Source: Synechococcus sp. PCC 6312 (GTDB lineage Bacteria > Cyanobacteriota > Cyanobacteriia > Thermosynechococcales > Thermosynechococcaceae). Taken from it: DNA of 64,000 nucleotides. Under the pieces are notes generated by a model. It was given only the letters and a program-made list of their open reading frames with translations. It had not been told where the DNA came from and did no database searches. Positions 1 to 64,000 of the stretch are shown one piece after another. The stretch is from the NCBI RefSeq assembly GCF_000316685.1, contig NC_019680.1:1675501-1739500 (forward strand). The letters run 5' to 3'. Numbering within the stretch: the first letter of the stretch is position 1; the number at the start of each line of letters is the position of its first letter. The position numbers and the translations under genes are program-made.

Positions 1-635
1 GTGGTGCCGAGTCTGGCACTTGGGCCAGCGTCAAAACTGAGATAGCTTTGCAGTGCTGGTGTAAATAGCTCCAAGCTAACGAGTCTTTGGTTATTGGTTT
101 GTGCTTCTTGGATGCGAGTATTGGCTTCTTCAATTCGGGCATCTACTTCCTTCAGGATTGGAGAGCGTGAGACTGCCAAATCCTGTAACCGTTTTACACA
201 TTCCTGGGTACTATCCAGGCAAGGAAGTCCACCGAGTATGCCCTGCCAAAGATTGTTATTGAACTGAAACCGAAGCACTTCTTCCATGCTGGCGGCTGTT
301 TGTCCACCTTGAAATGGGTTTTCAGGTAGTCGCGGTGCAGCGGTTGGTGTTCTAGGGGCCGCCACCGTTGGTCTGGTTGTGTTCCCTGTTCCGGGTGTTG
401 AAGTTGTGCTAGGCCTTACACTGCTTGGGACTGGAATGTTAATGGGTTGTGGGCTGGTAGTGGCTGGGGCTTCCTGCTCTGGCTCAGGATTGATGGGTAC
501 AGGGGCGGCTTCGCCTCCTGCATCATCTTCAGTGGGTTCACTACTGGGCTGTGCCTTGGAGATCAAGGGTAAGCTCAACACGGAGGTTAGTATCAGACTG
601 CTCAAGCCAGCGGATACGAGCGACTTTACCTGCAT
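1..635 (-). CDS. Exported Pro/Thr/Ser-rich protein, C-terminus beyond window
   Basis: I read an open frame from an ATG at 633-635 to position 1 with no stop, so at least 211 residues are present and the 3' end lies outside the window. The N-terminus has a basic start (MQVKS) and a hydrophobic stretch ending around LPLISKAQP, which looks like a Sec signal peptide. A roughly 70-residue low-complexity linker rich in Pro, Thr, Ala and Glu follows, then a folded-looking segment with two Cys (about residues 140-150) and a likely coiled coil. The start lies inside the 3' end of the HlyD-like gene, a 95-bp overlap in another frame, so translational coupling is likely. I do not recognise the family. 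It is probably an envelope partner of the HlyD-like protein. Confidence 0.65.
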   Translation of the reverse strand, partial: MQVKSLVSAGLSSLILTSVLSLPLISKAQPSSEPTEDDAGGEAAPVPINPEPEQEAPATTSPQPINIPVPSSVRPSTTSTPGTGNTTRPTVAAPRTPTAAPRLPENPFQGGQTAASMEEVLRFQFNNNLWQGILGGLPCLDSTQECVKRLQDLAVSRSPILKEVDARIEEANTRIQEAQTNNQRLVSLELFTPALQSYLSFDAGPSARLGT

Positions 636-1497
636 AGGGACTCCTGACAGTGGATAAGGTTTGTAATTGACTTTCGATTTGGTCTGCTTGGGTTTGCAGT
701 TGGGCGAGTTGGAACGTCTGTTCCTGAACGGCTCGGTCTGCATCAATTTGGGATTGTTGGGATTGGGCTTGGAGCTTGGCCAGTTCTAACTGGTGCTGGT
801 ATTCGGTATATTGCCGCTGCTGTTGCGCTCTGACCAGCTTGGCGTTGGCCATACTGACAGCGGCGATGCGCCTGTTTACTTCTTCCTTGGCCATCTCAAG
901 TTGTCGTTGCTCATGTTCCATAACTGCTGGGGGGACTTCCTGGGCCATGGTCTGAAGGACACCCATCTTCCGCTGATGAAGACTGAGGGCTTCTTGAGCA
1001 TGGTTTAGGTCTAGTTGGGCTTTTTGTACATCCGCTTGCTCTGCTAAGTAATCCGGGGCGGGTAGTTGCCGAATTGTTGACAGTTGGGGGCGGTTGACCT
1101 GTCGGGCTTGCATCCGGTTAATTTGTACGGCGAGTTGCTGTTTGCGATAGGTCAGCATTTCTCTGGCTTTGGCACGGTCAGCTAAGACTTGATTTTTCTG
1201 GACGGTGTCGCCCTGGCGAACCTTTAAGTCAGTGGGGTCAGTGATCGAGAGTTGGATTTTGAACCGTTTGGGGTCATCGCTTCGTGTTCCCTGTGGTTCC
1301 GTTTCTCCGGGGGGTGAGTTATCATCTTCGATTGGCTGTCCCTCATCTGGGTCATCATCCCCAGCGGACTGAGCGATGGAGATATTGGGGATAACAATGG
1401 TATGGCTCATTAGAAAGGATGTGCCAGCGACTGCGCCAATGGCGATCACAGCATTGACAATTTGACCGAGGGTGATACGAGCAATAAATCTAAGCAT
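541..1497 (-). CDS. HlyD-like membrane fusion protein
   Basis: This 318-residue protein has one N-terminal membrane segment (about residues 8-30) and an acidic, Pro-rich linker (45-75). A half lipoyl-like motif around VRQGDTVQKNQVLADR (about 90-110) precedes a long Gln/Ala-rich coiled coil (about 110-275). The second lipoyl half begins near TVRSPYAGKVARIRW (about 283-297). This is the layout of periplasmic adaptor (HlyD/MFP) proteins, but the C-terminal beta-barrel is very short, so it may not be a classical type I secretion adaptor. It starts 3 bp after the stop of the HerA-type ATPase gene and overlaps the exported-protein gene, so all three probably belong to one operon. The substrate is unknown. 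Confidence 0.65.
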   Translation of the reverse strand: MLRFIARITLGQIVNAVIAIGAVAGTSFLMSHTIVIPNISIAQSAGDDDPDEGQPIEDDNSPPGETEPQGTRSDDPKRFKIQLSITDPTDLKVRQGDTVQKNQVLADRAKAREMLTYRKQQLAVQINRMQARQVNRPQLSTIRQLPAPDYLAEQADVQKAQLDLNHAQEALSLHQRKMGVLQTMAQEVPPAVMEHEQRQLEMAKEEVNRRIAAVSMANAKLVRAQQQRQYTEYQHQLELAKLQAQSQQSQIDADRAVQEQTFQLAQLQTQADQIESQLQTLSTVRSPYAGKVARIRWLEQSDTNLRVELTLDLQGTAQ

Positions 1498-1500
1498 GGG

Positions 1501-2608
1501 TCATTCTGCCATTGCTAATAAGGGGTCTAGGGGGACAACCTCATGAAGGTTGTTGGGGTTAATCCGGCTGAAGTAGGGAATGATGTCGGTTTGCTTGGCA
1601 TCATTCCCAAAGCGGATTAGAGCTTGCAGCGGTTTCAGTGCCGAGACTCGTTGAGGGGCAAATCTAAACTTCTTGGCTACTTTCTCAACTTCGACTTGAT
1701 CTACAGGCAGGACAATTTTGGTGGCCGTGTTACTAAGAACGTCGGCGCTAAGGTGACGTTCTTACTGGCTGGCCACGACTAAGTTAAGGCCGTACTTCCG
1801 ACCATCACAGACGATGCGATCCAGGGCGGGAGACTTGCTCAGTTCCTTTGCCTCATCAATGAAGATAAAGGTTCTGGGGCTGGGTGCTTCACCATAGAGC
1901 CGATGGCTATCCATGAGTTGCTTAGCCAAACTTTCAGCAGCGATGGCTCCGATTTCTGGCGGTAGTTTCTGCATATCCACCCGGATTAGGGGATGGTCAA
2001 AGGGCATATTGGCCCGGTTGAAGATGCCATAGGTAAAGGTTGCAGCCAACTTCAGTATTAACTTTTGGGATTCTTTGCACCCATTCTTGCAGCGTTGGTT
2101 TAGTTCGGTTTGGACATGGCTAAAGTTGGGTGGTTCATTTTGCCAGGTTTCAATGCCCTTGATGCCCCATCTGGTATAAAGCTCTCCGACCACATCTAAG
2201 ATAAGACCTTCTTGGTTTGGGCCAATTTGTAGATTTCGTTTCAAAATCTGCCCGATGGTGATGGCTTGAATTTTGGGCCCGCCTCCTTCCGGGTCAAGGT
2301 TGAGCGTAAGCGGGTTGATCCCAAATTCGCTATTGGCATGAAGCGGGATATGCTTCTCGTTAGGCAGGGACTGGTCGCCATATGATTTGGCATTGCTCTT
2401 TTTTGCACAGCTCCCAGGCGATTGCCTTCAGCGTTTGGGTTTTGCCACTGCCACTGGCTCCGATGATGGCCACATGGCCATTGGGTAAGTCTTTATAGTT
2501 CCAATGGGTATTTGTCCCCAAGTGGATACCATCGGTATCCATTGTTCTCACTGTTGATGCTTTGGGATGTAGTGGAACTAAACGGGCATTGGGTAAAGTA
2601 CGAGGCAT
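1501..2608 (-). pseudogene. HerA/DUF87-type ATPase, broken by frameshift and nonsense codon
   Basis: The 5' part (2608 to about 2390) starts MPRTLPNARLV and contains the Walker A GASGSGKTQ. The frame shifts near 2385-2395, where QII is followed out of frame by YGDQSLP; an intact family member would probably read something like IIDFHGDQSLP there. The frame then continues through Walker B (FIFIDEAKEL) to LVVASQ, where a TAA at 1762-1764 interrupts it. The same frame goes on with ERHLSADVLSNTATKIVLP to a TGA at 1501-1503. A single CAA-to-TAA change would explain the stop. HerA/VirB4-superfamily ATPases pump DNA or protein in conjugation, DNA processing and defence. Here the gene sits between a YdjM-like gene and an HlyD-like gene. 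The copy is probably inactive unless the lesions are sequencing errors. Confidence 0.8.
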
Positions 2609-2611
2609 GGA

Positions 2612-3649
2612 TTACTCCTTGGGGACAACAGTGCGAATGAGAATATTGCCAGTTACATCCGCTTCGATGGTTGCAATATCTTGTGGTCTGGCAGATCTAA
2701 GTCTGAGGATGCCTGTGTTATCCCGAGTGGGTTGAAAGGTGACGGGATTATATCTATCTATCAAAGGAATTAAGTTTAAGCTGAAGCTATCAGTAACTGC
2801 AACCGTTCCGGTCAGGTAAGTTCGCTTTGGGTATTGGTCTAAATTGAGGTCAGTAAAGGGTTGTTCTTCTAGGGTGACTTGTCGTGTTTCACTGCTAACG
2901 GATGGGCCACGTTCCAGGCGAATACTGCCGACTCGGATTTGGGCGTTTTGTGACCGTCCGGCTCGGTAGAGAACACCGCCCTGGCTTTCAACGAGTAGGT
3001 CGTTACTGGTTAAGGCTTGGATGACCTCAAACCTATCTTTGATATTTTGCTGTGTGGTTTCATCCTTCCCGATAATTTCCACATATAGAATATTGTTCTG
3101 TCCCTTAGATATAACTTCCTCAATCACGCCCTCGGGTAGTCCGAGTAGTTGGTTAAAGGCCATGACGATGCCGCCTTGGGAGTTAATGTTGAGGACAATA
3201 ACCCCCACGATTATTAGCAGAACGAAGATAAAAGGCTCGGCGGCCGAATTGGTACTGAGTCGTAACTGAGGGTTGCCAGGGATAACCAGTCGGGCTTGGC
3301 TTGGGTAGAACGCAGCGACTCCCGTTTTGGTGAAAACATCCCCAAACCAGCCCATAAAGTAACCGACCACCAAAGCACCATAGATAGTGCGGCTTAGGAG
3401 TAAGACTGGACTGAGTACCACCGCAATAATGGCGGTAGCGATGAAGCTGTGGGTTACAGAGCGGTGGGGAAACTTTTGCTCAATAAAGCTGCTGATTGGG
3501 AACAAGATGCGGCCCGACACTGATTTGCTGGTATCCACATCGGGTATTTGTGAGGCGATTGCTGAAGCCAACAAAACTAAGGGGTTACTTTCCCCTAAAA
3601 AGGCGGCTGTGCTGGTTGCCGCTAGTGCAGCATGGGTGATGGCCTTCAT
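2612..3649 (-). CDS. YdjM/DUF457-type membrane hydrolase-like protein
   Basis: The N-terminal half (about residues 1-160) matches the LexA-binding inner-membrane hydrolase family (YdjM, DUF457). It opens with THAALAAT, has a metal-ligand-like region with SQIPDVDT, and carries PHRSVTHSF before several hydrophobic segments. The C-terminal half (about 190-345) is a soluble, beta-rich extension I do not recognise, longer than usual for YdjM-type proteins. It starts inside the stop of the preceding small gene (4-bp overlap) and ends 3 bp before the HerA-type ATPase gene, so it is part of the same transcription unit. The conserved His/Asp residues suggest a metal-dependent hydrolase, but no substrate is known. 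Confidence 0.7.
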   Translation of the reverse strand: MKAITHAALAATSTAAFLGESNPLVLLASAIASQIPDVDTSKSVSGRILFPISSFIEQKFPHRSVTHSFIATAIIAVVLSPVLLLSRTIYGALVVGYFMGWFGDVFTKTGVAAFYPSQARLVIPGNPQLRLSTNSAAEPFIFVLLIIVGVIVLNINSQGGIVMAFNQLLGLPEGVIEEVISKGQNNILYVEIIGKDETTQQNIKDRFEVIQALTSNDLLVESQGGVLYRAGRSQNAQIRVGSIRLERGPSVSSETRQVTLEEQPFTDLNLDQYPKRTYLTGTVAVTDSFSLNLIPLIDRYNPVTFQPTRDNTGILRLRSARPQDIATIEADVTGNILIRTVVPKE

Positions 3650-3861
3650 GGTTCGACTTCCTGCACTCGTATTTCAGTCGTAATCCCGTCACTGGCCAGG
3701 CTTATTAGCCCTTCTGCTTCGGCTTGGGCGTGTAGCCCTCTTAATACAGCTTTGATTAGGGCCAAGCGGTCAGTGATTTTTTCACTGGAGCCGATGGTTA
3801 CGGCTAGGGTGATGCGGTCGGTTGTCTCACCAGGGTGAATAACGGTTTTGGCCATTAACAT
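3646..3861 (-). CDS. Small conserved-looking hypothetical protein
   Basis: This is a 71-residue open frame beginning MLMAKTVIHPGE; the third codon ATG at 3855 is an equally good start. It is a compact alpha/beta sequence without membrane segments or cysteines. The 3' end overlaps the YdjM-like gene by 4 bp (ATGA arrangement), which supports it as a real coupled gene. I do not recognise a family. Confidence 0.55.
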   Translation of the reverse strand: MLMAKTVIHPGETTDRITLAVTIGSSEKITDRLALIKAVLRGLHAQAEAEGLISLASDGITTEIRVQEVEP

Positions 3862-3871
3862 TTTGAGTGTC

Positions 3872-4102
3872 TCATTGGGGTCGTGCGGTCGGGACGACTT
3901 TTCCTTGTCTTCCAGTGATTATCTTGGCTGTCCAGCCTTTTGTTTTGGCTTCCAGTTCTATCTCCCAGATTCGGAGGTAAGGCCGAGCGAGTTGGGGGCT
4001 GCTGCCATTCATCCGGTAATACTTCTTCAGTTGTCCATTGGACATCAGGTTCTTGTATTGCTCTGGGAGGTAATCTCCCCGGCAGAATATGACTGTTTCC
4101 AT
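3872..4102 (-). CDS. Small hypothetical protein (76 aa)
   Basis: The open frame starts METVIFCRGDYLPEQYKN and ends TARPQ. It fills the gap between the AAA ATPase gene (3 bp upstream) and the next small gene (about 10 bp downstream), which is why I prefer it to the longer frames overlapping it. Tyr, Arg and Lys are common and there are aromatic pairs. No family is recognised. Confidence 0.55.
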   Translation of the reverse strand: METVIFCRGDYLPEQYKNLMSNGQLKKYYRMNGSSPQLARPYLRIWEIELEAKTKGWTAKIITGRQGKVVPTARPQ

Positions 4103-4105
4103 GTG

Positions 4106-5056
4106 TCACCGTCCCAGGTATTTCTGTTTGCGAGGCATGGCCGAGACAAGCAAGCGGACGACACCGACTGCAACGGTAAGGATGCCGCCCATTAAGTAAA
4201 GGCTGGTGCTGTTGAATCCCAGCCCCAGAAAGCGAACAATCACGAAGCACAACATCACTGCGACGAGAAATGGCGTTCCATCGATCCACTGAGTATGGTC
4301 TGGGGCTAGGTCATCTAGACCGAGATATTCTTCCTTGACAACCCGCTTGGCCAACATTGGATTTCCGGCACAGCGTTCTTGTAAGGCTGCAATTCTGGCA
4401 GGGGTTAGGTCAATACCCAGGTCTTCGGCGGCCTCGTACATGATTTGGCGAATCCATTTGTTTTCTAATGGCGGTAGTTCCATGCGGGGCAGTCGGATAA
4501 AGATGTCCTTGGGTGGGGGGTGGGTTGCGAACAAGAGGATATGCTGGTTTTTCTTCTGTAGTTCTTCCAGCCAGTAGCGGAATGTGGCGGGTAGTTTGTG
4601 GGCATCATCAAAAATCAGGAAGGCCAGGTTATCTTGCAGCCAATTTAGGACAGCTTCTTGTAGTTCCTGGATGTTCATTCGTTTCCCTTCCAGGTTGTAG
4701 GTATCCACCCCAAGTGCTTCAGCGATCTGGATCATGTTGGCTCGGATGGTGCTGGGTGTAATCAGGACGCAAAGGAACCCTTCATCGGTCAGTTCTCGGT
4801 GGGTCGCTTCGGCCAGATAGGTTTTTCCGCCTCCAATCTCGCTGACGACTAGCAGGCTACTGTCGGCTTTGAGTGAGGCGACGATGTGTTGAAAAATTGA
4901 ACGTCTATACAGGCGTTGGGAAATGGACTGTTCTTCTTGTACCGTTTGGATGCCAATGCTTTCCGATTTCCCGGTTACTTGGTCAATGGCATAGGTATAG
5001 AGGCGTTTCGTGCCATCTTTGAGGCTTCTAATGTGCCGTTTTATAGATTTTGCCAC
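4106..5056 (-). CDS. AAA ATPase with C-terminal membrane helices (AAA_22/TniB-like)
   Basis: A P-loop SEIGGGKT (about residues 73-80) is followed by Walker B LAFLIFDDAH (about 141-150) and a sensor-like LLFATHPPP. The helical lid after it contains AALQERCAGNPMLAKR. This is the layout of AAA_22/ExeA/TniB-type ATPases. Unusually, the last 65 residues form two hydrophobic segments with a basic tail (PRKQKYLGR), so the ATPase is probably membrane anchored. I chose the GTG at 5054-5056 because GAGG lies about 10 nt upstream; the frame is open to an ATG at 5092 (328 residues). The start overlaps the upstream gene by 29 bp. It may power the membrane apparatus encoded downstream. Confidence 0.7.
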   Translation of the reverse strand: MAKSIKRHIRSLKDGTKRLYTYAIDQVTGKSESIGIQTVQEEQSISQRLYRRSIFQHIVASLKADSSLLVVSEIGGGKTYLAEATHRELTDEGFLCVLITPSTIRANMIQIAEALGVDTYNLEGKRMNIQELQEAVLNWLQDNLAFLIFDDAHKLPATFRYWLEELQKKNQHILLFATHPPPKDIFIRLPRMELPPLENKWIRQIMYEAAEDLGIDLTPARIAALQERCAGNPMLAKRVVKEEYLGLDDLAPDHTQWIDGTPFLVAVMLCFVIVRFLGLGFNSTSLYLMGGILTVAVGVVRLLVSAMPRKQKYLGR

Positions 5057-5672
5057 TTTCAACAAACCTCTTAAATGCGCTGACCATAGCACTAGAGCAT
5101 CGTGTTCCTGTGTGTTCCCTCACGAATTCTTTGAGTTCGCTATAGGTGCGGAGTTTCTTCTCTGTCCAGGCGACGTAGAGGAGGCCAAAGACCGTTCGCC
5201 TACGTCGCAAATCGCACAGTTTAATGCTGTGAAAGTCGATTTCAAAGGGTAGGGGTGTTTCTTCGATAACTTTCCGACCTTGTTCAGCGGTTACGGAACG
5301 CCTTTTCGGTTTAGGTTTTTTCTCTGGCTTTTCTAGGTCTGGGGTAGGGATAAACGACTCTCGTAGGAACGGCAACCACCAGTAGGTAGGGTTGGGTTGT
5401 TCTGATAGTGTGGCGAGTAGGAGTGGGCTGGGTTGGGTTGGGGTTGTGGGTTCTTGTTCCGGTTGTTGTGGCATTAACTGTAGCTTGGCGGGTGGGAGAA
5501 GCGGGTAAGGCTCATCTCCAAATGACTTGACGGCATCCCAGGCGGGTTCGATAGTCGTCTGTACGAAAGACTCTGCTCTTTGGCGGATGGCCGTCCCCCA
5601 CCGTTCTAGGGTGTTAATCGTAGCTCGGTAAATCTGACCCAATGTAATCTGCTGCCAGGGCGTGCTGTTCAT
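5028..5672 (-). CDS. Hypothetical protein with proline-rich middle
   Basis: From the ATG at 5670-5672 this gives 214 residues. The N-terminus (ITLGQIYRATINTLERWG) resembles the start of the HlyD-like protein at 541-1497 (ITLGQIVNAVI), so the two may share a targeting or docking segment. A Pro/Gln/Thr-rich linker (about 60-110) leads to a basic stretch (KPKPKRRS) and a C-terminal helical domain with RRRRTVFGLLYVAW and SAFKRFVES that could bind nucleic acid. The frame is open 33 codons further upstream, but that part overlaps the preceding gene deeply. No named family is recognised. Confidence 0.6.
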   Translation of the reverse strand: MNSTPWQQITLGQIYRATINTLERWGTAIRQRAESFVQTTIEPAWDAVKSFGDEPYPLLPPAKLQLMPQQPEQEPTTPTQPSPLLLATLSEQPNPTYWWLPFLRESFIPTPDLEKPEKKPKPKRRSVTAEQGRKVIEETPLPFEIDFHSIKLCDLRRRRTVFGLLYVAWTEKKLRTYSELKEFVREHTGTRCSSAMVSAFKRFVESGKIYKTAH

Positions 5673-5955
5673 GATTGTTAGCCTCAAAGATGTGAATACC
5701 AATTTCGATAGTGCTGGCCACCAGGGCGATAATCCCAATGATTTTGTAGAACCGGGACTTGTTGACCACAAATGACTTGATCACCCCAGACTGAACCAAG
5801 TTGGCGGTTTGCACCCTAACTTGGCTATAGGAAAGGTCTGTCATCTTGCAAAGGGTATTGCGATCACAGACTTCATGATTCTCAAGCGCGTTGAGGATTT
5901 GCTGTCTGGTCTGGTGTCCTTCCTTCAGCTTTTTTTTGTTGAGTTTTGTAAACAT
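5614..5955 (-). CDS. Winged-helix protein with membrane segment
   Basis: In this 113-residue protein, residues 14-75 look like a winged helix-turn-helix (TRQQILNALENHEVCDRNTLCKMTDLSYSQV in two helices, then a wing). A hydrophobic helix IIGIIALVASTIEIGIHIF (about 72-90) suggests a membrane-tethered DNA-binding protein. It overlaps the next gene by 59 bp. The start is preceded by the palindrome TGACGCGTCA, which could be its own operator. Confidence 0.6.
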   Translation of the reverse strand: MFTKLNKKKLKEGHQTRQQILNALENHEVCDRNTLCKMTDLSYSQVRVQTANLVQSGVIKSFVVNKSRFYKIIGIIALVASTIEIGIHIFEANNHEQHALAADYIGSDLPSYD

Positions 5956-5958
5956 ATC

Positions 5959-6004
5959 TGACGCGTCAAAACTGGCTATATTTTAAGCCAAAAAATAAGC
6001 CAGT
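5959..6004. promoter_or_regulatory. Palindrome TGACGCGTCA and ACTGGCT/AGCCAGT inverted repeat
   Basis: A perfect 10-bp palindrome (5959-5968) lies 3 bp before the winged-helix start. Beside it, arms ACTGGCT (5971-5977) and AGCCAGT (5998-6004) can pair around an A/T-rich loop. On the minus strand the second stem is followed by TTTT, so it could terminate the 6125-6862 gene, act as an operator for the winged-helix gene, or both. Confidence 0.4.
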
Positions 6005-6124
6005 GTTTTTCTTAAGTTATCTAAATGCTTCTGTATAAGGCTTTCAGGTATTCATATTTCCTAAATTTCTTAATACCGGATTTTGGACGTTTATCAGACT
6101 GCGGTTCATAACAAATTGAGGGAG

Positions 6125-6862
6125 TCAGATTAAGTAGAGGTACTCTTGGAGACTAATACCTTTTGATTGGATCATCCATTGGTTGACCTTGGCCGCTGCC
6201 TCATCTATTTCAGGTGGCCATTCTCTCTGTTCCATCTTCTCCATTAGCTTGCGGCTTTGGATATTAAGGGCTATGTCGTTGACCGTTTTCTGATTTTCTT
6301 TAATCCAGTGTTCCATCTTTTTTTTTAGGTCTTCTTCGTCAAGACAGAGCGGGGCGTAATCATCAGTTTTCTCGATTGCCACCTTTAGCAGCTCTCTTGT
6401 TTTTACTTGTCCGCCATAGGTAAGTGAGTCTTCGATGTCAAAGCCGAACAAGCGACTGAAGCATCGTTTCCGAATGAGGTACTTTTCTAGCTCAAGTTCC
6501 TCTCCATTGCGGAGGTACATTCCCTTAACGACCGTTGACTTGTAATAGATGAAGCTCAGTTCTCCGATGCTGGAGTAGATGATTTCTTCGTTTCCTGTCC
6601 AGGTGCCAACGCCGGAGAAGTAGATGTTCTGTTGATAGACCTTTACTTTCTTTATATTGAGGTCTAATTGACCGTGTGTATTACTGGTTTCAATTTTGGT
6701 GGCATTTTTTAGGCTTTCGACTTGCTCTTGGGATAGCAACCATTGGTTAGGGAGTGTCAGTTTTTGGTCATTCACGCTAATAGTGAATGCGGTTGGGACT
6801 GCTCCCGCTTCTCCTGTGATTGGAATTTTGTACTCGACTTCACCAGTGATTTTTGTAGTCAT
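6125..6862 (-). CDS. Hypothetical cytoplasmic protein (245 aa)
   Basis: The frame starts MTTKITGEVEYKIPITGE and has no signal peptide or membrane segment. The first 130 residues look beta-rich; the C-terminal half is helical with charged clusters (EEDLKKKMEHWIKENQK). The preceding sequence has AAGGAGGCCAAATT before the ATG, a good ribosome site. It is separated from its neighbours by about 90 bp upstream and 170 bp downstream, so it may be a separate unit within the island. No family is recognised. Confidence 0.6.
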   Translation of the reverse strand: MTTKITGEVEYKIPITGEAGAVPTAFTISVNDQKLTLPNQWLLSQEQVESLKNATKIETSNTHGQLDLNIKKVKVYQQNIYFSGVGTWTGNEEIIYSSIGELSFIYYKSTVVKGMYLRNGEELELEKYLIRKRCFSRLFGFDIEDSLTYGGQVKTRELLKVAIEKTDDYAPLCLDEEDLKKKMEHWIKENQKTVNDIALNIQSRKLMEKMEQREWPPEIDEAAAKVNQWMIQSKGISLQEYLYLI

Positions 6863-6950
6863 AATTTGGCCTCCTTGGGGTCATCTCCCTGAAAGACACC
6901 TTAGCTATGAGTTTATCTTAGATATTCTTATCAGAGCGTTTTTTTCCTTG

Positions 6951-7178
6951 TTAGCTCTTAAGGACTTCTCGTTTAATTGCATCTATGTTGAGGGCGGTTA
7001 TACCCTTGCCAGACCGGACAAAGTGGACTCCTTCTTGCCACTTAAACCGCCAACTATTCTGAATTTTTAACCGGACTCTATCTCTTGAACATCCTTTCAT
7101 GCCGAGTTCTTTTTCTAGTTCTTTGGCTGCTTGGTTAATGGGCATGATCCGGTCGCCAACTTTGTACTTATTGGCCAT
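6951..7178 (-). CDS. Small hypothetical basic protein
   Basis: I use the ATG at 7176-7178 (MANKYKVGDR), preceded by AAGGAA at a good distance, giving 75 residues. The frame extends 19 codons upstream, but that part lies within the preceding gene. The mix of Lys/Arg helices and a short hydrophobic core around WQEGVHFVRSGKGITALN suggests a small DNA-binding protein. It overlaps the upstream gene by 11 bp. Confidence 0.5.
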   Translation of the reverse strand: MANKYKVGDRIMPINQAAKELEKELGMKGCSRDRVRLKIQNSWRFKWQEGVHFVRSGKGITALNIDAIKREVLKS

Positions 7179-7522
7179 ATTTTTGCAGTTCCTTGATTTG
7201 TAAGCTGAGGCTGTGGAGATGGTCACGGCGTTCAATAGCTTCAGCGGCGGCTTGGTGCTTTTTGGAATTTCTCATCCCGACATATTTTCGTTTCTTACCG
7301 TTAAAGATGGGCTGAAAACTACGGTAGAAAACCTGATAGCTGTTTTTACGGCCATGACATTTGCATACCTCTAGCCATACCCCCTCCGGTGCAATTTCCC
7401 CATCCGCCATGACTCGGTTGTATTGACTGGTTAGATACTCGATAAATTCTTCTCTCAGTTCTTTTTTTCTGCTTTAATTTAGTGGCTTGTAATTCAGCCG
7501 CCTCAAGTCTCTTGTTGAGCAT
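7168..7522 (-). pseudogene. Small island protein split by an A7 frameshift
   Basis: The gene appears to start at the ATG at 7520-7522 (MLNKRLEAAELQATKLKQKK), which overlaps the end of the upstream gene by 20 bp. At a run of seven A residues on the minus strand (7462-7468 on the plus strand) the frame is lost. Dropping one A joins it to ELREEFIEYLTSQYNRVMADGE and on to the stop at 7168, giving one protein of about 117 residues. The C-terminal part (from 7410) has a CKCHGRKNSYQ motif and a basic helix with GKKRKYVGMRNSKKHQ. The lesion could be a true frameshift, transcriptional slippage on A7, or a homopolymer sequencing error. The function is not recognised. Confidence 0.65.
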
Positions 7523-8662
7523 TGTTTCTACCCTTAAGTTTCAGTAAAAGTTGAATCAAGTCTTCGTTGGTGAGTCGGTCAAATCTACCTTCCCGAATGA
7601 TGATGTTCTCCACCCATCCATGATGTTGAACCATGTAGTTCAGAGCCTCTTTCTTCGACCATCCAAGCTTTTTAAGTTCTAGAGAAATTTGTATTTGAAG
7701 CTCACTTATATCCAAGGAATTATCATTGTTATCTGCATTTAGATACATATTATTTCCTTGTTGAAATTTGTTTTGCCTACGCCTTTTTTCCTCGTTTAAC
7801 CAGTCATTTGCGCGAGCTTCTAGCGCATCAGTATCTTGCATTTTTTCTCGTTTTATGATGTAGATAACCGCATCACCGCGAGTATGCTCACCGCCTATTT
7901 TGTCCAGGGTCTTGCGGATAAATTCAACAAATTCCTCTTTCAGGCCTTCGATACCATACCCACTTCGCCACACGGGTAGGATAGCTGCTTCAAATTGCCC
8001 CTCAAACCGTCTGTAATAGTCTGGGCGACCAAACAGACGGGCTTCATCACTTGCAGTGCATACAGGCAAATTTTGAACCAAATCTGAGCATTTTTGGTCT
8101 GGGGTATTATCCGGTTTTTGGAGGGAGTTTTTTGCTTCAACTTCCTCGTCCTCACGCGCACACGCACGGGAATAAAAATCTGCGTGTGTGTTATGTAGAT
8201 CTAAATTCTTAGTATTTAGATCTATATTTAAATTCTTTAGATCTATATTTTTTTCGTTAAATTTTGGTAAATCTGCTTCAATCGCTTGCACTGTAAGGCT
8301 TCTAGTGTTTTTGGACTTGTTTTTGTCTTGAATTTCCTTCGGTTCATCAGATTTGATTTCTGTATTTTCTGTTTTCTGAAGTGACAAAACTGGTAATTGA
8401 GGGACAAAACTGGTAATTCAGGGTCAGATTTGGTGTGTATTGTTGGAACAGCCTCAATGAGTGTCTCTCGATTTACTTGGATCAGGTTTAGGATTTTAAG
8501 TTCTTTGATAATGCGTTTTACGTTTCGCTCTGATGTTTGAATAGTTTTGCTAATTTCCTCAGCGCTGCTACTTTTAAGCAACTGAATTGCGATCAATACT
8601 TGGAGTTGACTTGGTGTTAATTGCTGTGACCAAGCAGCAAATTCGGATAGAGTTAGTTCCAT
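7503..8662 (-). pseudogene. Winged-helix replication- or partition-like protein split by a 20-bp duplication
   Basis: The first part (8662-8243 frame) begins MELTLSEFAAWSQQ and holds a winged helix around AEEISKTIQTSERNVKRII (about residues 33-52). The second part (frame ending at 7503) holds a Lys/Asn/Asp-rich linker and a helical domain with RPDYYRRFEGQFEAAI, ending in a UBA-like LGWSKKEALNYMVQHHGWV. A tandem 20-bp repeat at 8383-8418 separates the frames. With one copy the sequence reads PELPVLSLQKTENTEI without interruption and gives a 379-residue protein. The stand-alone downstream frame would need a TTG start at 8385-8387. The layout (N-terminal winged helix, long linker, charged C-terminal domain) suggests an element replication or regulatory protein. 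Confidence 0.7.
8383..8418. repeat. 20-bp tandem duplication that breaks a reading frame
   Basis: The 16-base sequence gacaaaactggtaatt occurs at 8383-8398 and again at 8403-8418, a period of 20 bp. Since 20 is not a multiple of 3, the second copy shifts the frame of the winged-helix gene. Deleting one unit restores a single open frame. Confidence 0.85.
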
Positions 8663-8916
8663 TGGATTTCTTTTAGTTCTTGAATTGCAAGGTTGATGTC
8701 GTCCATAGATAAACCTGTTCTCACAGCAATTTCATTGATGCTTGCCTTCTCTTGTAGTCCTTTGGCAACAACTCGGAGAATAATTGCTTCCTCGATTAGG
8801 TCTGAGGCATAGTGCTGTTCGTCTGCGGCCATTAACTGGAGGAGTCGCTTTACTTGCGGTGTCATCCGAATCGTGACGTTTTTTCTCTCTGCGCGGTCTT
8901 CGATGCTGGCGATCAC
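8653..8916 (-). CDS. Ribbon-helix-helix-like regulator (87 aa)
   Basis: The N-terminal NVTIRMTPQVKRLLQLMA (about residues 13-30) looks like the strand and first helix of a ribbon-helix-helix (CopG/MetJ-type) domain. A second helical part follows with NEIAVRTGLSMDDINLAI, which may be a helix-turn-helix. It is the first gene of the minus-strand cassette and overlaps the next gene by 10 bp. It is divergent from the XRE regulator across about 110 bp, so it probably controls the cassette. Confidence 0.6.
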   Translation of the reverse strand: MIASIEDRAERKNVTIRMTPQVKRLLQLMAADEQHYASDLIEEAIILRVVAKGLQEKASINEIAVRTGLSMDDINLAIQELKEIQWN

Positions 8917-9024
8917 ATTACTGGTCTTGCTTTATTAGTAAATCAATCTTAACTTATCACATAATCATTCTTGGTGATTCATTCCATGCCAAAATGAGGG
9001 TGTCTTGGTTTTGGTAAGACGGTC

Positions 9025-9363
9025 GTGGAGGACTTCGATATATTTAAGGCTCGCTTTTCTCTGATGATGGTTGAGATGCGTGGCACTATGACCCAGCGCG
9101 AGTTATCTCAGCTACTTGGGGTGAGTCAGTCTGCAATTCAGATGTGGGAGTCTCAGGGAAGTCTGCCATCCCTAGAGAATTTGGCTCGGATCGCCTCCTA
9201 TAGAAAAGAGACCACAGAATCCTTGGTTGCTTACTTGTTTGCTCGTCCCTTAGAGTCTCAAGCTACGACTGTGATGGAACAGGTATCCCAGATGTCTATG
9301 TTGGAGTTGGGCGAGCTAAGTCGGGCTATTTCGGATCGGATGTTTGCTCTACTCTCAAAGTGA
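9025..9363 (+). CDS. XRE-family helix-turn-helix regulator
   Basis: The HTH covers about residues 20-60: TQRELSQLLGVSQSAIQMWE followed by a Leu-rich helix. The C-terminal 45 residues are a helical dimerisation-like region. The frame opens with GTG at 9025 (VEDFDIFKARF) without a clear ribosome site; the downstream ATG ATG at 9064 is an alternative. It is divergent from the minus-strand island cassette, like a master repressor of a mobile element. Its last 9 bp overlap the convergent zinc-ribbon gene. Confidence 0.75.
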   Translation: MEDFDIFKARFSLMMVEMRGTMTQRELSQLLGVSQSAIQMWESQGSLPSLENLARIASYRKETTESLVAYLFARPLESQATTVMEQVSQMSMLELGELSRAISDRMFALLSK

Positions 9364-9687
9364 GTCATTCTTCCAGCCACAATGTTCACAGTCCCAATGA
9401 ATCCGGGCCGGTTCAGTCTGTGTTATCGGCATCTCGCAGTTTGGGCATCGTCCGGTAAATTGGGGATGCCATTCCAGTCGTTCTAATCGTTCTTCATAGC
9501 TTAATTCGGGTGGCTGGTAGATCAGTTCACCGTCGTAGTAGGCCGCCCCTTCAGGTTGCCAAAGTTCTTTTTGAAGACTTGTTTTAAAGTCAGAGCATGG
9601 GGTTTTGTTTCGCCCGCTTGAGTGGATCGCACGCACAAGGTAATAGGAGCGTGCATAATTTATACAAAAAGAGCAATTTTCAATCAT
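9355..9687 (-). CDS. Zinc-ribbon-like hypothetical protein
   Basis: The 110-residue protein has an N-terminal CSFC pair (residues 5-8) and a C-terminal four-Cys ribbon: CPNC (about 82-85) and CEHC (about 101-104). The first pair may belong to a second site. It is typical of small accessory proteins in cyanobacterial islands, but I cannot name the family. It is convergent with the XRE regulator and stands 56 bp from the end of umuC, so it may be co-transcribed with that operon. Confidence 0.55.
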   Translation of the reverse strand: MIENCSFCINYARSYYLVRAIHSSGRNKTPCSDFKTSLQKELWQPEGAAYYDGELIYQPPELSYEERLERLEWHPQFTGRCPNCEMPITQTEPARIHWDCEHCGWKNDSL

Positions 9688-9743
9688 TTTTCTAAAAAGT
9701 GACCACTTTAATCGTAGTGATAAAAATTAACCTTGAGTGTTGC

Positions 9744-10988
9744 TCAAAAGGATTGAATCGTCCATAACTCTTTCCATTGAGTTGTGTAATGGGGAGATCG
9801 TTGACTACGCCGCATTACCCAATGTTGCTTTATCCCTATAGCCCCGTAGCGCAGGGTATGCTGTCCAAACCGCTGATTGATTCGGTCAAGGGTCGCCATT
9901 AACGCCTCCTCTTTCTCGTCACAGGGAGCATCAAAGAAAGTGTGCTGAATAGCCTGGTGTGGGCTTAGCCCTTGGAGAATTACGCCCGCTTTCTTATAGG
10001 CTCGCCCGGCCTGGTACATAGACTCAGCACAGCGTAAGGCAACATCTAGTAACTTCCCGGTATGGTTGGTCGGCTTCAGCAGGGTCATACTCGCACTGGG
10101 TGATTCATAGTTCTCCTGAAACCGATTCGTCCTGGCAAACACAGTCACATGGGTTGTCATCAGTTCTTTGCTGCGAAGTTTTTCGGTGGCTCGGCTGATA
10201 TAGGTAGCAACGGCCTGTTTCAGTTCAGTTAATGTGGTAACTGGCTGACCAAAAGAACGAGACACAACCAAACTTTGTTGGGGATTGATCACCGACTCCA
10301 GAGGTAGGCAGGATTCTCCCCGCAACTCCCGGACAATCCGCTCCATGACCACATTAAATTTCTGGCGAATCATAGCCAAGTTTGCAGATTCTAGCTCGGC
10401 GGCATTGGTAATGTTGATAGTTCGTAAGCGTTGACCCCAGCGGGTTGAAATATCCCAGATGTCCTCCACAGACAGACTGGCTAATACTGAGTTGATTGCC
10501 GATGGAGACAATACCAAGACCCCACCGTTTTGTTTGGCGAGCTTGTTAGCAACCTTTGCTAACACCTTAGTTGGGGCAATGCCAATCGAAACGGGAATGC
10601 CTGTCCATTGCAGCACGGTTTCACGGATGGCCTGGCCCTGTTTCAACGGGTGAGCTTGAAACCCAGAGAAGTCGAGGAAGGCTTCATCAATCGAGTAAAC
10701 CTCCAGGCCTGGACACAGGTAGGTGAGGGTCTGCATTACCCGTTGGCTCATATCTCCATAGAGGGCATAGTTACTCCAAAAAACTTGAATGTTGTGTGCG
10801 GCTACAAGGTCTTTGATTTTGAAGAAGGGAGCCCCCATCGGTACACCCAAGGCTTTAACTTCCTGGGAGCGAGCCACTACACAGCCATCGTTATTCGATA
10901 AGACAACTACGGGCTGTCCTTGGAGCTTGGGTTTAAAGACCCGTTCACAGGAGACATAGAAATTGTTGCAGTCCACCAGGGCAAACAT
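9744..10988 (-). CDS. umuC: Error-prone DNA polymerase V subunit UmuC
   Basis: This 414-residue Y-family polymerase starts [18 protein letters not shown], the canonical UmuC N-terminus with the first catalytic Asp. Motif SIDEAFLDF (about residues 97-105) gives the other carboxylates. [22 protein letters not shown] and the little-finger region are present, and the C-terminal DUF4113-like end has [11 protein letters not shown]. With processed UmuD it performs translesion synthesis in the SOS response. The start codon touches the stop of the PIN toxin gene (TGA ATG), an arrangement that favours coupled translation. Length and motifs are normal, so it is probably functional. Confidence 0.95.
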
Positions 10989-11405
10989 TCAGGCTTCTCT
11001 TAGGTCTAGCCATTGGGTTAACGTCAGAATTGGAATGCCTTGGTAGGGGTTGAGAGTTAGTAAATCACGATCTCCTGTCAATAGCAGGGTGGCTTTTCCA
11101 CTCACTGCCAGTTCAAGATACATATCGTCCTTAGGGTCTGAACAGGCTTGAATCTGACAGTCAATGCTGACAATCTCGGCAGTCTGGACTACTTGAAAAA
11201 TAAACAACTGGCGTTCTAAAGGGGTAATGTAACGCGTAAATTTTGGGCGACTTAAGACCAGCTCCAATTCCGTGAGAGTGGCCTGGGAAAAGAGGAGAGT
11301 CCCACTCTGAATCACTTTATTCAAACCTTGCCGAGAGACACTGACCTTCGACAAAGCAGCACTGACGAGGATGTTGCAATCAACAACAAATCGTTCTGAA
11401 CTCAT
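10989..11405 (-). CDS. PIN-domain toxin (type II toxin-antitoxin)
   Basis: This 138-residue PIN domain has the first acidic residue in VVDCNILVSA, a central Glu in TLTELELVLSR, Asp residues in CSDPKDDMYLELA, and the last Asp in LLTGDRDLL. This pattern fits the PIN toxin group TIGR00305-like RNases. It overlaps the upstream antitoxin-like gene by 4 bp and abuts umuC directly. The toxin pair is embedded between umuD and umuC, so SOS induction would be expected to raise both. PIN toxins are Mg-dependent ribonucleases; the target is unknown. Confidence 0.85.
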   Translation of the reverse strand: MSSERFVVDCNILVSAALSKVSVSRQGLNKVIQSGTLLFSQATLTELELVLSRPKFTRYITPLERQLFIFQVVQTAEIVSIDCQIQACSDPKDDMYLELAVSGKATLLLTGDRDLLTLNPYQGIPILTLTQWLDLREA

Positions 11406-11626
11406 GCGTCTGGTTCTGCTAATATCTCAGCCAACAACTCAGGTGTTAACCCCCGTGCACCGGCCTGGTCACTCAGATAATCCATTAGGTGCAGCAGTAG
11501 TTGGGCGTTTTCTTCTTGCGGTTGTTGAAGGAGTAGCGTCAGTAGTACCTGAATCTGCTCCTGTTGAGAGACAGAAGCAGATTGATAAGCCTGGGCAACT
11601 TCTGGGCGAACTTTAATCTGGCTCAT
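11402..11626 (-). CDS. Antitoxin-like partner of the PIN toxin
   Basis: A 74-residue helical, Gln/Leu-rich protein beginning MSQIKVRPEVAQAYQSAS. The position directly upstream of a PIN gene with a 4-bp overlap, the small size and the acidic C-terminus (LAEILAEPDA) fit an antitoxin. I see no clear DNA-binding fold. It starts about 40 bp after umuD. Confidence 0.7.
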   Translation of the reverse strand: MSQIKVRPEVAQAYQSASVSQQEQIQVLLTLLLQQPQEENAQLLLHLMDYLSDQAGARGLTPELLAEILAEPDA

Positions 11627-11667
11627 AGGGATATAGACCTTGACGGCACTGTTTCATTCTGCTCAAT

Positions 11668-12228
11668 TCATAGGGCATGAATCACGTTAGTCACGACTCC
11701 CCAGACTTGAAAGGCACTGGCATCGGTAATTTCAATGTCAGGGTAGTTAGGATTCTCAGCTTGCAAGAATAACCGTTTACGCTTGCATTTTAATCGCTTG
11801 ACCGTTAGCTCCCCGTTCAACACCGCAATGACAATCTGCCCGTCCTTGGGTTCTAGGGAGCGGTCAACAATAATTACATCGCCGTCATGGATACCCACCC
11901 CAATCATTGAATCCCCAGACACCCTGGCCATGAAGGTTACGGCTGGATTTTTGATGAGATGTCGGTTCAGGTCTAAACGCTGCTCAATGTAGTCATCGGC
12001 TGGCGAGGGAAATCCGGCTGAGACAGGCATCTGATAGAGCGGCAACGCTAAAGTAGCTCCGAGTTGGGGGCGATATAACTCAGTGAGGGTCGTCCTAGGC
12101 TGTTGCTGCTCTAATAACTGGGGAATCTGCTGAATCACACTCAGAGGTAAACGAATCACCTCCGTGGGTTCGCCATACTTCCCCGTCCCTTTTGGTCGCC
12201 CCGCTCCGGGTCTTGCTCCGCCTTTCAT
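11668..12228 (-). CDS. umuD: UmuD-like S24 peptidase
   Basis: The C-terminal half is a LexA/UmuD (S24) serine protease: the nucleophile lies in ARVSGDSMIGVGI (about residues 100-112), the general-base Lys in GELTVKRL (about 141-147), and the Ala-Gly cleavage site in MPVSAGFPSP (about 66-75). The N-terminus (KGGARPGAGRPKGTGKYGEPT) is a basic GAGRPKG segment common in cyanobacterial UmuD and small DNA-binding proteins, making it longer (186 residues) than E. coli UmuD. RecA-stimulated self-cleavage would yield the active polymerase V accessory subunit. It is first in the umuD-antitoxin-toxin-umuC operon. Confidence 0.93.
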   Translation of the reverse strand: MKGGARPGAGRPKGTGKYGEPTEVIRLPLSVIQQIPQLLEQQQPRTTLTELYRPQLGATLALPLYQMPVSAGFPSPADDYIEQRLDLNRHLIKNPAVTFMARVSGDSMIGVGIHDGDVIIVDRSLEPKDGQIVIAVLNGELTVKRLKCKRKRLFLQAENPNYPDIEITDASAFQVWGVVTNVIHAL

Positions 12229-12380
12229 GATTAATGTACGAAATTCAAGGACATTATCTTAGCAAGTTCTAGAGTAGCGGGTGTCTCACAAGCCACCAGA
12301 CGAGGACTGTTAATGTTCCAGAGTTTGTTTTAGATTTTGTCTACTTCCGCTGCTTCAAATAAAAAGTCACTGCATTCATA

Positions 12381-12404
12381 AAATAGTTAATATGTTAACT
12401 ATTT
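12381..12404. promoter_or_regulatory. Palindromic operator upstream of MarR gene
   Basis: Arms AAATAGTTAA (12381-12390) and TTAACTATTT (12395-12404) are perfect inverted repeats around a 4-bp spacer. The site ends a few bases before the first possible start of the MarR-family gene. Size and position fit an autoregulatory MarR dimer site. Confidence 0.7.
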
Positions 12405-12407
12405 GAC

Positions 12408-12896
12408 TTGACAATAACTCTACCCACCATGCCTGATTCCTCTGCAAAAGCCGATTTTCTCCGGCAATGGCATTATGTCTTAGCACCTTACAACCTAGGG
12501 TACAAAGTCAAACTAGTATCCCAATTGATGTATCGAGATTTCTTAGATCGGCTGGAACCCTATGGGCTGACTCCATTTCATTACCTCGTTCTATGTTGCT
12601 TGTGGGAAGAGGATGGACTTTCAACATCTGGGATCGCCGATAAGCTTAAGCAACTTGGAGCAACACTAACCGGAGTCGTGGATCGGATGGAAGATCGCAA
12701 CCTCGTCTATCGAGAGCGTGATCCTGGAGATCGCCGTATTGTTCGCATTTGGTTGACCGAAGAAGGCAGGAAACTAATGCACGTCTTACCAGCAGTGGGT
12801 GCAGAAACCATTGAAAAAGCGACTGGCAGCATCCCAAAAGCCCAGCAGCAAGCCATTCTGGGGATTCTAGATCAGATGGTTCATAACCTTCTCTAG
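12408..12896 (+). CDS. MarR-family transcriptional regulator
   Basis: A typical MarR winged helix: LEPYGLTPFHYLVLCCLWEE, then the recognition region STSGIADKLKQLGATLTGVVDRME (about residues 75-100) and the wing RDPGDRRIVRIWLTEEGR. The frame opens with TTG at 12408 (162 residues); the ATG at 12429 (MPDSSAKADF) is more likely. The palindrome just upstream suggests autorepression. The next gene is a small membrane protein 140 bp downstream with a related A/T-rich palindrome before it, so that gene is the probable target. Confidence 0.88.
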   Translation: MTITLPTMPDSSAKADFLRQWHYVLAPYNLGYKVKLVSQLMYRDFLDRLEPYGLTPFHYLVLCCLWEEDGLSTSGIADKLKQLGATLTGVVDRMEDRNLVYRERDPGDRRIVRIWLTEEGRKLMHVLPAVGAETIEKATGSIPKAQQQAILGILDQMVHNLL

Positions 12897-12939
12897 CACT
12901 CTCAACGGCAGGCTATTGACGGGTCACAAATCACTTAAT

Positions 12940-12965
12940 ATATTAAATGTCAATATATTTAATAT
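12940..12965. promoter_or_regulatory. A/T-rich inverted repeat upstream of membrane protein gene
   Basis: Arms ATATTAAAT (12940-12948) and ATTTAATAT (12957-12965) are perfect inverted repeats, about 70 bp before the membrane protein start. The arms are not identical to the operator at 12381 but have the same size and A/T character, so MarR control is plausible. Confidence 0.5.
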
Positions 12966-13036
12966 TCTGAGCCGCTTAAACAAGTTCATGACTATTCAAG
13001 CGGATTGGAGTTGCTTGCACCAATTCAGGAGGGAAA

Positions 13037-13567
13037 ATGTCAAAACTAAGTGTCAGTCAAAAAAATTGGCTGTTGTCTGCCCATGTTGGATTCGCCGCTC
13101 TTTGGACTGGAGCCGTCTTGAGTATGTTCCTCTTATCGCTGAGAAATACAACATCAACTAACGCTGATGTACTAAACGCTCTCGATTCTGCCATCAATTT
13201 ACTGGATGACTGGATTGTAATTCCCTCAGCAATTGGTTCAGTTGTGACAGCAACGCTTCTTTGTTGGGTTACAAACTATGGGTTTACTAAGTTTTATTGG
13301 GTAATTACAAAATGGTTTATCACAACTGGATTAGTTGTATTTGGAACCTTCTGGTTATTTCCTTGGGGTAATACCGCCGAGAAACTCTCAGCACAGAATG
13401 GGCTGCAAGCCATTAGTAATCCAATGTATGAATTTGATGCAAAGGGTGTATTACTTGGAACTCTTATTCAGGCTCTCTGTCTCTTGGTCATCATTGGTAT
13501 TTCAGTCTTGAAGCCTTGGGGAAGACGACCAAATATAATGAAAAGCGAAGCTAGTAACAATAACTAG
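13037..13567 (+). CDS. Four-helix membrane protein, DUF2269-like
   Basis: Preceded by GGAGG at good spacing. Four hydrophobic segments lie at about residues 14-34 (AHVGFAALWTGAVLSMFLL), 55-75, 88-106 and 140-160. HVGFAALWTGAV resembles the first helix of DUF2269-type integral membrane proteins, in which His is conserved. It ends in a hydrophilic tail. It is probably regulated by the upstream MarR protein. The function of the family is unknown. Confidence 0.6.
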   Translation: MSKLSVSQKNWLLSAHVGFAALWTGAVLSMFLLSLRNTTSTNADVLNALDSAINLLDDWIVIPSAIGSVVTATLLCWVTNYGFTKFYWVITKWFITTGLVVFGTFWLFPWGNTAEKLSAQNGLQAISNPMYEFDAKGVLLGTLIQALCLLVIIGISVLKPWGRRPNIMKSEASNNN

Positions 13568-13724
13568 GATGGTGACGGCTATAGTAAATAGAGATGACTT
13601 GTGAGATGAGTAAAACCTAAAAATTCAACTTCATAAGCACCCTACTCATGAATGAATTCATGAGGTTCGCTGAAAGATTGCTTGACTTTCACCGTAATTC
13701 ATAGTTCTCAATACTCTTCAATTA

Positions 13725-14552
13725 TTAGCCAAATAGGGTGAGAGCAAGTTGCAGGGGAGGAGCTGGTCGAGATTGAATCTCTGAGGGTAATGGGGCTGGA
13801 TCAGGGTTAACCGCAGGACAATAGGCTTTATAGCTACAGCCCTTACAGTGAGTGCCTGTGCAGGGATTCCAATCTTGGTCAACGTGAAGCCTGAGTGCTA
13901 AGTCCTGAATCAGAAAACGAACCTTAGCTTGATGATTGTCAGTGACCGCAAAGCTAATGACATTTCCTGTCCGTAGAAACACCAGACTCACTTGCTTCAA
14001 GGATTGTTGGTAGTGTTGTCCTAGGGCTAAAGCATAAAGCCCCAACTGGACATCAACCGCATCTGGAGCAGGCACTTGGGGCGACTTCGCTGACTTGTAA
14101 TCTACTAAGGCCAAGCCGTCCTCAAACCAGTCCAAGCGGTCATAACGTCCTTTTAAACTAAATTCAATCCCGTCAAACAGGAGAGTGCCCTGAATCCGTC
14201 CTTCAACTGCCACTGGTTTACGCAGCATATCTGACTGGAGATACTCAGCATAGTAACGCTGGAGGATAATTTCCCCGTCTTGGTATTCGAAGGGAGTTAA
14301 CCGAGTTTTGTAGGGTTTCCATTGCACCATGACCCAAGACCAAGGCATCGGTTGACTATAAGACCAGTCACGGTAGAGAGTCGCAAGGGTCTGATGGAGT
14401 GCCCATCCCAAGCTCGCGGCTCTCTGTCCGATTGGGTTACTCATGTGCCGCTCATACTGAAAATAATAGGCTTGGGGACATCGTTGATAGGTTTGTAATC
14501 GAGATGCAGAGAGCGCATATCCCATTGTTGCTGTGCCTCTTAGATGCTCCAC
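13725..14552 (-). CDS. PD-(D/E)XK nuclease with four-Cys Fe-S motif (RecB/Cas4-like)
   Basis: SASRLQTYQRCPQAYYFQYE (about residues 15-34) carries the first Cys and the RecB-family start. The nuclease motif is formed by LKGRYDRLDWF (Asp) and ALVDYKSAK (D...YK, about 148-156), followed by QLGLYALAL. Three further Cys in CKGCSYKAYC close the molecule, as in AddB and Cas4 Fe-S clusters. No cas genes or repeat arrays are near. It lies between a MarR unit and recQ, so a repair or defence role is plausible. The ATG at 4 residues before the SASRLQ block (MGYAL) is the more likely start than the upstream ATG. Confidence 0.8.
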   Translation of the reverse strand: MEHLRGTATMGYALSASRLQTYQRCPQAYYFQYERHMSNPIGQRAASLGWALHQTLATLYRDWSYSQPMPWSWVMVQWKPYKTRLTPFEYQDGEIILQRYYAEYLQSDMLRKPVAVEGRIQGTLLFDGIEFSLKGRYDRLDWFEDGLALVDYKSAKSPQVPAPDAVDVQLGLYALALGQHYQQSLKQVSLVFLRTGNVISFAVTDNHQAKVRFLIQDLALRLHVDQDWNPCTGTHCKGCSYKAYCPAVNPDPAPLPSEIQSRPAPPLQLALTLFG

Positions 14553-14637
14553 CTGGGTACTTTGTTCAGAATAGCGAACTCAACTGATACTGCTATCAGT
14601 AGTAGTCAACAGAGTTTCACCAAATTGAGTCTGGTTG

Positions 14638-16917
14638 TTAATTTCGGTTTGTTACTTTCCATAACGCTCTCATGACTCTTAGTTCTTCATAGGAGAACTG
14701 TTCATTGAGTTCTTCATAGATGGGCTTGAGTCGGTCGGCTCCATGTTTGTCAAAGGCTTTAAGCATCATGGTTTGACGTTCTGGAGAGACTAATCTTTCG
14801 ATGCTGGGGATTTGTCCGGCTTCGATTCCATCGGCTAAGTGTTCATAGACTCGCTGGACTTTCATTTCAAGGGATTTGGCGATGTCTTGTGGGTATAGTC
14901 CCCTTTGGAACAGTTTGCAGACATTAAGTGTTCGTTCTCTCGCTGTTGGCTTCTTCTCGGTGGGAGTCTCGCTCGGGATGAAGCGAGGCATGGCTTCATG
15001 GAGTCTATGCTGTTGGCAGTAAGTGAAAATGTGCTTTACGAAGATAGAGCCATAGACTTCGAGTTTCTTGTCACCGACTCCCGTTATTTTGCTGAAGCTG
15101 GGGAGGCTGCAAGGGCGATAGCGGGCCATTTCCTTAAGGCTACTATCCGTAAAGATCATGTAGGGGGCAAGGCCCTGGTCATCGGCTAACTCTTTGCGAA
15201 GGGTACGGAGCGATTGGAACAATCCGGTATGGATGGGGCCGAGGTCAGGTTCTTTTTCGATTGTGACTTTTTCTTTGCTGAGTTGGTTGGGGAGCGCAAC
15301 CCAAACTTGGTGCTGTCCTCTCAGTACCGCCCAACTCAGGGTATTGAGGGTGAGGATACCGTGGCCATCATCGGATTCATTGACGAGGTTTTGTTGGACG
15401 AGACTGCGGGCTAGATGCTGCCACTCCTTGATGGACTTATCAAGGCCAATGCCAAAGGTTGAGAGAGTTTCATGACCGTTTTTGGTAACTTTGTCACGGG
15501 TTGAGCCTCTCAAAACATCAATGATGTAGCGACTACCAAATCGTTCGCCAGTGCGGGCGACACAGGAGAGAAACTTTTGGGCTTCGATTGTCCAGTCTTG
15601 TTTAGGTTTGGGAAAGCGGCAGTTATCACATTGGCCACAGTTGCCGGGGAAGGCTTCACCGAAGTAACCGAGGAGGGTTGTTCTGCGACAGAGGGTGCTG
15701 TCGGCATAGGCGGCAATCTGCCGGAGTTGTTGTCGGGCGATGCGCTGCTCATCTTCCAGGGGTTCATTGGTTTCCGGGTGAACCTTGTTCTGAATAAACC
15801 AGTCTGCCTGTTTGATGTCTCCAGGGCTGAAGAACAGGGTGCATCGGGCCGGTTCACCATCCCGACCGCCCCGACCCGATTCTTGGTAATAGCCTTCAAT
15901 GGTCTGGGGCAGATCGTAATGGATGACAAAGCGGACATCGGGCTTATTGATACCCATACCAAAGGCAACCGTGGCCACCATAATTTGCACATCGTCCCGA
16001 ATAAAACGGGTTTGATGGTCGGTGCGGGTGTCGTTATTCAGTCCAGCGTGGTAGGGCAGGGCTGAAATACCATTCTCGTTTAATTCACTGGCCAGCTTTT
16101 CAACGTTTTTGCGGCTCATGCAGTAGATGATGCCAGAGCCTTCTGTTTTTTTGATGTAGCGAGTGAGTTCCGATAGGCTGACTTTACCTCGGCTTTTTTC
16201 AATGACTTCGTAGTAGAGGTTAGGGCGGTTAAAGCTGGCGACATGGATAAAGGGCTGTTTGAGGGAGAGTTGTTCAGTAATGTCGGCTCGGACACAGTGG
16301 GTCGCTGTGGCGGTCAAGGCCATCATCGGAATGCTTGGAAAGAGTTCTCGTAACCGACTGAGTTGGCGATAGTCGGGTCGAAAGTCATGACCCCATTCGG
16401 ATACACAATGGGCTTCATCCACGACAAAGCTGGCAATCCCAACCGTTTGGTGGATGTTGGCTAATAAGGCGGTAAATGAGTCACTGACTAAGCGCTCTGG
16501 GGCAACGTAGAGCAGTTTGACCTCTCCATTGAGAATGGAGTGAATGCGCGCTCTGGCTTCAGCGGCAGCTAAGGTGCTGTTGAGAAACGTGGCCGGAATG
16601 CCATTTTTCTGCAAGGCCAGCACCTGGTCTAACATCAGGGCAATGAGGGGCGAGACAACGAGCGTTACCCCTGGCTTGAGGAGGGCGGGTAACTGAAAGC
16701 AGATAGACTTGCCCCCGCCAGTTGGCAGAATGGCTAAAACGTCTTGCTGATTGAGGGATGCATTGATAATCTCTGCCTGACCGGGGCGGAATGCCTCATA
16801 GCCGAAATAATGCTTGAGGGCTTCTAGGGGTAACATACAGGACGAGGCAAAGGTCTTTGAAATTGTATCAGAATCAAGATTCTTTCTGGTTTGGGTCTTT
16901 GGTTGGGTGATGACCAT
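14638..16917 (-). CDS. recQ: RecQ-family ATP-dependent DNA helicase
   Basis: In this 759-residue protein, YEAFRPGQAEII is motif 0, LPTGGGKSICFQLP motif I, VVDEAHCVSEWGHDFRPDY motif II and the RecQ aromatic loop, ALTATAT motif III, and QESGRGGRDG motif VI. The zinc-binding region has CRRTT, CGQCDNC. The C-terminus contains an HRDC-like domain and a helix-turn-helix-like tail with FQRGLYPQDIAKSLEMKV. It unwinds DNA 3' to 5' in recombination and repair. It is a long RecQ, and the extra island copy may differ from the housekeeping one. The start overlaps a small GAGRKS gene by 44 bp. Confidence 0.93.
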   Translation of the reverse strand: MVITQPKTQTRKNLDSDTISKTFASSCMLPLEALKHYFGYEAFRPGQAEIINASLNQQDVLAILPTGGGKSICFQLPALLKPGVTLVVSPLIALMLDQVLALQKNGIPATFLNSTLAAAEARARIHSILNGEVKLLYVAPERLVSDSFTALLANIHQTVGIASFVVDEAHCVSEWGHDFRPDYRQLSRLRELFPSIPMMALTATATHCVRADITEQLSLKQPFIHVASFNRPNLYYEVIEKSRGKVSLSELTRYIKKTEGSGIIYCMSRKNVEKLASELNENGISALPYHAGLNNDTRTDHQTRFIRDDVQIMVATVAFGMGINKPDVRFVIHYDLPQTIEGYYQESGRGGRDGEPARCTLFFSPGDIKQADWFIQNKVHPETNEPLEDEQRIARQQLRQIAAYADSTLCRRTTLLGYFGEAFPGNCGQCDNCRFPKPKQDWTIEAQKFLSCVARTGERFGSRYIIDVLRGSTRDKVTKNGHETLSTFGIGLDKSIKEWQHLARSLVQQNLVNESDDGHGILTLNTLSWAVLRGQHQVWVALPNQLSKEKVTIEKEPDLGPIHTGLFQSLRTLRKELADDQGLAPYMIFTDSSLKEMARYRPCSLPSFSKITGVGDKKLEVYGSIFVKHIFTYCQQHRLHEAMPRFIPSETPTEKKPTARERTLNVCKLFQRGLYPQDIAKSLEMKVQRVYEHLADGIEAGQIPSIERLVSPERQTMMLKAFDKHGADRLKPIYEELNEQFSYEELRVMRALWKVTNRN

Positions 16918-17113
16918 TGATGGTGTTTGGTTTAATTTCCAATTGCCTTAGGACATCTGAGATTGAGAGTTGATGTTCGCTTGCGTATTGATCGAGTTCG
17001 TGGGCGATTTCGAGTAGCTGTTGAGCAATGATGACCGGGACGCGAATGGTGCAGGTTTTCTGGTTTTGCCATGCACTTTTGCGCCCGGCCCCTTTTCGTT
17101 TTCCGCCTCGCAT
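16874..17113 (-). CDS. Small GAGRKS-motif DNA-binding-like protein
   Basis: This 79-residue protein begins MRGGKRKGAGRKSAW, a basic Gly-Ala-Gly-Arg segment like that of the local UmuD, then TCTIRVPVIIAQQLLEIA, which resembles a ribbon-helix-helix strand and helix. The start ATG directly follows the TAA of the upstream gene, and the end overlaps recQ by 44 bp, so the three genes form an operon. It may be a regulator or an antitoxin. Confidence 0.6.
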   Translation of the reverse strand: MRGGKRKGAGRKSAWQNQKTCTIRVPVIIAQQLLEIAHELDQYASEHQLSISDVLRQLEIKPNTINGHHPTKDPNQKES

Positions 17114-17401
17114 TTAATGGGGAGTTTTATTTTTGAGCCGTCCGGTCGTATTAATCCGCTCATTCATTTTTTCCTTCAGTCGAGCGGCGATGATACGGTC
17201 TTTGTTGCTCTCGTTATGGAGCCAGACTGACTCAGCGAACTTACGGTCTGCTTCTTTGTTGAGCTTGTCAATGAGTTGGTTGTACTCTTCAAGTCCATTG
17301 GTTAGCAGACAATATTCGGCATACTCTTGTATGATGACTTCCGATTCGTCTAGGTGATACTTTTCCTTGATTTCTGCTTCAAATTCATGGATGGATTTTA
17401 T
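17114..17401 (-). CDS. Hypothetical helical protein without a standard start codon
   Basis: On the minus strand an open frame of about 95 codons reads IKSIHEFEAEIKEKYH, continues through EYNQLIDKLNKEADRKF and ends TGRLKNKTPH, then TAA ATG into the next gene. It is preceded by a perfect AGGAGG, but the codons that follow are ATT (17402-17404) and ATA (17399-17401). No ATG, GTG or TTG exists in frame until near the C-terminus, and a TAA lies a few codons upstream. Either a rare ATT/ATA start is used or an ATG mutated to ATA. The protein is very charged and helical. Tight coupling to the GAGRKS gene and recQ supports it as a real gene. Confidence 0.55.
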   Translation of the reverse strand: MKSIHEFEAEIKEKYHLDESEVIIQEYAEYCLLTNGLEEYNQLIDKLNKEADRKFAESVWLHNESNKDRIIAARLKEKMNERINTTGRLKNKTPH

Positions 17402-17460
17402 AATTCCTCCTGGGTGGGTTTACACAAAGAAACGATGCATGACATTGACTGTTTCAACTT

Positions 17461-17477
17461 GTTTAATTTTGTTAAAC
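17461..17477. promoter_or_regulatory. Inverted repeat GTTTAA-N5-TTAAAC upstream of recQ operon
   Basis: Perfect 6-bp arms at 17461-17466 and 17472-17477, about 60 bp before the ribosome site of the first recQ-operon gene on the minus strand. TTAGGTTTAAC at 17489-17499 repeats part of an arm. A regulator of the small RHH type could bind here. Confidence 0.35.
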
Positions 17478-17578
17478 TATTGATTGTGTTAGGTTTAACG
17501 CTCTGTTGAATGGGACTGTTATTTTGTTTTCTCCTTATCTTTCGGTAAACTTAACGTATCCTTAACCACTAATTCCGA

Positions 17579-17872
17579 ATGGACGATTTCAGCCTCTTAT
17601 TTTCCGAAACTGTAATGAGTCGGCTCTTGGAGCATTTGGATGGGAGTACGGCTCATTTGCTGCGGGGCTGCCGCGTATCGAAATGTGGATGTTCATTAGT
17701 GGTGGGGTGTCCCTCAGATGATGTGGCGATTAAGTTGTCAACGTGCTTGTGTCATTCGCTGGGGGAGCGTTGTATGGTTTTGGGGTTTAGTTATGTTTAT
17801 TTCGTCTGCCCTGATGCCTTTGCCTTTCAGTTTGACCTGAACGATTTGGGTCAGTTTGTCCTGAATATGTAG
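17579..17872 (+). CDS. Possible hypothetical protein (97 aa)
   Basis: An ATG-started frame with a plausible protein-like composition: LLEHLDGSTAHLLRGCRVSK, a Cys-containing beta region (CGCSLVVGCPSDDVAIKL), a helix with SLGERCMVLG and a Phe-rich end. It has five to six Cys but no clear zinc pattern. It is divergent from the recQ operon with a promoter-sized gap. Nothing else explains this stretch, but I cannot confirm it from sequence alone. Confidence 0.4.
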   Translation: MDDFSLLFSETVMSRLLEHLDGSTAHLLRGCRVSKCGCSLVVGCPSDDVAIKLSTCLCHSLGERCMVLGFSYVYFVCPDAFAFQFDLNDLGQFVLNM

Positions 17873-17900
17873 ATTGTGGTGGGTTTGTTCTAGGGGAAGT

Positions 17901-18323
17901 CTAGAGTTTCAGCCGCAGTTGTCCAATATCGTTGTGGTATTTTTCTTTTTTGCGGCGGCGCGTTGCTTTGGCATTGCTGACATGGTGAGTCATGTCATGG
18001 GCCAGATGGCAGCGGGGGCATAGGGCTTTTAGGTTTTATGCCTACGGCAGGCTCACGCCAACGATGCGGTTATCCTGTGGGCGATGGTTGAGGTGGGCGA
18101 CGGTCAAGGTGAACCGTTGTACCTTTTCCCGGTCGTTTTCGAGGGTGTCTTTAATCCAGCATTTATCAGGGTGGTCGCATAACCAGTGAATGAAGACTTT
18201 CCAGGGAACGCCTGGTTTGCGGCATGGCCGCCCACAGTCTTGGCATATCCAGTTGGCATTGTGCTTAATGGTATAGGCAATGGCTTTCCAGTTTTTAGGA
18301 TATTTGCGTTTATCCATTGGCAT
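17901..18323 (-). pseudogene. HNH endonuclease gene interrupted by a 27-bp repeat
   Basis: The first part (MPMDKRKYPKNWKAIAYTIK) has a CQDCGRPC zinc pair and AHLNHRPQDNRI, the HNH core. After it, 27 bp introduce TAG and TAA in frame. The same frame then continues NLKALCPRCHLAHDMTHH and RRRKKEKYHNDI to the stop at 17901-17903. Removing the 27 bp gives a 131-residue protein with both zinc pairs and the catalytic region intact. It was therefore a normal phage- or intron-type HNH nuclease before the insertion. If the first stop is effective, the truncated product lacks the second CxxC and should be inactive. Confidence 0.8.
18036..18062. repeat. 27-bp palindromic interspersed repeat in HNH gene
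   Basis: The plus-strand segment contains gcctacggcaggctcacgcc, which includes the imperfect palindrome GCCT-ACGGC-AGGC. Very similar short palindromes are dispersed in many cyanobacterial genomes (general knowledge). Here it lies exactly between codons of the HNH gene, keeps the frame, and adds two stop codons. Confidence 0.7.
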
Positions 18324-19361
18324 GGTTAACGCCTCGACCGTTGATGACCCTATCCGAATATAGCTTTATGCAGACTGTTCTAGATGAACAGAAATCTTCT
18401 ACAAGCGTTGGCAACAGCCTACCGGAGGTATAGCGAAGCACTACCAAGCCTTGACTAGAGACTGCGAGTTGTCCTTTTTATTGATGCTTGTCTAGATTCA
18501 AGAGAGACTAAGCGCGCCCTCGCAGTAAAGATGACCCTAGAAGGATTTATCCATCAGCAGATTATGAATATTCTTCAAGTTTCATCAGGATTCATCACAA
18601 AATGGAAACAAGCGTTTCTATTATCAGGTGTGAATGGGCTAAAACTTGCGTATAAAGGTAAGCCTGCATATTTGACAGAGGTTGAAAAACAACAGGTACT
18701 GGACTGGATAAAGCAACAAAATTATTGGAATCTTGAAGAGTTGGAGGCGTATATTTTAGATACATTTAATGTTATCTATTCTGCAAAGTCTAGCTATTAT
18801 AATTTATTACATGAAGCGGGTCTATCTTGGCAAAAAGCACAAGTCACTCATCCCTTAAAAGACCCTGATAAAGTCGCCTTAAAAAAAGAGATTTGTCAGC
18901 ATTTAGAAGCTAATCGAGTTTCAAATGAAGCCTCCCCGCCGCAAGCGGACGGGGTATCAGTATCAAAAGATACTTAGTTGCTCATCTCTGTGTAATTGCA
19001 AGTATTCTTGTCCTTCACTTTTAACGTAGCTGGCAATCATTTTCTCGTCCCCGTATTTCCCAACTGTACTCGCAAAATATCCATCACTCCAAAACTCACC
19101 TCCCCATAACTGTCGCTTAACTTGAGGGCATCGCTTAAAAATTTCCCGAGCCGTTAAACTTTTGAGCATGGTCACTAATTTCGTCACACTATACGTCGGA
19201 ACTGACTGCACTAAAAAATGAACATGGTCTTTATCTACACCAATCTCAACAAATTTAATCTCATAGCGTTTTTCTATTTCTAAGCAGACTTCTCTCAATA
19301 CCTCATCCACTCGTTCATCGATTACGGCTCGACGATATTTAGCCGGAAATACCAGGTGATA

Positions 19362-20263
19362 TAGTACTTTCAATTAAGAAGTAAAGATGAAAAGTCAATG
19401 CCGTACAGCATGGATTTGCGCACCCGAGTCGTGACCTTTGTAAAAGAGGGTGGCAGCAAAGCAGAGGCAGCTCGTCGGTTTCAGGTGTGTCCGGCAACGG
19501 TCTATAACTGGTTGAACCGAGAGGATTTACGTCCCACCGTTGTCAAACGTCGTCAGCGCAAGCTCGATTGGGCGGTTCTAGAACAGCACGTTAAAGACCA
19601 CCCCAATGCCCGCCTCTGTGACCGAGCAGCCCATTTCGGGGTGAACATTCACGCCATTTGGTATGCTCTGAAGCAGATGAAAATTACCCGAAAAAAAACA
19701 GCAAAAGTATCGAGAACGCAATCCTCAGGAACGTCAAGTCTATCTCAAGCAATTACAGGAGATTGTGAAGCGACAGGGGTCGAGATGTCTCGTTTACATC
19801 GATGAAAGTGGCTTTGACAACCGAGTCTCTCAACCCTGGGGGTGGGCCCAACGAGGCACCAAGCTCTTTGCAGACAGAACCGGAAAACGAGAAAAACGGG
19901 AAAATCTACTCATGGCCAGATGCAAAGATGCTCTATTAGCCCCCATGGTAGTTGAGGGAAGCGTTGATGCCGGATGTTTTGAGAAATGGCTGTCTGAGTG
20001 GGTATTACCAACCCTCCAAGTCCCGTCCGTGTTGATTTTAGACAATGCCCCGATTCACCGGAAAAATGTGATTCGAGACATTGCCCACCAATGCGCGCAT
20101 CAGGTGCTCTTCCTACCCAAATACTCGCCAGACTTTAACAAGATTGAGCACGATTTTGCTGCCTTGAAGAAACGAAGACAGTATGCAACGCCAGACACCG
20201 CCATTGATGACATTATTCGAGACTATGCCAACCGCAATCTCTAAGACTTATTTGTAATTACTA
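19362..20263 (+). mobile_element. Inner IS630/Tc1-type element (902 bp)
   Basis: The ends TAGTACTTTCAATTAAG and its imperfect inverted counterpart (TAGTAATTACAAATAAG on the other strand) are flanked by TA at 19360-19361 and 20264-20265. Excision with one TA restores the IS200 tnpA frame perfectly, which fixes the boundaries. The element holds one transposase in two overlapping frames and is the youngest insertion of the nest. Confidence 0.85.
19398..20244 (+). CDS. IS630-family transposase in two frames (A8 slippery site)
   Basis: The first frame (MPYSMDLRTRVVTFVKEGGS) encodes the helix-turn-helix (AEAARRFQVCPATVYNWL) up to MKITRKKTAK. At CGAAAAAAAACAGC (A8, about 19690-19697) a +1 change leads into KKQQKYRERNPQERQVYLKQ and the DDE half: LVYIDESGFDNR (first Asp), VLILDNAPIH (second Asp) and LPKYSPDFNKIEHDFAALKK (Glu position). 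Many IS630-like elements make their transposase by frameshifting at such A runs, so this copy may be active. The total is about 281 residues, usual for the ISY100-like group. Confidence 0.8.
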
Positions 20264-21017
20264 TATAGCAAAACTGTGACGTTATGACTCTTATGGATGT
20301 ACTCGCTCATTTCTCAAGGGTACGCCCCTTTCTTGAATGCCCGAAGGGCTATAGGGGCGGGGAATCTACCCAAAGAGATTGAATCGGGAAAAACCTTTGT
20401 CTACTGGGCGGATCAGTGTCATCTCGTTTCAGGGGATATTTGTGGATATGCTTGGGGTAAAACGGATAAAAGAGTACAGGTTCCTATCAAAAATATAAAG
20501 GAAAGGCAAACATATTATGGTGCAATTAACTATGTCACAAGTCGCCTAATTGTAAGACCTTATTCCAATGGAAATAGCCAGAATACCATTCAGTTTATCA
20601 AAGAGATAAAGACGATTCATCCTAATCAGAAAGTTATTGTGATTTGGGATGGTGCAGCATATCATAGCAGTCATGATTTCCGTAATTATTTACATCAAGT
20701 CAATGGAGATAAGCCAGAACAAGAATGGTCTATTTACTGCATCAAATTAGCCCCATACGCACCGGAACAAAATCCGATTGAAGCAGTGTGGTTGCAAGCT
20801 AAAAACTTCTTGAGGAATGAGTGAAATTTATTGAAAAAATTTAAGATTACTAAATGGCTGTTTCAAGAGTTTTTAAGTCATTTTGTTCTCCATTCTTATC
20901 ATCTCAGTATGTATGGTATATTCTCATGAATAATTCATGTTTGCTATACTTCTTAGAAATCATTGGAATTCTTTGGGTCAATTTTTGAACTGTTGATCCT
21001 AAATTGAGAGATAAATC

Positions 21018-24000
21018 TTAAAACGATGCGAAAGTCGCTTGTAAGACCATATCGTTGTAGTCTCTATCACCGCCTCCGAAAATATCTTCAAAGCCCCAGA
21101 GAGTGTTACCCAACCGCCGGACATGGGCCACTCCATCAGGATTTGCTGCCTCAAAAGAGAAGAAGGTGTGAATAGAGCCAGTAGAGGCATTACTGGGATT
21201 AGTCCCTAAAAACTGGTCCAGGCTGCCATTGGTAATTAGTGCCATCCCATAGAGAGCACCACTGGGGAGGACAACGGATTGTCCTTGACTGGTAAAAATG
21301 GTGGGCACAGTGGGTAATAGCTTGCCTGTCAGGGGGTCTTGAATCCGTTCCATCACAGCTTGGGTATAGCTTGTATCTCCCGGTTTGAGATCAATGACTC
21401 CATCGCCAGTAGTATCTAGCCCCCCTGTTAAACTATCCACTTGAAATAAAGCCAAGGTATTGTTGTAAGCTCCGCCCCGAGCCAGTTCAAAACGAGCGGT
21501 GATAGTTTGTCCTGCTTGTCCAGGAGTGACCAGAACCGGTGTGCCTACCTCAAATTGGGTGTTTGACCAGCGGAGCTCAAAATAGCCCCGACTATCGGCT
21601 TCAGCCTCAAAAGCGGGGTCACTAGTAGAGAGTTGAGTTTGCCCATTTTGGCTCAGGAACATCCCATAATATTGATTACCTATGAGGTTCGTTGCTTGAA
21701 ACGCGCCATTGGTCTGAAACTCGGATTGAACAAGGAGTTGAGGGTCTTGTAATGCGGCTTGGGCAGCGTTGGTGGTCAGGGCATTCAAGTTACTCGCCGA
21801 GGCATTTTGGAAAATAGTCTGGTGGCGGGCCTGGGCGGCGGCGGCATATCCGGGGTCGGTGGGCAGTAAATTACCAATTCGCCCCTGAGCATCATCCACC
21901 TGAAACACCCCAAACCGATAGGCCCCTTTGGCTGTGACGTTATGGAACTGGAGCGCACTATCACTGGCGGTGGGAATATAGAAAATACCGGCATTAACTT
22001 CTACAGGGCCAGGGGTAACTTGACTAGGGGCACTAGTTCCGGCAATCACTCCATTAGCAACCTTATCACTATCGCCGCTCCCGCCATCCAGGAGGTGCAG
22101 TTTGAGGGTATCCGTTAGGCCATCATCATCAGTATCCACAAACTCGATACCTGTTTGGCCATTATACAGAAACTCTTCATAGCGACTAGTTTGAGCATTA
22201 AATCGATAGTAACTATTGAGATCATGTACTCCAGTAAAGGGTAAGGTTAGGATCGTTTTTTCACCAGGAACAGCTACCTTAAAATTCTGAATCCCAAATG
22301 GTAGATAACTCCCCAAATTCAAGCTCTCAGATGGGGCTAAGTTTATCATATCTAAGTTACGCAGTTGAACTTGATTATCAACATCCGTATTAAAGTGCAA
22401 TGAACGATCTGTAATGGCAGTGGCTTGCTCGTCTGGGAGTGGAGTGATTCCTAAACTCATTTGTTTGAGGCGTGGCCCTAACACGTCGTCATCAATTAAG
22501 TTAATTTTGACCTTTGCTTCGGTCTCGCCTGCTGCAAAGTGAACATAACCAACTTGACCGTGATAATGACTCCCTGCATGGGCGGTGCTATTGATAGTGC
22601 GATAACGAACAGCAGCAGCTTTGGTTAAGTCTCCACTGCGAGACACGGTAAACACTAGGTTCTGGTGATTTTCACTCATCACTGGACTAGAAACATGAAA
22701 CTGGGTAGGTTGAGGTTTAGTCTTCGTGGCTGCAGTAGAGGATGCCTGGTTATGATTGGTAACAGTTGCATCTAAGCCACTAAGGGAGAAGAATGTGGCA
22801 ACATCAGAGCTACTTGAAAGGAGTGGAATTGGACTATTAGTGACTGGGGCATTAAAGCTAATGTTGGCTATTGGTATTACAGTATTGATCCACACTTGGG
22901 CTGCCCCTGCTTGATACACCGCATAATTCTCGCCACTAATGTATTGATTTCCGTTAGCATTAAAATCGGGGCTGAGGTTAATCCGGTCTGTACTGTCACC
23001 ATTAATCGTGAGGATATTCGTGTTACTTGATAACTTCAGAATTGTGACGCTGTTGAGGCCGAGTAAGTTACTGCCGTGGTTGCGAATATCCAGAACCTCC
23101 AGATCTTGGAGGCGGCTGCCAGGAGCTAAGGTGGTCAAATCCCAGGCCTGGCCGTTGTAGCCGTAGAGAGCTAAGGTATCTGTGCCACTGCCACCATCCA
23201 CCCGCCGGAAATTTGTATCTTGCACTTGCAGCCAATCGTTACCCACACCACCGAGAAGAACATCATAGCCGCCGTTGCCCAAAAGCGTATCATCCCCAGA
23301 TTGCCCCAAAAGTACATCCCCGGTTGCTGTCCCCAGAAGCGTGTCATCGCCAATGCTCCCATATTGATTGACACTAGCTGTGAAGTCTCCACCAAATAGG
23401 ACGTAGCTGAGGTTGTCCCCAGGCGCACCAATGACCAAATCATCAAAGCCATCACCATTGACATCCCCACCCCCACTGAGGGAACTACCGGCTTTGGAGT
23501 TTTCCAGGCCTACGATTTGGAAGCCAGCCAAACTGATTAAGGATGTGACCGAAATATTGGCTCCAGTTCCCCCTCCGCCTTGGCTGTAGTCAAAGACCAG
23601 ATTATTCAGAGAGGTGAAGCCGGCTCCAGGATTTTCAACTAAGATCGTTTGAATTTGTCCCTGACTGACTGTGGCAAGAATTACGCCGGGTTGAGTGCTG
23701 GTGCTACTGGTCACAAAAATCTCAAATGTGCCAGAACCCCCATTCAAGTAACCTGAGCCACGAGCAGTTAAAGAAATTGCCCCAATTTTCCCATCCGTGA
23801 TCGTTCCAGAGGTTATATTAATTGGCTGAAGCTGGCTAAGGTTAATGCTACTGAGTGTCCCTAAGTCACGAGAGCCAAAGACAACATAGGTAATGCCAGC
23901 ATTATTCCCATAGGTACCGCTGTTATAGTTGGGTGAAGCAATCAAAACATCATCAAACCCATCCCCATTAATATCCCCCGCTTGGGAAAAGGTGGCCTGG

Positions 24001-27000
24001 GTTAAATCTGCGCCCTTTAATTGCACAGACTGTGAGGCAAATCCAGTTGCGCTACCCAGGAGTAAGTAAGCTGTCCCGACCAGATCCCCTGGAGAACTGG
24101 CATAACTGGGAGAGCCTACTACTACATCGGCAAAGCCATCGCCATTGACATCTCCCACCGTAGTCACTTGGGAGCCAAATTCCGGTTGATAAACTAGTCG
24201 TTGGGAATGAGAAACAACGAAGTTTCCAGGTACTGTGGCATCAATCCAAACTTGATTGAGTTGATTTTGGAAGGCTGAAATGCCAGGAACACCACCTGCT
24301 CTAAAACTTAGTTGAGTTGGCGTATCCCAGTTAACCCCATCAGCGGAAGAAGAGCTATAGACAGTCTCGTTATTGGCCCAAGTCATGTAAAGGCGTTGAT
24401 TAGACAAAACTGTTGTCGAAATACCATACTCCGTAGAGGCACCGTTGCCAAAAGTTAGATTACTAATCAGCTGAGGGCTACTCCAACTATTTGTACCCTG
24501 ATTATAGGTAGAGTAGAAAAATCCTTCTTGGCCAGAACCATACCAATAAGCAAAAAGGGTATTGTTGAAAACAGCTACAGTTGGTACATTTGATAAGCCA
24601 AAGGTACCCACCCCAGGAATAGGTGCTTGAGCAGACCAGTTTTGCGCGTCAGAGGAGAAGGCGTAATAAAGGTTTGAGTCGCTTCTAAAGCCCTTCCAAA
24701 CAGCAAAAAGGGTATTATTATATACTGTTAGCGAAAGTCCACTACTTGTTCCAAAGTCAAGGTTTGCTTTGAATTGAGGATTCCAACCAAAGCCAGCGCC
24801 ACCGTATGTGGAATAGAATAGTCCATCGTCGTTGATACCATACCAAAAGGCAAGAAGGTCGTTATTAAAGACAACTAATGCGGGTGCAGCTTTGGAACTG
24901 CCACCAACTTGCTGACGACCAGACCAATTTACACCATCATTCGAAACACTGTACTCAACTTGACCATTGTTGGAAAATGTACCACTGCCATCTGCACTTA
25001 ACCAGACCGAAAAAAGCCGGCCATTATGCTCAACTGTACTCAGGCCAAAGCCACCATTAAATAGGTACTGAATGTTGCCATTAACACCCGTATCTACTTG
25101 GCTAGACCAGGCCAGGCCAGAGGAATTGGGCGTAAAACTATTGGTAGCCCCATTCACCGTACTATTGGCAGTAATTGCTGTACCACTTTCAAGCTGATTG
25201 GTAATATCAGTGTTGCCAAAAATAACAAAGGCTGCCCCCAGATTGCCATTGGCATTGCCATTCCCCAGGACTAGATCATCAATTCCATCTCCATTTATAT
25301 CCCCAGCGGCATTAAGACTGGTGTAAGTATTAGTGTTGAGCTTGTAGAAGTTTCCAAGCGTACCTGCACTATTCCCAAAGCTCACATAGGTGTTGCCATT
25401 ACTTAAGCCGACAATATCGGCATAGCCATCGGCATTCAAGTCGCCTGCTTTAGTCAACTTAGAAAAAGATTGTTGAGAAAGGAATGAGGATGCACCCCCC
25501 AAATTAAAGCTTTGAGCGGCACTTAAACTTGTATTTCCTAATGCTAGAGAAATAATTTGGGAGGAATAGTCCTGAGAAGTAGCGATTAAAGACGCAGTAT
25601 TATTCCCAGCAACCGCTGATTGAATGGCTGTTACATTGCCATTATCACCCACGGCCCAGAGAACATAGGGTTGGGAATTCAGAGTTGTCATGCCTGGGAG
25701 GCCAACAGGAGCAGTATTACTAAACAGTGAGGAATTGGGTTGTAGAACGGGAGTTGTCCAGTTGGAACCATCTGTGGAAGAGGCTGTGTATAGGTTTTGA
25801 TAATAGTCAACCCAAGAGGCGTAAAGTATCCCATTGACTTCTGTAAAGCTGATGCCACCTGTCTCAATAACGTTGCCAAAGTATTCAAGGTTGGCTCGCT
25901 GTTCACCCGACCAGGATGAGGATGCTTCATCCCAAACAGCATAGTGAAATCCATTATTCGTATCTGCATACCAGTAAGCAAAAAGCTGGTTATTATACGA
26001 AACTAGATTGGGAATGCTGTTGTAATAGATTGGTGTACCAGGAAATTGAATTTGATCGACCCAATTCTGGCCATCTTGGGAATAGGAATACCAGATGCTC
26101 TGATCGCCCTTTTCACCTTTCCATATGGCAAAGAGAGTTGAATTAAATGCAGCAACGCTAACACCACTAGATGTTGCCATGGCTAAATTTGCTTTAGCTT
26201 GCTCAGTCCACACCCCAGAACCATAATAAACCGAGTAAAAGAGGCCATCGTTACCACTACCGTACCAATAAGCCCAAATACGACCTTCAAATGACACTAA
26301 ACCAGGTGTTGTATTGGTCGATCCATAGCTAATAGTGGCCGGTTGAGACCAATTGATACCGTCAGTTGATTCGCTATAGTAGAGGTTCCCAAAACCAGTG
26401 TTTTCCCCAACCCAAACGCTAAGTTGTGTATTGCCATCCTCGCGCTCAATAACGCCAATATTGCCATTAACGATAGAGGCTTGAACGGCACTAGTTTGAG
26501 TCAGCAGAGCATCAGCCAGGCCATCCCCATTAAAGTCACCAATGGCATGGGCCTGATTCAGGGTTGTTCCCGAGATTGGAGTGATCTGGAGATTGGATGT
26601 ATTCAGGGATTCATCTAGGACCGTCTGTGTACCACCGCCAAGCACTACCGTTGCAGATTGGTTCGTGAGAGAGAGGAGAGTATCAGCATAGCCATCCCCA
26701 TTGATATCCCCTAAGTTCGCCACCCCATTGCCGCTGCCTGATTGATCGAGGAAAATCCCTTGGTCATTGGCTAAGTTGGTGAGCTTCAGGTTGCCGTCAT
26801 TACTGAGCCACTGATGCCCAAAAACCCCATAAAGTTTTCCTCCATAGGGGGCACTCAGCAGTAAATCTTCAATGCCATCCCCATTGATGTCTACCCCTGA
26901 CGAAACAGCGGCGGCGGCTAGATTTCCAGAAATACCACCATTGAGATTTAGGGCTGCGGTGGTTGCTCCCGGTTGAAAGCTGAAGTATTTGGGACTGCTG

Positions 27001-30000
27001 CTGGGAAAAATTGAATCTTGCCCAAACAAAATATGCGCTTCACCGGTACTGTAGGTAGCATTGGGAGCACCCACTAATAAATCGTCAATGCCATCCCCAT
27101 TAACATCCCCCACTAGACTGAGGGTTTTACCGGCCTGGGCAAAGGTATCACTGCCCCCGACCACTAAGTTGGCCTGTTGGGTGAGGACATATTGCTGCTG
27201 AAAACTAGAGCCTTGGGCCTGGCCAGACAAAACTAAAGTAATTCCAGTTTCGTTATTACCTGCCGGTGCGCCGACCACCACATCATCAAAGCCATCGCCA
27301 TTGAGATCACCCCCAGTCCCGACCGCAAAACCCGTCTGCATATCAGTCAGCAACATCGGCGAGCCATCAAGAATGACCCCATTTGTCCCATTCAGTTCCG
27401 TTTCCGTGAGATTGTTGGGAACTACACTGCTCCCAAATAGAATATAAGCCCGCCCTGTATTGGCATTTGCCGAGTAGCTATAGCCTCTGCCAGTATTGGC
27501 AATCGTGGTTAAGAGTTTGGAGTAGGCCGTGTACTGGGATTTAGTTGCATTTTGATTAAACCCATCTCCTGAAAACTCGACGGTTTGGCGGTAGTGGGGC
27601 GCGCCAATGACAATATCAGCATAGCTATCTCCATTGACAGAATTGCTTTTACCTTGAGTGCCTCGGGAGACCGCGACTGAAAACCCCACCTGACTTGTCC
27701 AAGTTACAGTCTGAATGTATTGGTCGATGTAGGTTCCTGATGTCCCTTGAAGCAGGAGGTTGCTGCTATTGAGGTTGACCGTTGGCGTATTAAAGAAATT
27801 ATTACCGCCCAAAACTAAGTAAGCCGCCCCAACCTGTTGTCCGCCATAGCTGGCATAGGGTGCGCCCACAACAATATCGGCAATGCCATCCCCATTAACA
27901 TCCCCCGTGGCAATCGCAAACCCGGCCTGGCTACCTGTTGTGCCCAGAAGTGTCACTCCAGGGTTATTGATCAGGTCAATGGTGTTATTGGGAGTCAGTG
28001 TTGCCCCAGAAAGAATATAAACCTTACCGGCCTGGTTGTTGGCCTGGGATGCGCCAATAATTAAATCTTCAATACCATCCCCGTTGACATCACCGACAGC
28101 GAGCACATTGCCTGTTTGCGGATGACTCGAATCACTCCTATCGCCTTTGATCAAGATGCCGTCAGTTGGGGGAGTGGTGGAGAGGGTTTCGGTGGCGAGT
28201 AAATCCAAAATGTCATTGCTGCCCGCAGGAAGTACCCAAATCGCTCCCTCTCCAGCATTACCACTGGGCATGGTGACCGCTAAAGCAACTTGATTGTTAA
28301 GAAAATTCCCTGCCGCAACGGCTAATCCGGCACTATCTGGCGTGTTTAAGATCACACCACTATCTACTTGGGCAAGGGCCGTGACTTCATTTTCGAGAAT
28401 GCCGCCAATCGCAACTAGTTCTTGGCCGGCGGTTGTGGCCTGGGCGATTGAACTGACAGGATTAGGAATGACGGTGGTGTTAACGGGAGTTGAAGTTTGT
28501 TGGCCTCCGGTGCTACTGACAGTGGTAAATGTAACTTCAACTTCACTACCAAGAGCCAAATTACTTTGGAAGTACAAATCCAGAGTTGTGCCATTGGATA
28601 TGACGGTGTAGGCAAAGTTGCTACTAGGATTAATTGGGTTGAGGAGTTGCCCATTAGCTACTACTCCAACCAGGCCCTGACTTGTCGCCGTCACATCTCC
28701 TACTGTCCAAGCCTGGGTTGCGGCTGCATTTTGAATTTCAATCCCAGTAATCGTCACGCCGGGTGCAACAATGCTGGGATTCAGTACAACTTGAATATGG
28801 GTATCAATCACCCCATCAGGACGCAATTGGTTGGGGTTAGTGGAGGTAATATCGACCGCGGGCGAGCGTTCTAAAAGTGGATTTGTGGCCTCAACGGCGG
28901 CCTGGGCTGTAAATTGAATTGGGCTACTCCAGGCCTGAGTAGTCGGATCATAAACACTGTAAAAGGTGGCATCTTCGGCAGAGTTGGGATTGTTGTAGCG
29001 ATTCGCGAAGTGCTCGGTAATTTGCCCCAGGCTATTGAATCCTAAACTACTAACTTGCCCTTGACTATTGAGGCTGCCGGAATTGGTGTTTGGGGTCAGA
29101 AGAGTGTTGTAGTAGGCGAATTCATCTAACTGGCCTTGGACGTTATAGCCCAGCACCACAGGTACAGCATTGGGAGCAAAGCGGCTTCCTGTTTGTTGAG
29201 CGACTAATTCCCCATTGACATAGAGAGAAGCCACTTGGGTACTCGAGTTATAAGTAGCAGCAACGTAGTACCAGGTATTTGGGTTAAGACTTCCCGAGAC
29301 AGCATCTCCCCCACCCGCATTAAAGACAATGTTGTTATTGTTTCCAGTGCGAATTGACCAGCCGGTGACTTGGGTAAAGCTGAGAGACTCGGTTTGGGTA
29401 GTCGTTGAAGTGTGAGCCACTTCGGCAAAGGGATTTGCAACAAAGGTTGTGCCAAGAATTTGAGTCGCTTCCGGAGGCGCGATCCCTTTTAACTGCTGAT
29501 CCTCAATATTAAGGTTGAGGAGGGGAACCCCAGATAGAGTAACCTTCGTGCCATCAACCAAGGTCACGACTGTTCCTGGTAGCAGCGTATTCAAATCCAA
29601 ATTAAAGGGCGAGAGACCAGCCCCAGCATTGGTAACCGTTATCTCGGTGTTAGCCAGAATCGAAACAGCGTAGGCATAGCCCCAGACTCCATTTTGTTGC
29701 GTGGGGGCCTTGACGATTGTGAGGGGGATGGTTGCCGTGGGCAAAATAGCATCAGGGTTGTAAACCCCTTGATCCACAAGACTTTGACCGGAATTGAAGT
29801 TATCTAGGTTCACCCAAAACTCAACACTAAAATCCCCTAACGAAGACTGACTATCAACTCCAGGCATTAACACATAACCATTGCCGTTGAGGCCGATGCT
29901 GGTGTTAGGATCACCACCGCCATTGGCCGCAATTAAGGCCCCTGGTTGGCCAAAGTTGGCTGATCCCACATAGGCCGCATTCCCTGTTACTCCTCCACTG

Positions 30001-33000
30001 GCCAAATTCAGAGAAACAGTTGCTCCCAGGGGGTCGTCAAAGCGGTAGTAAATATCAGGGCTGTCTTGGAGTACTGAGTAGGCATAGGCAGGGGCTGTTG
30101 TATCACTCCAAAAAATGGCGGGATTGCCTTGAAATTCCCCTACTTCGAGACTGGCAATCGCAGATCCGCTGGCATCACCAACATTGGGAATAACAGTGGG
30201 TGTTGACCAGGCCTGGCTTTGTCCGTTCCAAATGGTTGTGTAAAGGCTCTGAGAGGTATCACCGGTTGCTGGATCAGGTAGGGCTGTATTCACCCATGTA
30301 GCAATCAATTCTCCTGAGGTTGTCCCGGCTCCCAAGGTCACTTTGGTATCTGTACCCACATTGGCAGCCAATAATTGCGGCGAACTCCAGGCCTGGCCAC
30401 TCGGAGCAATTGAGTAGTAGATGTCTGTAGCCAATAGGGCATCTGTAATCTCATCGCCGCTACTGTTGGGATTGAGATCACTGGCATCAGCATGGGCCCA
30501 GACCAACACTCGCACGGGATTGCCCAATTGATCCAAGTAATAGCCAATGGCCGGGTCAAAGTTAAAGCCACGACTCCCCTGGCCTGGGACAGGTTCCGGC
30601 GCACTCCAATCGGTTCCCGAAAGGACAGCGGTTTGCAGACGGGTGATGACAGCTTTGTTTTTGCTTTGATTCGTCAGGGGGGTAATATTGTCAATCCCAT
30701 CCGCCACCCAGGCCATGGTCGTGGCTGTTTGGAGAGTTTGATTAACAGGATAGGTAATCGAACTAATACTGGGGGGGCCGTCATTGACGAGATTAATTAG
30801 TTCTGTGGCAATGGGTTGGGCGGTTGCCGTTGCGCCTGTTCCGCCGCCGCCATTCTGACTGAAATCGAGGCTAATACCACTGGACTTGTATCCCTGCCCA
30901 CCGTTGAGAATCGTAATGTCAGTAATTTCCCCCTGAGTCACGCTAACAGATAGCAAAGCTGCTTCGGTACTCTCTCCTTTGGGCGTTATAACAAAGTAAC
31001 CCGATTTTCCGCCTAAGTAGTTCGTTCCTTTTTGGGTGATGTTGGCCTGGGTAATTTGTCCATTAGCATCTAATGTTACAGTAGCCGCTGCCCCAGTCCC
31101 GCCACTCAGGCCAAAGTCCAAATTTAGGGGCCGATTGCTATATCCACTCCCTTGATCTACGACCGTTACGTTGGTGATTGTGCCTTGGCTGACATAGACA
31201 GTCATTAAGGCATCATCGTTTGTACTACTCCCTGGTACATAGGTTTGAAAACTCCCACTCAGCCCATTGAGATAGCTGGAGCCACCTGTAGCTAGGTTGA
31301 TATAGCCAATTTGGGCAGTTGTGGTTGTCGTAATTCCCCCACTCGTGGTTCCAGATGCCTGTTGACTGATGGATTGCGAGAGGGGAGTTTGGTAGTGGTT
31401 GGCCCGGCCTGTGTAGGGGTTGTAGCCAACCGTTACTGTTCCTGGATTGGTGTCAGTGGTCTGACTGTTATTAGCGGCAGTGGCTAGAGATTGAGTACCG
31501 GCATCGCTAGAATCGGGGGTGTTGACGAGTGTACCACTGATACCCCAGTTGTAACTCCAGGTAAAGAACCCTGCTTGCAGATTGGCATTAATCCCGGCTT
31601 GTCAAGGAATTGTAAATGCCAGGTCAGGTTCTACTTCTAGCTCAAAGGTTAATCCCGCACTGGCTTGGGCCTGGGCCGTAAAAGTTTGATTAAGAATCCC
31701 TCAGGTTCCAGATAGCTTAACCGTCAGGGGCAGCCCAAACCCAAAGCCAAACTTCCCATAGTCACTTTCTGTGGGCCAAGGCCAGGGGGGCATAGTGATA
31801 TCCCAGGCCGAGATAATAATTGGAGCAGATGTTCCAAGACCAACTAGGGTTTGAACAATCGAGCCAGCTGCCCCAGCCGTCCCTTCATTTTTATCGTTAG
31901 CTGCGGGATATAGAAATGAAACGGCTGTGCCAAACTCACCAATACCCGTTAACCAACCTGGCTGATTCAAAATAAATGGAGCTTTCGTGCCAGCATTAGG
32001 TTGAGTGAACGTATAGCCTACTTCTAAGCCGAAGTCAAAGTCTGCTTCTGCCCGAAACTGCCCAATGCTGAAAGTCTTTGTGCCCAGATTCAGTTTATAT
32101 TGCTTAAACAGTTGTAAACCAAGCTCAAACGACCGTTGCAGACCCACGAGAGTTCCGGTGCTTGGACTATAATTAACCTGTCCCCCTGAATCGATTTGAA
32201 CTGCATTAACCCCCCATCCGCCAATGGAAAATAAGCTACCACTGCGAACACTAGATGAAGGCGAGACTCCACTGGCAGCAGCTTTAATGCCATCTGATTT
32301 GGTGTAGTCGGAAATATCCAGAGCTAATTTTGCTTTCAGGGCCTGGTGATTACCAGTCATGCCCAGATTCCCTGTTAATTGCAGGCCAAGATTACTGGTA
32401 TCACTCATCCACGGCACACCAATCCGGCCATCCACATTTTTATTTGGCGCACCGAAGTTAAGGTTAAAACCCCGTGTTACCCCGGCCGGGAAAGAGTTTT
32501 CGACAATGGGCTGACTTGGTTGGGATGGAGAACCGCCCGGTGTTATGCCTTGGGCCCCAGGCCCCAATGGATAATAGGTGGCTGTGTTGCCTGGATTCTC
32601 ATTGAAGGTTAGGTTAACACTTTGCCCGTTAAAAATCTGGAGACTGGGCTGCCCCTGATTCAGGTTGACGGAAAGATAGGTATGGTAAAGATCGGTGTCA
32701 TCCCGATTGGATTGAGCCGCATCTAGTCCCATTTGGGCAGGATTGATCGTGTACTGTGGGTCACGGGGATCAATCACCAGAGATTTCTGATAGACCACAT
32801 CCAGGAGTCCATCCTGAAGTAAAGCCGCATCGATGTTCTGATCTGCTACCCCGTCATGGGTTAATTGAACCGCATCTGACCACTCCAACTTGCCTGTGGC
32901 ATTGTAGCGCCCCACAGCAGCATAGACTTCCTTAGAGTTGCCAAGCCCTTGCTCCCAAAACGCAACCAGGCCTGGGGCGTATTCAATGTTTCCGCCTTCT

Positions 33001-33197
33001 AGGTAAGGGTAAAGGTCTCCGGCAATCAGCTTTAGGTTGGAGCCGCCCAGGGCGTTACTGATGGGGCTGGCCTGATCCCATGTCCCTGAATTTTTGTCAT
33101 AGATGGCATGGATTAACTGCCCGTTATTTTCCCAAACAATATGTTCGATACCTGCCACATCTACCGCAGTTGCTGCGAAGGAAGCGTAGGGATTCAT
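21018..33197 (-). pseudogene. Giant FG-GAP/LamG/Calx-beta/RTX/DUF4114 exoprotein, split by two TGA codons
   Basis: One frame of 4,059 codons runs from ATG 33197 to the stop at 21018, interrupted only by TGA at 31701-31703 (after KLSGT) and 31602-31604 (after LAFTIP). TGG in both places would give GTWGILNQTF and IPWQAGINAN. The N-terminal 500 codons form a beta-rich domain. A LamG-like domain lies at about codons 1070-1380, FG-GAP/VCBS repeats with DVNGDGIDDLLVGAP-type calcium loops at about 1690-2240 and in later blocks, and sialidase-like WS-P repeats between them. RTX nonapeptides (GDDTLLG type) lie near 3270-3340, a Calx-beta domain near 3500-3576 and a DUF4114 end (GGGDRDYNDMVLQ). There is no Sec signal. 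Such proteins are exported by type I systems and act at the surface. The long downstream frame (3,395 codons) is intact, so the stops are recent or read through. Confidence 0.85.
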
Positions 33198-33385
33198 GGG
33201 AACAATAAACCTTGATTGAAAAAACCTTTATTTTTTTTTAGCACATCCCCTGCAAAACAAAGGTAGCTATGGAAACATAAATTGCGAGCGAGGAAATTCA
33301 TCTGAACATAGACCTAATATCTGCAAATTTTGCTGAGGGTAAAATGGAATAGTATTTTATTTGTTCTCCCCTATCGCCAGTCATT

Positions 33386-36208
33386 ATGAGCCAGAGTCTT
33401 GAAATTACCGGAAAACTGACATCTACTTGGTTTGTCCAGGAGGGCTTTGCTGCGATCTTTTCCGTTCAATCTCAGCATTCAAGACAACAGCCCCTCTTTA
33501 TCATGCCTCAAGGCTCAATCATTTTTGGCTTGCCCGTGTGTGAGGAATTATGCGTCCGGGCCAGAGCCATTGGTAGCAGCAGGGTTACTCCCATAAATTT
33601 TGCCGAAGCAGATCCGTCTCTGGGAATTTTGCCAAAGCCGAGGCAGCAGTGGTTGGAAGTTCTCGCCCAGCAAATGTATGTTCGTCCAGAACTTGTCCAC
33701 CCTCATCCTTCCGGTTATGCCTTTGCACCCCAATTACCAATTGAACTAGGGCCTGGAGAGGTTTTCCGGCTTCCCCTAGAATCCTGTTATTGGGTTATGG
33801 TGCTGGCTGGGGAGGTATATTTTCAAGGCAATGTTCAAATCCCGGCCGGGAGCCTCTTCCCCCTCACTATGTACTCTTGGGTGTTAGCCAAAACAGCAGC
33901 AACCTTGACTTTGGAACCTTTTTTAGAATATCCACATCAACTGACTAGCCCTCAAATGACGGGTTGGCATTGGTTTGGGGAACAATACCTGGCCTGGTTA
34001 ATTGCTGCTGTTCAAGCCCAGACGGTTCAGGAGTTTGCCAAAATCGCAACTTACGAAACCAACCATCGCCAAACCCTGGAGAATGCTTATGGTCAATTTG
34101 ACAATGTTTTAGTTAAACGAACCTTAGGTAGCTCCCAGGCCAATCCCCTTAATGTGGCATTACATCGGTTAGGGAAAATTGCTGGTTTAGAGTTTTCAGG
34201 GAATCTTAAACTAGATACGTTCAACCTCAGCTTATCTGACCAGATTCAAGCTATTGCCCGTGCTTCCCGAATTCGAGTCCGACGGGTGCAGTTAGTGGGG
34301 CAGTGGTGGCGACAGGATTCCGGAGTAATGTTGGGGGTTATGGCCGAAACAGGAATTCCGATTGTCCTCACTCCCCAAAATAATCATTCCTATACAGTAT
34401 TTAATTCCGCAACTCAACTTACCTTACCTATCCTTGACTTTAAACCCAGTCAACTCGAACCTTCTGCTTATGTTTTCACCCGTCCTTTAGCACGGCGACT
34501 TCAAGGGGCTTGGAACTTGGTCAGGTTTGCCCTACATCGGCGGTGGCATCTATTGGGGCTGGTGTTGCTAATAGCTTTGGTGATGCAAGTACTTTTAGTC
34601 ATCATCCCCGCCCAGCTTTATCACATTTTGATCGACCAGGCCATTCCCGCAGCCAATTACACACTTTTGACTCAACTGGGAATCGGCCTCTTTGCTTCTG
34701 TAATTGCCGTGGCCTTCTTTCAGTTTTTGCAAGGAATGATCATCCTACAAGTGGAAACATGGGCAGAATTTGACACCCAAGCCGCCGTCTGGGATCGGGT
34801 CTTGGAGTTACCTGCTAACTTTTTTCGCAATTATTCAACTGGGGGACTCACAAACCGTATCTTTAGTGTCACCGAAATGCGTAAGCTCCTGACTGGCTCA
34901 ACTTTACAAGCGGTGATTACCGGATTAGTTTCCTTAGGGAACTTGGGGATGATGTTTTATCTCGACTCAACCCTGACCTGGATCGCCATTGGTTTAATGA
35001 CTGTCATTGTTCTGGTGACCTTTCTCCATGCTTGGTTTATTCTCAATATCTACGAAAAAATGCGGCAATTGACAGGTAATCTCTATGGCATGGTAGTGCA
35101 ACTGATGACAGCAGCAAAGACATTACAGGTCACGGGTGCTGTGCCGCGGGCATTCTTGAATTGGAGCAGCCTTTATAGTCAACAGCAACAATTAACCTTG
35201 GCCAGCCAAACTTGGGGAGATAGCCTGCAATTGTTTAATCAGGGGGCAACTCTCACCAGTACGGCGATTCTTTTTGGGGTGATTGGCTTTACAGTCGAAA
35301 GCGGTGAATTGTCCACGGGGAACTTTGTTGGTTTTAATACGCTTTATACTAATTTTTTCCAAAACGCGACTCATTTTGCTTATGCGTTGATTGGGCTGTT
35401 GCCTGTGGTCAGTTTGTGGCGACAAGTGGAACCGATCTTACAAACGCCCTTGGAAGTCAGTCCTCAGAGTTATGATCCTGGCCAACTTCAGGGTGCAGTT
35501 CAAGTTGTACAGGTCTGTTATCGCTATCAGCCTGATGCTCCATTAACACTGAATCAAATTAACTTGGAAGCTCGGCCGGGAGAATTTATAGCCCTAGTCG
35601 GCCCCTCTGGGTCAGGAAAATCTACTCTATTTCGCTTACTCCTCGGCTTTGATCAACCGGAAACGGGAGGTATTTTCTATGACGGTCAAGAACTGAGCCA
35701 GTTAGATTTACCCTTAGTTCGCCGCCAAATTGGCCTTGTACTTCAACACTCCCGTCTTTTACCAGGTTCGATTTTTGAAAATATTGCCTGTGGGGAAACA
35801 ATTAGTCGTGACCAGGCCTGGGAGGTCTTGGAGCAAGCCAATTTAGCCAAGGAAGTGAGCGAGTTACCAATGCAACTTGAAACCCGAATTAGTGAAGGCG
35901 GTGGAAATTTTTCAGGGGGACAGATTCAACGGCTTTTAATTGCGCGAGCATTAGCCCACAACCCGAAAATTCTCCTGTTTGATGAAGCGACAAGCGCCCT
36001 TGATAACCAGACTCAGGCCTTGATTACGGCAACGCTTAACCAACTCCAAATAACACGGATTATTGTTGCCCATCGCCTCAGTACCATTCGCCAAGCCCAG
36101 CGCATTTACGTCCTAGAGCAGGGGCAAATTCTTCAAGTCGGGACATTTGAGGAGTTAGTCTCTCAGCCAGGCCTATTTGCCAACTTAGCCCGCCGTCAAC
36201 TTGTTTAA
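33386..36208 (+). CDS. NHLM-type bacteriocin-system ABC transporter (peptidase-less)
   Basis: In this 940-residue protein the first 350 residues form a soluble region with a cyclic-nucleotide-binding- or cupin-like part (LELGPGEVFRLP; ESCYWVMVLAGEVYFQGNVQIPAGS split over several strands). Transmembrane helices cover about residues 385-680. The ATPase has Walker A GPSGSGKST, signature SGGQIQRLLIARAL and Walker B KILLFDEATSALD. This is the layout of the NHLM_ABC2 transporters that accompany C39-peptidase transporters in cyanobacterial precursor-peptide loci. It is first in the exporter operon, 46 bp before the HlyD-type gene and divergent from the giant exoprotein gene across 188 bp. Confidence 0.88.
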   Translation: MSQSLEITGKLTSTWFVQEGFAAIFSVQSQHSRQQPLFIMPQGSIIFGLPVCEELCVRARAIGSSRVTPINFAEADPSLGILPKPRQQWLEVLAQQMYVRPELVHPHPSGYAFAPQLPIELGPGEVFRLPLESCYWVMVLAGEVYFQGNVQIPAGSLFPLTMYSWVLAKTAATLTLEPFLEYPHQLTSPQMTGWHWFGEQYLAWLIAAVQAQTVQEFAKIATYETNHRQTLENAYGQFDNVLVKRTLGSSQANPLNVALHRLGKIAGLEFSGNLKLDTFNLSLSDQIQAIARASRIRVRRVQLVGQWWRQDSGVMLGVMAETGIPIVLTPQNNHSYTVFNSATQLTLPILDFKPSQLEPSAYVFTRPLARRLQGAWNLVRFALHRRWHLLGLVLLIALVMQVLLVIIPAQLYHILIDQAIPAANYTLLTQLGIGLFASVIAVAFFQFLQGMIILQVETWAEFDTQAAVWDRVLELPANFFRNYSTGGLTNRIFSVTEMRKLLTGSTLQAVITGLVSLGNLGMMFYLDSTLTWIAIGLMTVIVLVTFLHAWFILNIYEKMRQLTGNLYGMVVQLMTAAKTLQVTGAVPRAFLNWSSLYSQQQQLTLASQTWGDSLQLFNQGATLTSTAILFGVIGFTVESGELSTGNFVGFNTLYTNFFQNATHFAYALIGLLPVVSLWRQVEPILQTPLEVSPQSYDPGQLQGAVQVVQVCYRYQPDAPLTLNQINLEARPGEFIALVGPSGSGKSTLFRLLLGFDQPETGGIFYDGQELSQLDLPLVRRQIGLVLQHSRLLPGSIFENIACGETISRDQAWEVLEQANLAKEVSELPMQLETRISEGGGNFSGGQIQRLLIARALAHNPKILLFDEATSALDNQTQALITATLNQLQITRIIVAHRLSTIRQAQRIYVLEQGQILQVGTFEELVSQPGLFANLARRQLV

Positions 36209-36254
36209 GCTTAATTATCCTAGGTTTTAGTTCTCAACACTCTTTATACTCTCT

Positions 36255-37727
36255 ATGTCATCAGAAGCCCCACCTTCCAAGCTCACCTTCCGAGCCAAAG
36301 CCTTAGAAAACCTCTCTAGCTCAGATCTATTCCGTCAACGCTTAAATGTTTATCACCTCACCCCTTGGTTTGCCCTGTCTGTTCTGGGAACAATGGTGTT
36401 GGGGCTGCTGGCCTGGGGGATATTTGGGCGGATTCCTGTAACCGTGGATGGCCAAGGAATTATTCTCCGACCTCGCGAAGAGCGCGGTAAACCTCCGGAA
36501 ATTAGCTTTTTTGCTGCATCGGGGGAGGGACGCATTTCCCAAATTCTTGTCCAAGAGGGAGATGCAGTGAGTTCCGGGGAGTTGCTGGGAGAAATTGAAC
36601 AACCTGACCTAGCCTTTCAATTAGAAAATAAGCAACGGGAGCTGCAAGAATTAGTCAATCAGCAGAAATCCCTCAGGGGCCTGGAACAGGAATCCACAAG
36701 CCTCAGCGAGCGGGCAATTCTCATTAAAAAAGAAACAACCCAAGCCGAAATTGAATCCCTCCGAGAGCGAGCTACTTTTATCAAAACCCGCAAGCTCACG
36801 TCATTATCTGTTCAACAACAGGGATTAAGACAACAACAACAACGGATGCAAGCACTGGCTCAGTTACAAGAAAACAAAGTCTTACAGACGGAACCGTTGG
36901 TTAAGGAAGGGGCAATCTCTCAATCAGCGTTTATTCAAATTAAAGAAGAAGCTATTCGCACTGAAAATAATGTCTCAGAAATCACTTCCAATTTAGAACG
37001 GGTTAATGTCGAAATTGTCACAGCCAATGAAGAATACGACAGCACCCAAGAGCGAATTGCCAATCTCAAGGCCCAACTGGATGAATTGGACGGACAACTC
37101 ATCAATGTAGATTTACAAGATCAAACCCGAACTACAGAACGCACGCTTAAAATTCAGTCTATTAAAGGAGAACTCCAAGTCCTCCAGGCCACCTTCCGGC
37201 AACGCAGTCAAATCCGTAGCCCCCACACTGGCACAATTTTGGATATGTTTGCTTCAGTCGGTCAAATCGTCCAAGTGGGAACTCCGATTGGTCAAATTCA
37301 AGTAGCTGGCACCCAAGGCCCTTCCTTAACAGCATTGCTCTACTTCACACCTGGAGACGGTAAACGAATTACTCCCAACATGAAGGTCTCTGTCACGCCT
37401 GACACTGTGAAACGGGAAGAATATGGCGGTATTCAAGGACAAGTCTTATCGGTTTCTCCCTATCCTGTTAGCGAACTCTCAGCTCAGGAATTTACAGGCG
37501 ACAAAACCCTAGCCGAGGCTCTCACGGACAAGGGGCGAAAAATTGAGGTTTTTGTGGCCCTAGAAACTGACCCCAACACGAAAAGTGGCTATCGCTGGAC
37601 TGCTTCTCAAGGGCCTAACTTCAAAATTACCTCTGGCTCTATTGCCACAGCCGCCGTCACCTTAGAGGAAAACTCCCCAATTAGTTACGTTTTGCCAATT
37701 TTGCGCCAGTGGACAGGACTGTACTAA
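36255..37727 (+). CDS. NHLM-type HlyD-family secretion adaptor
   Basis: One N-terminal membrane helix (LSVLGTMVLGLLAWGIFG, about residues 42-60) precedes IPVTVDGQGIILRPREERGK, a lipoyl half (ISQILVQEGDAVSSGELLGE), long coiled coils (about 120-310), the second lipoyl half (RSPHTGTILDMFASVGQIV) and a C-terminal beta-barrel. It is 490 residues long, normal for the group. It links the inner-membrane ABC proteins to an outer-membrane channel, which is not encoded nearby. The stop is 2 bp before the PCAT start, so expression is coupled. Confidence 0.9.
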   Translation: MSSEAPPSKLTFRAKALENLSSSDLFRQRLNVYHLTPWFALSVLGTMVLGLLAWGIFGRIPVTVDGQGIILRPREERGKPPEISFFAASGEGRISQILVQEGDAVSSGELLGEIEQPDLAFQLENKQRELQELVNQQKSLRGLEQESTSLSERAILIKKETTQAEIESLRERATFIKTRKLTSLSVQQQGLRQQQQRMQALAQLQENKVLQTEPLVKEGAISQSAFIQIKEEAIRTENNVSEITSNLERVNVEIVTANEEYDSTQERIANLKAQLDELDGQLINVDLQDQTRTTERTLKIQSIKGELQVLQATFRQRSQIRSPHTGTILDMFASVGQIVQVGTPIGQIQVAGTQGPSLTALLYFTPGDGKRITPNMKVSVTPDTVKREEYGGIQGQVLSVSPYPVSELSAQEFTGDKTLAEALTDKGRKIEVFVALETDPNTKSGYRWTASQGPNFKITSGSIATAAVTLEENSPISYVLPILRQWTGLY

Positions 37728-37729
37728 CC

Positions 37730-39943
37730 ATGTCTGCCCCTATCAGTACACCCACTATTCTCCAAATGGAAGCTGTCGAATGTGGCGCTGCGGCATTAGG
37801 CATTATTTTAGGATTTCATCGCTGCTATGTTCCCCTGGCTGAATTGCGCCAGGCCTGTGGGGTGTCTCGGAATGGTAGTAACGCCGCCAATATTGTCAAA
37901 GCTGCATCTCGCTATGGATTGGATGCGAAAGGCTATCGCTTAGAATTAACCTCTACCCAGAAACTGACTCCTCCCTTTATTGCCTTTTGGGAATTTAATC
38001 ATTTTGTGGTGGTGGAAGGCTTTGGCAAAGACCAAGTGTATCTTAATGATCCCGCTGTTGGACGGCGACAGATTAGCCTGGATGAGTTTGATCGTTCCTT
38101 CACCGGCATTGTTCTCACCTTTACACCTCAGCCAACCTTTCAACCCCGTGGCCATGCCCCCAGTATTTGGCCCAGCTTGTGGCGGCGATTGCGGCAAAGT
38201 CGGGCGAGTCTGGAGTTGCTTTATTTAGTCCTAGTCGGCTTCCTTTTAACCATTCCGGGTCTAGTCATTGCTATTTTCTCTAAACTCTTTGTTGAAAATA
38301 TTCTCATTGAAAACCACCTAAATTGGTTGCGGCCATTCTTGTTGTTAATTGCCCTGGTTGCGGCCCTCAATTTATCCCTTACCTTTTGGCAATCCCAGGC
38401 CCTGAGGCGTTTACGCACCCGTTTAGCCATTCAATTATCCAGTCAGTTTATTGAGCATATTCTCTGTTTACCCGCCAGTTACTATGAGCAGCGTTCCGCC
38501 GGAGAAATTGGCAGTCGCGTCAGTTTGAATAATACGGTTGCTAATGTTCTATCTGGTGAACTAGCCAAAACAGTGATTGATAGCGTCATGATGATTGTCT
38601 ATGGCCTGGTCATGTTTACCTACAGTGTCCCGTTAACCTTAATTGCCATCGGCCTGGCTGGCGTGAATGCGCTGGGATTACGCTGGTTTGCCCGGCAACG
38701 TCAAGATACTAATTTACGGCTGGGGTTAGAACTCGGTCGGGCGATGTCTACAACCATTACTGGATTGCAAGCGATTGAAACCATCAAGGGATCGGGCCTG
38801 GAAACTTTCTTCTTTAATCGTTGGGCCGGCCTTTATACCAAAGCCATTAACTCTCAACAAGAACTTGCGATTCCCACCCAAACCATTAGTATCTTGCCTT
38901 CTGCCCTTAGCTCCCTCACTAATATGACCCTGATTGTCGTTGGTGGTATTCAGGCCATGCGGGGAGAAATGAGCATTGGAATGTTAGTTGCCTATCAAGC
39001 CCTAATGCAGCTATTCCTCGAACCCATTAACCGCCTCGTCTTGATGAGCAGTAGTATTCAGGAACTCTATGGGGATATTGCCCGCCTGGATGATGTCTTA
39101 GACAATCCCATTCCACCCGGTCAAGACTTTTTTCAATTTGCCAGTCCTACCACTCTTCAATCTCTAGAGACTCAATCCCCTCCCAACTCAATGGCAAAAT
39201 TAGAGGGGCAATTAACACTTAAAAACATTACCTTTGGTTATAGCCCGATTGACCCACCCCTGATTCAAAACTTCAATCTAACCCTAGCTCCCGGCGAACG
39301 AGTTGCCCTAGTTGGCGGATCCGGGTCGGGGAAAAGCACAATTGCCAAACTGATCCTAGGAGTCTATCAACCTTGGCAAGGCAGTATTTTATTTGATGAA
39401 CAGCCAAAGTTAGACATTCCCCGCGCCGTCCTCCATCACTCTATAGGCTATGTCTCCCAAGACAGCGTGATTTTCTCTGGGACTGTTCAAGACAACATTA
39501 CCCTTTGGGATCACACTCTGACAGATACCGATATTATCCAGGCCAGCATTGATGCCATGATCCACCCCAAGATTATGACCCTCCCTGCCGGATACCAAAC
39601 TCAACTGCTTGAAGGGGGCATGAATCTCAGTGGGGGAGAACGCCAACGCCTAGAAATTGCTCGAGCCTTAGTCCGCAATCCTTCCCTGTGCATTTTTGAT
39701 GAGGCCACCAGTGCCCTTGATGCCAATGTTGAGGAGCAAATTATGCAATGCCTCCAAATTCGGGGTTTAACCTGCTTATTCATTGCCCATCGCTTGAGCA
39801 CGATCCGGGACTGTGATCAGATTATTGTCATGGAACAAGGCCAGATCGTTGAGTCAGGAACCCACCAAGCATTATGGGAAGCCAAGGGGTTGTATCATCG
39901 GATGCTTTCTGCCCAAAGTGTTGAAGACTATACTCAAGATTAG
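37730..39943 (+). CDS. Peptidase-containing ABC transporter (C39 peptidase, PCAT)
   Basis: From the ATG at 37730, which I prefer to an upstream GTG inside the HlyD gene, this gives 737 residues. The N-terminal C39 peptidase has the catalytic Cys in MEAVECGAAALGIIL, His in FNHFVVVEGF and Asp in VYLNDPAVGRR. Six membrane helices follow (about 155-440). The ATPase has GGSGSGKSTIAK, LSGGERQRLEIARAL and CIFDEATSALD. It should cut substrates after a double glycine while exporting them. The family of GG-leader genes immediately downstream on the same strand are the obvious substrates. Confidence 0.93.
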   Translation: MSAPISTPTILQMEAVECGAAALGIILGFHRCYVPLAELRQACGVSRNGSNAANIVKAASRYGLDAKGYRLELTSTQKLTPPFIAFWEFNHFVVVEGFGKDQVYLNDPAVGRRQISLDEFDRSFTGIVLTFTPQPTFQPRGHAPSIWPSLWRRLRQSRASLELLYLVLVGFLLTIPGLVIAIFSKLFVENILIENHLNWLRPFLLLIALVAALNLSLTFWQSQALRRLRTRLAIQLSSQFIEHILCLPASYYEQRSAGEIGSRVSLNNTVANVLSGELAKTVIDSVMMIVYGLVMFTYSVPLTLIAIGLAGVNALGLRWFARQRQDTNLRLGLELGRAMSTTITGLQAIETIKGSGLETFFFNRWAGLYTKAINSQQELAIPTQTISILPSALSSLTNMTLIVVGGIQAMRGEMSIGMLVAYQALMQLFLEPINRLVLMSSSIQELYGDIARLDDVLDNPIPPGQDFFQFASPTTLQSLETQSPPNSMAKLEGQLTLKNITFGYSPIDPPLIQNFNLTLAPGERVALVGGSGSGKSTIAKLILGVYQPWQGSILFDEQPKLDIPRAVLHHSIGYVSQDSVIFSGTVQDNITLWDHTLTDTDIIQASIDAMIHPKIMTLPAGYQTQLLEGGMNLSGGERQRLEIARALVRNPSLCIFDEATSALDANVEEQIMQCLQIRGLTCLFIAHRLSTIRDCDQIIVMEQGQIVESGTHQALWEAKGLYHRMLSAQSVEDYTQD

Positions 39944-40161
39944 CCAAGTGGATGATACCAAATGGGTGATGTACTCTCCTCCTATTGCTAGGTTCTTCAG
40001 CAGGATATAAGTAATCAAAATATCAAGTCGTCCCCCCCCTATTTTTAGAATGCTATATTACAAATATCGAAAGAGAATAACACTCAGAATTCATTAAGAA
40101 AGCAGTTGACGTATTTAGAGTTTGAATGTTCCGAGCATCAAGTTTTATGGAGATAATTACA

Positions 40162-41007
40162 ATGAATACCGATCTAAATCAACAAGAACTCATTGAGCGG
40201 GAATTGACCCTAGATGAGCTAGCTGCTATCTCTGGCGGCAGCGAATTTACTGATTTCTTCAAAAAGATTGGTGATGATTTTGGTGAAGTTGGCGGCGTTA
40301 TGATTGCGGGAGGATATACGGTTGTTCAAGCCTGTAAGGGAATGATTGCTGAAATGACTGGTGATTTGGAAACAGCCAAAGACATTCAACAAAACACTAT
40401 GGATCGTGCAGAAAAACTTTACAACGATGTGAAAGATGGTCTTGGCACCAAGGTGTTAGGTGTGGTATCAACGGTCGGCATTGTTGGGGCTATCGCCAAG
40501 GGTGGCAAAATGGCCTTTGATGTGATTCGTACAGGAATTCGTCCAACGGATGTACGTCCAGTAAATCCGTTTTTAGATATCACCCTTGATTCAATTCCGT
40601 CTCATACCGGTAATACTGCGTACGGCAGTCCAACTGGTAGCTTTAACTCTAGCTTCAGCTTTTTAGAACAGAAAAACAGGCAACTCCAAGATATCTTTTC
40701 CGCCGAACAACTGCAAAAACTGAGTGAAGCAGGTTTCAACAAGAACGATACTGTCTATAACTATTTTGAAGTGAAAAATCTTCAATCTGCCACTGACTTA
40801 TCTAACCAATTGGGTTCCCAAGCTAACATTCAGGGGGCTTTTTTGGAAGTCAAGCAAGAGACAGGTAATGGCTTCATTATCAGGAACATTCCCATCATTA
40901 CCATCCAGGAGGTGAGTCAACCAGCTACTAACGAACCTAAACGGGAGAACGTTGGTGGGCTTAAGTTGACTGGCCCAGAAAAATATATAGCACAGCGGAT
41001 TTCCTAA
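40162..41007 (+). CDS. Double-glycine-leader precursor protein 1 (281 aa)
   Basis: The start ATG at 40162 follows GGAG. The 26-residue leader ends ERELTLDELAAISGG and fits the C39 cleavage rule. The core has an amphipathic module (GGYTVVQACKGMIAEMTGD, then DIQQNTMDRAEKLYNDVKD), a weakly hydrophobic Gly/Ala/Val segment (VLGVVSTVGIVGAIAKGG), a Ser/Asn-rich linker and a C-terminal domain (QDIFSAEQLQKLSEAGF ... GAFLEVKQETGNGF). The mature product of about 255 residues is far larger than typical GG-leader bacteriocins. It is the most divergent member of the local family. The frame is open 12 codons further upstream, without leader character. Confidence 0.75.
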   Translation: MNTDLNQQELIERELTLDELAAISGGSEFTDFFKKIGDDFGEVGGVMIAGGYTVVQACKGMIAEMTGDLETAKDIQQNTMDRAEKLYNDVKDGLGTKVLGVVSTVGIVGAIAKGGKMAFDVIRTGIRPTDVRPVNPFLDITLDSIPSHTGNTAYGSPTGSFNSSFSFLEQKNRQLQDIFSAEQLQKLSEAGFNKNDTVYNYFEVKNLQSATDLSNQLGSQANIQGAFLEVKQETGNGFIIRNIPIITIQEVSQPATNEPKRENVGGLKLTGPEKYIAQRIS

Positions 41008-41053
41008 ATTAAGGTTTGCAAGCAACGAGTTCCATCTTGAATTTATGGAGGGT

Positions 41054-41308
41054 ATGGCGATGGAAAATCAAGCACTTGAACGGGAACTCACCCCTGAAGA
41101 GTTGGAAGAAATCGCTGGCGGTTTAAGTTTGGGTGATTTTTGGGATGACACCAAGAAAAACCTATTAGGTCATGTATCCCCGCTCTGTCCAGTTACAGTT
41201 CCGAATGCGAGAGGTGAGACAATCGTAATCCATGATGCCTCACCAGGCCTACCAACTGAGGATGAGGGATGTAAACTTCCTATTGCTAGTAAATATGAAA
41301 ATGATTAG
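41054..41308 (+). CDS. Short double-glycine precursor with two cysteines (84 aa)
   Basis: GGAGG at 41047-41051 precedes ATG 41054 and ATG 41060; both give the leader MENQALERELTPEELEEIAGG. The core starts LSLGDFWDDTKKN, like precursor 4, then changes to an unrelated 45-residue sequence with two Cys (SPLCPVTVP and EDEGCKLPI) that could form a disulfide. It therefore looks either like a true small bacteriocin-sized precursor or a deletion product of a longer member. It lies about 45 bp after precursor 1. Confidence 0.65.
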   Translation: MAMENQALERELTPEELEEIAGGLSLGDFWDDTKKNLLGHVSPLCPVTVPNARGETIVIHDASPGLPTEDEGCKLPIASKYEND

Positions 41309-41369
41309 CTGTTAGTTGGTTTGAGAGCGATAAACAATTCGTTTAATAACAATCAATGGAGTTTTCGTC

Positions 41370-42323
41370 ATGACCAAGATCAATAACGAAAATCAAGAAC
41401 TTGAGCGGGAACTCACCCCTGAAGAGTTGGAAGCAATTGCTGGAGGACTGAATGTTGGGGACAGAATGGCAAAATTGGGTGGGGTGATGCATGGCAGGCA
41501 AGAAGGGGCCTCTGGCAATATTATTGGTGAACTGGGGGGGCGCGTTGCCCAGGCTGCTTACACTCTTAAAGAGGCGTTTAGGGGCTTCGGGGCCATGATA
41601 ATCGGTGACGACGAAACGATGGCAGACGTTCAGAAGAACACTATGTCTCGGGGAGAGCAAGTTTATCAAGATGTGAAAGACTCAACCGCAGGAAAGATTT
41701 TGGGAGGTTGTGTTCTTGTTGTCGGCACTGCTGCTGCTGGAGGGGCTATTGCATCTGGAGTACGGAGCATCGGCACTGCTACTATCCGCACAGCAGGTAC
41801 TCGTCCACTAATTCCAAATAGCGGTACCAATACACCGGCTTGGCCTGCTGGAACTCCAGGTTTTGGTGGCTCTCCGGCTGGATCCCTCGCTAATTCCTTT
41901 CATGATGTCCCTCTAGACCTTTATCCTGGCAAAGGTAGCTTTGCGATCACTGGGTTACAGATCAACCAGCAGTCGCCCATTGGTGAGCAGCTTGTTGAAA
42001 AATCGGCAGGGCAGTTTTTATCTGAAGATCAACTGAAGCAGTTTGGCATTCCTGCTGATGCGCGCGTTGTTGGCTATGTAGGTGCTAAAGAGGCTGATGC
42101 TGATTTCGTGAAGGAATTTAAGGCTACTCTTGGCCTGGGCGACAACGCAAAATTGGGCTATTTGCAGGTAAGTTGGTCACACAATGGCTCTCCAGTCCGG
42201 GACGTTGTGCCCATGATCGAAATGAACGATGCCCAGATTACCGCCAATGAACCTAAGAAAGAGGAGCTTACAACCCCTCAGTCAAATCATTTAAGTCGTA
42301 ATCGCTTCTACCATCCCCACTAA
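41370..42323 (+). CDS. Double-glycine-leader precursor protein 3 (317 aa)
   Basis: The 26-residue leader ends ERELTPEELEAIAGG. The core begins LNVGDRMAKLGGVMHGRQ, has the amphipathic module ELGGRVAQAAYTLKEAFRG and VQKNTMSRGEQVYQDVKDS, and a glycine-zipper hydrophobic segment (GKILGGCVLVVGTAAAGGAI, about residues 118-140). A Pro/Gly/Thr linker precedes the C-terminal domain (EQLVEKSAGQFLSEDQLKQF ... YLQVSWSHNGSPVRDVVPMI) and a basic His tail (SRNRFYHPH). The last 345 nt of the gene are nearly identical to precursor 5, so the two arose by recent duplication or gene conversion. Confidence 0.75.
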   Translation: MTKINNENQELERELTPEELEAIAGGLNVGDRMAKLGGVMHGRQEGASGNIIGELGGRVAQAAYTLKEAFRGFGAMIIGDDETMADVQKNTMSRGEQVYQDVKDSTAGKILGGCVLVVGTAAAGGAIASGVRSIGTATIRTAGTRPLIPNSGTNTPAWPAGTPGFGGSPAGSLANSFHDVPLDLYPGKGSFAITGLQINQQSPIGEQLVEKSAGQFLSEDQLKQFGIPADARVVGYVGAKEADADFVKEFKATLGLGDNAKLGYLQVSWSHNGSPVRDVVPMIEMNDAQITANEPKKEELTTPQSNHLSRNRFYHPH

Positions 42324-42333
42324 ATTTGGCTAG
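41979..42333 (+). repeat. 355-bp direct repeat, copy 1
   Basis: From attggtgagcag to aaatttggctag this segment matches 44020-44374 over the same length without gaps and with few mismatches. It covers the C-terminal domain of precursor 3 plus 10 bp after the stop. The identity ends abruptly after ggctag at both copies, where copy 2 runs into the truncated precursor 6. Confidence 0.85.
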
Positions 42334-42429
42334 TTTCAGGAATGTGATGCATTGACTCTCAGAACAACTTTTATTGCAATTGAGAGTCGAAGGAACCTTT
42401 TTTTACAATCCTTTTATGGAGCTTGGATT

Positions 42430-43263
42430 ATGACTGCAATGGAAAATCAAGAACTTGAACGGGAACTCACCCCTGAAGAGTTAGAGGCAATCGCTGGCGG
42501 CTACAGTTTCGGTGAATTTTGGGACGATACCAAGAGAGTAGCAGGGGCAATTCCTGGTGGAGTAGCGGCGGGTGGTTATGCCGTTGGTCAAGCCTTTAAG
42601 GCGTTGGGTGCCACTATTGCAGGCGACAAGGATACGGTGCGTGATATTGAAGAAAATGGCTTAGGTCGAGTGGGTCAACTTTACCGAGATGTGCGAGACT
42701 CTACTGCTGGGCAAATTGGAGGGGGTTTGATCATTGGTGCTGCTGCTGTTGTTGGAGGTTCGTATGTTGTCGGGGCCTTGGCTGGTAGTGCTGGTACTGT
42801 GGCAGGGGCTGGTGTCATTGTGATTGCCATAAGCGCATTGAATTCTCGAACTAATAGTGCTCCTTCAATTCCCATTGACAGAACTATTAGCTTCCAACAA
42901 GATTTTTCAGGTAAAAAATTAAACGATTTTTTCTCCTCAGACCAACTCAAGTCCCTTGGCTTCACCACTGACAGAGATTTCAAAATCGCTAGCTATCATG
43001 ATGGGGGTGTATGTCCAGACAATCTTAAAGAACAAATTGCGGCCGCTGGCTACACGGGTGAAGTTAAAGTTGGCTTTTTTCAACTGGTTTCACAAAACTC
43101 TAATGGCGTAGTCGAATCCATAGCTATACCTGTCATATCTGCCAATGAAGCCAAGAAAAATGAAGCCAAACAAGATGACTTTACACCACCTCAGTCAACA
43201 GGTGGTTTCCGTGGCTACGGCCGTCGATTAGATGGTCAGCGGCGCAACAGCACTCAAGGCTAA
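42430..43263 (+). CDS. Double-glycine-leader precursor protein 4 (277 aa)
   Basis: GGAG lies before ATG 42430. The 24-residue leader ends ERELTPEELEAIAGG. The core begins YSFGEFWDDTKRVAGAIPGG, then the amphipathic module (GGYAVGQAFKALGATIAGD, then GRVGQLYRDVRDS). A long glycine zipper follows (GQIGGGLIIGAAAVVGGSYV then VGALAGSAGTVAGAGVIVIA, about residues 98-140), the most membrane-like of the set. The C-terminal domain has FFSSDQLKSLGFTTDRD, and the tail DDFTPPQSTGGFRGYGRRLD is basic and Gly-rich. The C-terminal tail is shared with precursor 7 while its domain differs from precursors 3 and 5. Confidence 0.75.
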   Translation: MTAMENQELERELTPEELEAIAGGYSFGEFWDDTKRVAGAIPGGVAAGGYAVGQAFKALGATIAGDKDTVRDIEENGLGRVGQLYRDVRDSTAGQIGGGLIIGAAAVVGGSYVVGALAGSAGTVAGAGVIVIAISALNSRTNSAPSIPIDRTISFQQDFSGKKLNDFFSSDQLKSLGFTTDRDFKIASYHDGGVCPDNLKEQIAAAGYTGEVKVGFFQLVSQNSNGVVESIAIPVISANEAKKNEAKQDDFTPPQSTGGFRGYGRRLDGQRRNSTQG

Positions 43264-43386
43264 ATTAAATCTTGGCACGGGTGGGGCAAGCCTGAGAAAT
43301 TCGCTACCCTCGGCTTGGTTTTTGCCCTTATTTCGGTTGAGAGCTACAAACAACTTGTTCAATTATTTTTTAATGGAGATTACATC

Positions 43387-44364
43387 ATGACTACGATTAA
43401 CAATGAAAATCAAGACCTTGAGCGGGAACTCACCTCTGAAGAGTTAGAGTCAATTGCTGGGGGAATGAATGTTTGGGACAGAATGGCGAAATTAGGCGGG
43501 GTGATGCATGGCAGGCCAGAGCCAAATTCCATCGATCTTCTTGGTGAAGTGGGGGGGCGTGTTGCCCAGGGTGGTTACACTGTTGCCCAGGCCTTTAAGG
43601 GGGCATGGGCCGAGTTAACCGGCGACCTAGGCACGGCGGCTGACGTTCAGAAGAACACCATGTCTCGGGGAGAGCAGGTTTATCAAGATGTAAAAGACTC
43701 ACCTGCAGGAAAGATTTTGGGGGGAGTTGTGCTTGTTGTCGGAACATCTGCTGCTGGCGGGGCTATCTCATCTGTAGTCCGGACCGCCAGAACTACTACT
43801 GCTTCTGCTGCTAATCCCATCAGTTGGGGAACTACGCCCAGCCCTTCAATCGCTGGTGCACCACAACAATTCACTAGAGGCAGCATTGGAGAGATTGTGA
43901 AACAAGCACAACGTGAACACTGGGCTAATGGTGGCTCATTTAGTTCTATGCCTCGGACTGAATCTGTTTTCTCTTACAATGCGGTTATCTCAGGATTACA
44001 GGTAAACCAACGATCGTCGATTGGTGAGCAGCTTGTTGAAAAATCAGCAGGACAGTTTTTATCTGAAGGTCAACTGAAGCAGTTTAATATTCCGGCGGAT
44101 GCTCGCGTTGTGGGCTATGTAGGTGCTAAAGAGGCTGATGCTGATTTCGTGAAGGAATTCAAGACTACCCTTGGCCTGGACGACAACGCAAAACTGGGCT
44201 ATTTGCAGGTAAGTTGGTCACACAATGGCTCTCCAGTCCGGGACGTTGTGCCCATGATCGAAATGAACGATGCCCAGATTACCGCCAATGAACCTAAGAA
44301 AGAGGAGCTTACAACCCCTCAGTCGAGTCATTTAAGTCGTAATCGCTTCTACCATCCCCACTAA
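43387..44364 (+). CDS. Double-glycine-leader precursor protein 5 (325 aa)
   Basis: GGAG lies before ATG 43387. The 26-residue leader ends ERELTSEELESIAGG. The N-terminal module (MNVWDRMAKLGGVMHGRPEP) and amphipathic module (VAQGGYTVAQAFKGAWAELT) match precursor 3. The glycine-zipper segment is GKILGGVVLVVGTSAAGGAI. The linker differs from precursor 3 and includes SIGEIVKQAQREHWANGGSF. The C-terminal domain and His tail are nearly identical to precursor 3. The frame extends 24 codons upstream without leader features. Confidence 0.75.
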   Translation: MTTINNENQDLERELTSEELESIAGGMNVWDRMAKLGGVMHGRPEPNSIDLLGEVGGRVAQGGYTVAQAFKGAWAELTGDLGTAADVQKNTMSRGEQVYQDVKDSPAGKILGGVVLVVGTSAAGGAISSVVRTARTTTASAANPISWGTTPSPSIAGAPQQFTRGSIGEIVKQAQREHWANGGSFSSMPRTESVFSYNAVISGLQVNQRSSIGEQLVEKSAGQFLSEGQLKQFNIPADARVVGYVGAKEADADFVKEFKTTLGLDDNAKLGYLQVSWSHNGSPVRDVVPMIEMNDAQITANEPKKEELTTPQSSHLSRNRFYHPH

Positions 44365-44374
44365 ATTTGGCTAG
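44020..44374 (+). repeat. 355-bp direct repeat, copy 2
   Basis: Second copy of the segment at 41979-42333. Immediately after it the sequence enters the glycine-zipper part of a leaderless precursor (ARGKIVGGIALVIGGGVAGG), so a recombination or deletion event probably joined the 3' end of precursor 5 to the middle of another family member. Confidence 0.85.
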
Positions 44375-44900
44375 AGGAAAGATCGTAGGCGGTATTGCTC
44401 TTGTTATTGGTGGGGGCGTGGCAGGTGGAGCTGTTTCTGCTGGAGGCCGTGTGATCGTCAGTGCCACCACCGGGATACGCAACATAACACCGATTCTTGA
44501 ATCAGGTGCTCTTGGTGCTACTCCTAGCGTCCCGGCGGGTGCAATCAGTTTTCTACAAGTTAAGGAAGAAGCAACTTTAGGGCAGTTTGTTTCTGCAGAT
44601 CAACTCAAGGCCGCAGGCATTCCATCCAATGCCCGTATCGTCGGTTATGCAAGTGCTAGAGACACTGATAATTTGGTGCAGGAATTCAAGGCTACCTCTG
44701 GCTTGAGCGATGACGTAAAGCTGGGCTGTCTCCAGGTGGAGTGGTCTTATAACGGTTCTACTGTCAGCGATTATATGCCCATAATCGATTTGGGTGAGAT
44801 CAAAGAGAATGCTGTTGAGGAACCTAAACCTGCAACAGGCGGGATAAAGCTTACTGGGGGGAAATCTGGAATGACTCTTCAACGCATTGGGGAATCCTGA
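44367..44900 (+). pseudogene. Leaderless, 5'-truncated precursor 6 remnant
   Basis: An open frame from TTG 44367 begins with the hydrophobic zipper (GKIVGGIALVIGGGVAGGAV) and continues with a full C-terminal domain (TLGQFVSADQLKAAGIPSNA ... GCLQVEWSYNGSTVSDYMPI) and tail. The leader and amphipathic module are absent, and the beginning is fused to the 10 bp that follow the precursor 5 stop. Without a GG leader it cannot be a PCAT substrate. I see no good ribosome site. It is best read as a decayed member, though the domain reads openly, so decay is recent. Confidence 0.65.
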
Positions 44901-44952
44901 TCAAGGCTTGACTATTATCAAACTGTTCATCAATCATTACTCAGGAGACTTT

Positions 44953-45186
44953 ATGAACGAGACAGAAGAACAGGGCATTGAACGGCAACTCACCCCCGAT
45001 GAACTGGCTGCCATTTCTGGTGGTTTCAATTTAGATAGTCTATTGGGGAAGGTAGAGCCTCTCCGTATTGGGCTTGGTGCCATCGAACCCAAACAAGATG
45101 ACTTTACATCCCCTCAGCTAACGGGTGGTTTCCGTAGCTACGGCCGCCAACTCGATGGTCAGAGGCGGAACAACACACAAAGCTAA
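44953..45186 (+). CDS. Short double-glycine precursor 7 (77 aa), internally deleted
   Basis: GGAG lies before ATG 44953. The 24-residue leader ends ERQLTPDELAAISGG. The core starts FNLDSLLGKVEPLRIGLGAI and passes directly into the tail of precursor 4 type (KQDDFTSPQLTGGFRSYGRQ and LDGQRRNNTQS). The amphipathic, zipper and C-terminal domains are absent. It may be an internally deleted relic or a genuine short product of about 53 residues with a basic C-terminus. Confidence 0.65.
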   Translation: MNETEEQGIERQLTPDELAAISGGFNLDSLLGKVEPLRIGLGAIEPKQDDFTSPQLTGGFRSYGRQLDGQRRNNTQS

Positions 45187-45385
45187 ACTTAGCTTGGGCG
45201 TTGCACGTTTTTGGGATGATTTGGGTCAAATTTTTGATGCGCCTCTCTCTTGTTAACCTGAGTTTACATAGGCTAGAGCAGATCATTAGAAATTGGATTT
45301 CCCTATAGATATCTCCACGATAGAATTAGAGGTAGATTTTCACTGTATAAATTAAGAATATACAGCCAAAATAGAGCTAATTAAT

Positions 45386-46297
45386 ATGAGTCATGACATC
45401 TACAAATTGATTTGTCAGAAACCAAAAGACTGTAAACGCTTGATGGGTGTTAACTTTGAGCAACTAGAAGAGCTGATCGAACATTGTAAAAGATTGCATC
45501 AGATAAAACAAGAGGAGATTGAGAACCAGAAGAAACGAGTGATTCGAGCGGGCGGTGGTCAGTCTCCTATCTTGACCCTAGAAAACCAAATTATCTTAAC
45601 GCTACTCTATCTCAGACATTATTTAACTTTTCAACTGCTTGGTTTGATGTTTCACGTCAGCGAGTCCACTGCTCATAATGTCTTTAACTATTGGCAAATA
45701 CTCCTGGAGGAAGGACTATCACCTAGTCTTTTAGAACAAGTAAAAAAGTACCCGGAGGCTGGGGCTGAAACTCTGGCCAAATTAGTCAATCAAGAGTTAG
45801 TGATAGATAGCACAGAACAAGTCATAGAGCGACCTTCGAGCTATCAGGAGCAGAAGCGTACATATTCTGGCAAAAGGAAGAATTTCACTTTAAAAAATCA
45901 GTTAATTGTAAGTCCTGTGACTTTAGATATTATTGATGTGGTCGTGGGGATGCCAGGTCGGATAAGTGATATTAGTATCTGGCGAAACAGTCGAACTCGC
46001 TTTACCCTAGAGCAGTTCTTTATGGGAGATAAAGCTTATGTGGGAGAGAGACAAATTAAAACACCAACGAAAAAGCCTAAGAATGGAGAATTAACGCGTC
46101 AAGAGAAAGAAGATAACAAATCGTTTTCAGCACGACGTATTATCGTAGAACATTTGATTCGTTTTGTGAAAATATTTAGGATTATGCAAGAGCGATTCCG
46201 ACTTCCAATATCTCGATATGATTCAATTTTTCTAACTGTTTGTGGACTAGTGAGATTGCGATTGGGCTGTTTAGAGTTGAGATTAGTTAAACATTAA
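45386..46297 (+). CDS. IS5-like (DDE_Tnp_4) transposase
   Basis: This 303-residue protein starts MSHDIYKLICQKPKDCKRLM. A helix-turn-helix-like part (LTFQLLGLMFHVSESTAHNVF, about residues 75-95) precedes the DDE core: LVIDSTEQVIERP (Asp), VVVGMPGRISDISIWRNS, FFMGDKAYVGERQI (Asp) and RIIVEHLIRFVKIFRIM (Glu). These fit the DDE_Tnp_4 group of the IS5 family. The frame is intact. Element ends are not clear: ttccctata at about 45298 and its partial inverted counterpart taataggga at about 46352 are the best candidates. It separates the precursor array from the DUF2335 gene. Confidence 0.82.
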   Translation: MSHDIYKLICQKPKDCKRLMGVNFEQLEELIEHCKRLHQIKQEEIENQKKRVIRAGGGQSPILTLENQIILTLLYLRHYLTFQLLGLMFHVSESTAHNVFNYWQILLEEGLSPSLLEQVKKYPEAGAETLAKLVNQELVIDSTEQVIERPSSYQEQKRTYSGKRKNFTLKNQLIVSPVTLDIIDVVVGMPGRISDISIWRNSRTRFTLEQFFMGDKAYVGERQIKTPTKKPKNGELTRQEKEDNKSFSARRIIVEHLIRFVKIFRIMQERFRLPISRYDSIFLTVCGLVRLRLGCLELRLVKH

Positions 46298-46435
46298 GCA
46301 TATGAGAAAAGTATTATGGTTTATAACCAACATTTAAAGTTAGTGAACTGGTAATAGGGACTGCAAAGCACCGTAAGTCTTTGTTTCTGAGCATCGTTAA
46401 ATATTCTTGAAATATAGCTTAAACGGTCACCCATT

Positions 46436-46990
46436 ATGGATTACAGGTTTTTGGAGATGTCTAAAGAAGAAATTAGTCCTGTCAGATCAGATTTACTAAA
46501 GCCTGAAGATATTTCATATCCAGAGCAAAACTCTTCTCAGTTATTTGTTTCATATCAGGAGGGTCCAATATCTCCCGCAGAACTTGAAGGTTACAACAAA
46601 TTTGATCCTGAATTTGCTCAAGAATACTTAAGAGAAATTATTAGTGAAATACATCACCGGAGACAGATAGAAGTAGAGAGGCTCAAGCTAAGAAATACTG
46701 AATTGAGTCTTGAAAGTGGAGTAGTTAAAACCCAAGAACGAATCTTTTTCAGTAATCAAAGGCGTTTTATTCTCGGCTCGATTTTGGGTTCTGTGATTGC
46801 TCTCACTGCTGTTGGGTCTGCAACCTTTTTAGGGATTCAAGGGCGAAAAGAAGTTGCAATTGCAGTAGTGGGTTCTTTGGCCGGAACAGCCGTGATTATC
46901 TATGGTACGGATGCTTATAACAAAGGACGAAAAAAGGAACTTGACTCTGAGCTAAATAATTCTTCTGAAGATAGTAACGAAGATAGCTAA
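46436..46990 (+). CDS. DUF2335 two-helix membrane protein
   Basis: EGPISPAELEGYNKFDPEFA followed by a helical, His/Arg-rich stretch (EIHHRRQIEVERL) matches the start of DUF2335 proteins. Two membrane helices follow (about residues 110-130 and 138-158: ILGSILGSVIALTAVGSATF and AIAVVGSLAGTAVIIYGTDA), then an acidic tail. It starts at ATG 46436; ATG 46457, with GGAG just before it, is an alternative. DUF2335 proteins have no known function. Its location next to the precursor array makes an immunity role possible, but an IS lies between them. Confidence 0.7.
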   Translation: MDYRFLEMSKEEISPVRSDLLKPEDISYPEQNSSQLFVSYQEGPISPAELEGYNKFDPEFAQEYLREIISEIHHRRQIEVERLKLRNTELSLESGVVKTQERIFFSNQRRFILGSILGSVIALTAVGSATFLGIQGRKEVAIAVVGSLAGTAVIIYGTDAYNKGRKKELDSELNNSSEDSNEDS

Positions 46991-47082
46991 GATGTATCGC
47001 TGGTTATTCGCACCAAAAAGCTGAATTTTTCCGAGAGCGTGGCTAGAGTCAAAATAAGCTCACTGAACAGGAGAGTCAGCCC

Positions 47083-47214
47083 ATGCGAATCAAACATTGG
47101 CAGGCCAGTGGTCAACCCCAGGCCCGGAGTCGGAAAACCCCCAAAGTTGTGCGGCGACAGAAACGGGCTTTGGCTCGACTCGCTCAAAAATTGCACCTTA
47201 GACCCAAAGGCTAG
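47083..47214 (+). CDS. Possible small basic protein (43 aa)
   Basis: AGGAGAGTCAGCCC precedes the ATG, a good ribosome site. The frame encodes MRIKHWQASGQPQARSRK, then KTPKVVRRQKRALARLAQKL, and ends RPKG. Thirteen of 43 residues are Lys or Arg, with no acidic residue. It could be a small nucleic-acid-binding protein. It is shorter than the usual annotation cut-off and lies before the ARPP-1-like gene. Confidence 0.45.
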   Translation: MRIKHWQASGQPQARSRKTPKVVRRQKRALARLAQKLHLRPKG

Positions 47215-47306
47215 GGGCAACCCTAGGAACTTCCTCAAACATAGCCAGATGTCAGTTGTTGGCAGGCCCAATTACCAAAGATATTCTTTATTGATGGAGA
47301 AGATTT

Positions 47307-48240
47307 ATGACTCCCATTCCCGCCTTATTAGCCCAAATCTGCCTGGGAAAACCCCAATCCCACCGCAACCTGACCCTTTACCCCTTGATTGCGAAAGATT
47401 ATCCCGCCTTGGATTACCTCACCCTTGACCAGGCCCTAGGGGCCAAAACCGTCAAAATTACCGAAGTGTCCGCAGGGGGGGGTGTGCCCAAACTTTATTT
47501 TGTTAATGAAGGTGATACGGCAGTGCTGTTGTTAGATGGCGAGGAGTTAGTGGGGGCCAAGCAAAATCGGATTGTCAACCTGAGTATCCTGGCGGCGGGT
47601 CATAGCCAAATCAAAATCCCCGTTTCCTGTGTTGAACAAGGGCGGTGGCAGTATCGCTCGCGAGAATTTACAACCTCAGACCGGAGTTATTTTGCCAAAG
47701 GTCGGGCTAATAAAATGGATCGAGTCTCCACGTCTTTGAAACAACGGGGACAGCGGGATGGTCATCAGGGGGAAGTGTGGGCCGAAGTTAACGAGATGTC
47801 CTATGCGCTGGATGCTTTTAGTGACACGAGGGCCATGGCCGATATTTATGCACAGTCAGAAAGCCAATTACAGACCTACTTAGCAGCCTTTGGCACCGTC
47901 CTTAATCAGGTGGGGGCCATTTTTACGATTAACAATCAAATCATCGGACTGGAGTATTTGACTGCCCGCCCACCTTGGGCCCCTGTTCCCCAAACTGTTA
48001 CGGAGCTATGCCATTGATGCCCTCAGTCAAGCCCAAGCTTCCCCGAATCCAGCTAACCCGGTCAATGTCATCGACTTTCTGACTAAGCTGGCTAGATCAA
48101 CTGTGGAAAGTTTTCCGGCCCTGGGGGAAGGATTTGATCTACGCTTAACCAGTCCCACAACAGTTGGCAGTGTCCTGTTTGCCCGTGAACGGGTGATCCA
48201 TTTGAGTGCCTTTCGGCGTATATCTGAAGCGAACCTATGA
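47307..48240 (+). pseudogene. ARPP-1/DUF6569-like protein, frameshifted
   Basis: The first frame (MTPIPALLAQICLGKPQSHR) holds the conserved core KLYFVNEGDTAVLLLDGEEL and VGAKQNRIVNLSILA, and PVSCVEQGRWQY. It shifts at TGGGCCCCTG (about 47978-47987). Dropping one C gives WALFPKLLRSYAIDALSQAQ, and the frame continues to the TGA at 48238-48240 with a total of 310 residues. The 3' end overlaps the next gene by ATGA, so they were an operon. This family is associated with RNA- and ADP-ribose-related conflict systems, but its activity is unknown. The lesion is in a G/C run and could be a sequencing error. Confidence 0.7.
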
Positions 48241-50372
48241 CTCAGGCCTTGCCATTCAAACCCCTAATCTGTCACTGCCTAGTTGGCCCTCCCAGTAGTG
48301 GTAAGACGACGTTTGCCAAAATTTTAGAAACTCACTTAGGCGAACAGGGCCAACCCACTCAGATTGTCAGTGCGGATCAGATCCGCGAGCAGTTGTATGG
48401 GGATATGGCGATCCAAGGGGCCTGGTCAGACATAGAGCCGCAGTTATTAGACCAAATGGAACGGGCGATCTCAGTTGGGAAATCGGTTATTTACGATGCA
48501 ACGAATGCCTATCGCTGGTGGCGGCAAAGTCTATTGAGCAAGCTGGCTAAATCGGGGGTGCAGTGGGTGGCCTGGCAATTAGTAACGCCTCTCAAGACTT
48601 GTTTAGCCTGGAATCAAGCCCGCGACCGTCATGTGCCAACCTTAGTGATTCAGGAATTTGCCCAGGCCTTAAAAAGTTTTCCAGTCCTCCCCGCCGAAGG
48701 GTTTACCGCCATTTTTACTATCAACCCCGCCCTAGGAACTTTAGAACAGATCCAGGCCAATCTTGCAAAATCCCTAGCCGCATTGCCCCTGAGCCAAAAA
48801 AACCGCAAAAATCGAACGCAAAATATCCTGCCCCACCGCTATTCTCGGCTTTTGGATTTTGATCGTCTCCTCCATTTGCTCTCCCTCATCATCCGTTATC
48901 CAGGCCTGGGGAATTTCCGAGCAGAGAATCCAGAAGAGCTTTTGCGCCTGCTGAAAGTGGATACATTGCCCCCTCTCCTCACGGGCCTGGATGAAATTGC
49001 GGCGGTGATGACGACTCAATATCATCAAATGTACGCAGATTTAGGGGCCTTGAAAACAGATCTAGCGTGGCTGGATAAAAATGGCTTTCTCAGTCAACAA
49101 ATGGTGGATCAACCCCTGAGTCAGCCTCTCCCCGCCCCGTCTGACTGTATGGCCCATCGTTATAGTGATTGGTTGGGATTTAATCGGCTTTTAGCAACCC
49201 TTCGCTATATTCTCCATCATCCCTTAGAGCAAGAGGACTATCGTGAAGCGGATCAAGCCAAGAATATGGTGGATTGCTTAGCCGAGCGACTCTACGCAGC
49301 CAAGATTCTCCCCAGCCCAGAAAACACCACCTTACGGAAAGATATTCAACTCGTTTTTAATCCCTATCGCCTCCTCCCCGATAAGACCTTACGCAAGGGC
49401 TACTGCCTGGGTACTGGAATTTTGACGGAAGAAGACCTACTCCGAGTTTATGAATTAGCCGCCGAACAGGTCAAAGGCCTGAATGATGTTATGGCCCAGG
49501 CCACGGTAGAACGATTTCAAAAACGGTTGCAATGGGCCCAGTTTAATCTTGCCGATTATGAGCCGGTGCGGGTTATTGCCAGTGGCAGTATTGTGAGTCC
49601 CAAATTCTTAAGCTCTACCTCTTTAGCTTCAGTCACCGCTTTAACTGACTTGGAATCCTATATTCGCTCCGGCCAGAAGATTCGGATTGGCCGCCAACGG
49701 GGATCGGCAACATTTGACAGTTTTAAGGATTTCATACAGGAAGAAGATATTTGGCCCCTAGAAATCATCTTTCACAACATTGCTTGGTATTTAGGCTATG
49801 AATCGGCCGCTGGAGAGTCCCAAGGATTATTCAGGTATGACCGGTTAGATCGGCTTTATCAAGTTAAACAGTATAGCCAGGTTGCAACCCGTACTGCCAA
49901 ACAACAGCAAGGGGCCCGCAATCAACTCCAAAAACTCCGCAGCCACAGTGCAGGTATTTTCCTGGGTGTGGATAAGCAGCAACAACAGGAATTTCTCAGC
50001 CTTAGCCCTGCCCAACGTCTGCAAAAGATGGCCACCCTAGAACTGCAATTTACGGAGGTGCTGTTTAAGTTTGTTAGTGAAGGAACCCAGCGATTCCCTT
50101 TTGAACAGTTAAAAATGACACCCCCACCCGGCCGGTCAATTCACCATCATTCTGACCTGAAGCAAATCTTCACCTTAGGTCGAGCCACAGATCTGACCCA
50201 TCCCTACCGGATGAACGTCCTATTACCGGCCTGGTCGTTTGAAGATGTGACTCTCAAGGCCTGGGTTTTAGGATTTGGGCCGGGGGTTAAGGTCATCGCC
50301 CCAGATGCATTTCAGCAAAAAGTTATCCAAGAGGTTCACAAGACCCAACAGCTTTATAGTACTGCCAGCTAG
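48237..50372 (+). CDS. P-loop kinase (polynucleotide-kinase-like) fused to WYL domain
   Basis: The N-terminus (CHCLVGPPSSGKTTFAK, about residues 13-29) is a Walker A. IVSADQIREQLYGD and SVIYDATNAYRWWRQ give the substrate-binding and Walker B-like parts of a PNK-type AAA_33 kinase, up to about residue 185. The middle (about 200-430) is helical and may contain a winged helix. A WYL domain lies at about 470-560 (RIGRQRGSATFDSFKDF, PLEIIFHNIAWYLGYESAAG). The C-terminal helices are unassigned. It is coupled to the ARPP-1-like gene (4-bp overlap). A nucleic acid or nucleotide kinase controlled by a ligand-sensing WYL domain is the best reading. Confidence 0.75.
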   Translation: MTQALPFKPLICHCLVGPPSSGKTTFAKILETHLGEQGQPTQIVSADQIREQLYGDMAIQGAWSDIEPQLLDQMERAISVGKSVIYDATNAYRWWRQSLLSKLAKSGVQWVAWQLVTPLKTCLAWNQARDRHVPTLVIQEFAQALKSFPVLPAEGFTAIFTINPALGTLEQIQANLAKSLAALPLSQKNRKNRTQNILPHRYSRLLDFDRLLHLLSLIIRYPGLGNFRAENPEELLRLLKVDTLPPLLTGLDEIAAVMTTQYHQMYADLGALKTDLAWLDKNGFLSQQMVDQPLSQPLPAPSDCMAHRYSDWLGFNRLLATLRYILHHPLEQEDYREADQAKNMVDCLAERLYAAKILPSPENTTLRKDIQLVFNPYRLLPDKTLRKGYCLGTGILTEEDLLRVYELAAEQVKGLNDVMAQATVERFQKRLQWAQFNLADYEPVRVIASGSIVSPKFLSSTSLASVTALTDLESYIRSGQKIRIGRQRGSATFDSFKDFIQEEDIWPLEIIFHNIAWYLGYESAAGESQGLFRYDRLDRLYQVKQYSQVATRTAKQQQGARNQLQKLRSHSAGIFLGVDKQQQQEFLSLSPAQRLQKMATLELQFTEVLFKFVSEGTQRFPFEQLKMTPPPGRSIHHHSDLKQIFTLGRATDLTHPYRMNVLLPAWSFEDVTLKAWVLGFGPGVKVIAPDAFQQKVIQEVHKTQQLYSTAS

Positions 50373-50603
50373 GTAGGAGAGAGAGAGATGGGCCTGTCCT
50401 ACAGCATGGATTGAGGTAAGGGGAGAGTAAAAAAGCCGCGGCTCACTGCGTTCAAGTTTGTCCGACGACAGTTAATACCACAATGCTCTACAGGTCTTAC
50501 TTTTAGCTAAAGACTCTCCTGACCTTAATTTATGGCATTAGTCATTTAAGGCTCTTATTGGGACAAGTCAGGAAATGCTCTATGGGCAAGCTTTTTAAGA
50601 TTT

Positions 50604-51440
50604 CTACTCTCTCAGAACAGTTTGTGTAACGCTATAGTCTGTCATCCCCGTCAAACCAGCTTTTAAGTCCTGACATAACTGCTTGACTGAGGCCAGAGCC
50701 ACCTGTTTATCGGCCTGGGCTAGACGAGAGACAAAGGCACTGCCTACAATGGCTGCATCTGCCCCCCAATCCCGAACCTGGACGGCTTGGGCCGATTGGG
50801 AAATGCCAAAGCCGACCCCAATGGGTTTATCAGTAATATTTTTTAAGGTTGTTAACATGGTTCCCACCCGGTTTTGCATCTCAGCCCGCATGCCCGTGAC
50901 CCCGGTGGTACTGACCAGATAAATGAACCCTTGGGAGCGTTGGGCAATGGCCGCCATCCGTTCTGGGGACGTGGTTGGGGCCACCAAAAGGGTTAATTCC
51001 AGGCCCAGGTCTGTGGTCAACCCTAACACCCCATCTGCTTCCTCAAGAGGCAAATCAGGAATCACCAGGCCCTGGACTCCCGCCGCCGCCACCCTCGTTA
51101 AAAAAGCTCGAATCCCTTGGTGATAGATGGGATTGAAATAGGTAAATAAAATCAAGGGGGCCTGGATTGTGGGGCGTAACTCCTTGATTAACCCTAAAAC
51201 CTGCTCTAAGCGGATTCCTTTTTGTAGCGCTCTGGTGGCCGCCGCCTGAATGACGGGGCCGTCGGCCAGGGGATCCGCATAGGGAACCCCCAATTCAATC
51301 AGGTCAGCCCCATGTTGATCCAAAATCTCTAAGGCCGCCGCCGTTGTTTCTAAATCCGGGTCTCCGGCCGTAATAAACGGAATTAAGCCACAGGCCTGGC
51401 GCGCCCGTAAATTAGTAAAGCATTGGGAAACAGAAGTCAT
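50604..51440 (-). CDS. trpA: Tryptophan synthase alpha chain
   Basis: This 278-residue TIM barrel starts [20 protein letters not shown]. It has [20 protein letters not shown] with the catalytic Glu and Asp, [27 protein letters not shown] and [12 protein letters not shown] with the phosphate-binding region. It converts indole-3-glycerol phosphate to indole with TrpB in the last steps of tryptophan synthesis. It stands alone here, as usual in cyanobacteria. Length and motifs are complete. Confidence 0.95.
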
Positions 51441-51537
51441 CAGAAATTAATGCACCATGCAAGAATAGGTCAATCAGCGTCACAGCCTAAAATCCACTAT
51501 TCTTAATGGCAACTTAAGCTCTGACCGTTAAGCTAGG

Positions 51538-53544
51538 GTGTTCAAACTGACGCTTCCTAATTTTGTCATGAGACTGTTCCGCCGCCGCTGGGTTTCTCTC
51601 CTTGGTTTAGCGATTCTGACGGCCTTTGGCTTACTGCTCTGGTTTCAGCAATCGAGTCCGGCCCTATCCTTACAAATCCTCCATGCCTCAGATTTTGAAG
51701 CGGGAATTGCCGCCCTTGAGGATGCAGTTAATTTTTCATCCGTCTTAAATACCCTCAAAGCAGAAATGCCCAACAATACCCTGGTACTTTCTTCGGGAGA
51801 CAATTTTATTATGGGGCCCTTTTTCTCCGCCAGTGGGGATCCACAACTGCGGGAGGTCTTGGGCCGGGAAGGGAATGGGCGCGGGGATATTGCGATTATG
51901 AACGCGTTGGGTATTCAAGCTGCGGCCTGGGGCAACCATGAATTTGATGAAGGAACCGGGCGGATTGCGGATTTATTCCGAGCCGATGAAAAGGGGTATC
52001 AGGGCGCAAGGTTTCCTTATCTCGCCACCAACCTCAACTTTGATCAGGATGACAACCTCAAAGACTTGCAAACCGCCGATGCTCAACGGGCAGACACGAT
52101 CCCCCAGCGGATTGCCCATAGCACTATCGTCACCGTGGCCGGGCAGAAGATTGGCCTGGTCGGTGTGACAACCCCTCTGTTACCCGTCATTGCTTCTCCT
52201 GGGCCGGGTGTGGCGGTTCTTCCTCGACAACCGGAAGACATCCCCGGCCTGGCCGCAACTGTGCAACCTGTGATTGATCAACTCACCCGCCAAGGGATTA
52301 ACAAAATTATTCTTCTCTCCCATCTTCAACAACTGGGGATGGACATTCAATTGGCTGCCCAACTCCAAGATGTGGATGTGATCATTGCCGGTGGCTCCCA
52401 TGCGGTTCTGACCAATGACCTGGCAAGAGTTCGGGAGGGGGATAAGGTTTTGGGCCGCTATCCGGTCTGGAAAACCTCAAAAAACAAAGATCCCATTGCC
52501 ATTGTCAACACGGGGGCAAACTATCGCTATGTCGGGCGGCTGTTAGTCGAGTTTGATGGCCAAGGCCACCTAAAAACCGGAGCCAAAGCCAACCCAGACT
52601 ATACCCGCCTCAGTGATGCCTATCCGACCCTTGGGCCTGGAACTATTCCCCCTAGTCCAGAAGTTATTGCGATCACAGAGGCCATTCGGGGGGTGATTAT
52701 GGCGAAGGATGGGGAGCAGTATGGCCAGGCCAAGGTGTTTCTCAATGGGTCACGCCGGGATGTCCGGACTCAAGAAACAAACCTGGGAAATTTAACCGCC
52801 GATGCCAACTTAGCCACAGCCCAAAACCGTGATCCGACCGTAAAAGTCTCCATCAAAAATGGGGGTGGGATTCGGGATAATATTGGGGCAATCAGTGGCC
52901 TGGGGGGAAATTCAGGCACCGCAGGAGAACGCCTCCCGACCCAAGCCAACCCCATTGCCAATAAAAAAATGGGTGAGATTTCTCGTCTGGATATTGAAAA
53001 TTCCCTCCGCTTTAACAACAGCCTGACCTTGCTCACCTTGACGGCCCAAGAGTTACACCAGGTATTAGAACATGGGGTGGCCGCAAGCGATTCCCTCTCG
53101 ACACCGGGACAGTTTCCCCAAGTGGCTGGCCTGGCGTTTAGTTTTGATCTAGAAAAACCTGTCAACCAGCGTGTTCAATCCCTAGCCATAAAAGATTCTC
53201 AGGGCCAGGTGACAGATGTTCTGGTTAAAAATGGGCAACTCCAAGGAAAGCCTGACCGAACCATTCGGATTGTCACCTTAAATTACTTGGCGAATGGGGG
53301 CGATGCCTATCCGTTTCCTGCCTTTATCGAAGCGAGTCCCAGCCGAGTCAAGCGGGTTGATCTGGTTTCCGGTGATCTTCGTCCCCAATTTGATACCCCT
53401 GGAAGCGAACAAAAAGCCCTCGCCGACTACCTCCAGGCCAAGTTTCGGGATACCCCCTACAGCCAAGCTGATTTACCCCCAGAGGCGGATGAGCGGATTC
53501 AAAACTTATCCGTTCGCAAAGATACGGTGATGCGTCAAGGCTAA
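51538..53544 (+). CDS. Secreted 5'-nucleotidase / metallophosphatase
   Basis: A GTG at 51538 (or ATG 51568) opens a protein with an N-terminal signal anchor (WVSLLGLAILTAFGLLLWFQ). The metallophosphatase core has LQILHASDFEAG, VLSSGDNFI, AAWGNHEFDEG, IILLSHLQQLG and IIAGGSHAVL, the metal-binding Asp, Asn and His set. The C-terminal 5'-nucleotidase domain (about 400-610) has NLTADANLATAQ, IKNGGGIRDNIG and YLANGGDAYPF. It should hydrolyse nucleotides or related phosphoesters outside the cytoplasm. The first motif has DFEAG in place of the more common DxHG, a change seen in some cyanobacterial members. Confidence 0.85.
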   Translation: MFKLTLPNFVMRLFRRRWVSLLGLAILTAFGLLLWFQQSSPALSLQILHASDFEAGIAALEDAVNFSSVLNTLKAEMPNNTLVLSSGDNFIMGPFFSASGDPQLREVLGREGNGRGDIAIMNALGIQAAAWGNHEFDEGTGRIADLFRADEKGYQGARFPYLATNLNFDQDDNLKDLQTADAQRADTIPQRIAHSTIVTVAGQKIGLVGVTTPLLPVIASPGPGVAVLPRQPEDIPGLAATVQPVIDQLTRQGINKIILLSHLQQLGMDIQLAAQLQDVDVIIAGGSHAVLTNDLARVREGDKVLGRYPVWKTSKNKDPIAIVNTGANYRYVGRLLVEFDGQGHLKTGAKANPDYTRLSDAYPTLGPGTIPPSPEVIAITEAIRGVIMAKDGEQYGQAKVFLNGSRRDVRTQETNLGNLTADANLATAQNRDPTVKVSIKNGGGIRDNIGAISGLGGNSGTAGERLPTQANPIANKKMGEISRLDIENSLRFNNSLTLLTLTAQELHQVLEHGVAASDSLSTPGQFPQVAGLAFSFDLEKPVNQRVQSLAIKDSQGQVTDVLVKNGQLQGKPDRTIRIVTLNYLANGGDAYPFPAFIEASPSRVKRVDLVSGDLRPQFDTPGSEQKALADYLQAKFRDTPYSQADLPPEADERIQNLSVRKDTVMRQG

Positions 53545-53555
53545 TAGCCAAACAG

Positions 53556-54332
53556 CTAAGGATTGGTGGGCAGTTGGGGGGAATTCACCTGGGGCAAGGA
53601 TTGTTTCGCTAACTGGCGGGCCTGGTAAAAAGCTTTCAGGCTAGCTTGATCTCCCACGTAACGCCAATGCCAGGGTTCATAACTAATGCCCTGGGGATTA
53701 TTCTTGGGAAAAGACAGTTCAAAACTATAGTAGGCGGCGTTTTTCTGCATCCAGGCGAAGGCTTCAGTTTGGTCAAAATCGGGATGAAGGTAACTGGCGG
53801 GATCCGCGGCATCCCCCACATCTATGGCGTAACCCGTGTGATGCTCACTATAGCCAGGGGGCGCACTCACCAAAGCCCGTTCCGTTGTTTCTTGGCCCCG
53901 TTCCTTCTTGACTCCAAAGAATAGGTGATCTTGATCGGTTTTAGAGCGAAACCCCGAAAGAGGCATAATCGCTACCCCGGCGGCCTGGGCATCGGCGACC
54001 ATCTTTTTGAATTCCTGAGCCGCTGCTTTCCGTAACTTAACCCGGCCATCGGGGGTGATCGGCACTAACTCCGTTAAGGGTGCTTCTGGATAGGGTAAAT
54101 GACCAAGGATATTGTCAGGATTATTCGGTGAAGAGGGGCCTGGGGGCACTGGACGGGTTGCAACAGCAGAAGGGACAGAGCTAGCTAGCATCTTCGGTAA
54201 AATCCAAGCCAAGGCCAGTCCAATAATTCCCACTCCCAGGCCAACAGTTAACCAGAGCCAGGGAAATTTGCGAATTTGGGTGGATTGAGATGGGGCTTTG
54301 ATCCGCTCGGCAACAGGAATATCTCGCTCCAC
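53556..54332 (-). CDS. D-alanyl-D-alanine carboxypeptidase, VanY/LdcB family (M15B)
   Basis: It has an N-terminal membrane anchor (LWLTVGLGVGIIGLALAWIL, about residues 27-46), a Pro-rich linker, then the M15B domain. SGFRSKTDQDHLFFG provides the Arg/Asp lead, GYSEHHTGYAIDVGD the zinc His and Asp, and PWHWRYVG the last zinc His. The 258 residues look complete. It trims peptidoglycan peptides in the periplasm. It is convergent with the 5'-nucleotidase gene with an 11-bp gap. Confidence 0.88.
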   Translation of the reverse strand: MERDIPVAERIKAPSQSTQIRKFPWLWLTVGLGVGIIGLALAWILPKMLASSVPSAVATRPVPPGPSSPNNPDNILGHLPYPEAPLTELVPITPDGRVKLRKAAAQEFKKMVADAQAAGVAIMPLSGFRSKTDQDHLFFGVKKERGQETTERALVSAPPGYSEHHTGYAIDVGDAADPASYLHPDFDQTEAFAWMQKNAAYYSFELSFPKNNPQGISYEPWHWRYVGDQASLKAFYQARQLAKQSLPQVNSPQLPTNP

Positions 54333-54472
54333 TTGGCCAACTCCTCACCACCAAAACAGTAACTAAAAGCTACCCCATACGCTAGCAGGATTCGGCCATA
54401 GGGAACAACTATCTCATTGGGGCAAATCAACGATAGGCTTGGGCAAAATGAGCAAGACTCGCCATTAAGCAA

Positions 54473-55036
54473 CTAGGGAGAGGTGGGAGCCTGATTTGGG
54501 GAGACTTGTTGAAATTTCTTCACCGCCAGGGCGACCAATTTATCGTTTGTTTTAATCAAGGCTTGCATCTGATTAATGTCTAAATTCAGGACGGGTTCAG
54601 GATAGGCCTGGATGAAATCAACTAGATTAAAGCCTTGGGGATTGGCAGCCGTTTTCAAGATCGCCGTTTTTAAGGCATTAACCCCATCGGGGCCGGGGCG
54701 GAGAGTGGCTGCCGCTAATTCTGTGAGAATCTGATTCCCATTATCTGAAATAGCTCGCTGTTCCAAATCTGCCACATCGACGGGATAGTTAACTTTCAAG
54801 GCTTGCCGAAAATTATTTTGCATTTCCGGGGACAGTAAACCCAAAATTGACTGGAGATTTCCGGGCGCATTACCAGTTTGAGCAAAGGTTCTCAGGTCAG
54901 TCACTGGAATTAAAATCCCGCTAGAGGAACTACTTGTCCCCAAAACCAAGTTAAGTTGATCGGCCGCCCGACCCACTCCGGTCAGCCAACTTCCCCAGGC
55001 CAAGGCGGCAGCAATTACAAGGTGAGAAAAGCGCAT
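54473..55036 (-). CDS. Exported DUF1400-domain protein
   Basis: A signal peptide (RFSHLVIAAALAWGSWLTGV ending near GRAADQ) is followed by LNLVLGTSSSSSGILIPVTD, FAQTGNAPGNLQSILGLLSP and LEQRAISDNGNQILTELAA, repeats typical of DUF1400, a domain found before cyanobacterial alpha/beta hydrolases. Here it stands alone (187 residues) without a hydrolase domain. It may be a periplasmic accessory protein. Confidence 0.75.
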   Translation of the reverse strand: MRFSHLVIAAALAWGSWLTGVGRAADQLNLVLGTSSSSSGILIPVTDLRTFAQTGNAPGNLQSILGLLSPEMQNNFRQALKVNYPVDVADLEQRAISDNGNQILTELAAATLRPGPDGVNALKTAILKTAANPQGFNLVDFIQAYPEPVLNLDINQMQALIKTNDKLVALAVKKFQQVSPNQAPTSP

Positions 55037-55409
55037 AGAACCCCATGAAATGCTCTAATTGGCCTCTCCAATATACGCTTTCTCGGAACCGGAAAAATCA
55101 ACTTGGATCAAGAGTCAAGGAAAAAAAGTCAGTGATCTTTAGCCAGGCCTTTTGAGCTCTGTTCCGACCTGAATCGATGGACTGGGGTCTCAGCAAGTCT
55201 GAACCCCAGGTAAAATTTACGGTATCAATAAGGGACAAAACGGCGAGGCATCTACCACTGTCATTCGCATTTTTCAATCGATTCCACTGAGGGCAAGAAA
55301 CCCAGTCCAAGCCGGATTTACTCAGAAACGGCCCAACTTCAGTCGGTTAGCTTAGAATACAACTAGGATTATGTAAAATTTCGTAAACATTCTTGCGGCA
55401 TCCCCGTCC
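55037..55409. other. Intergenic region between DUF1400 and prenyl synthase genes
   Basis: A 373-bp divergent gap. It should contain promoters of both neighbours. I see no convincing gene, hairpin terminator or repeat. A 70-codon minus frame at 55098-55310 has no supporting features. Confidence 0.5.
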
Positions 55410-56381
55410 ATGACTTCGGTAACATCACTGTTTTCTCCCGTTGAAGCCGATCTCAGGCTACTGACCGAAAATCTCAGAAATTTGATTGGGGCCCAACATC
55501 CTGTCCTCAATGCAGCGGCAGAACATCTTTTCTCGACCACCGGGAAACGGATTCGTCCAGCCATTGTTTTTCTGATTTCTCGGGCCACATTACCTCAAGG
55601 GGACTTAACACCACGTCACCGGCGGCTGGCGGAAATTACAGAAATGATTCATACCGCTAGCCTCTTCCATGATGATGTTGTGGATCAATCCCAACTCCGC
55701 CGGGGGATGCCAACCGTGCATAGTTTGTTTGGCAATCGGGTTGCGATCCAGGCCGGGGACTTTCTCTTTGCCCAGGCCTCCTGGTATCTAGCGGATCTCG
55801 ATAATTTAGCGGTGGTCAAGCTCCTCTCGGAAGTGATTAAGGATTTTGCTGAGGGAGAAATTCAGCAGGGGTTTAATCGTTACGATACCAGTCTGGGCCT
55901 GGAGGCCTACCTGAACAAAACCTATTACAAAACTGCTTCCCTAATTGCCAACAGTGCCAAAGCGGCCGGAGTCCTCAGTGGGGTTCCGCCGCACTTAATC
56001 CAGGCCCTCTATCACTATGGGCGGAACTTAGGTTTGGCGTTTCAAATTGTGGATGACATTCTCGACTTCACCCGCTCCACCGATGACTTAGGCAAGCCCG
56101 CCGGGTCAGATTTACGAGATGGCAATTTAACTGCACCTGTTCTATATGCCCTCCAGGAAAATCCCTATCTAGAAGTCTTAATCGAACGGGAATTCAGCGA
56201 AACTGGAGACATTGAAGCGGCCTTAGAACTCGTGCATAGCAGTTCTGGAATTGCCCAGGCTCGGGAATTGGCGACTGGGTTTGCGAAGGCGGCGATTCCT
56301 TGTTTAGACGATCTGCCAACCTCTGATGCGCGCCAGGCCTTGGTCAACTTAACAGATTATGTTCTAGAGCGACTCTATTAA
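55410..56381 (+). CDS. sds: Solanesyl diphosphate synthase-like polyprenyl synthetase
   Basis: In this 323-residue protein KRIRPAIVFL is the first basic motif, SLFHDDVVDQ the first Asp-rich motif (about residues 88-97), followed by RRGMPTVHSLFGN. GLAFQIVDDILDF is the second Asp-rich motif (about 209-221), and GKPAGSDLRDGN follows it. The chain-length region before the first Asp-rich motif (ITEMIHTASLFH) fits long-chain synthases. In cyanobacteria it makes the solanesyl tail of plastoquinone. It stands alone and its motifs are intact. The exact chain length is inferred from the genus-wide role. Confidence 0.9.
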   Translation: MTSVTSLFSPVEADLRLLTENLRNLIGAQHPVLNAAAEHLFSTTGKRIRPAIVFLISRATLPQGDLTPRHRRLAEITEMIHTASLFHDDVVDQSQLRRGMPTVHSLFGNRVAIQAGDFLFAQASWYLADLDNLAVVKLLSEVIKDFAEGEIQQGFNRYDTSLGLEAYLNKTYYKTASLIANSAKAAGVLSGVPPHLIQALYHYGRNLGLAFQIVDDILDFTRSTDDLGKPAGSDLRDGNLTAPVLYALQENPYLEVLIEREFSETGDIEAALELVHSSSGIAQARELATGFAKAAIPCLDDLPTSDARQALVNLTDYVLERLY

Positions 56382-56393
56382 GGCCCCATCGTC

Positions 56394-57125
56394 TCAAGTC
56401 TGTCTAATGGGGTGGTTAGCAATCAAGCCCAGGCCAACGATGGCAGCTGTGATAGCCCTCAATGTGCGAGTTCCCAAAGACACAGGATACCAATTTGCAG
56501 CCCTGGCTAGTTCTTGTTCTGTTTCTGTCCAACCTGCTTCTGGGCCAACGGCCAACCAAATTTCTCGGGATGTTTCTTGTTGATCCGCCAACTGATTGAC
56601 TAATGACCTGATCTGTTCACCTAAACTACAGATATATTTTCGACTCAAGGGATCGCCTAGTTTTAAGACCTCTGTCCAGGCCTGGGGGGTGGTAATTTGG
56701 GGAACATATAACCGTTCTGATTGCTCGGCGGCTTCTTGGGCGATTCGTTGCCAGCGGGTCAGCTTTTGAGAACTAGGGGCAGGTAAACTTCGGGCGGTAA
56801 GAATTGGATAAATCTGCTTGACTCCAAGCTCTGTGGCCTGGTGAATCACCTGATCAAGGGCATTATTTCTCAGAATGGCAATACATAAAACTAGATCAAT
56901 CGGTAACTCATGGGCCTGATCTAACGGGTGAATTAGAGTCGCTTGATGGGTGTCTAGGGATAATTCGGCCAACCAGGCCTGGCCCTGACCATTCATGGCA
57001 ATAAAGTTCGCCCGCGGGCCCAGTCGTAAAACATGGCCAAGATAGTGATGCTGCTCTGGGGTGAGGGTAAGATTGTCCCCTTCTGTCCTGGCCTGGGGGA
57101 TGGTGAGTCGAAAATAGCGAGTCAT
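56394..57125 (-). CDS. rsmE: 16S rRNA m3U1498 methyltransferase RsmE
   Basis: In this 243-residue SPOUT methyltransferase, LTPEQHHYLGHVLRLGP is the N-terminal PUA-like domain, KQIYPILTARS with QRIAQEAAEQSERLYVPQI is the RsmE signature, and WLAVGPEAGWTETEQELA with SLGTRTLRAITAA forms the trefoil knot SAM site. It methylates U1498 of 16S rRNA. Its ATG overlaps the stop of the WG-repeat gene by 1 bp (TAATG), so the two are coupled. Confidence 0.93.
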   Translation of the reverse strand: MTRYFRLTIPQARTEGDNLTLTPEQHHYLGHVLRLGPRANFIAMNGQGQAWLAELSLDTHQATLIHPLDQAHELPIDLVLCIAILRNNALDQVIHQATELGVKQIYPILTARSLPAPSSQKLTRWQRIAQEAAEQSERLYVPQITTPQAWTEVLKLGDPLSRKYICSLGEQIRSLVNQLADQQETSREIWLAVGPEAGWTETEQELARAANWYPVSLGTRTLRAITAAIVGLGLIANHPIRQT

Positions 57126-58222
57126 TAAAACTGCACGCGAGCCAAGCCTTCGTAGAAATAAAACGCACTGGCAAACTGGGGATTAATCACCATCTGGCCA
57201 CTGGTGTCAATAAAACCATATTTGCCACTCTGCATCACAGGGGCCAAGCCACTGACAAAAAAATAGGCTGCATCAAAGCGCGATGGAATCACCACCCGGC
57301 CCGTCCGATTCATATAGCCATAACGACTGCCCTGCTGTACCACTGCTAACCCCTCAGAAAAGGGCGCAACTTTGTCAAACTGAAGGGGAATTTCTGGGCG
57401 GTTGCCTTTGTTGATAAATCCCCACTTGCCCTCTTTCTCGACGGCCGCCACCCCATCCCCAAAGTTATAAACTGCCCCATAGTCCGGTTGAATGACCACA
57501 CGCCCATCCCGATTGACAAAGCCCCACTTCCCATTGGCCTGCACCGCCGCCAGACCCTCACTAAAGGGATAGACGGCCTGGTAACGAGCCGGGACAATTA
57601 GCCGACCATTGCTGTTAATAAAGCCCCACTGATCCCTAACCTTAACGGCGGCCGCTCCTTCAGAAAATTCCTGGGCCTCTTGAAATTGCAGTGGAATCAC
57701 CAGTTTTTGATTTTTGCGAATATAGCCCCACTTATCCCCCTGTTTAACGGGAGCTAGCCCATCTACAAAGGCCCCAGCCCCATTAAATTGAGGATTGATC
57801 GCGAACTTCCCATTAGGGCGAATAAAGCCAAATTTACCCGCTGTTTTGACATGGGCCAGGCCATCACTGAAGGGGTAGGCTTGTTCAAATTCGGGCTTGA
57901 TCCGCAGTTTCCCCTGGAGATTGATATACCCATAGCTCCCCTTGACCTTGACAGCAGCTAAACCACTGCTAAAGGAATAGGCATCTTCAAACTGGGCTGG
58001 AATCGCCAACTTACCCCGATAATCAATAAACCCCCATTGACCTTGGACTTGGGTGACGGGCGTGGCGGCCGGCCGGGCATGGACATAACCATTGAAGGCA
58101 GGAAAGACTCCTAAACATAGACTCAAGCTAAAGATCACCAGGCTCCAGATTCGCCAGCGGGGCCAAAGCCGCTCAATTTTATGTTTTTTAATCCGTAAAA
58201 TAATATATCTTATGGTCATCAC
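57125..58222 (-). CDS. WG-repeat (KWG) exported protein
   Basis: A basic N-terminus and a hydrophobic segment (SLVIFSLSLCLGVFPAFNGY, about residues 28-47) are followed by about eleven tandem repeats of roughly 25 residues of the type KWGFINKGNRPEIPLQFDKV, with FSEGLAAV between them. These are WG_beta_rep units, which form beta structures on exported or surface proteins. The number of repeats is a natural site for variation. It is translationally coupled to rsmE. The biological role is unknown. Confidence 0.9.
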   Translation of the reverse strand: MMTIRYIILRIKKHKIERLWPRWRIWSLVIFSLSLCLGVFPAFNGYVHARPAATPVTQVQGQWGFIDYRGKLAIPAQFEDAYSFSSGLAAVKVKGSYGYINLQGKLRIKPEFEQAYPFSDGLAHVKTAGKFGFIRPNGKFAINPQFNGAGAFVDGLAPVKQGDKWGYIRKNQKLVIPLQFQEAQEFSEGAAAVKVRDQWGFINSNGRLIVPARYQAVYPFSEGLAAVQANGKWGFVNRDGRVVIQPDYGAVYNFGDGVAAVEKEGKWGFINKGNRPEIPLQFDKVAPFSEGLAVVQQGSRYGYMNRTGRVVIPSRFDAAYFFVSGLAPVMQSGKYGFIDTSGQMVINPQFASAFYFYEGLARVQF

Positions 58223-58404
58223 AGGCTATCAACGAGGTGGGGCAGGGGGGAAGCTATGGCTAAACCAGAAGTCTAGTGTTACCGATTTAGGGGCAGCATA
58301 GGTCAGGAAAAGCTGATACGACTGGCTCATCAACTCTGATTCATTGTTCTCAACCCGTCAATCTCTCATGGCCAAAGTGAGTGATGCCCCCCGCCCCAAG
58401 TTAG

Positions 58405-58689
58405 TTATTTTTCTAAGCGCACTGCATACCATTGGAGATACTGATTCGGGCCGATGTCGAGGTCACAACTGGTATCAATAAGTCGCTGGGCCTGGGCGGT
58501 AATGGTGGGAATGTTTTTTAGGTCTTGGGGTAGATTATCCTGGCGTTGGGCTAAAAGGGTCTCTAACTTGGCCTGGAGTTCTTGAACGGTGAGAAATTGT
58601 TCTGGTTGGTTCGGTTCGAGGATGACAAAAAATTCATCAGCATTCATGAGGATTCGCCAAACACTAGCTTTGAGGGGGAGATCAACCAT
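58405..58689 (-). CDS. CRR7-family protein (NDH-1 complex related)
   Basis: From ATG 58647 it reads MNADEFFVILEPNQPEQFLT, QELQAKLETLL, and the conserved end QRLIDTSCDLDIGPNQYLQW then YAVRLEK, which I recognise as the chlororespiratory reduction 7 (CRR7) family. Plant CRR7 is needed for assembly of the chloroplast NDH complex; the cyanobacterial form is inferred to be similar. The frame is open to ATG 58689, and neither start has a strong ribosome site. Confidence 0.75.
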   Translation of the reverse strand: MVDLPLKASVWRILMNADEFFVILEPNQPEQFLTVQELQAKLETLLAQRQDNLPQDLKNIPTITAQAQRLIDTSCDLDIGPNQYLQWYAVRLEK

Positions 58690-58753
58690 GATTGGGGTGA
58701 TGCTCTAGATCATAAACGGTGGTGACAACTGAGGCTATCGAGTCAGCCAGATG

Positions 58754-59704
58754 CTAGGCTGGGTAGGCAAAAATTGCTGCCTCTAATCGTTGGGCTAAAC
58801 GGCGGATATCATCATACCGGGCTAGTTCTTGCAACCAGTGGCGCGCAATCCCGTCCAGGCCATAGTAAATCCCCGCCAGGCCCCCAGTAACGGCAGCCGT
58901 AGTGTCGGTATCACCCCCTAAATTGACGGCTTGTAACACGGCTGGGGCAAAGGAATCATGGTTGAGGAAACACCAGAGGGCCGCTTCCAAGGTGGAAATC
59001 ACATACCCATCGGAGCGAATCGCCGTCATGGGCAAGGTATGAACTTTACCACTCCAAATCCGCCCAAAATGAATCAATTCCTGGGCATAGGGCGGGGCCT
59101 GGTAATGGGGATAGACGTTCTTAATCCCCTGCTGATAGGCCACAGATGGAGAAGCCCCTTCCAGCAAACAAAGGGCAATACTCACATAGATACCACAGGC
59201 CATTTGGGAACGACGATGGGCATGGGTGATAGCTGAGGTTTGATGGATTTCTTGCAGGAGTTGGGGAAAATTGAGATGCCGAAAGTAATGAAAGGCCAGC
59301 GGCAACGTTCGCATCAGTGCGCCACTACCACAGGTTTCTTGATGGGATGCCCCCGATGCTGTCGGTGAAGCCCCCTGTTGGAGCCGTTGTAAGCCATAGC
59401 AAGTCGTTGTACCAATATCAAAAATGATGCCTCTCGCGCTCCAATGGGCCTGGGTATGCCACTGGACAAAGGTTTGGGCAATATGATCTAGGTCAAACCC
59501 CTGGCATAAACTTTCCGCCAAACAGAGTAGCAAAGAGCCATCATCAGACCAAGTCCCAGCCGGTTGTTTCCAAGTCCCATAACCGCGCATTTCTTGAACC
59601 GGATCCGTGGTGCGTTCGGCACGGGTTGTAAATTTAACTGGCACACCCAAGGCATCTCCGACACAGGCCCCCAGTAATCCCGCCGCAATTCGACTATTTA
59701 ACAT
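58754..59704 (-). CDS. ADP-ribosylglycohydrolase family protein (DraG-like)
   Basis: This 316-residue protein begins AAGLLGACVGDALGVPVKF, and TWSDDGSLLLCLAESL carries the first metal Asp pair. HAHRRSQMACGIYVS and VNLGGDTDTTAAVTGGLAGI provide the second. These are the motifs of the DraG/ARH fold, which removes ADP-ribose from proteins or other molecules. The target is not deducible. The gene stands alone, and the length is normal. Confidence 0.88.
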   Translation of the reverse strand: MLNSRIAAGLLGACVGDALGVPVKFTTRAERTTDPVQEMRGYGTWKQPAGTWSDDGSLLLCLAESLCQGFDLDHIAQTFVQWHTQAHWSARGIIFDIGTTTCYGLQRLQQGASPTASGASHQETCGSGALMRTLPLAFHYFRHLNFPQLLQEIHQTSAITHAHRRSQMACGIYVSIALCLLEGASPSVAYQQGIKNVYPHYQAPPYAQELIHFGRIWSGKVHTLPMTAIRSDGYVISTLEAALWCFLNHDSFAPAVLQAVNLGGDTDTTAAVTGGLAGIYYGLDGIARHWLQELARYDDIRRLAQRLEAAIFAYPA

Positions 59705-59831
59705 AACTGTTTAGGGGCTATGGGCAAACCATGACGAGATTTACCTTAAGACTGTGCTGTGATGGTCTGAGTGATGAACACTAAAATCAAGAAAAAGTTA
59801 AATTTTACCAGTCATTCCTTAAGCCTAATCA

Positions 59832-59994
59832 ATGTATCACACTATTATCCGGCAACAAGTGCGAAAAACCTTTGCGGCTCTGAGTCGGGGAGATTATGAA
59901 CAGGTTTTAGCGGGCATCTCTCCCAACATTACCCATACCTTATAGTGGTAATCATCCGCTGGGGCGCACTAGGCACAGTGTTGATGCTATGTGA
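59832..59994 (+). pseudogene. Remnant of an NTF2/SnoaL-like gene
   Basis: ATG 59832 opens YHTIIRQQVRKTFAALSRGD, then YEQVLAGISPNITHTL, and stops at TAG 59943. In the next frame GNHPLGRTRHSVDAM continues the usual SnoaL-like pattern and then stops. The C-terminal 80 or so residues of a normal member are missing. It is a decayed polyketide-cyclase/NTF2-fold gene. Confidence 0.6.
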
Positions 59995-60099
59995 CAGTGA
60001 TTTCAATGTCTCTATTTTGGCCAGCTTAGGAATTGCAGAGGCGACTGCTCCCCCTATGACAGACTAAAGAACCAGGACATCAAGTCTTGGGAAAGTTAA

Positions 60100-60762
60100 T
60101 TAGCCGGGATAGAACAATTTTCCTTGTTGGCAGATCGGGGCGGGGCGTTGGGCCAGGCTGGGGCGATTAATGGGGGTGCCATTGACGATAATACTGTTGT
60201 TGGGAAAGGTTGTTGTAGAACGGATCACGAGCAAGCCACAGGCATTGGCACTGAGACTGCGGGTTTGAGGCAGATTCATATAGGCGACCTCCACCTTGGC
60301 CTGGGGTGCAAAACCACCAATATAGGCATCCATGTTGTAGCGACGGGGATTGCGAAATAGCTCGACAGTGGCATTCATCCCTTTTTCACATTTGGGCGGG
60401 GGGCCTGGAGGCAAGATATTCAGGGCAAAGGTGCGCTCGCCAATTTGAAATACCGTTTGGGGTGAAGCCGGCCAGGCCGTGGAATGACTCAAACGAATCA
60501 CGCCGCAGCCATTAGCCAGAACCGAGCGAACTTTGGGTAACTGGGGATAGGCTACCGTAACTTTTTCTTCAGGTTGCCAGCCTGGCCACATAATTTCTCC
60601 GTTGGGAGTTTGAAAAGGGGTTCTTGGGGTGTTCCGCTGGGCTGTTATTGGCGGAACTGAAGCCAGTCCCCAGAGGATTAGGGCCAAGGTGATCCCCCAG
60701 GAAACAGACCTCGGTTGCTGAGGGAATTGTTGTGGGGTGACATCTTCAGTATTGATCTTCAA
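60100..60762 (-). CDS. Exported hypothetical protein with two internal repeats
   Basis: Residues 22-40 are hydrophobic (SWGITLALILWGLASVPPIT), a likely signal peptide. Two copies of a roughly 75-residue unit follow: VTVAYPQLPKVRSVLANGCG and VEVAYMNLPQTRSLSANACG each precede a segment ending in a Cys (PPKCEKG and APICQQG). The Cys pairs within each unit may form disulfides. I do not recognise the family. The gap to neighbours is more than 100 bp on both sides, so it is probably monocistronic. Confidence 0.7.
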   Translation of the reverse strand: MKINTEDVTPQQFPQQPRSVSWGITLALILWGLASVPPITAQRNTPRTPFQTPNGEIMWPGWQPEEKVTVAYPQLPKVRSVLANGCGVIRLSHSTAWPASPQTVFQIGERTFALNILPPGPPPKCEKGMNATVELFRNPRRYNMDAYIGGFAPQAKVEVAYMNLPQTRSLSANACGLLVIRSTTTFPNNSIIVNGTPINRPSLAQRPAPICQQGKLFYPG

Positions 60763-61122
60763 GATTTTGACTCCTCAAGCCAGCGCAATGGACATCCCGA
60801 TAAACGGTACGGTTAAGCTCGTCTTCTTCTGGATCGAAATAGAGATTAGCTGATTCGCACCTGGATTCATGACGTTTTAATATTTTTTAGCCAAGAATGA
60901 AACCAAGATCATTATGTATCAAGAAATTTAATAAAGAATTAATAATGTCCCATCGGGCGGTTAAGGACTGAATTTACAGGGTTATTTGGCTCTCCAGGGC
61001 GTAATTGACCTCAAGAGGGGGGCTAGTTTTCTTGACTTAAACCCCAAACTGAGGAAATGATCTAAAAGAGGTTTCTACTGTCTTTGTGGAGTGAAGCCCT
61101 TCGTTACTATTGAGATTTCTGC
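60763..61122. other. Intergenic region upstream of desaturase gene
   Basis: A 360-bp divergent gap, A/T-rich in the middle (60890-60950). It should contain the promoters of the exported protein and the desaturase. I see no gene or stable hairpin. Confidence 0.5.
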
Positions 61123-61947
61123 ATGACCCTTGCCACTTACGTTAAACCACCGATTTCCTGGCCTGTTGTCGGATTTATGGTTTTGTTACATCTTTCTCTT
61201 TTGTTAGTCTTTATCCCAGGGATGTTTAGTTGGACAGGGGTGGGGTTAGCCTTAATCCTCCACTGGGTGACAGCCGGCCTGGGAATTACCCTGGGATGGC
61301 ATCGCCTGCTCACGCACCGGAGTTTCCAAGTTCCCAAATGGCTGGAGTATGTTTTGGTCTTCTTAGGAACCTTATCAATGCAGGGCGGGCCGATTTGGTG
61401 GGTTGGCTTACATCGGCATCATCACCTCTACTCTGATCAAGCGGTGGATCACCATGATTCTTGCAAGGGCTTCTGGTGGAGTCATTTTGAGTGGATGTTA
61501 CGAGATGTGCCCGCTGAAGCAGAAATTCCTAAGTTTACCAAAGACATTGCCGATGACCCGTTTTATCGCTTCTTAGATGAAAATTTTGTGATGATTCAGG
61601 TGGCCTTTGCGATTCTCCTGTACTTTGTTGGCGGTTGGCAGTTTGTCGTTTGGGGGGTCTTAGTGCGCCTCGTGACGGTGTATCACACCACTTGGTTGGT
61701 CAATAGTGCCACCCATAAGTTTGGCTATCGGACGTTTGACAGTGCTGACCGTTCAACCAATTGCTGGTGGGTGGCCCTTTTAACCTTTGGTGAAGGCTGG
61801 CACAATAATCACCATGCTTATCAGTATTCGGCTCGTCATGGTCTGCGCTGGTGGGAAATTGATTTAACCTGGATGACCATTCAGGTTTTGGAGTTCCTAG
61901 GGTTGGCTAAAAAGGTTCGTTTAGTTGAAGTTCCTATGACAGAGTAG
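61123..61947 (+). CDS. desC: Fatty acid desaturase, delta-9 acyl desaturase type
   Basis: In this 274-residue membrane protein the three His boxes are complete: HRLLTHRSF (first), HRHHHLYSDQ (second) and GEGWHNNHHAYQYS (third). Hydrophobic pairs precede them (VVGFMVLLHLSLLLVFIPGM, VGLALILHWVTAGLGITLGW), and two more follow the second box. This fits DesC-type desaturases that introduce the first double bond in membrane acyl chains in cyanobacteria and provide the substrate for other desaturases. Acyl-lipid use and the gene name follow from family membership and are not proved here. Confidence 0.85.
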   Translation: MTLATYVKPPISWPVVGFMVLLHLSLLLVFIPGMFSWTGVGLALILHWVTAGLGITLGWHRLLTHRSFQVPKWLEYVLVFLGTLSMQGGPIWWVGLHRHHHLYSDQAVDHHDSCKGFWWSHFEWMLRDVPAEAEIPKFTKDIADDPFYRFLDENFVMIQVAFAILLYFVGGWQFVVWGVLVRLVTVYHTTWLVNSATHKFGYRTFDSADRSTNCWWVALLTFGEGWHNNHHAYQYSARHGLRWWEIDLTWMTIQVLEFLGLAKKVRLVEVPMTE

Positions 61948-62003
61948 GGCACGTTGACCCTAGTTATTTTTCTGACTAGCCAGGCCTGGGGTAGTTAAAA
62001 GCC

Positions 62004-62897
62004 ATGCGCGTTTTGATCTTGGGGTGTGGCTACACGGGAACTACCCTGGCACGGTGGTTAACACAGCAGGGAATTCCGGTCGCCGTCACAAATCGGTTAG
62101 GGCAGTTACCGCCGGAGTTAGGGGATTTACAAATTCCCTGCTATCCCCTAGCTTCTCAGGCCCAGGGTGAAGTCACTCCTCTCGATCCCGCTGCCTTAGA
62201 TGCTGTTACCCATGTTCTCAGTAGTATTCCCCCCCTCAGTTCTGGTCAAGATTTAGTTCTAGGTCAGCTTTTACCGGTGCTGCAAGGGTTAAATCTGGGC
62301 TGGTTTGGTTATTTGTCCACCACTGGAGTCTATGGAGACTGTCAAGGGGCCTGGGTGGAGGAGACGCGTCCGGTCAATCCTCAAAATGCTCGCTCATCCC
62401 ATCGTGTCCAAGCAGAAGTGGGCTTTCTAGACTCAGGTTTACCCGCCCATATTTTTCGCCTTTCTGGGATTTATGGGCCGGGGCCAGGTCGGAATATTTT
62501 TGAGCGGCTACGTTCGGGAAAGGCCCAACATATTATTCGACCCGGCCATGTTTTTTCCCGTGTTCATGTGGATGATATTGTCCAAGCTCTTTGGCGCTCA
62601 ATGATCAATCCCAGGCCTGGAAACATCTACAACGTTGCTGATGATTTGCCCACTGAGTCAAGTAACTTAATTCTTCAGGCCTGCTCCCTGATGGGGATAG
62701 AGCCGCCGCCAGCCATTCTCTGGGAAGAGGCGAATCTCAGTCCAATGGCCACATCCTTTTGGCAAGAGTCTCGTCGGGTCAGTAATTTCAAAATTAAATC
62801 CCAGTTGGGAGTAGAGCTATTTTTTCCCACCTACAAAGAGGGCCTGCTGAGTATCTACAAATGCCTATCCAACAGAGAAAGCCATCTGATACAATAG
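62004..62897 (+). CDS. NAD(P)-dependent SDR epimerase/dehydratase-like protein
   Basis: The start ILGCGYTGTTLARWLTQQGI is a Rossmann motif with an atypical GCGYTG. YLSTTGVYGDCQGAWVEETR is the characteristic mid-motif of YeeZ-type extended SDR proteins, and IYGPGPGRNIFERLRSGKA with HVDDIVQALW follows. The catalytic Tyr of classical SDRs is not evident in YxxxK form. The length of 297 residues fits. It is followed by tRNA-Arg on the same strand. The substrate is unknown. Confidence 0.8.
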   Translation: MRVLILGCGYTGTTLARWLTQQGIPVAVTNRLGQLPPELGDLQIPCYPLASQAQGEVTPLDPAALDAVTHVLSSIPPLSSGQDLVLGQLLPVLQGLNLGWFGYLSTTGVYGDCQGAWVEETRPVNPQNARSSHRVQAEVGFLDSGLPAHIFRLSGIYGPGPGRNIFERLRSGKAQHIIRPGHVFSRVHVDDIVQALWRSMINPRPGNIYNVADDLPTESSNLILQACSLMGIEPPPAILWEEANLSPMATSFWQESRRVSNFKIKSQLGVELFFPTYKEGLLSIYKCLSNRESHLIQ

Positions 62898-62909
62898 AGA
62901 TTCTCGATT

Positions 62910-62983
62910 GGGCTTGTAGCTTAGTGGATTAGAGCGGCTGACTACGGATCAGCAGGTCGGGGGTTCGAGTCCCTCCAAGCCCG
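62910..62983 (+). tRNA. trnR: tRNA-Arg (anticodon ACG)
   Basis: The 74-nt sequence folds as a cloverleaf: acceptor GGGCTTG (62910-62916) with CAAGCCC (62976-62982) and discriminator G, D arm AGCTTAGTGGATTAGAGC, anticodon stem CTGAC with loop CTACGGA containing ACG, and T arm with GGGTTCGAGTCCC. CCA is not encoded. ACG reads CGN arginine codons after deamination to ICG. Confidence 0.93.
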
Positions 62984-63356
62984 TGAAACAACAGTCTGAG
63001 AATGTCTATAAAGTATTAGTGGAAAAGCATTTAGAGCAGTATTTAGCTTGAATCAGTCTCATTTTGTCTAAGGTAAGCTACGGATAACAGAGTTAGGAAT
63101 CGGGGCATTGCTCCTCAAATCAAAAGTACTTACCCCTATGCTGAGGGAACTGGCAAAGACCGAAAACCCTAAAAGCTATTGAACTATTCCGTACTCCGCA
63201 AGGCTACTACGGGCCGATATAACTATGGGACGAGGCGTTTAGGGAATAGTTTAGTAAATTTGAAGCTCTATTGCTTTCACAGTCCACCCAGACCGACCAC
63301 GGTGTCCCCGTTTGATCTACCTCCGCTCCTCTTATTCAAAAAATTTGCCATCGGTT
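62984..63356. other. Intergenic region after tRNA-Arg
   Basis: 373 bp without a convincing gene. No clear terminator hairpin follows the tRNA. The short open frames here lack ribosome sites and protein-like composition. Confidence 0.5.
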
Positions 63357-63707
63357 TTAAGGTTGCCTTGGAGTCAATATCTCAGTCTCAGGAATCTGTT
63401 TCAGTCCCCATACCACCATCGCTCGTAATACCGGCCGCAAACTTTCTCCCCGTTCTGTCAACGCATAATTCATCCGCCGAGCATGATTGCTATAGGGTTC
63501 TTTTTTGATCAAGCCCAATTCTTCCAACTGCTTGAGCCGGTTCGCCAAAATATTTGTGGAAATCCCCTCTGGAGACTCCAAAAACTCCTCAAAGCGGTGT
63601 TTCCCAAAAAACATCATGTCCCGAATCACCAGCAACGTCCAACGATCGCCAATCAAATCCAAGGAACAGGCGATGGGGCAACTTGAGCGGCGAGACATGG
63701 GCGGCAT
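63357..63707 (-). CDS. HxlR-family transcriptional regulator
   Basis: In this 116-residue winged helix SCPIACSLDLIGDRWTLLVI is the characteristic start with Cys, then MFFGKHRFEEFLESPEGIST, ILANRLKQLEELGLIKKEPY as the recognition part, and YALTERGESLRPVLRAMVVW. HxlR proteins sense reactive electrophiles or redox state in several bacteria. It is divergent from the cupin gene, its likely target. Confidence 0.9.
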   Translation of the reverse strand: MPPMSRRSSCPIACSLDLIGDRWTLLVIRDMMFFGKHRFEEFLESPEGISTNILANRLKQLEELGLIKKEPYSNHARRMNYALTERGESLRPVLRAMVVWGLKQIPETEILTPRQP

Positions 63708-63723
63708 CAGAACCTTTGTGGAG

Positions 63724-63778
63724 TAACTTGTATTTTACAACTTAGCTTTGTTACAATAACTTGCATATTAAAAGTTAC
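63724..63778. promoter_or_regulatory. Repeated operator-like sequence between HxlR and cupin genes
   Basis: TAACTTG at 63724-63730 is repeated at 63757-63763, 33 bp (about three helical turns) apart, both followed by similar A/T. TTGTA and TACAA form an inverted pair at 63728-63740. GTAACTT (63723-63729) and AAGTTAC (63772-63778) form the outer pair. This fits a divergent promoter with HxlR sites. Confidence 0.5.
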
Positions 63779-63780
63779 AG

Positions 63781-64000
63781 ATGCAAACAGCCCCTATGAC
63801 CACAAAACAACCCCAGGCCAAGACAGGTGAAAACTTTGCAATGGCAGACTTTGGTGGATTTCAACAACTGCGGCAATATGTGTTTGAACCTGCAGAGGTT
63901 CCAGTTTCGGTTGAAGGTAAAATTTTTCTCAAGCAGGTTTTAGATTTAACCAGTGCCGAAATTTCCCTCAATAACTTGCCTCCAAATAAATCCATCCCCT
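63781..64000 (+). CDS. Cupin-domain protein, N-terminal part only
   Basis: ATG 63781 starts MQTAPMTTKQPQAKTGENFA; the first ATG or the sixth-codon ATG may be used. It continues MADFGGFQQLRQYVFEPAEV and FLKQVLDLTSAEISLNNLPP, the beginning of a cupin domain in which the metal-binding motif would come after the window end. No stop occurs before 64000. It is divergent from the HxlR regulator. Cupins of this type are small metal-binding proteins; the reaction is unknown. Confidence 0.7.
   Translation, partial: MQTAPMTTKQPQAKTGENFAMADFGGFQQLRQYVFEPAEVPVSVEGKIFLKQVLDLTSAEISLNNLPPNKSIP

What the first reader, a model, noticed from the sequence alone, without database searches (positions are those of the whole stretch)
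33386..45186. NHLM-type exporter operon feeding an array of large, mosaic double-glycine precursors
Seen: a peptidase-less NHLM-type ABC protein, an HlyD adaptor and a C39-peptidase ABC transporter are followed on the same strand by five leader-bearing genes of one family, a short relative and a leaderless remnant. Leaders are 23-26 residues and end ERELTPEELEAIAGG. Known: C39 transporters cut after GG. Unusual: three to four cores are about 250-300 residues, with an amphipathic module, a glycine-zipper hydrophobic stretch and a conserved C-terminal domain. No lantibiotic synthetase, radical SAM or cyclodehydratase gene is visible. Inference: a family of unmodified, large secreted effectors or toxins handled by a bacteriocin-type transporter.
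Basis: partly seen in the sequence, partly recalled or inferred. Interest (0 to 1): 0.85.

Follow-up and report, generated by a model that had tools for sequence, protein, structure and literature searches.

The report
Bacteriocin-type exporter with oversized protein cargo
A cyanobacterium carries a peptide-export machine of the kind that normally ships small antimicrobial peptides, but here it sits beside a recombining family of proteins several times larger, and the only relatives of that family we found sit beside the same divergent exporter in one distant cyanobacterium.

Summary
33386-39943 encodes a complete three-gene NHLM exporter; all three proteins pass NCBI's cut-offs. Downstream are six (not five) genes with 23-26 aa double-glycine leaders: four full-size (cores 253-299 aa) and two short, plus one leaderless deletion remnant. 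The cores match nothing in Pfam, NCBIfam, PHROGs or the PDB. Cyanobacterial precursors surveyed in 2011 were 28-164 aa long. Clear double-glycine ORFs in 40 other NHLM-type loci have cores of at most 73 aa.

New here: searches of several hundred cyanobacterial genomes found the family in only one other, from a different family. There an intact 296-aa precursor and a frameshifted one lie between the C39 transporter and the peptidase-less transporter of the same exporter subtype. The window's adaptor (69% identical to that one; 27-36% to others) has a close relative in the same two genomes only, of 209 searched. Exporter subtype and large cargo co-occur.

The paralogues are mosaic: leaders, linkers, domains and tails are exchanged. 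The C-terminal domain is under purifying selection. The 'glycine zipper' is not above chance; a Gly/Ala-rich hydrophobic stretch is real. I found no immunity or modification gene. Export of unmodified proteins is well supported; the role outside the cell is open.

The parts
33386..36208 (+). NHLM-type ABC transporter without peptidase (TIGR03797, NHLM_micro_ABC2)
   Evidence: 762 bits vs cut-off 709; 56% identical to the G412 copy, 34-45% to other NHLM loci
36255..37727 (+). HlyD-type adaptor (TIGR03794)
   Evidence: 300 bits vs cut-off 156; 69% identical to G412, 27-36% to the other loci; only G000 and G412 of 209 genomes match at E<=1e-80
37709..39943 (+). C39 peptidase / ABC transporter (TIGR03796), the presumed leader-cutting exporter
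   Evidence: 1001 bits vs cut-off 853, C39 domain 124 bits; 73% identical to G412, 40-55% to others
40162..41007 (+). Precursor C1, 281 aa: 26-aa leader MNTDLNQQELIERELTLDELAAISGG + 255-aa core
41054..41308 (+). Precursor C2s, short: 23-aa leader + 61-aa core with two Cys; leader and first core residues 88% identical in DNA to C4, the rest unrelated
41370..42323 (+). Precursor C3, 317 aa: 26-aa leader + 291-aa core
42430..43263 (+). Precursor C4, 277 aa: 24-aa leader + 253-aa core
43387..44364 (+). Precursor C5, 325 aa: 26-aa leader + 299-aa core; 69% identical to C3
44367..44900 (+). C6x, leaderless remnant: homology starts just after the stop of C5; keeps hydrophobic stretch, C-terminal domain and tail
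44953..45186 (+). C7s, short: 24-aa leader MNETEEQGIERQLTPDELAAISGG + 53-aa core ending in a C4-type tail (84% DNA identity over 103 bp), consistent with an internal deletion
40645..40947 (+). Conserved C-terminal domain of C1
41940..42263 (+). Conserved C-terminal domain of C3
42877..43176 (+). Conserved C-terminal domain of C4
43978..44304 (+). Conserved C-terminal domain of C5
44538..44831 (+). Conserved C-terminal domain of C6x (modelled, mean pLDDT 71.5, helices and strands in the order E-H-E-H-E-E)
41697..41753 (+). Gly/Ala-rich hydrophobic stretch of C3 (ILGGCVLVVGTAAAGGAIA, mean hydropathy 2.0); counterparts at 40441-40497, 42727-42783, 43714-43770

Best explanation
A dedicated subtype of the NHLM three-gene exporter secretes a paralogous family of unmodified, modular proteins of roughly 27-32 kDa. 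The C39 domain of the 37709-39943 transporter recognises the 23-26 aa leader (the ER[EQ]LTxxELxxI[AS]GG end) and cuts after Gly-Gly. The core then passes out through the C39 ABC protein, probably with its peptidase-less partner and the HlyD adaptor, via an outer-membrane channel encoded elsewhere. The released core has an amphipathic helical module, a Gly/Ala-rich hydrophobic stretch, a variable linker, a small alpha/beta domain and a variable tail. Outside the cell it most likely works at membranes or cell surfaces. Within this explanation I rate antagonism towards neighbouring bacteria (about 0.4) slightly above a surface or biofilm-matrix role (about 0.35). Shown: gene order, exporter family, leaders, homology, mosaicism, purifying selection, and co-occurrence with the exporter subtype in a second genome. 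Inferred: cleavage, export, lack of modification, and the role outside.
For: All three exporter proteins exceed curated cut-offs. Six leaders of one pattern lie directly downstream on the same strand; none is expected by chance. An independent genome of another family (G412) has adaptor, C39 transporter, intact 296-aa precursor with leader MNETEGQDIERQLTSQELEGIAGG, second frameshifted precursor, and peptidase-less ABC gene in one row. Exporters of the two genomes are 56-73% identical against about 27-55% to 40 other NHLM-type loci; they pair in trees with support 0.92 (C39 ABC) and 1.00 (adaptor). The adaptor subtype occurs in these two genomes only, of 209. Purifying selection: C3/C5 dN/dS about 0.11 in the leader and 0.16 in the C-terminal region, most pairs 0.35-0.5 overall. 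Full-size cores have 0-1 Cys, and no modification gene was seen in the window proteins scanned.
Against: No export or cleavage data exist. Only two genomes carry the family, one of them a 120-contig assembly whose second precursor is broken. Known cargos of such exporters are short peptides, and passage of a core of almost 300 residues through a C39 exporter is not established. Three of seven genes in the window look truncated (C2s, C6x, C7s), which could also mean a locus in decay. No immunity gene was recognised, which weighs against a toxin that would harm its maker.
Confidence: 0.66

Rival explanations
1. Matrix or adhesion proteins: the cores are exported as above but build cell-surface or biofilm material, as the double-glycine EbfG proteins do in Synechococcus elongatus.
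For: Four EbfG paralogues need a C39 peptidase for efficient secretion and enable biofilms (PMC4997328); EbfG4 is on the surface and in the matrix, EbfG1-3 form amyloid (PMC9981879). Here too there is a paralogous array and no recognisable immunity gene.
Against: Homology to EbfG was not tested; EbfG proteins are described as small. Mosaic exchange of linkers and tails, patchy distribution and a broken copy in G412 fit a conflict system at least as well.
Confidence: 0.3
2. Antibacterial effectors: the hydrophobic stretch inserts in target membranes, as in class II bacteriocins or the Caulobacter Cdz proteins, and the C-terminal domain and tail aim or anchor the protein.
For: Double-glycine leaders and bacteriocin-type exporter; hydrophobic segment with hydropathy 1.8-2.0; mosaic diversification; rare, patchy distribution.
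Against: GxxxG motifs are not enriched, unlike CdzC/CdzD (84-86 aa, PMC5380434). No small membrane immunity gene was recognised in the array, and none between the precursors and the ABC gene in G412. PF10439 matches C4 only below cut-off (E 0.006).
Confidence: 0.35
3. RiPP precursors: the large cores are modified by enzymes encoded elsewhere in the genome, and only a part is the final product.
For: The NHLM trio usually serves modified NHLP/Nif11-type peptides (PMC2887384).
Against: Leaders match neither NHLP nor Nif11 models; full-size cores have 0-1 Cys; no modification gene was found in the window proteins scanned; the conserved part is a folded-looking alpha/beta domain under purifying selection. 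The rest of the genome was not searched for such enzymes.
Confidence: 0.08
4. A decaying or recently rearranged locus: leaders were pasted onto unrelated proteins by recombination and most products are no longer exported.
For: C6x lacks a leader, C2s and C7s are truncated, the second G412 copy is frameshifted; a transposase lies just downstream at 45386-46297.
Against: Four genes are intact with ribosome-binding sites; the leader+core architecture is shared with G412a over its full length (37-39% identity over about 300 aa); dN/dS is well below 1.
Confidence: 0.12

Closest known systems
NHLM exporter (TIGR03794/TIGR03796/TIGR03797; Haft et al. 2010, PMC2887384)
   Same: Same three genes side by side, each above its curated cut-off; double-glycine substrates adjacent
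   Different: A divergent subtype shared only with G412; cargo lacks the NHLP/Nif11 leader domain and is far larger
Cyanobacterial bacteriocin cluster group V (Wang et al. 2011, PMC3140520)
   Same: Short-type C39 ABC transporter, second ABC transporter without peptidase, HlyD, several precursors per cluster
   Different: Precursors there are 28-151 aa (28-164 over all groups) against 277-325 aa here; cores here keep a shared domain
EbfG1-4 / PteB of Synechococcus elongatus (PMC4997328, PMC9981879)
   Same: Array of double-glycine paralogues secreted with the help of a C39 peptidase in a cyanobacterium
   Different: EbfG are described as small proteins; sequence relation not tested; role of the present family unknown
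Cdz glycine-zipper bacteriocins of Caulobacter (PMC5380434)
   Same: Type I export of probably unmodified, hydrophobic Gly/Ala-rich proteins
   Different: CdzC/D are 84-86 aa with extended GxxxG repeats and an immunity gene; here no GxxxG enrichment, no immunity gene recognised, and a separate alpha/beta domain

Membership tests
NHLM three-gene exporter | All three proteins above the curated cut-offs of TIGR03794, TIGR03796 and TIGR03797 | tested here: met
   300/156, 1001/853, 762/709 bits
NHLM three-gene exporter | Intact C39 peptidase domain in one of the two ABC proteins | tested here: met
   PF03412 over cut-off; catalytic Cys, His, Asp present by inspection (one search prints the domain)
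NHLP or Nif11-type precursor | Leader domain matching TIGR03793 or TIGR03798 | tested here: not met
   No hit at E<=1 for any of the seven precursors
Class II (unmodified) bacteriocin | Double-glycine leader cut by a C39 exporter | tested here: inconclusive
   Leaders and exporter present; cutting itself not tested
Class II (unmodified) bacteriocin | Short mature peptide | tested here: not met
   Cores of 253-299 aa in the four full-size genes
Class II (unmodified) bacteriocin | Cognate immunity gene nearby | tested here: inconclusive
   No candidate recognised in 39900-45400 or between the G412 precursors and ABC gene; immunity genes are hard to recognise
RiPP | Modification enzyme encoded in the cluster | tested here: not met
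   None among the roughly 30 window proteins scanned; rest of the genome not scanned
Cdz-type glycine-zipper proteins | Extended GxxxG repeats beyond chance | tested here: not met
   Core-shuffle p 0.17-1.0
EbfG-type matrix proteins | Surface or matrix location, amyloid formation | not testable with these tools
   Needs experiment
EbfG-type matrix proteins | Sequence homology to EbfG1-4 | not tested
   EbfG sequences were not at hand
Known enzyme or toxin fold | Structural match of the C-terminal domain to a solved fold | tested here: inconclusive
   No Foldseek match below E 0.15 in the PDB or 0.055 among viral models; best VIA-align Z 3.8 (rmsd 3.8, 58 aligned); model mean pLDDT 71.5

The most novel reading that the evidence does not exclude
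A C39/NHLM exporter subtype that has become a dedicated secretion system for folded-domain proteins of about 30 kDa, with a leader-swapping, module-swapping cargo array: a small protein secretion system that works by leader cutting rather than by a C-terminal signal.
Probability: 0.4. Interest if true: 0.75.

Novelty: new variant of a known kind. Interest (0 to 1): 0.58.

Why it matters
C39 exporters are treated as peptide exporters; genome mining for their substrates looks for short ORFs and would pass over a 300-residue protein. If these cores are cut and exported, the size range assumed for double-glycine cargo in cyanobacteria is too small by about a factor of two, and an exporter subtype can be tied to one cargo class from sequence alone. 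The array also offers a direct test of how leader, membrane-active module, domain and tail are reshuffled between paralogues, as in polymorphic effectors.

Tried and rejected
Pfam, NCBIfam, PHROGs and PDB sequence searches of the cores gave no significant family. AlphaFold of the whole core was useless (pLDDT 37); of the C-terminal domain usable (71.5), but no fold was recognised (the eIF5A/EF-P-like rows at Z 3-4 are too weak to count). Two scans of genome contigs and one of viral contigs with precursor profiles found nothing; they look for short peptide patterns that the true homologue G412a does not contain, so they are weak negatives. No relative in plasmids or phages. The G479 hit to the C-terminal domain is a rhodanese-type sulfurtransferase by its sequence and is chance. 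The G141 hit is leader-only, in a protein with a 69-aa leader. A 771-aa 'core' in L054 overlaps the C39 transporter gene in another frame and is spurious. Considered and dropped: a glycine zipper, and the 46436-46990 membrane protein as immunity (DUF2335-like, beyond a transposase).

Full report
What was checked. The finding describes an NHLM-type exporter operon at 33386-39943 followed by an array of double-glycine genes up to 45186. The three exporter proteins match TIGR03797, TIGR03794 and TIGR03796 with 762, 300 and 1001 bits, all over NCBI's curated cut-offs. The C39 peptidase domain is intact and by eye has its catalytic Cys, His and Asp. The window lies in a 3.72 Mb genome of two contigs.

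The array. Searching the window in six frames for L[ST]x[DE]ELxxI[AS]GG gives exactly six matches, all on the + strand in the array; codon-shuffled windows gave none. So there are six leader-bearing genes. Four are full-size: C1 40162-41007, C3 41370-42323, C4 42430-43263 and C5 43387-44364, with leaders of 24-26 aa and cores of 255, 291, 253 and 299 aa. Two are short: C2s with a 61-aa and C7s with a 53-aa core. C6x (44367-44900) has no leader: its homology to the other cores begins right after the stop codon of C5, as expected if a deletion removed its leader and first module. Full-size starts are preceded by GGAG-type boxes. Consensus scans for promoters and terminators were at chance level, so operon structure is inferred from strand and spacing only.

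Anatomy of the cores. Four full-size proteins align over their length: a leader, an amphipathic module (GGYTVxQAFKG...DIQxNTMSRxEQVYxDVKDS), a Gly/Ala-rich hydrophobic stretch (hydropathy 1.8-2.0 over 19 residues), a variable Pro/Ser-rich linker, a conserved C-terminal domain of about 95 residues and a variable tail. The term 'glycine zipper' is not supported: GxxxG counts do not exceed shuffled cores (p 0.17 or more). AlphaFold on five window sequences gives a moderately confident domain (mean pLDDT 71.5, best blocks 76-86), with helices and strands suggesting beta-alpha-beta-alpha-beta-beta (the first strand is only two residues long in the model). No solved or viral model matches it well. 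This is inconclusive, not proof of a new fold.

Mosaic structure. C3 and C5 are 93% identical in DNA over their last 388 bp, 79% over the first 480 bp, and hardly alignable between (by segment 86, 79, 55 and 94%). C2s shares 88% with C4 over the leader and first core residues, then diverges. C7s shares 84% with the end of C4 over 103 bp. Tails fall into exchangeable types: C3/C5, C4/C7s, C1/C6x. The tail type of C6x recurs in the G412 homologue, and the second G412 gene has a further one. dN/dS between C3 and C5 is about 0.11 in the leader, 0.51 in the amphipathic module and 0.16 in the C-terminal part; most pairs are 0.35-0.5 overall. Synonymous sites of the distant pairs are saturated, so only C3/C5 should be leaned on.

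Relatives. Full-length profiles found no relative in 386 genomes across the phylum apart from the window's own genome (one leader-only hit), none in the 28 other genomes of the family or order, and none in draws of 361 and 196 from other orders. These draws overlap, so the distinct total is several hundred. A profile of the C-terminal domain, run on 390 genomes of the class, found one true relative, G412:C16 (E 1.9e-23), a genome of another family that is alone in its order here. The third hit, in G479, is a rhodanese-type protein and chance. In G412 the order is adaptor, C39 transporter, precursor G412a (296 aa, leader MNETEGQDIERQLTSQELEGIAGG, core 272 aa), a second precursor with two apparent frameshifts, and the peptidase-less ABC gene, all on one strand. 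In the window the order is peptidase-less ABC, adaptor, C39 transporter, precursors.

Exporter and cargo go together. Exporter proteins of the window and G412 are 56 (peptidase-less ABC), 69 (adaptor) and 73% (C39 ABC) identical; in the other 40 loci fetched around NHLM-type ABC2 genes, identities to the window's proteins are about 34-45, 27-36 and 40-55% (35 of these loci were over the family cut-off, five were sub-threshold relatives). The two pair in trees of the C39 ABC protein (support 0.92) and the adaptor (1.00). Searching the window's adaptor in 209 genomes at E<=1e-80 returned only the window's genome and G412; in plasmids the best hit is 34% identical. So in this sample the exporter subtype and the large cargo have the same distribution. 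It is one independent co-occurrence, not many, and shared ancestry of the whole cassette is the simplest account of it.

How unusual is the size? Wang et al. 2011 (PMC3140520) listed 290 cyanobacterial precursors of 28-164 aa; group V, which has the same three transport genes, spans 28-151. Double-glycine ORFs found by motif in the 40 comparison loci have cores of at most 73 aa once a spurious ORF inside a transporter gene is set aside. That scan used one motif and about 9 kb on each side, so it could miss atypical cargo. The present cores of 253-299 aa are well outside both sets.

Mechanism. By the established action of C39 exporters, the leader is recognised and cut after GG by the 37709-39943 protein and the core is exported with the partner ABC protein and the adaptor. 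These steps are inferred. No modification enzyme was found in the window proteins scanned and full-size cores have 0-1 Cys, so unmodified cargo is likely, though the rest of the genome was not searched. Outside the cell two roles compete. Antagonism fits the hydrophobic module, mosaic tails and patchy distribution. A matrix role fits the lack of a recognisable immunity gene and the EbfG precedent in Synechococcus elongatus (PMC4997328, PMC9981879). I lean only slightly to antagonism.

Verdict. I rate it a new variant of a known kind: the exporter belongs to the NHLM family by all tested criteria, while the cargo meets neither the NHLP/Nif11 nor the short-bacteriocin definition.

Noticed in passing
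21018-31205 (-): A 3395-aa protein with FG-GAP repeats, a Calx-beta domain, DUF4114 and weak RTX-type repeats lies upstream on the opposite strand; likely a giant surface or secreted protein.
   Followed up: partly
31701-33197 (-): 498-aa protein without any Pfam match between the giant protein and the exporter operon.
   Followed up: no
45386-46297 (+): DDE_Tnp_4 transposase immediately downstream of the array; two DDE_3 transposase pieces at 19765-20824, so the region is bounded by mobile-element genes.
   Followed up: partly
46436-46990 (+): Membrane protein with a sub-threshold DUF2335 match just behind the transposase.
   Followed up: no
G000:C1:1465510-1465887 (-), L002: A second, weaker C39 domain in the same genome, in a 1045-aa open frame (34.6 bits), possibly the long-type transporter; its cargo was not looked for.
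   Followed up: no
41054-41308 (+): C2s has a core unlike the rest of the family after its first residues, with two Cys; it may be an ordinary small double-glycine peptide that shares the leader.
   Followed up: partly
L097:1712-2104 (-): G141 has a 130-aa protein with a 69-aa Nif11-like leader ending ERELSEEELEAFAGG, very like the window leaders though the cores are unrelated.
   Followed up: no

What the first reader, a model, noticed from the sequence alone, without database searches (positions are those of the whole stretch)
41979..44374. Cassette-like shuffling inside the precursor family
Seen: the last 355 bp of precursors 3 and 5 are nearly identical and gap-free, while linkers differ. 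Precursor 4 shares leader and amphipathic modules but has another C-terminal domain. Precursor 7 joins a leader directly to the precursor 4 tail. Precursor 2 shares only the first core residues with precursor 4. Inference: recombination between repeats diversifies or deletes effector domains while leaders stay constant, as in polymorphic toxin arrays.
Basis: partly seen in the sequence, partly recalled or inferred. Interest (0 to 1): 0.65.

Follow-up and report, generated by a model that had tools for sequence, protein, structure and literature searches.

The report
Mosaic array of exported cyanobacterial proteins
A cyanobacterium carries a row of related genes for exported proteins whose pieces have been copied, swapped and cut by recombination between neighbours, and one distant relative shows the same kind of swapping, but nothing found so far shows that the pieces are toxins.

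Summary
Precursors 3 and 5 share a gap-free 355-bp 3' block with 17 mismatches, 180 bp of it with only 2, ending sharply at aaatttggctag; their linkers are unrelated. Synonymous divergence falls from 0.33 in the N-terminal half to 0.03 in the last 55 codons, so protein-level selection alone does not explain the step: recombination or gene conversion does. One other genome, in another order, has an orthologous three-gene NHLM exporter with two such precursors. They break at the same joint, and one carries the linker of precursor 5 on a C-domain more like that of precursor 4. The 'cassette' part is therefore supported. The 'polymorphic toxin' part is not: the C-terminal domains of precursors 3, 4, 5 and 6 are clearly one homologous family (precursor 1 weakly), no immunity gene fits between the genes, and no toxin family matches. 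aaatttggctag is the end of the copied tract, not a recurring site. Best reading: unusually long (277-325 aa) double-glycine precursors of an NHLM exporter, reshaped by unequal recombination. Function is unproven.

The parts
33386..36208 (+). NHLM-type ABC transporter without peptidase (ABC2)
   Evidence: TIGR03797, 762 bits, cut-off 709
36255..37727 (+). NHLM-type HlyD-like adaptor
   Evidence: TIGR03794, 299.7 bits, cut-off 156
37709..39943 (+). NHLM-type ABC transporter with C39 leader peptidase (PCAT)
   Evidence: TIGR03796, 1001 bits, cut-off 853; Pfam Peptidase_C39 6e-36
40126..41007 (+). precursor 1 (likely start at the ATG at 40162; about 281 aa); leader IERELTLDELAAISGG, helical part, C-domain only weakly like the others, tail like that of precursor 6
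41045..41308 (+). precursor 2 (at most 87 aa; starts at 41054 or 41060 also possible): leader and 12 core residues of the precursor 4 type, then unrelated sequence
41370..42323 (+). precursor 3 (317 aa)
41784..41945 (+). linker of precursor 3, unrelated to that of precursor 5
41979..42333 (+). 355-bp 3' block of precursor 3, copied in precursor 5 (17 mismatches; 2 in the last 180 bp); similarity begins at 41946
42430..43263 (+). precursor 4 (277 aa); C-domain a divergent homologue of that of 3/5
43387..44364 (+). precursor 5 (325 aa)
43801..43986 (+). linker of precursor 5, homologous to the linker of gene B in G035
   Evidence: Z 13.2; 40 of 57 bases
44020..44374 (+). copy of the 355-bp block in precursor 5; its last base is the joint with headless gene 6
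44367..44900 (+). precursor 6 remnant (177 codons from a TTG): no leader, begins inside the Gly-rich segment (xRGKIVGG), then linker, C-domain and tail
44908..44938 (+). 31-bp upstream element of precursor 7, identical upstream of gene B in G035
   Evidence: 2 of 388 class genomes, one site each
44953..45186 (+). precursor 7 (77 aa): leader of the G035 type, about 21 residues, then the precursor 4 tail
45386..46297 (+). transposase of an insertion sequence next to the array (neighbour, no role shown)
   Evidence: Pfam DDE_Tnp_4 5e-35, HTH_Tnp_4 6e-18

Best explanation
This is a tandem family of long double-glycine precursors made for the adjacent NHLM-type exporter. The C39 peptidase should cut after GG and pass a mature protein of about 250-300 residues through the HlyD-linked exporter. 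The mature protein would have a helical, glycine-rich N-terminal part, a variable linker, a small alpha-beta-alpha-beta-beta C-domain and a charged tail. The array changes by homologous recombination between its repeats. Shown by sequence: precursors 2/3 and 4/5 look like a duplicated two-gene unit (both pairs have dS near 0.4); the 3' end of precursor 5 was later overwritten by that of precursor 3; the same tract ends at a joint with a beheaded precursor 6. Inferred order: a deletion first fused the end of precursor 3 (at ggctag) to the inside of gene 6 on one chromosome copy; a crossover between that precursor 3 and precursor 5 on an intact copy then gave the present array. Linkers and C-domains were also re-paired between lineages, as the second genome shows. 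Export and cleavage are inferred from the transporter and leaders. A membrane-active (bacteriocin-like) or cell-surface/matrix role is a guess, and I rate the two about equal.
For: Exporter: all three proteins pass curated NHLM cut-offs. The leader fits the GG-leader pattern (L-x-x-E-L-x-x-I-x-G-G, recalled) in 6 of 7 precursors; the 5 exact hits of a 15-base leader motif in the whole genome all lie in this array. Recombination: P3-P5 pS is 0.33 (codons 1-138), 0.24 (204-262) and 0.03 (263-317); 42 of 20000 permutations reach the N-half versus 204-317 difference; max-chi2 0 of 2000; identity stops abruptly at 42333/44374, in non-coding DNA. Duplicated unit: dS 0.40 for P2/P4 (32 codons), 0.44 for P3/P5 (138 codons). 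Second genome G035: orthologous exporter (C39 73%, HlyD 69%, ABC2 56% aa identity) with two precursors. They share the leader and a 134-bp block that starts within 15 bases of the P3/P5 joint; best 120-column window 0.85 against 0.59 overall, 0 of 2000 shuffles. C-domain quartet A+P5|B+P4 preferred, the other two topologies AU p 0.007, although B has the P5-type linker (Z 13.2). C-domain model: 71 of 129 residues at pLDDT 70-90.
Against: The N-terminal half does not by itself reject the C-domain topology (AU p 0.063 with LG, 0.067 with WAG), so the cross-genome swap rests on the linker and C-domain. Only two genomes carry the family. Gene B of G035 has two frameshifts, near a G run and a T run, so it may be a pseudogene or mis-sequenced. 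The order of the two steps and the donor are not proven. No expression, cleavage or export data exist here. The full-length structure model was useless (mean pLDDT 36.9).
Confidence: 0.72

Rival explanations
1. Polymorphic toxin array: a constant leader and stalk with exchangeable toxic C-terminal domains, silent cassettes (gene 6) and matching immunity genes.
For: Headless gene 6 looks like a silent cassette; modules are re-paired between genomes.
Against: C-domains of 3, 4, 5 and 6 are homologous, not a set of unrelated toxins. No toxin or immunity family matches at the thresholds used. Gaps between genes are 2-123 bp, and no coding-strand ORF of 40 codons or more lies wholly between array genes. 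An immunity gene is stated to be a key feature of such systems (PMC3482391, passages read).
Confidence: 0.07
2. Plain tandem duplication with uneven selection: the C-terminal block is just the most constrained part and no recombination is needed.
For: dN is low in the block (0.04) and in the leader (0.07).
Against: Synonymous sites also drop, to 0.03, in the last 55 codons, and the identity runs 10 bases past the stop codon before stopping sharply. Selection on protein does not make an unrelated linker between two related halves.
Confidence: 0.06
3. Decaying array: recombination is real but the result is debris. Genes 2, 6 and 7 are deletion leftovers, and only 1, 3, 4 and 5 work. (Compatible with the best explanation; it differs on the consequence.)
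For: Gene 6 has no leader; 2 and 7 are short; gene B of G035 is frameshifted; an insertion sequence lies beside the array.
Against: All seven window frames are open. Genes 2 and 7 keep leader, GG and upstream region, and the 31 bp before gene 7 are identical in another order, which suggests constraint or recent exchange.
Confidence: 0.35
4. Functionally, the products are secreted matrix or biofilm proteins like EbfG1-4 of Synechococcus elongatus rather than antimicrobials. (Compatible with the best explanation; it concerns function only.)
For: EbfG proteins are GG-leader proteins in a tandem set that need a C39 peptidase transporter (PMC4997328, passages read); no immunity gene is needed.
Against: EbfG precursors are about 9-10 kDa (same passages); the long products here are about three times longer. 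No sequence comparison with EbfG was made.
Confidence: 0.3

Closest known systems
NHLM bacteriocin export loci (TIGR03794, TIGR03796, TIGR03797; PMC2887384)
   Same: All three exporter genes are present side by side and pass the curated cut-offs; several GG precursors follow.
   Different: Leaders match neither the nitrile-hydratase-like nor the Nif11-like models; no modification enzyme was seen among the neighbours scanned; precursors are long.
Cyanobacterial bacteriocin clusters, group V (PMC3140520)
   Same: C39 ABC transporter, second ABC transporter without peptidase, HlyD, and about 3 or more precursors.
   Different: Reported precursors are 28-164 aa overall and 28-151 aa in group V; here 277-325 aa for the long ones.
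EbfG1-4 and PteB of Synechococcus elongatus (PMC4997328)
   Same: Tandem GG-leader proteins exported with the help of a C39 transporter.
   Different: Small (9-10 kDa precursors); no mosaic structure described in the passages read.
Polymorphic toxin systems (PMC3482391)
   Same: Change by recombination; a headless C-terminal cassette behind the full genes.
   Different: No immunity genes, one homologous C-domain family, no known toxin domain.
Prochlorosin precursor families (PMC10783134)
   Same: Conserved leader with variable core; recombination proposed as the source of diversity.
   Different: Nif11-type leaders, short lanthipeptide cores, ProcM enzyme.

Membership tests
NHLM/PCAT export locus | C39-ABC, HlyD-like and second ABC transporter genes together | tested here: met
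   TIGR03796 1001 bits, TIGR03794 300 bits, TIGR03797 762 bits, all above cut-off
NHLM/PCAT export locus | substrates with a double-glycine leader | tested here: met
   6 of 7 array genes have ...EL..I.GG leaders; gene 6 does not
NHLM/PCAT export locus | leader is actually cleaved and product exported | not testable with these tools
   needs mass spectrometry of medium and cell surface
NHLP / Nif11 precursor family | match to the NHLP or Nif11 leader models | tested here: not met
   no such model among NCBIfam matches up to E 1 for the seven precursors
Cyanobacterial group V bacteriocin cluster | C39-ABC plus ABC without peptidase plus HlyD | tested here: met
   definition from passages of PMC3140520
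Cyanobacterial group V bacteriocin cluster | short precursors (28-151 aa) | tested here: not met
   precursors 1, 3, 4, 5 are about 281, 317, 277 and 325 aa; 2 and 7 are 87 and 77
CTB family cyanobacterial bacteriocin (NF038167) | match above the curated cut-off | tested here: not met
   only precursor 2, 12.7 bits against 32
Polymorphic toxin system | immunity gene beside each toxin gene | tested here: not met
   gaps of 2-123 bp; no coding-strand ORF of 40 codons or more lies wholly between array genes
Polymorphic toxin system | unrelated toxic C-terminal domains behind a constant N-terminus | tested here: not met
   C-domains of 3, 4, 5, 6 homologous, pairwise Z 8 or more; precursor 1 weak, Z 1-4
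Polymorphic toxin system | known toxin family match | tested here: inconclusive
   no match in Pfam, NCBIfam, PHROGs, PADLOC, but unknown toxins exist
EbfG biofilm proteins | sequence relation to EbfG1-4 | not tested
   EbfG sequences were not fetched
PDZ-like C-domain (lead only) | profile or fold match | tested here: inconclusive
   some PDZ chains among weak fold matches (VIA Z 2.8 at best; Foldseek E 0.8); hhalign to 8 PDZ domains of the same genome no better than controls

The most novel reading that the evidence does not exclude
A so far undescribed class of long double-glycine proteins, exported by an NHLM machine, in which leader, linker, C-domain and tail are traded at fixed joints within one genome and between cyanobacterial orders. 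It would be a surface or secreted variation system built by recombination, without immunity genes, with headless copies serving as a donor store.
Probability: 0.22. Interest if true: 0.65.

Novelty: new variant of a known kind. Interest (0 to 1): 0.43.

Why it matters
It gives a clean, base-resolved example of recombination reshaping exported GG-leader proteins in a cyanobacterium, and shows the same joint used in a second order. The long proteins are about twice the longest precursor in an early survey of cyanobacterial bacteriocin clusters (PMC3140520) and have a C-domain with no family or confident fold match. If the variation is selected, it would be a route by which a strain changes what it displays or secretes, testable by sequencing the locus in sister strains.

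Tried and rejected
Relatives: only one other genome carries the precursor family. Tallies: profile A2 at E <= 0.01 in 8 of 388 class genomes, of which only the own genome and G035 match beyond a leader or a weak stretch (the other six, G011, G092, G178, G211, G215, G236, have best E from 2.2e-4 to 0.008 and were not followed); 1 of 386 phylum genomes, the own one; 1 of 29 in the family and in the order; 0 of 63 in the order of G211; 1 of 1 in the order of G035. These sets overlap. None in genome contigs, viral contigs, plasmids or phages.

aaatttggctag as a recombination site: rejected. Exactly 2 exact matches in the window, both the tract end; 14 with up to 2 mismatches where shuffles give 8.8 (sd 3.1).

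PDZ-like C-domain: some PDZ chains appear among weak fold matches and the strand-helix-strand-strand order looks alike, but hhalign gave probability 0.2, within the range of 17 control windows (0.04-0.43). Kept only as a lead. Foldseek against PDB and the viral library found nothing at E <= 0.001; profile search of solved structures best E 0.4.

Origin of the unrelated part of precursor 2 and the middle of precursor 7: no convincing match in the window or the second locus.

Promoters or terminators as module borders: 7 promoter-like against 7.3 expected, 6 terminator-like against 5.5.

Literature for a described array of this kind: searches gave none in their listings; this covers only open-licence papers. 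One search used a strain name guessed from genome size; the identity of the strain was not tested.
Full report
What is there. The window is part of a 3.72-Mb genome in two contigs, with no other genome of its genus held. At 33386-39943 lie the three genes of an NHLM-type exporter, all above curated cut-offs. Directly behind follow seven precursor frames on the same strand. Six of the seven begin with a GG leader. Precursors 1, 3, 4 and 5 are about 281, 317, 277 and 325 residues long, 2 and 7 are 87 and 77, and frame 6 is a 177-codon frame without leader that begins inside the Gly-rich segment. An insertion-sequence transposase follows at 45386.

Architecture. Alignment shows leader, helical part, Gly-rich segment, linker, C-domain and tail. 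The tails pair as 3=5, 4=7 and 1~6. The C-domains of 3, 4, 5 and 6 are clearly homologous (pairwise Z from 8.1 to 72); precursor 1 is only weakly similar (Z 1.1 to 4.1). No precursor reaches a Pfam or NCBIfam cut-off; the weak matches (for example Bacteriocin_IIc, 16.9 bits against 27.1, on precursor 4) mostly cover the leader and the first core residues, and PHROGs and PADLOC gave nothing convincing.

The 355-bp block. Precursors 3 and 5 align gap-free over 41979-42333 / 44020-44374 with 17 mismatches of 355; the stretch 42154-42283 is identical, and the last 180 bp hold 2 mismatches. Similarity begins at 41946 and stops at 42333, 10 bases past the last base of the stop codon of precursor 3. 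Synonymous divergence is 0.33 in codons 1-138, 0.24 in 204-262 and 0.03 in 263-317. The N-half versus 204-317 difference was reached by 42 of 20000 permutations, and the max-chi2 by 0 of 2000. Constraint on the protein is not expected to lower synonymous divergence in this way, so the block was most likely copied later than the genes were duplicated. The pairs P2/P4 (32 codons, dS 0.40) and P3/P5 (138 codons, dS 0.44) are about equally old, which fits one duplication of a two-gene unit; the small codon numbers leave wide errors.

The joint with gene 6. The copied tract ends at 44374, and from 44375 the sequence is the inside of gene 6. One joint therefore carries both changes: a precursor 3 end on precursor 5, and the loss of the head of gene 6. 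A simple history is a deletion that fused the end of precursor 3 to gene 6 at a few shared bases, followed by a crossover between that precursor 3 and precursor 5 on an intact copy. This is inference; the ancestral gene 6 is not known.

A second genome. G035, the only held genome of its order, has the same exporter: C39 transporter 73%, HlyD 69%, second ABC transporter 56% identical in protein, 66-69% in DNA. Two precursors, A and B, lie between the C39 and the second ABC gene, so the gene order differs from the window. A and B share the leader (83% of 117 bp) and a 134-bp block (84%) that starts within 15 bases of the P3/P5 joint, and are otherwise poorly alike. In the C-domain, A groups with P5 and B with P4 (other quartets AU p 0.007). 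Yet B carries the linker of precursor 5 (Z 13.2), which precursor 3 lacks (Z 0.7). In the N-terminal half the favoured quartet is A+P4|B+P5, but the alternative is not rejected (AU p 0.063 and 0.067). Gene B has two frameshifts and may be dead or mis-sequenced.

An upstream element. A 31-base stretch just before the start of precursor 7 (44908-44938) is identical before gene B. With up to 3 mismatches allowed it occurs in 2 of 388 class genomes, once each. The leader that follows is less alike. Either the element is constrained or the region moved recently between lineages.

Reach of the family. Searches found no third genome; counts and misses are given under Tried and rejected. The family is rare or very divergent elsewhere.

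How it most likely works. The leader is cut by the C39 domain and the mature protein exported; this follows from the families and was not tested. The C-domain model has 71 of 129 residues at pLDDT 70-90, ordered helix-strand-helix-strand-strand, with no confident fold match. A toxin reading lacks immunity genes and diverse C-domains. An antimicrobial and a surface/matrix role remain about equally likely.

Comparison. The locus is an NHLM export locus by its exporter. It differs from the surveyed cyanobacterial clusters by precursor length: 28-164 aa there (PMC3140520, passages read). Polymorphic toxin systems are said to be marked by immunity proteins (PMC3482391, passages read), which are missing here. 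EbfG proteins (PMC4997328, passages read) share the export logic; their sequences were not compared. NHLP/Nif11 families (PMC2887384, passages read) share the exporter, not the leader. Prochlorosin families (PMC10783134, passages read) share the idea of recombination.

Verdict. The sequence observation is confirmed, the recombination inference is supported, the toxin analogy is not. A new variant of a known kind.

Noticed in passing
44908-44938: 31-bp element before precursor 7 is identical before gene B of a genome in another order, while the exporter genes are only 66-69% alike in DNA; 2 of 388 class genomes have it.
   Followed up: partly
21018-31205 (-): Open frame of 3395 codons with FG-GAP repeats, Calx-beta, a weak RTX repeat match and a C-terminal DUF4114; a giant surface or secreted protein divergent from the exporter.
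   Followed up: no
31701-33197 (-): 498-codon frame without any Pfam match at E 0.001 between the giant protein and the exporter.
   Followed up: no
L038 12169-11183 (-): Gene B of G035 has two frameshifts, near a G run and a T run: pseudogene, phase variation or assembly error.
   Followed up: no
L038 7208-17232 (-): In G035 the precursors lie between the C39 transporter and the second ABC transporter; in the window they lie after the C39 transporter.
   Followed up: no
41045-43800: Precursor pairs 2/3 and 4/5 look like one duplicated two-gene unit of about equal age.
   Followed up: partly
20297-20824 (+): Frame matching a DDE_3 transposase domain, a further mobile element in the window.
   Followed up: no
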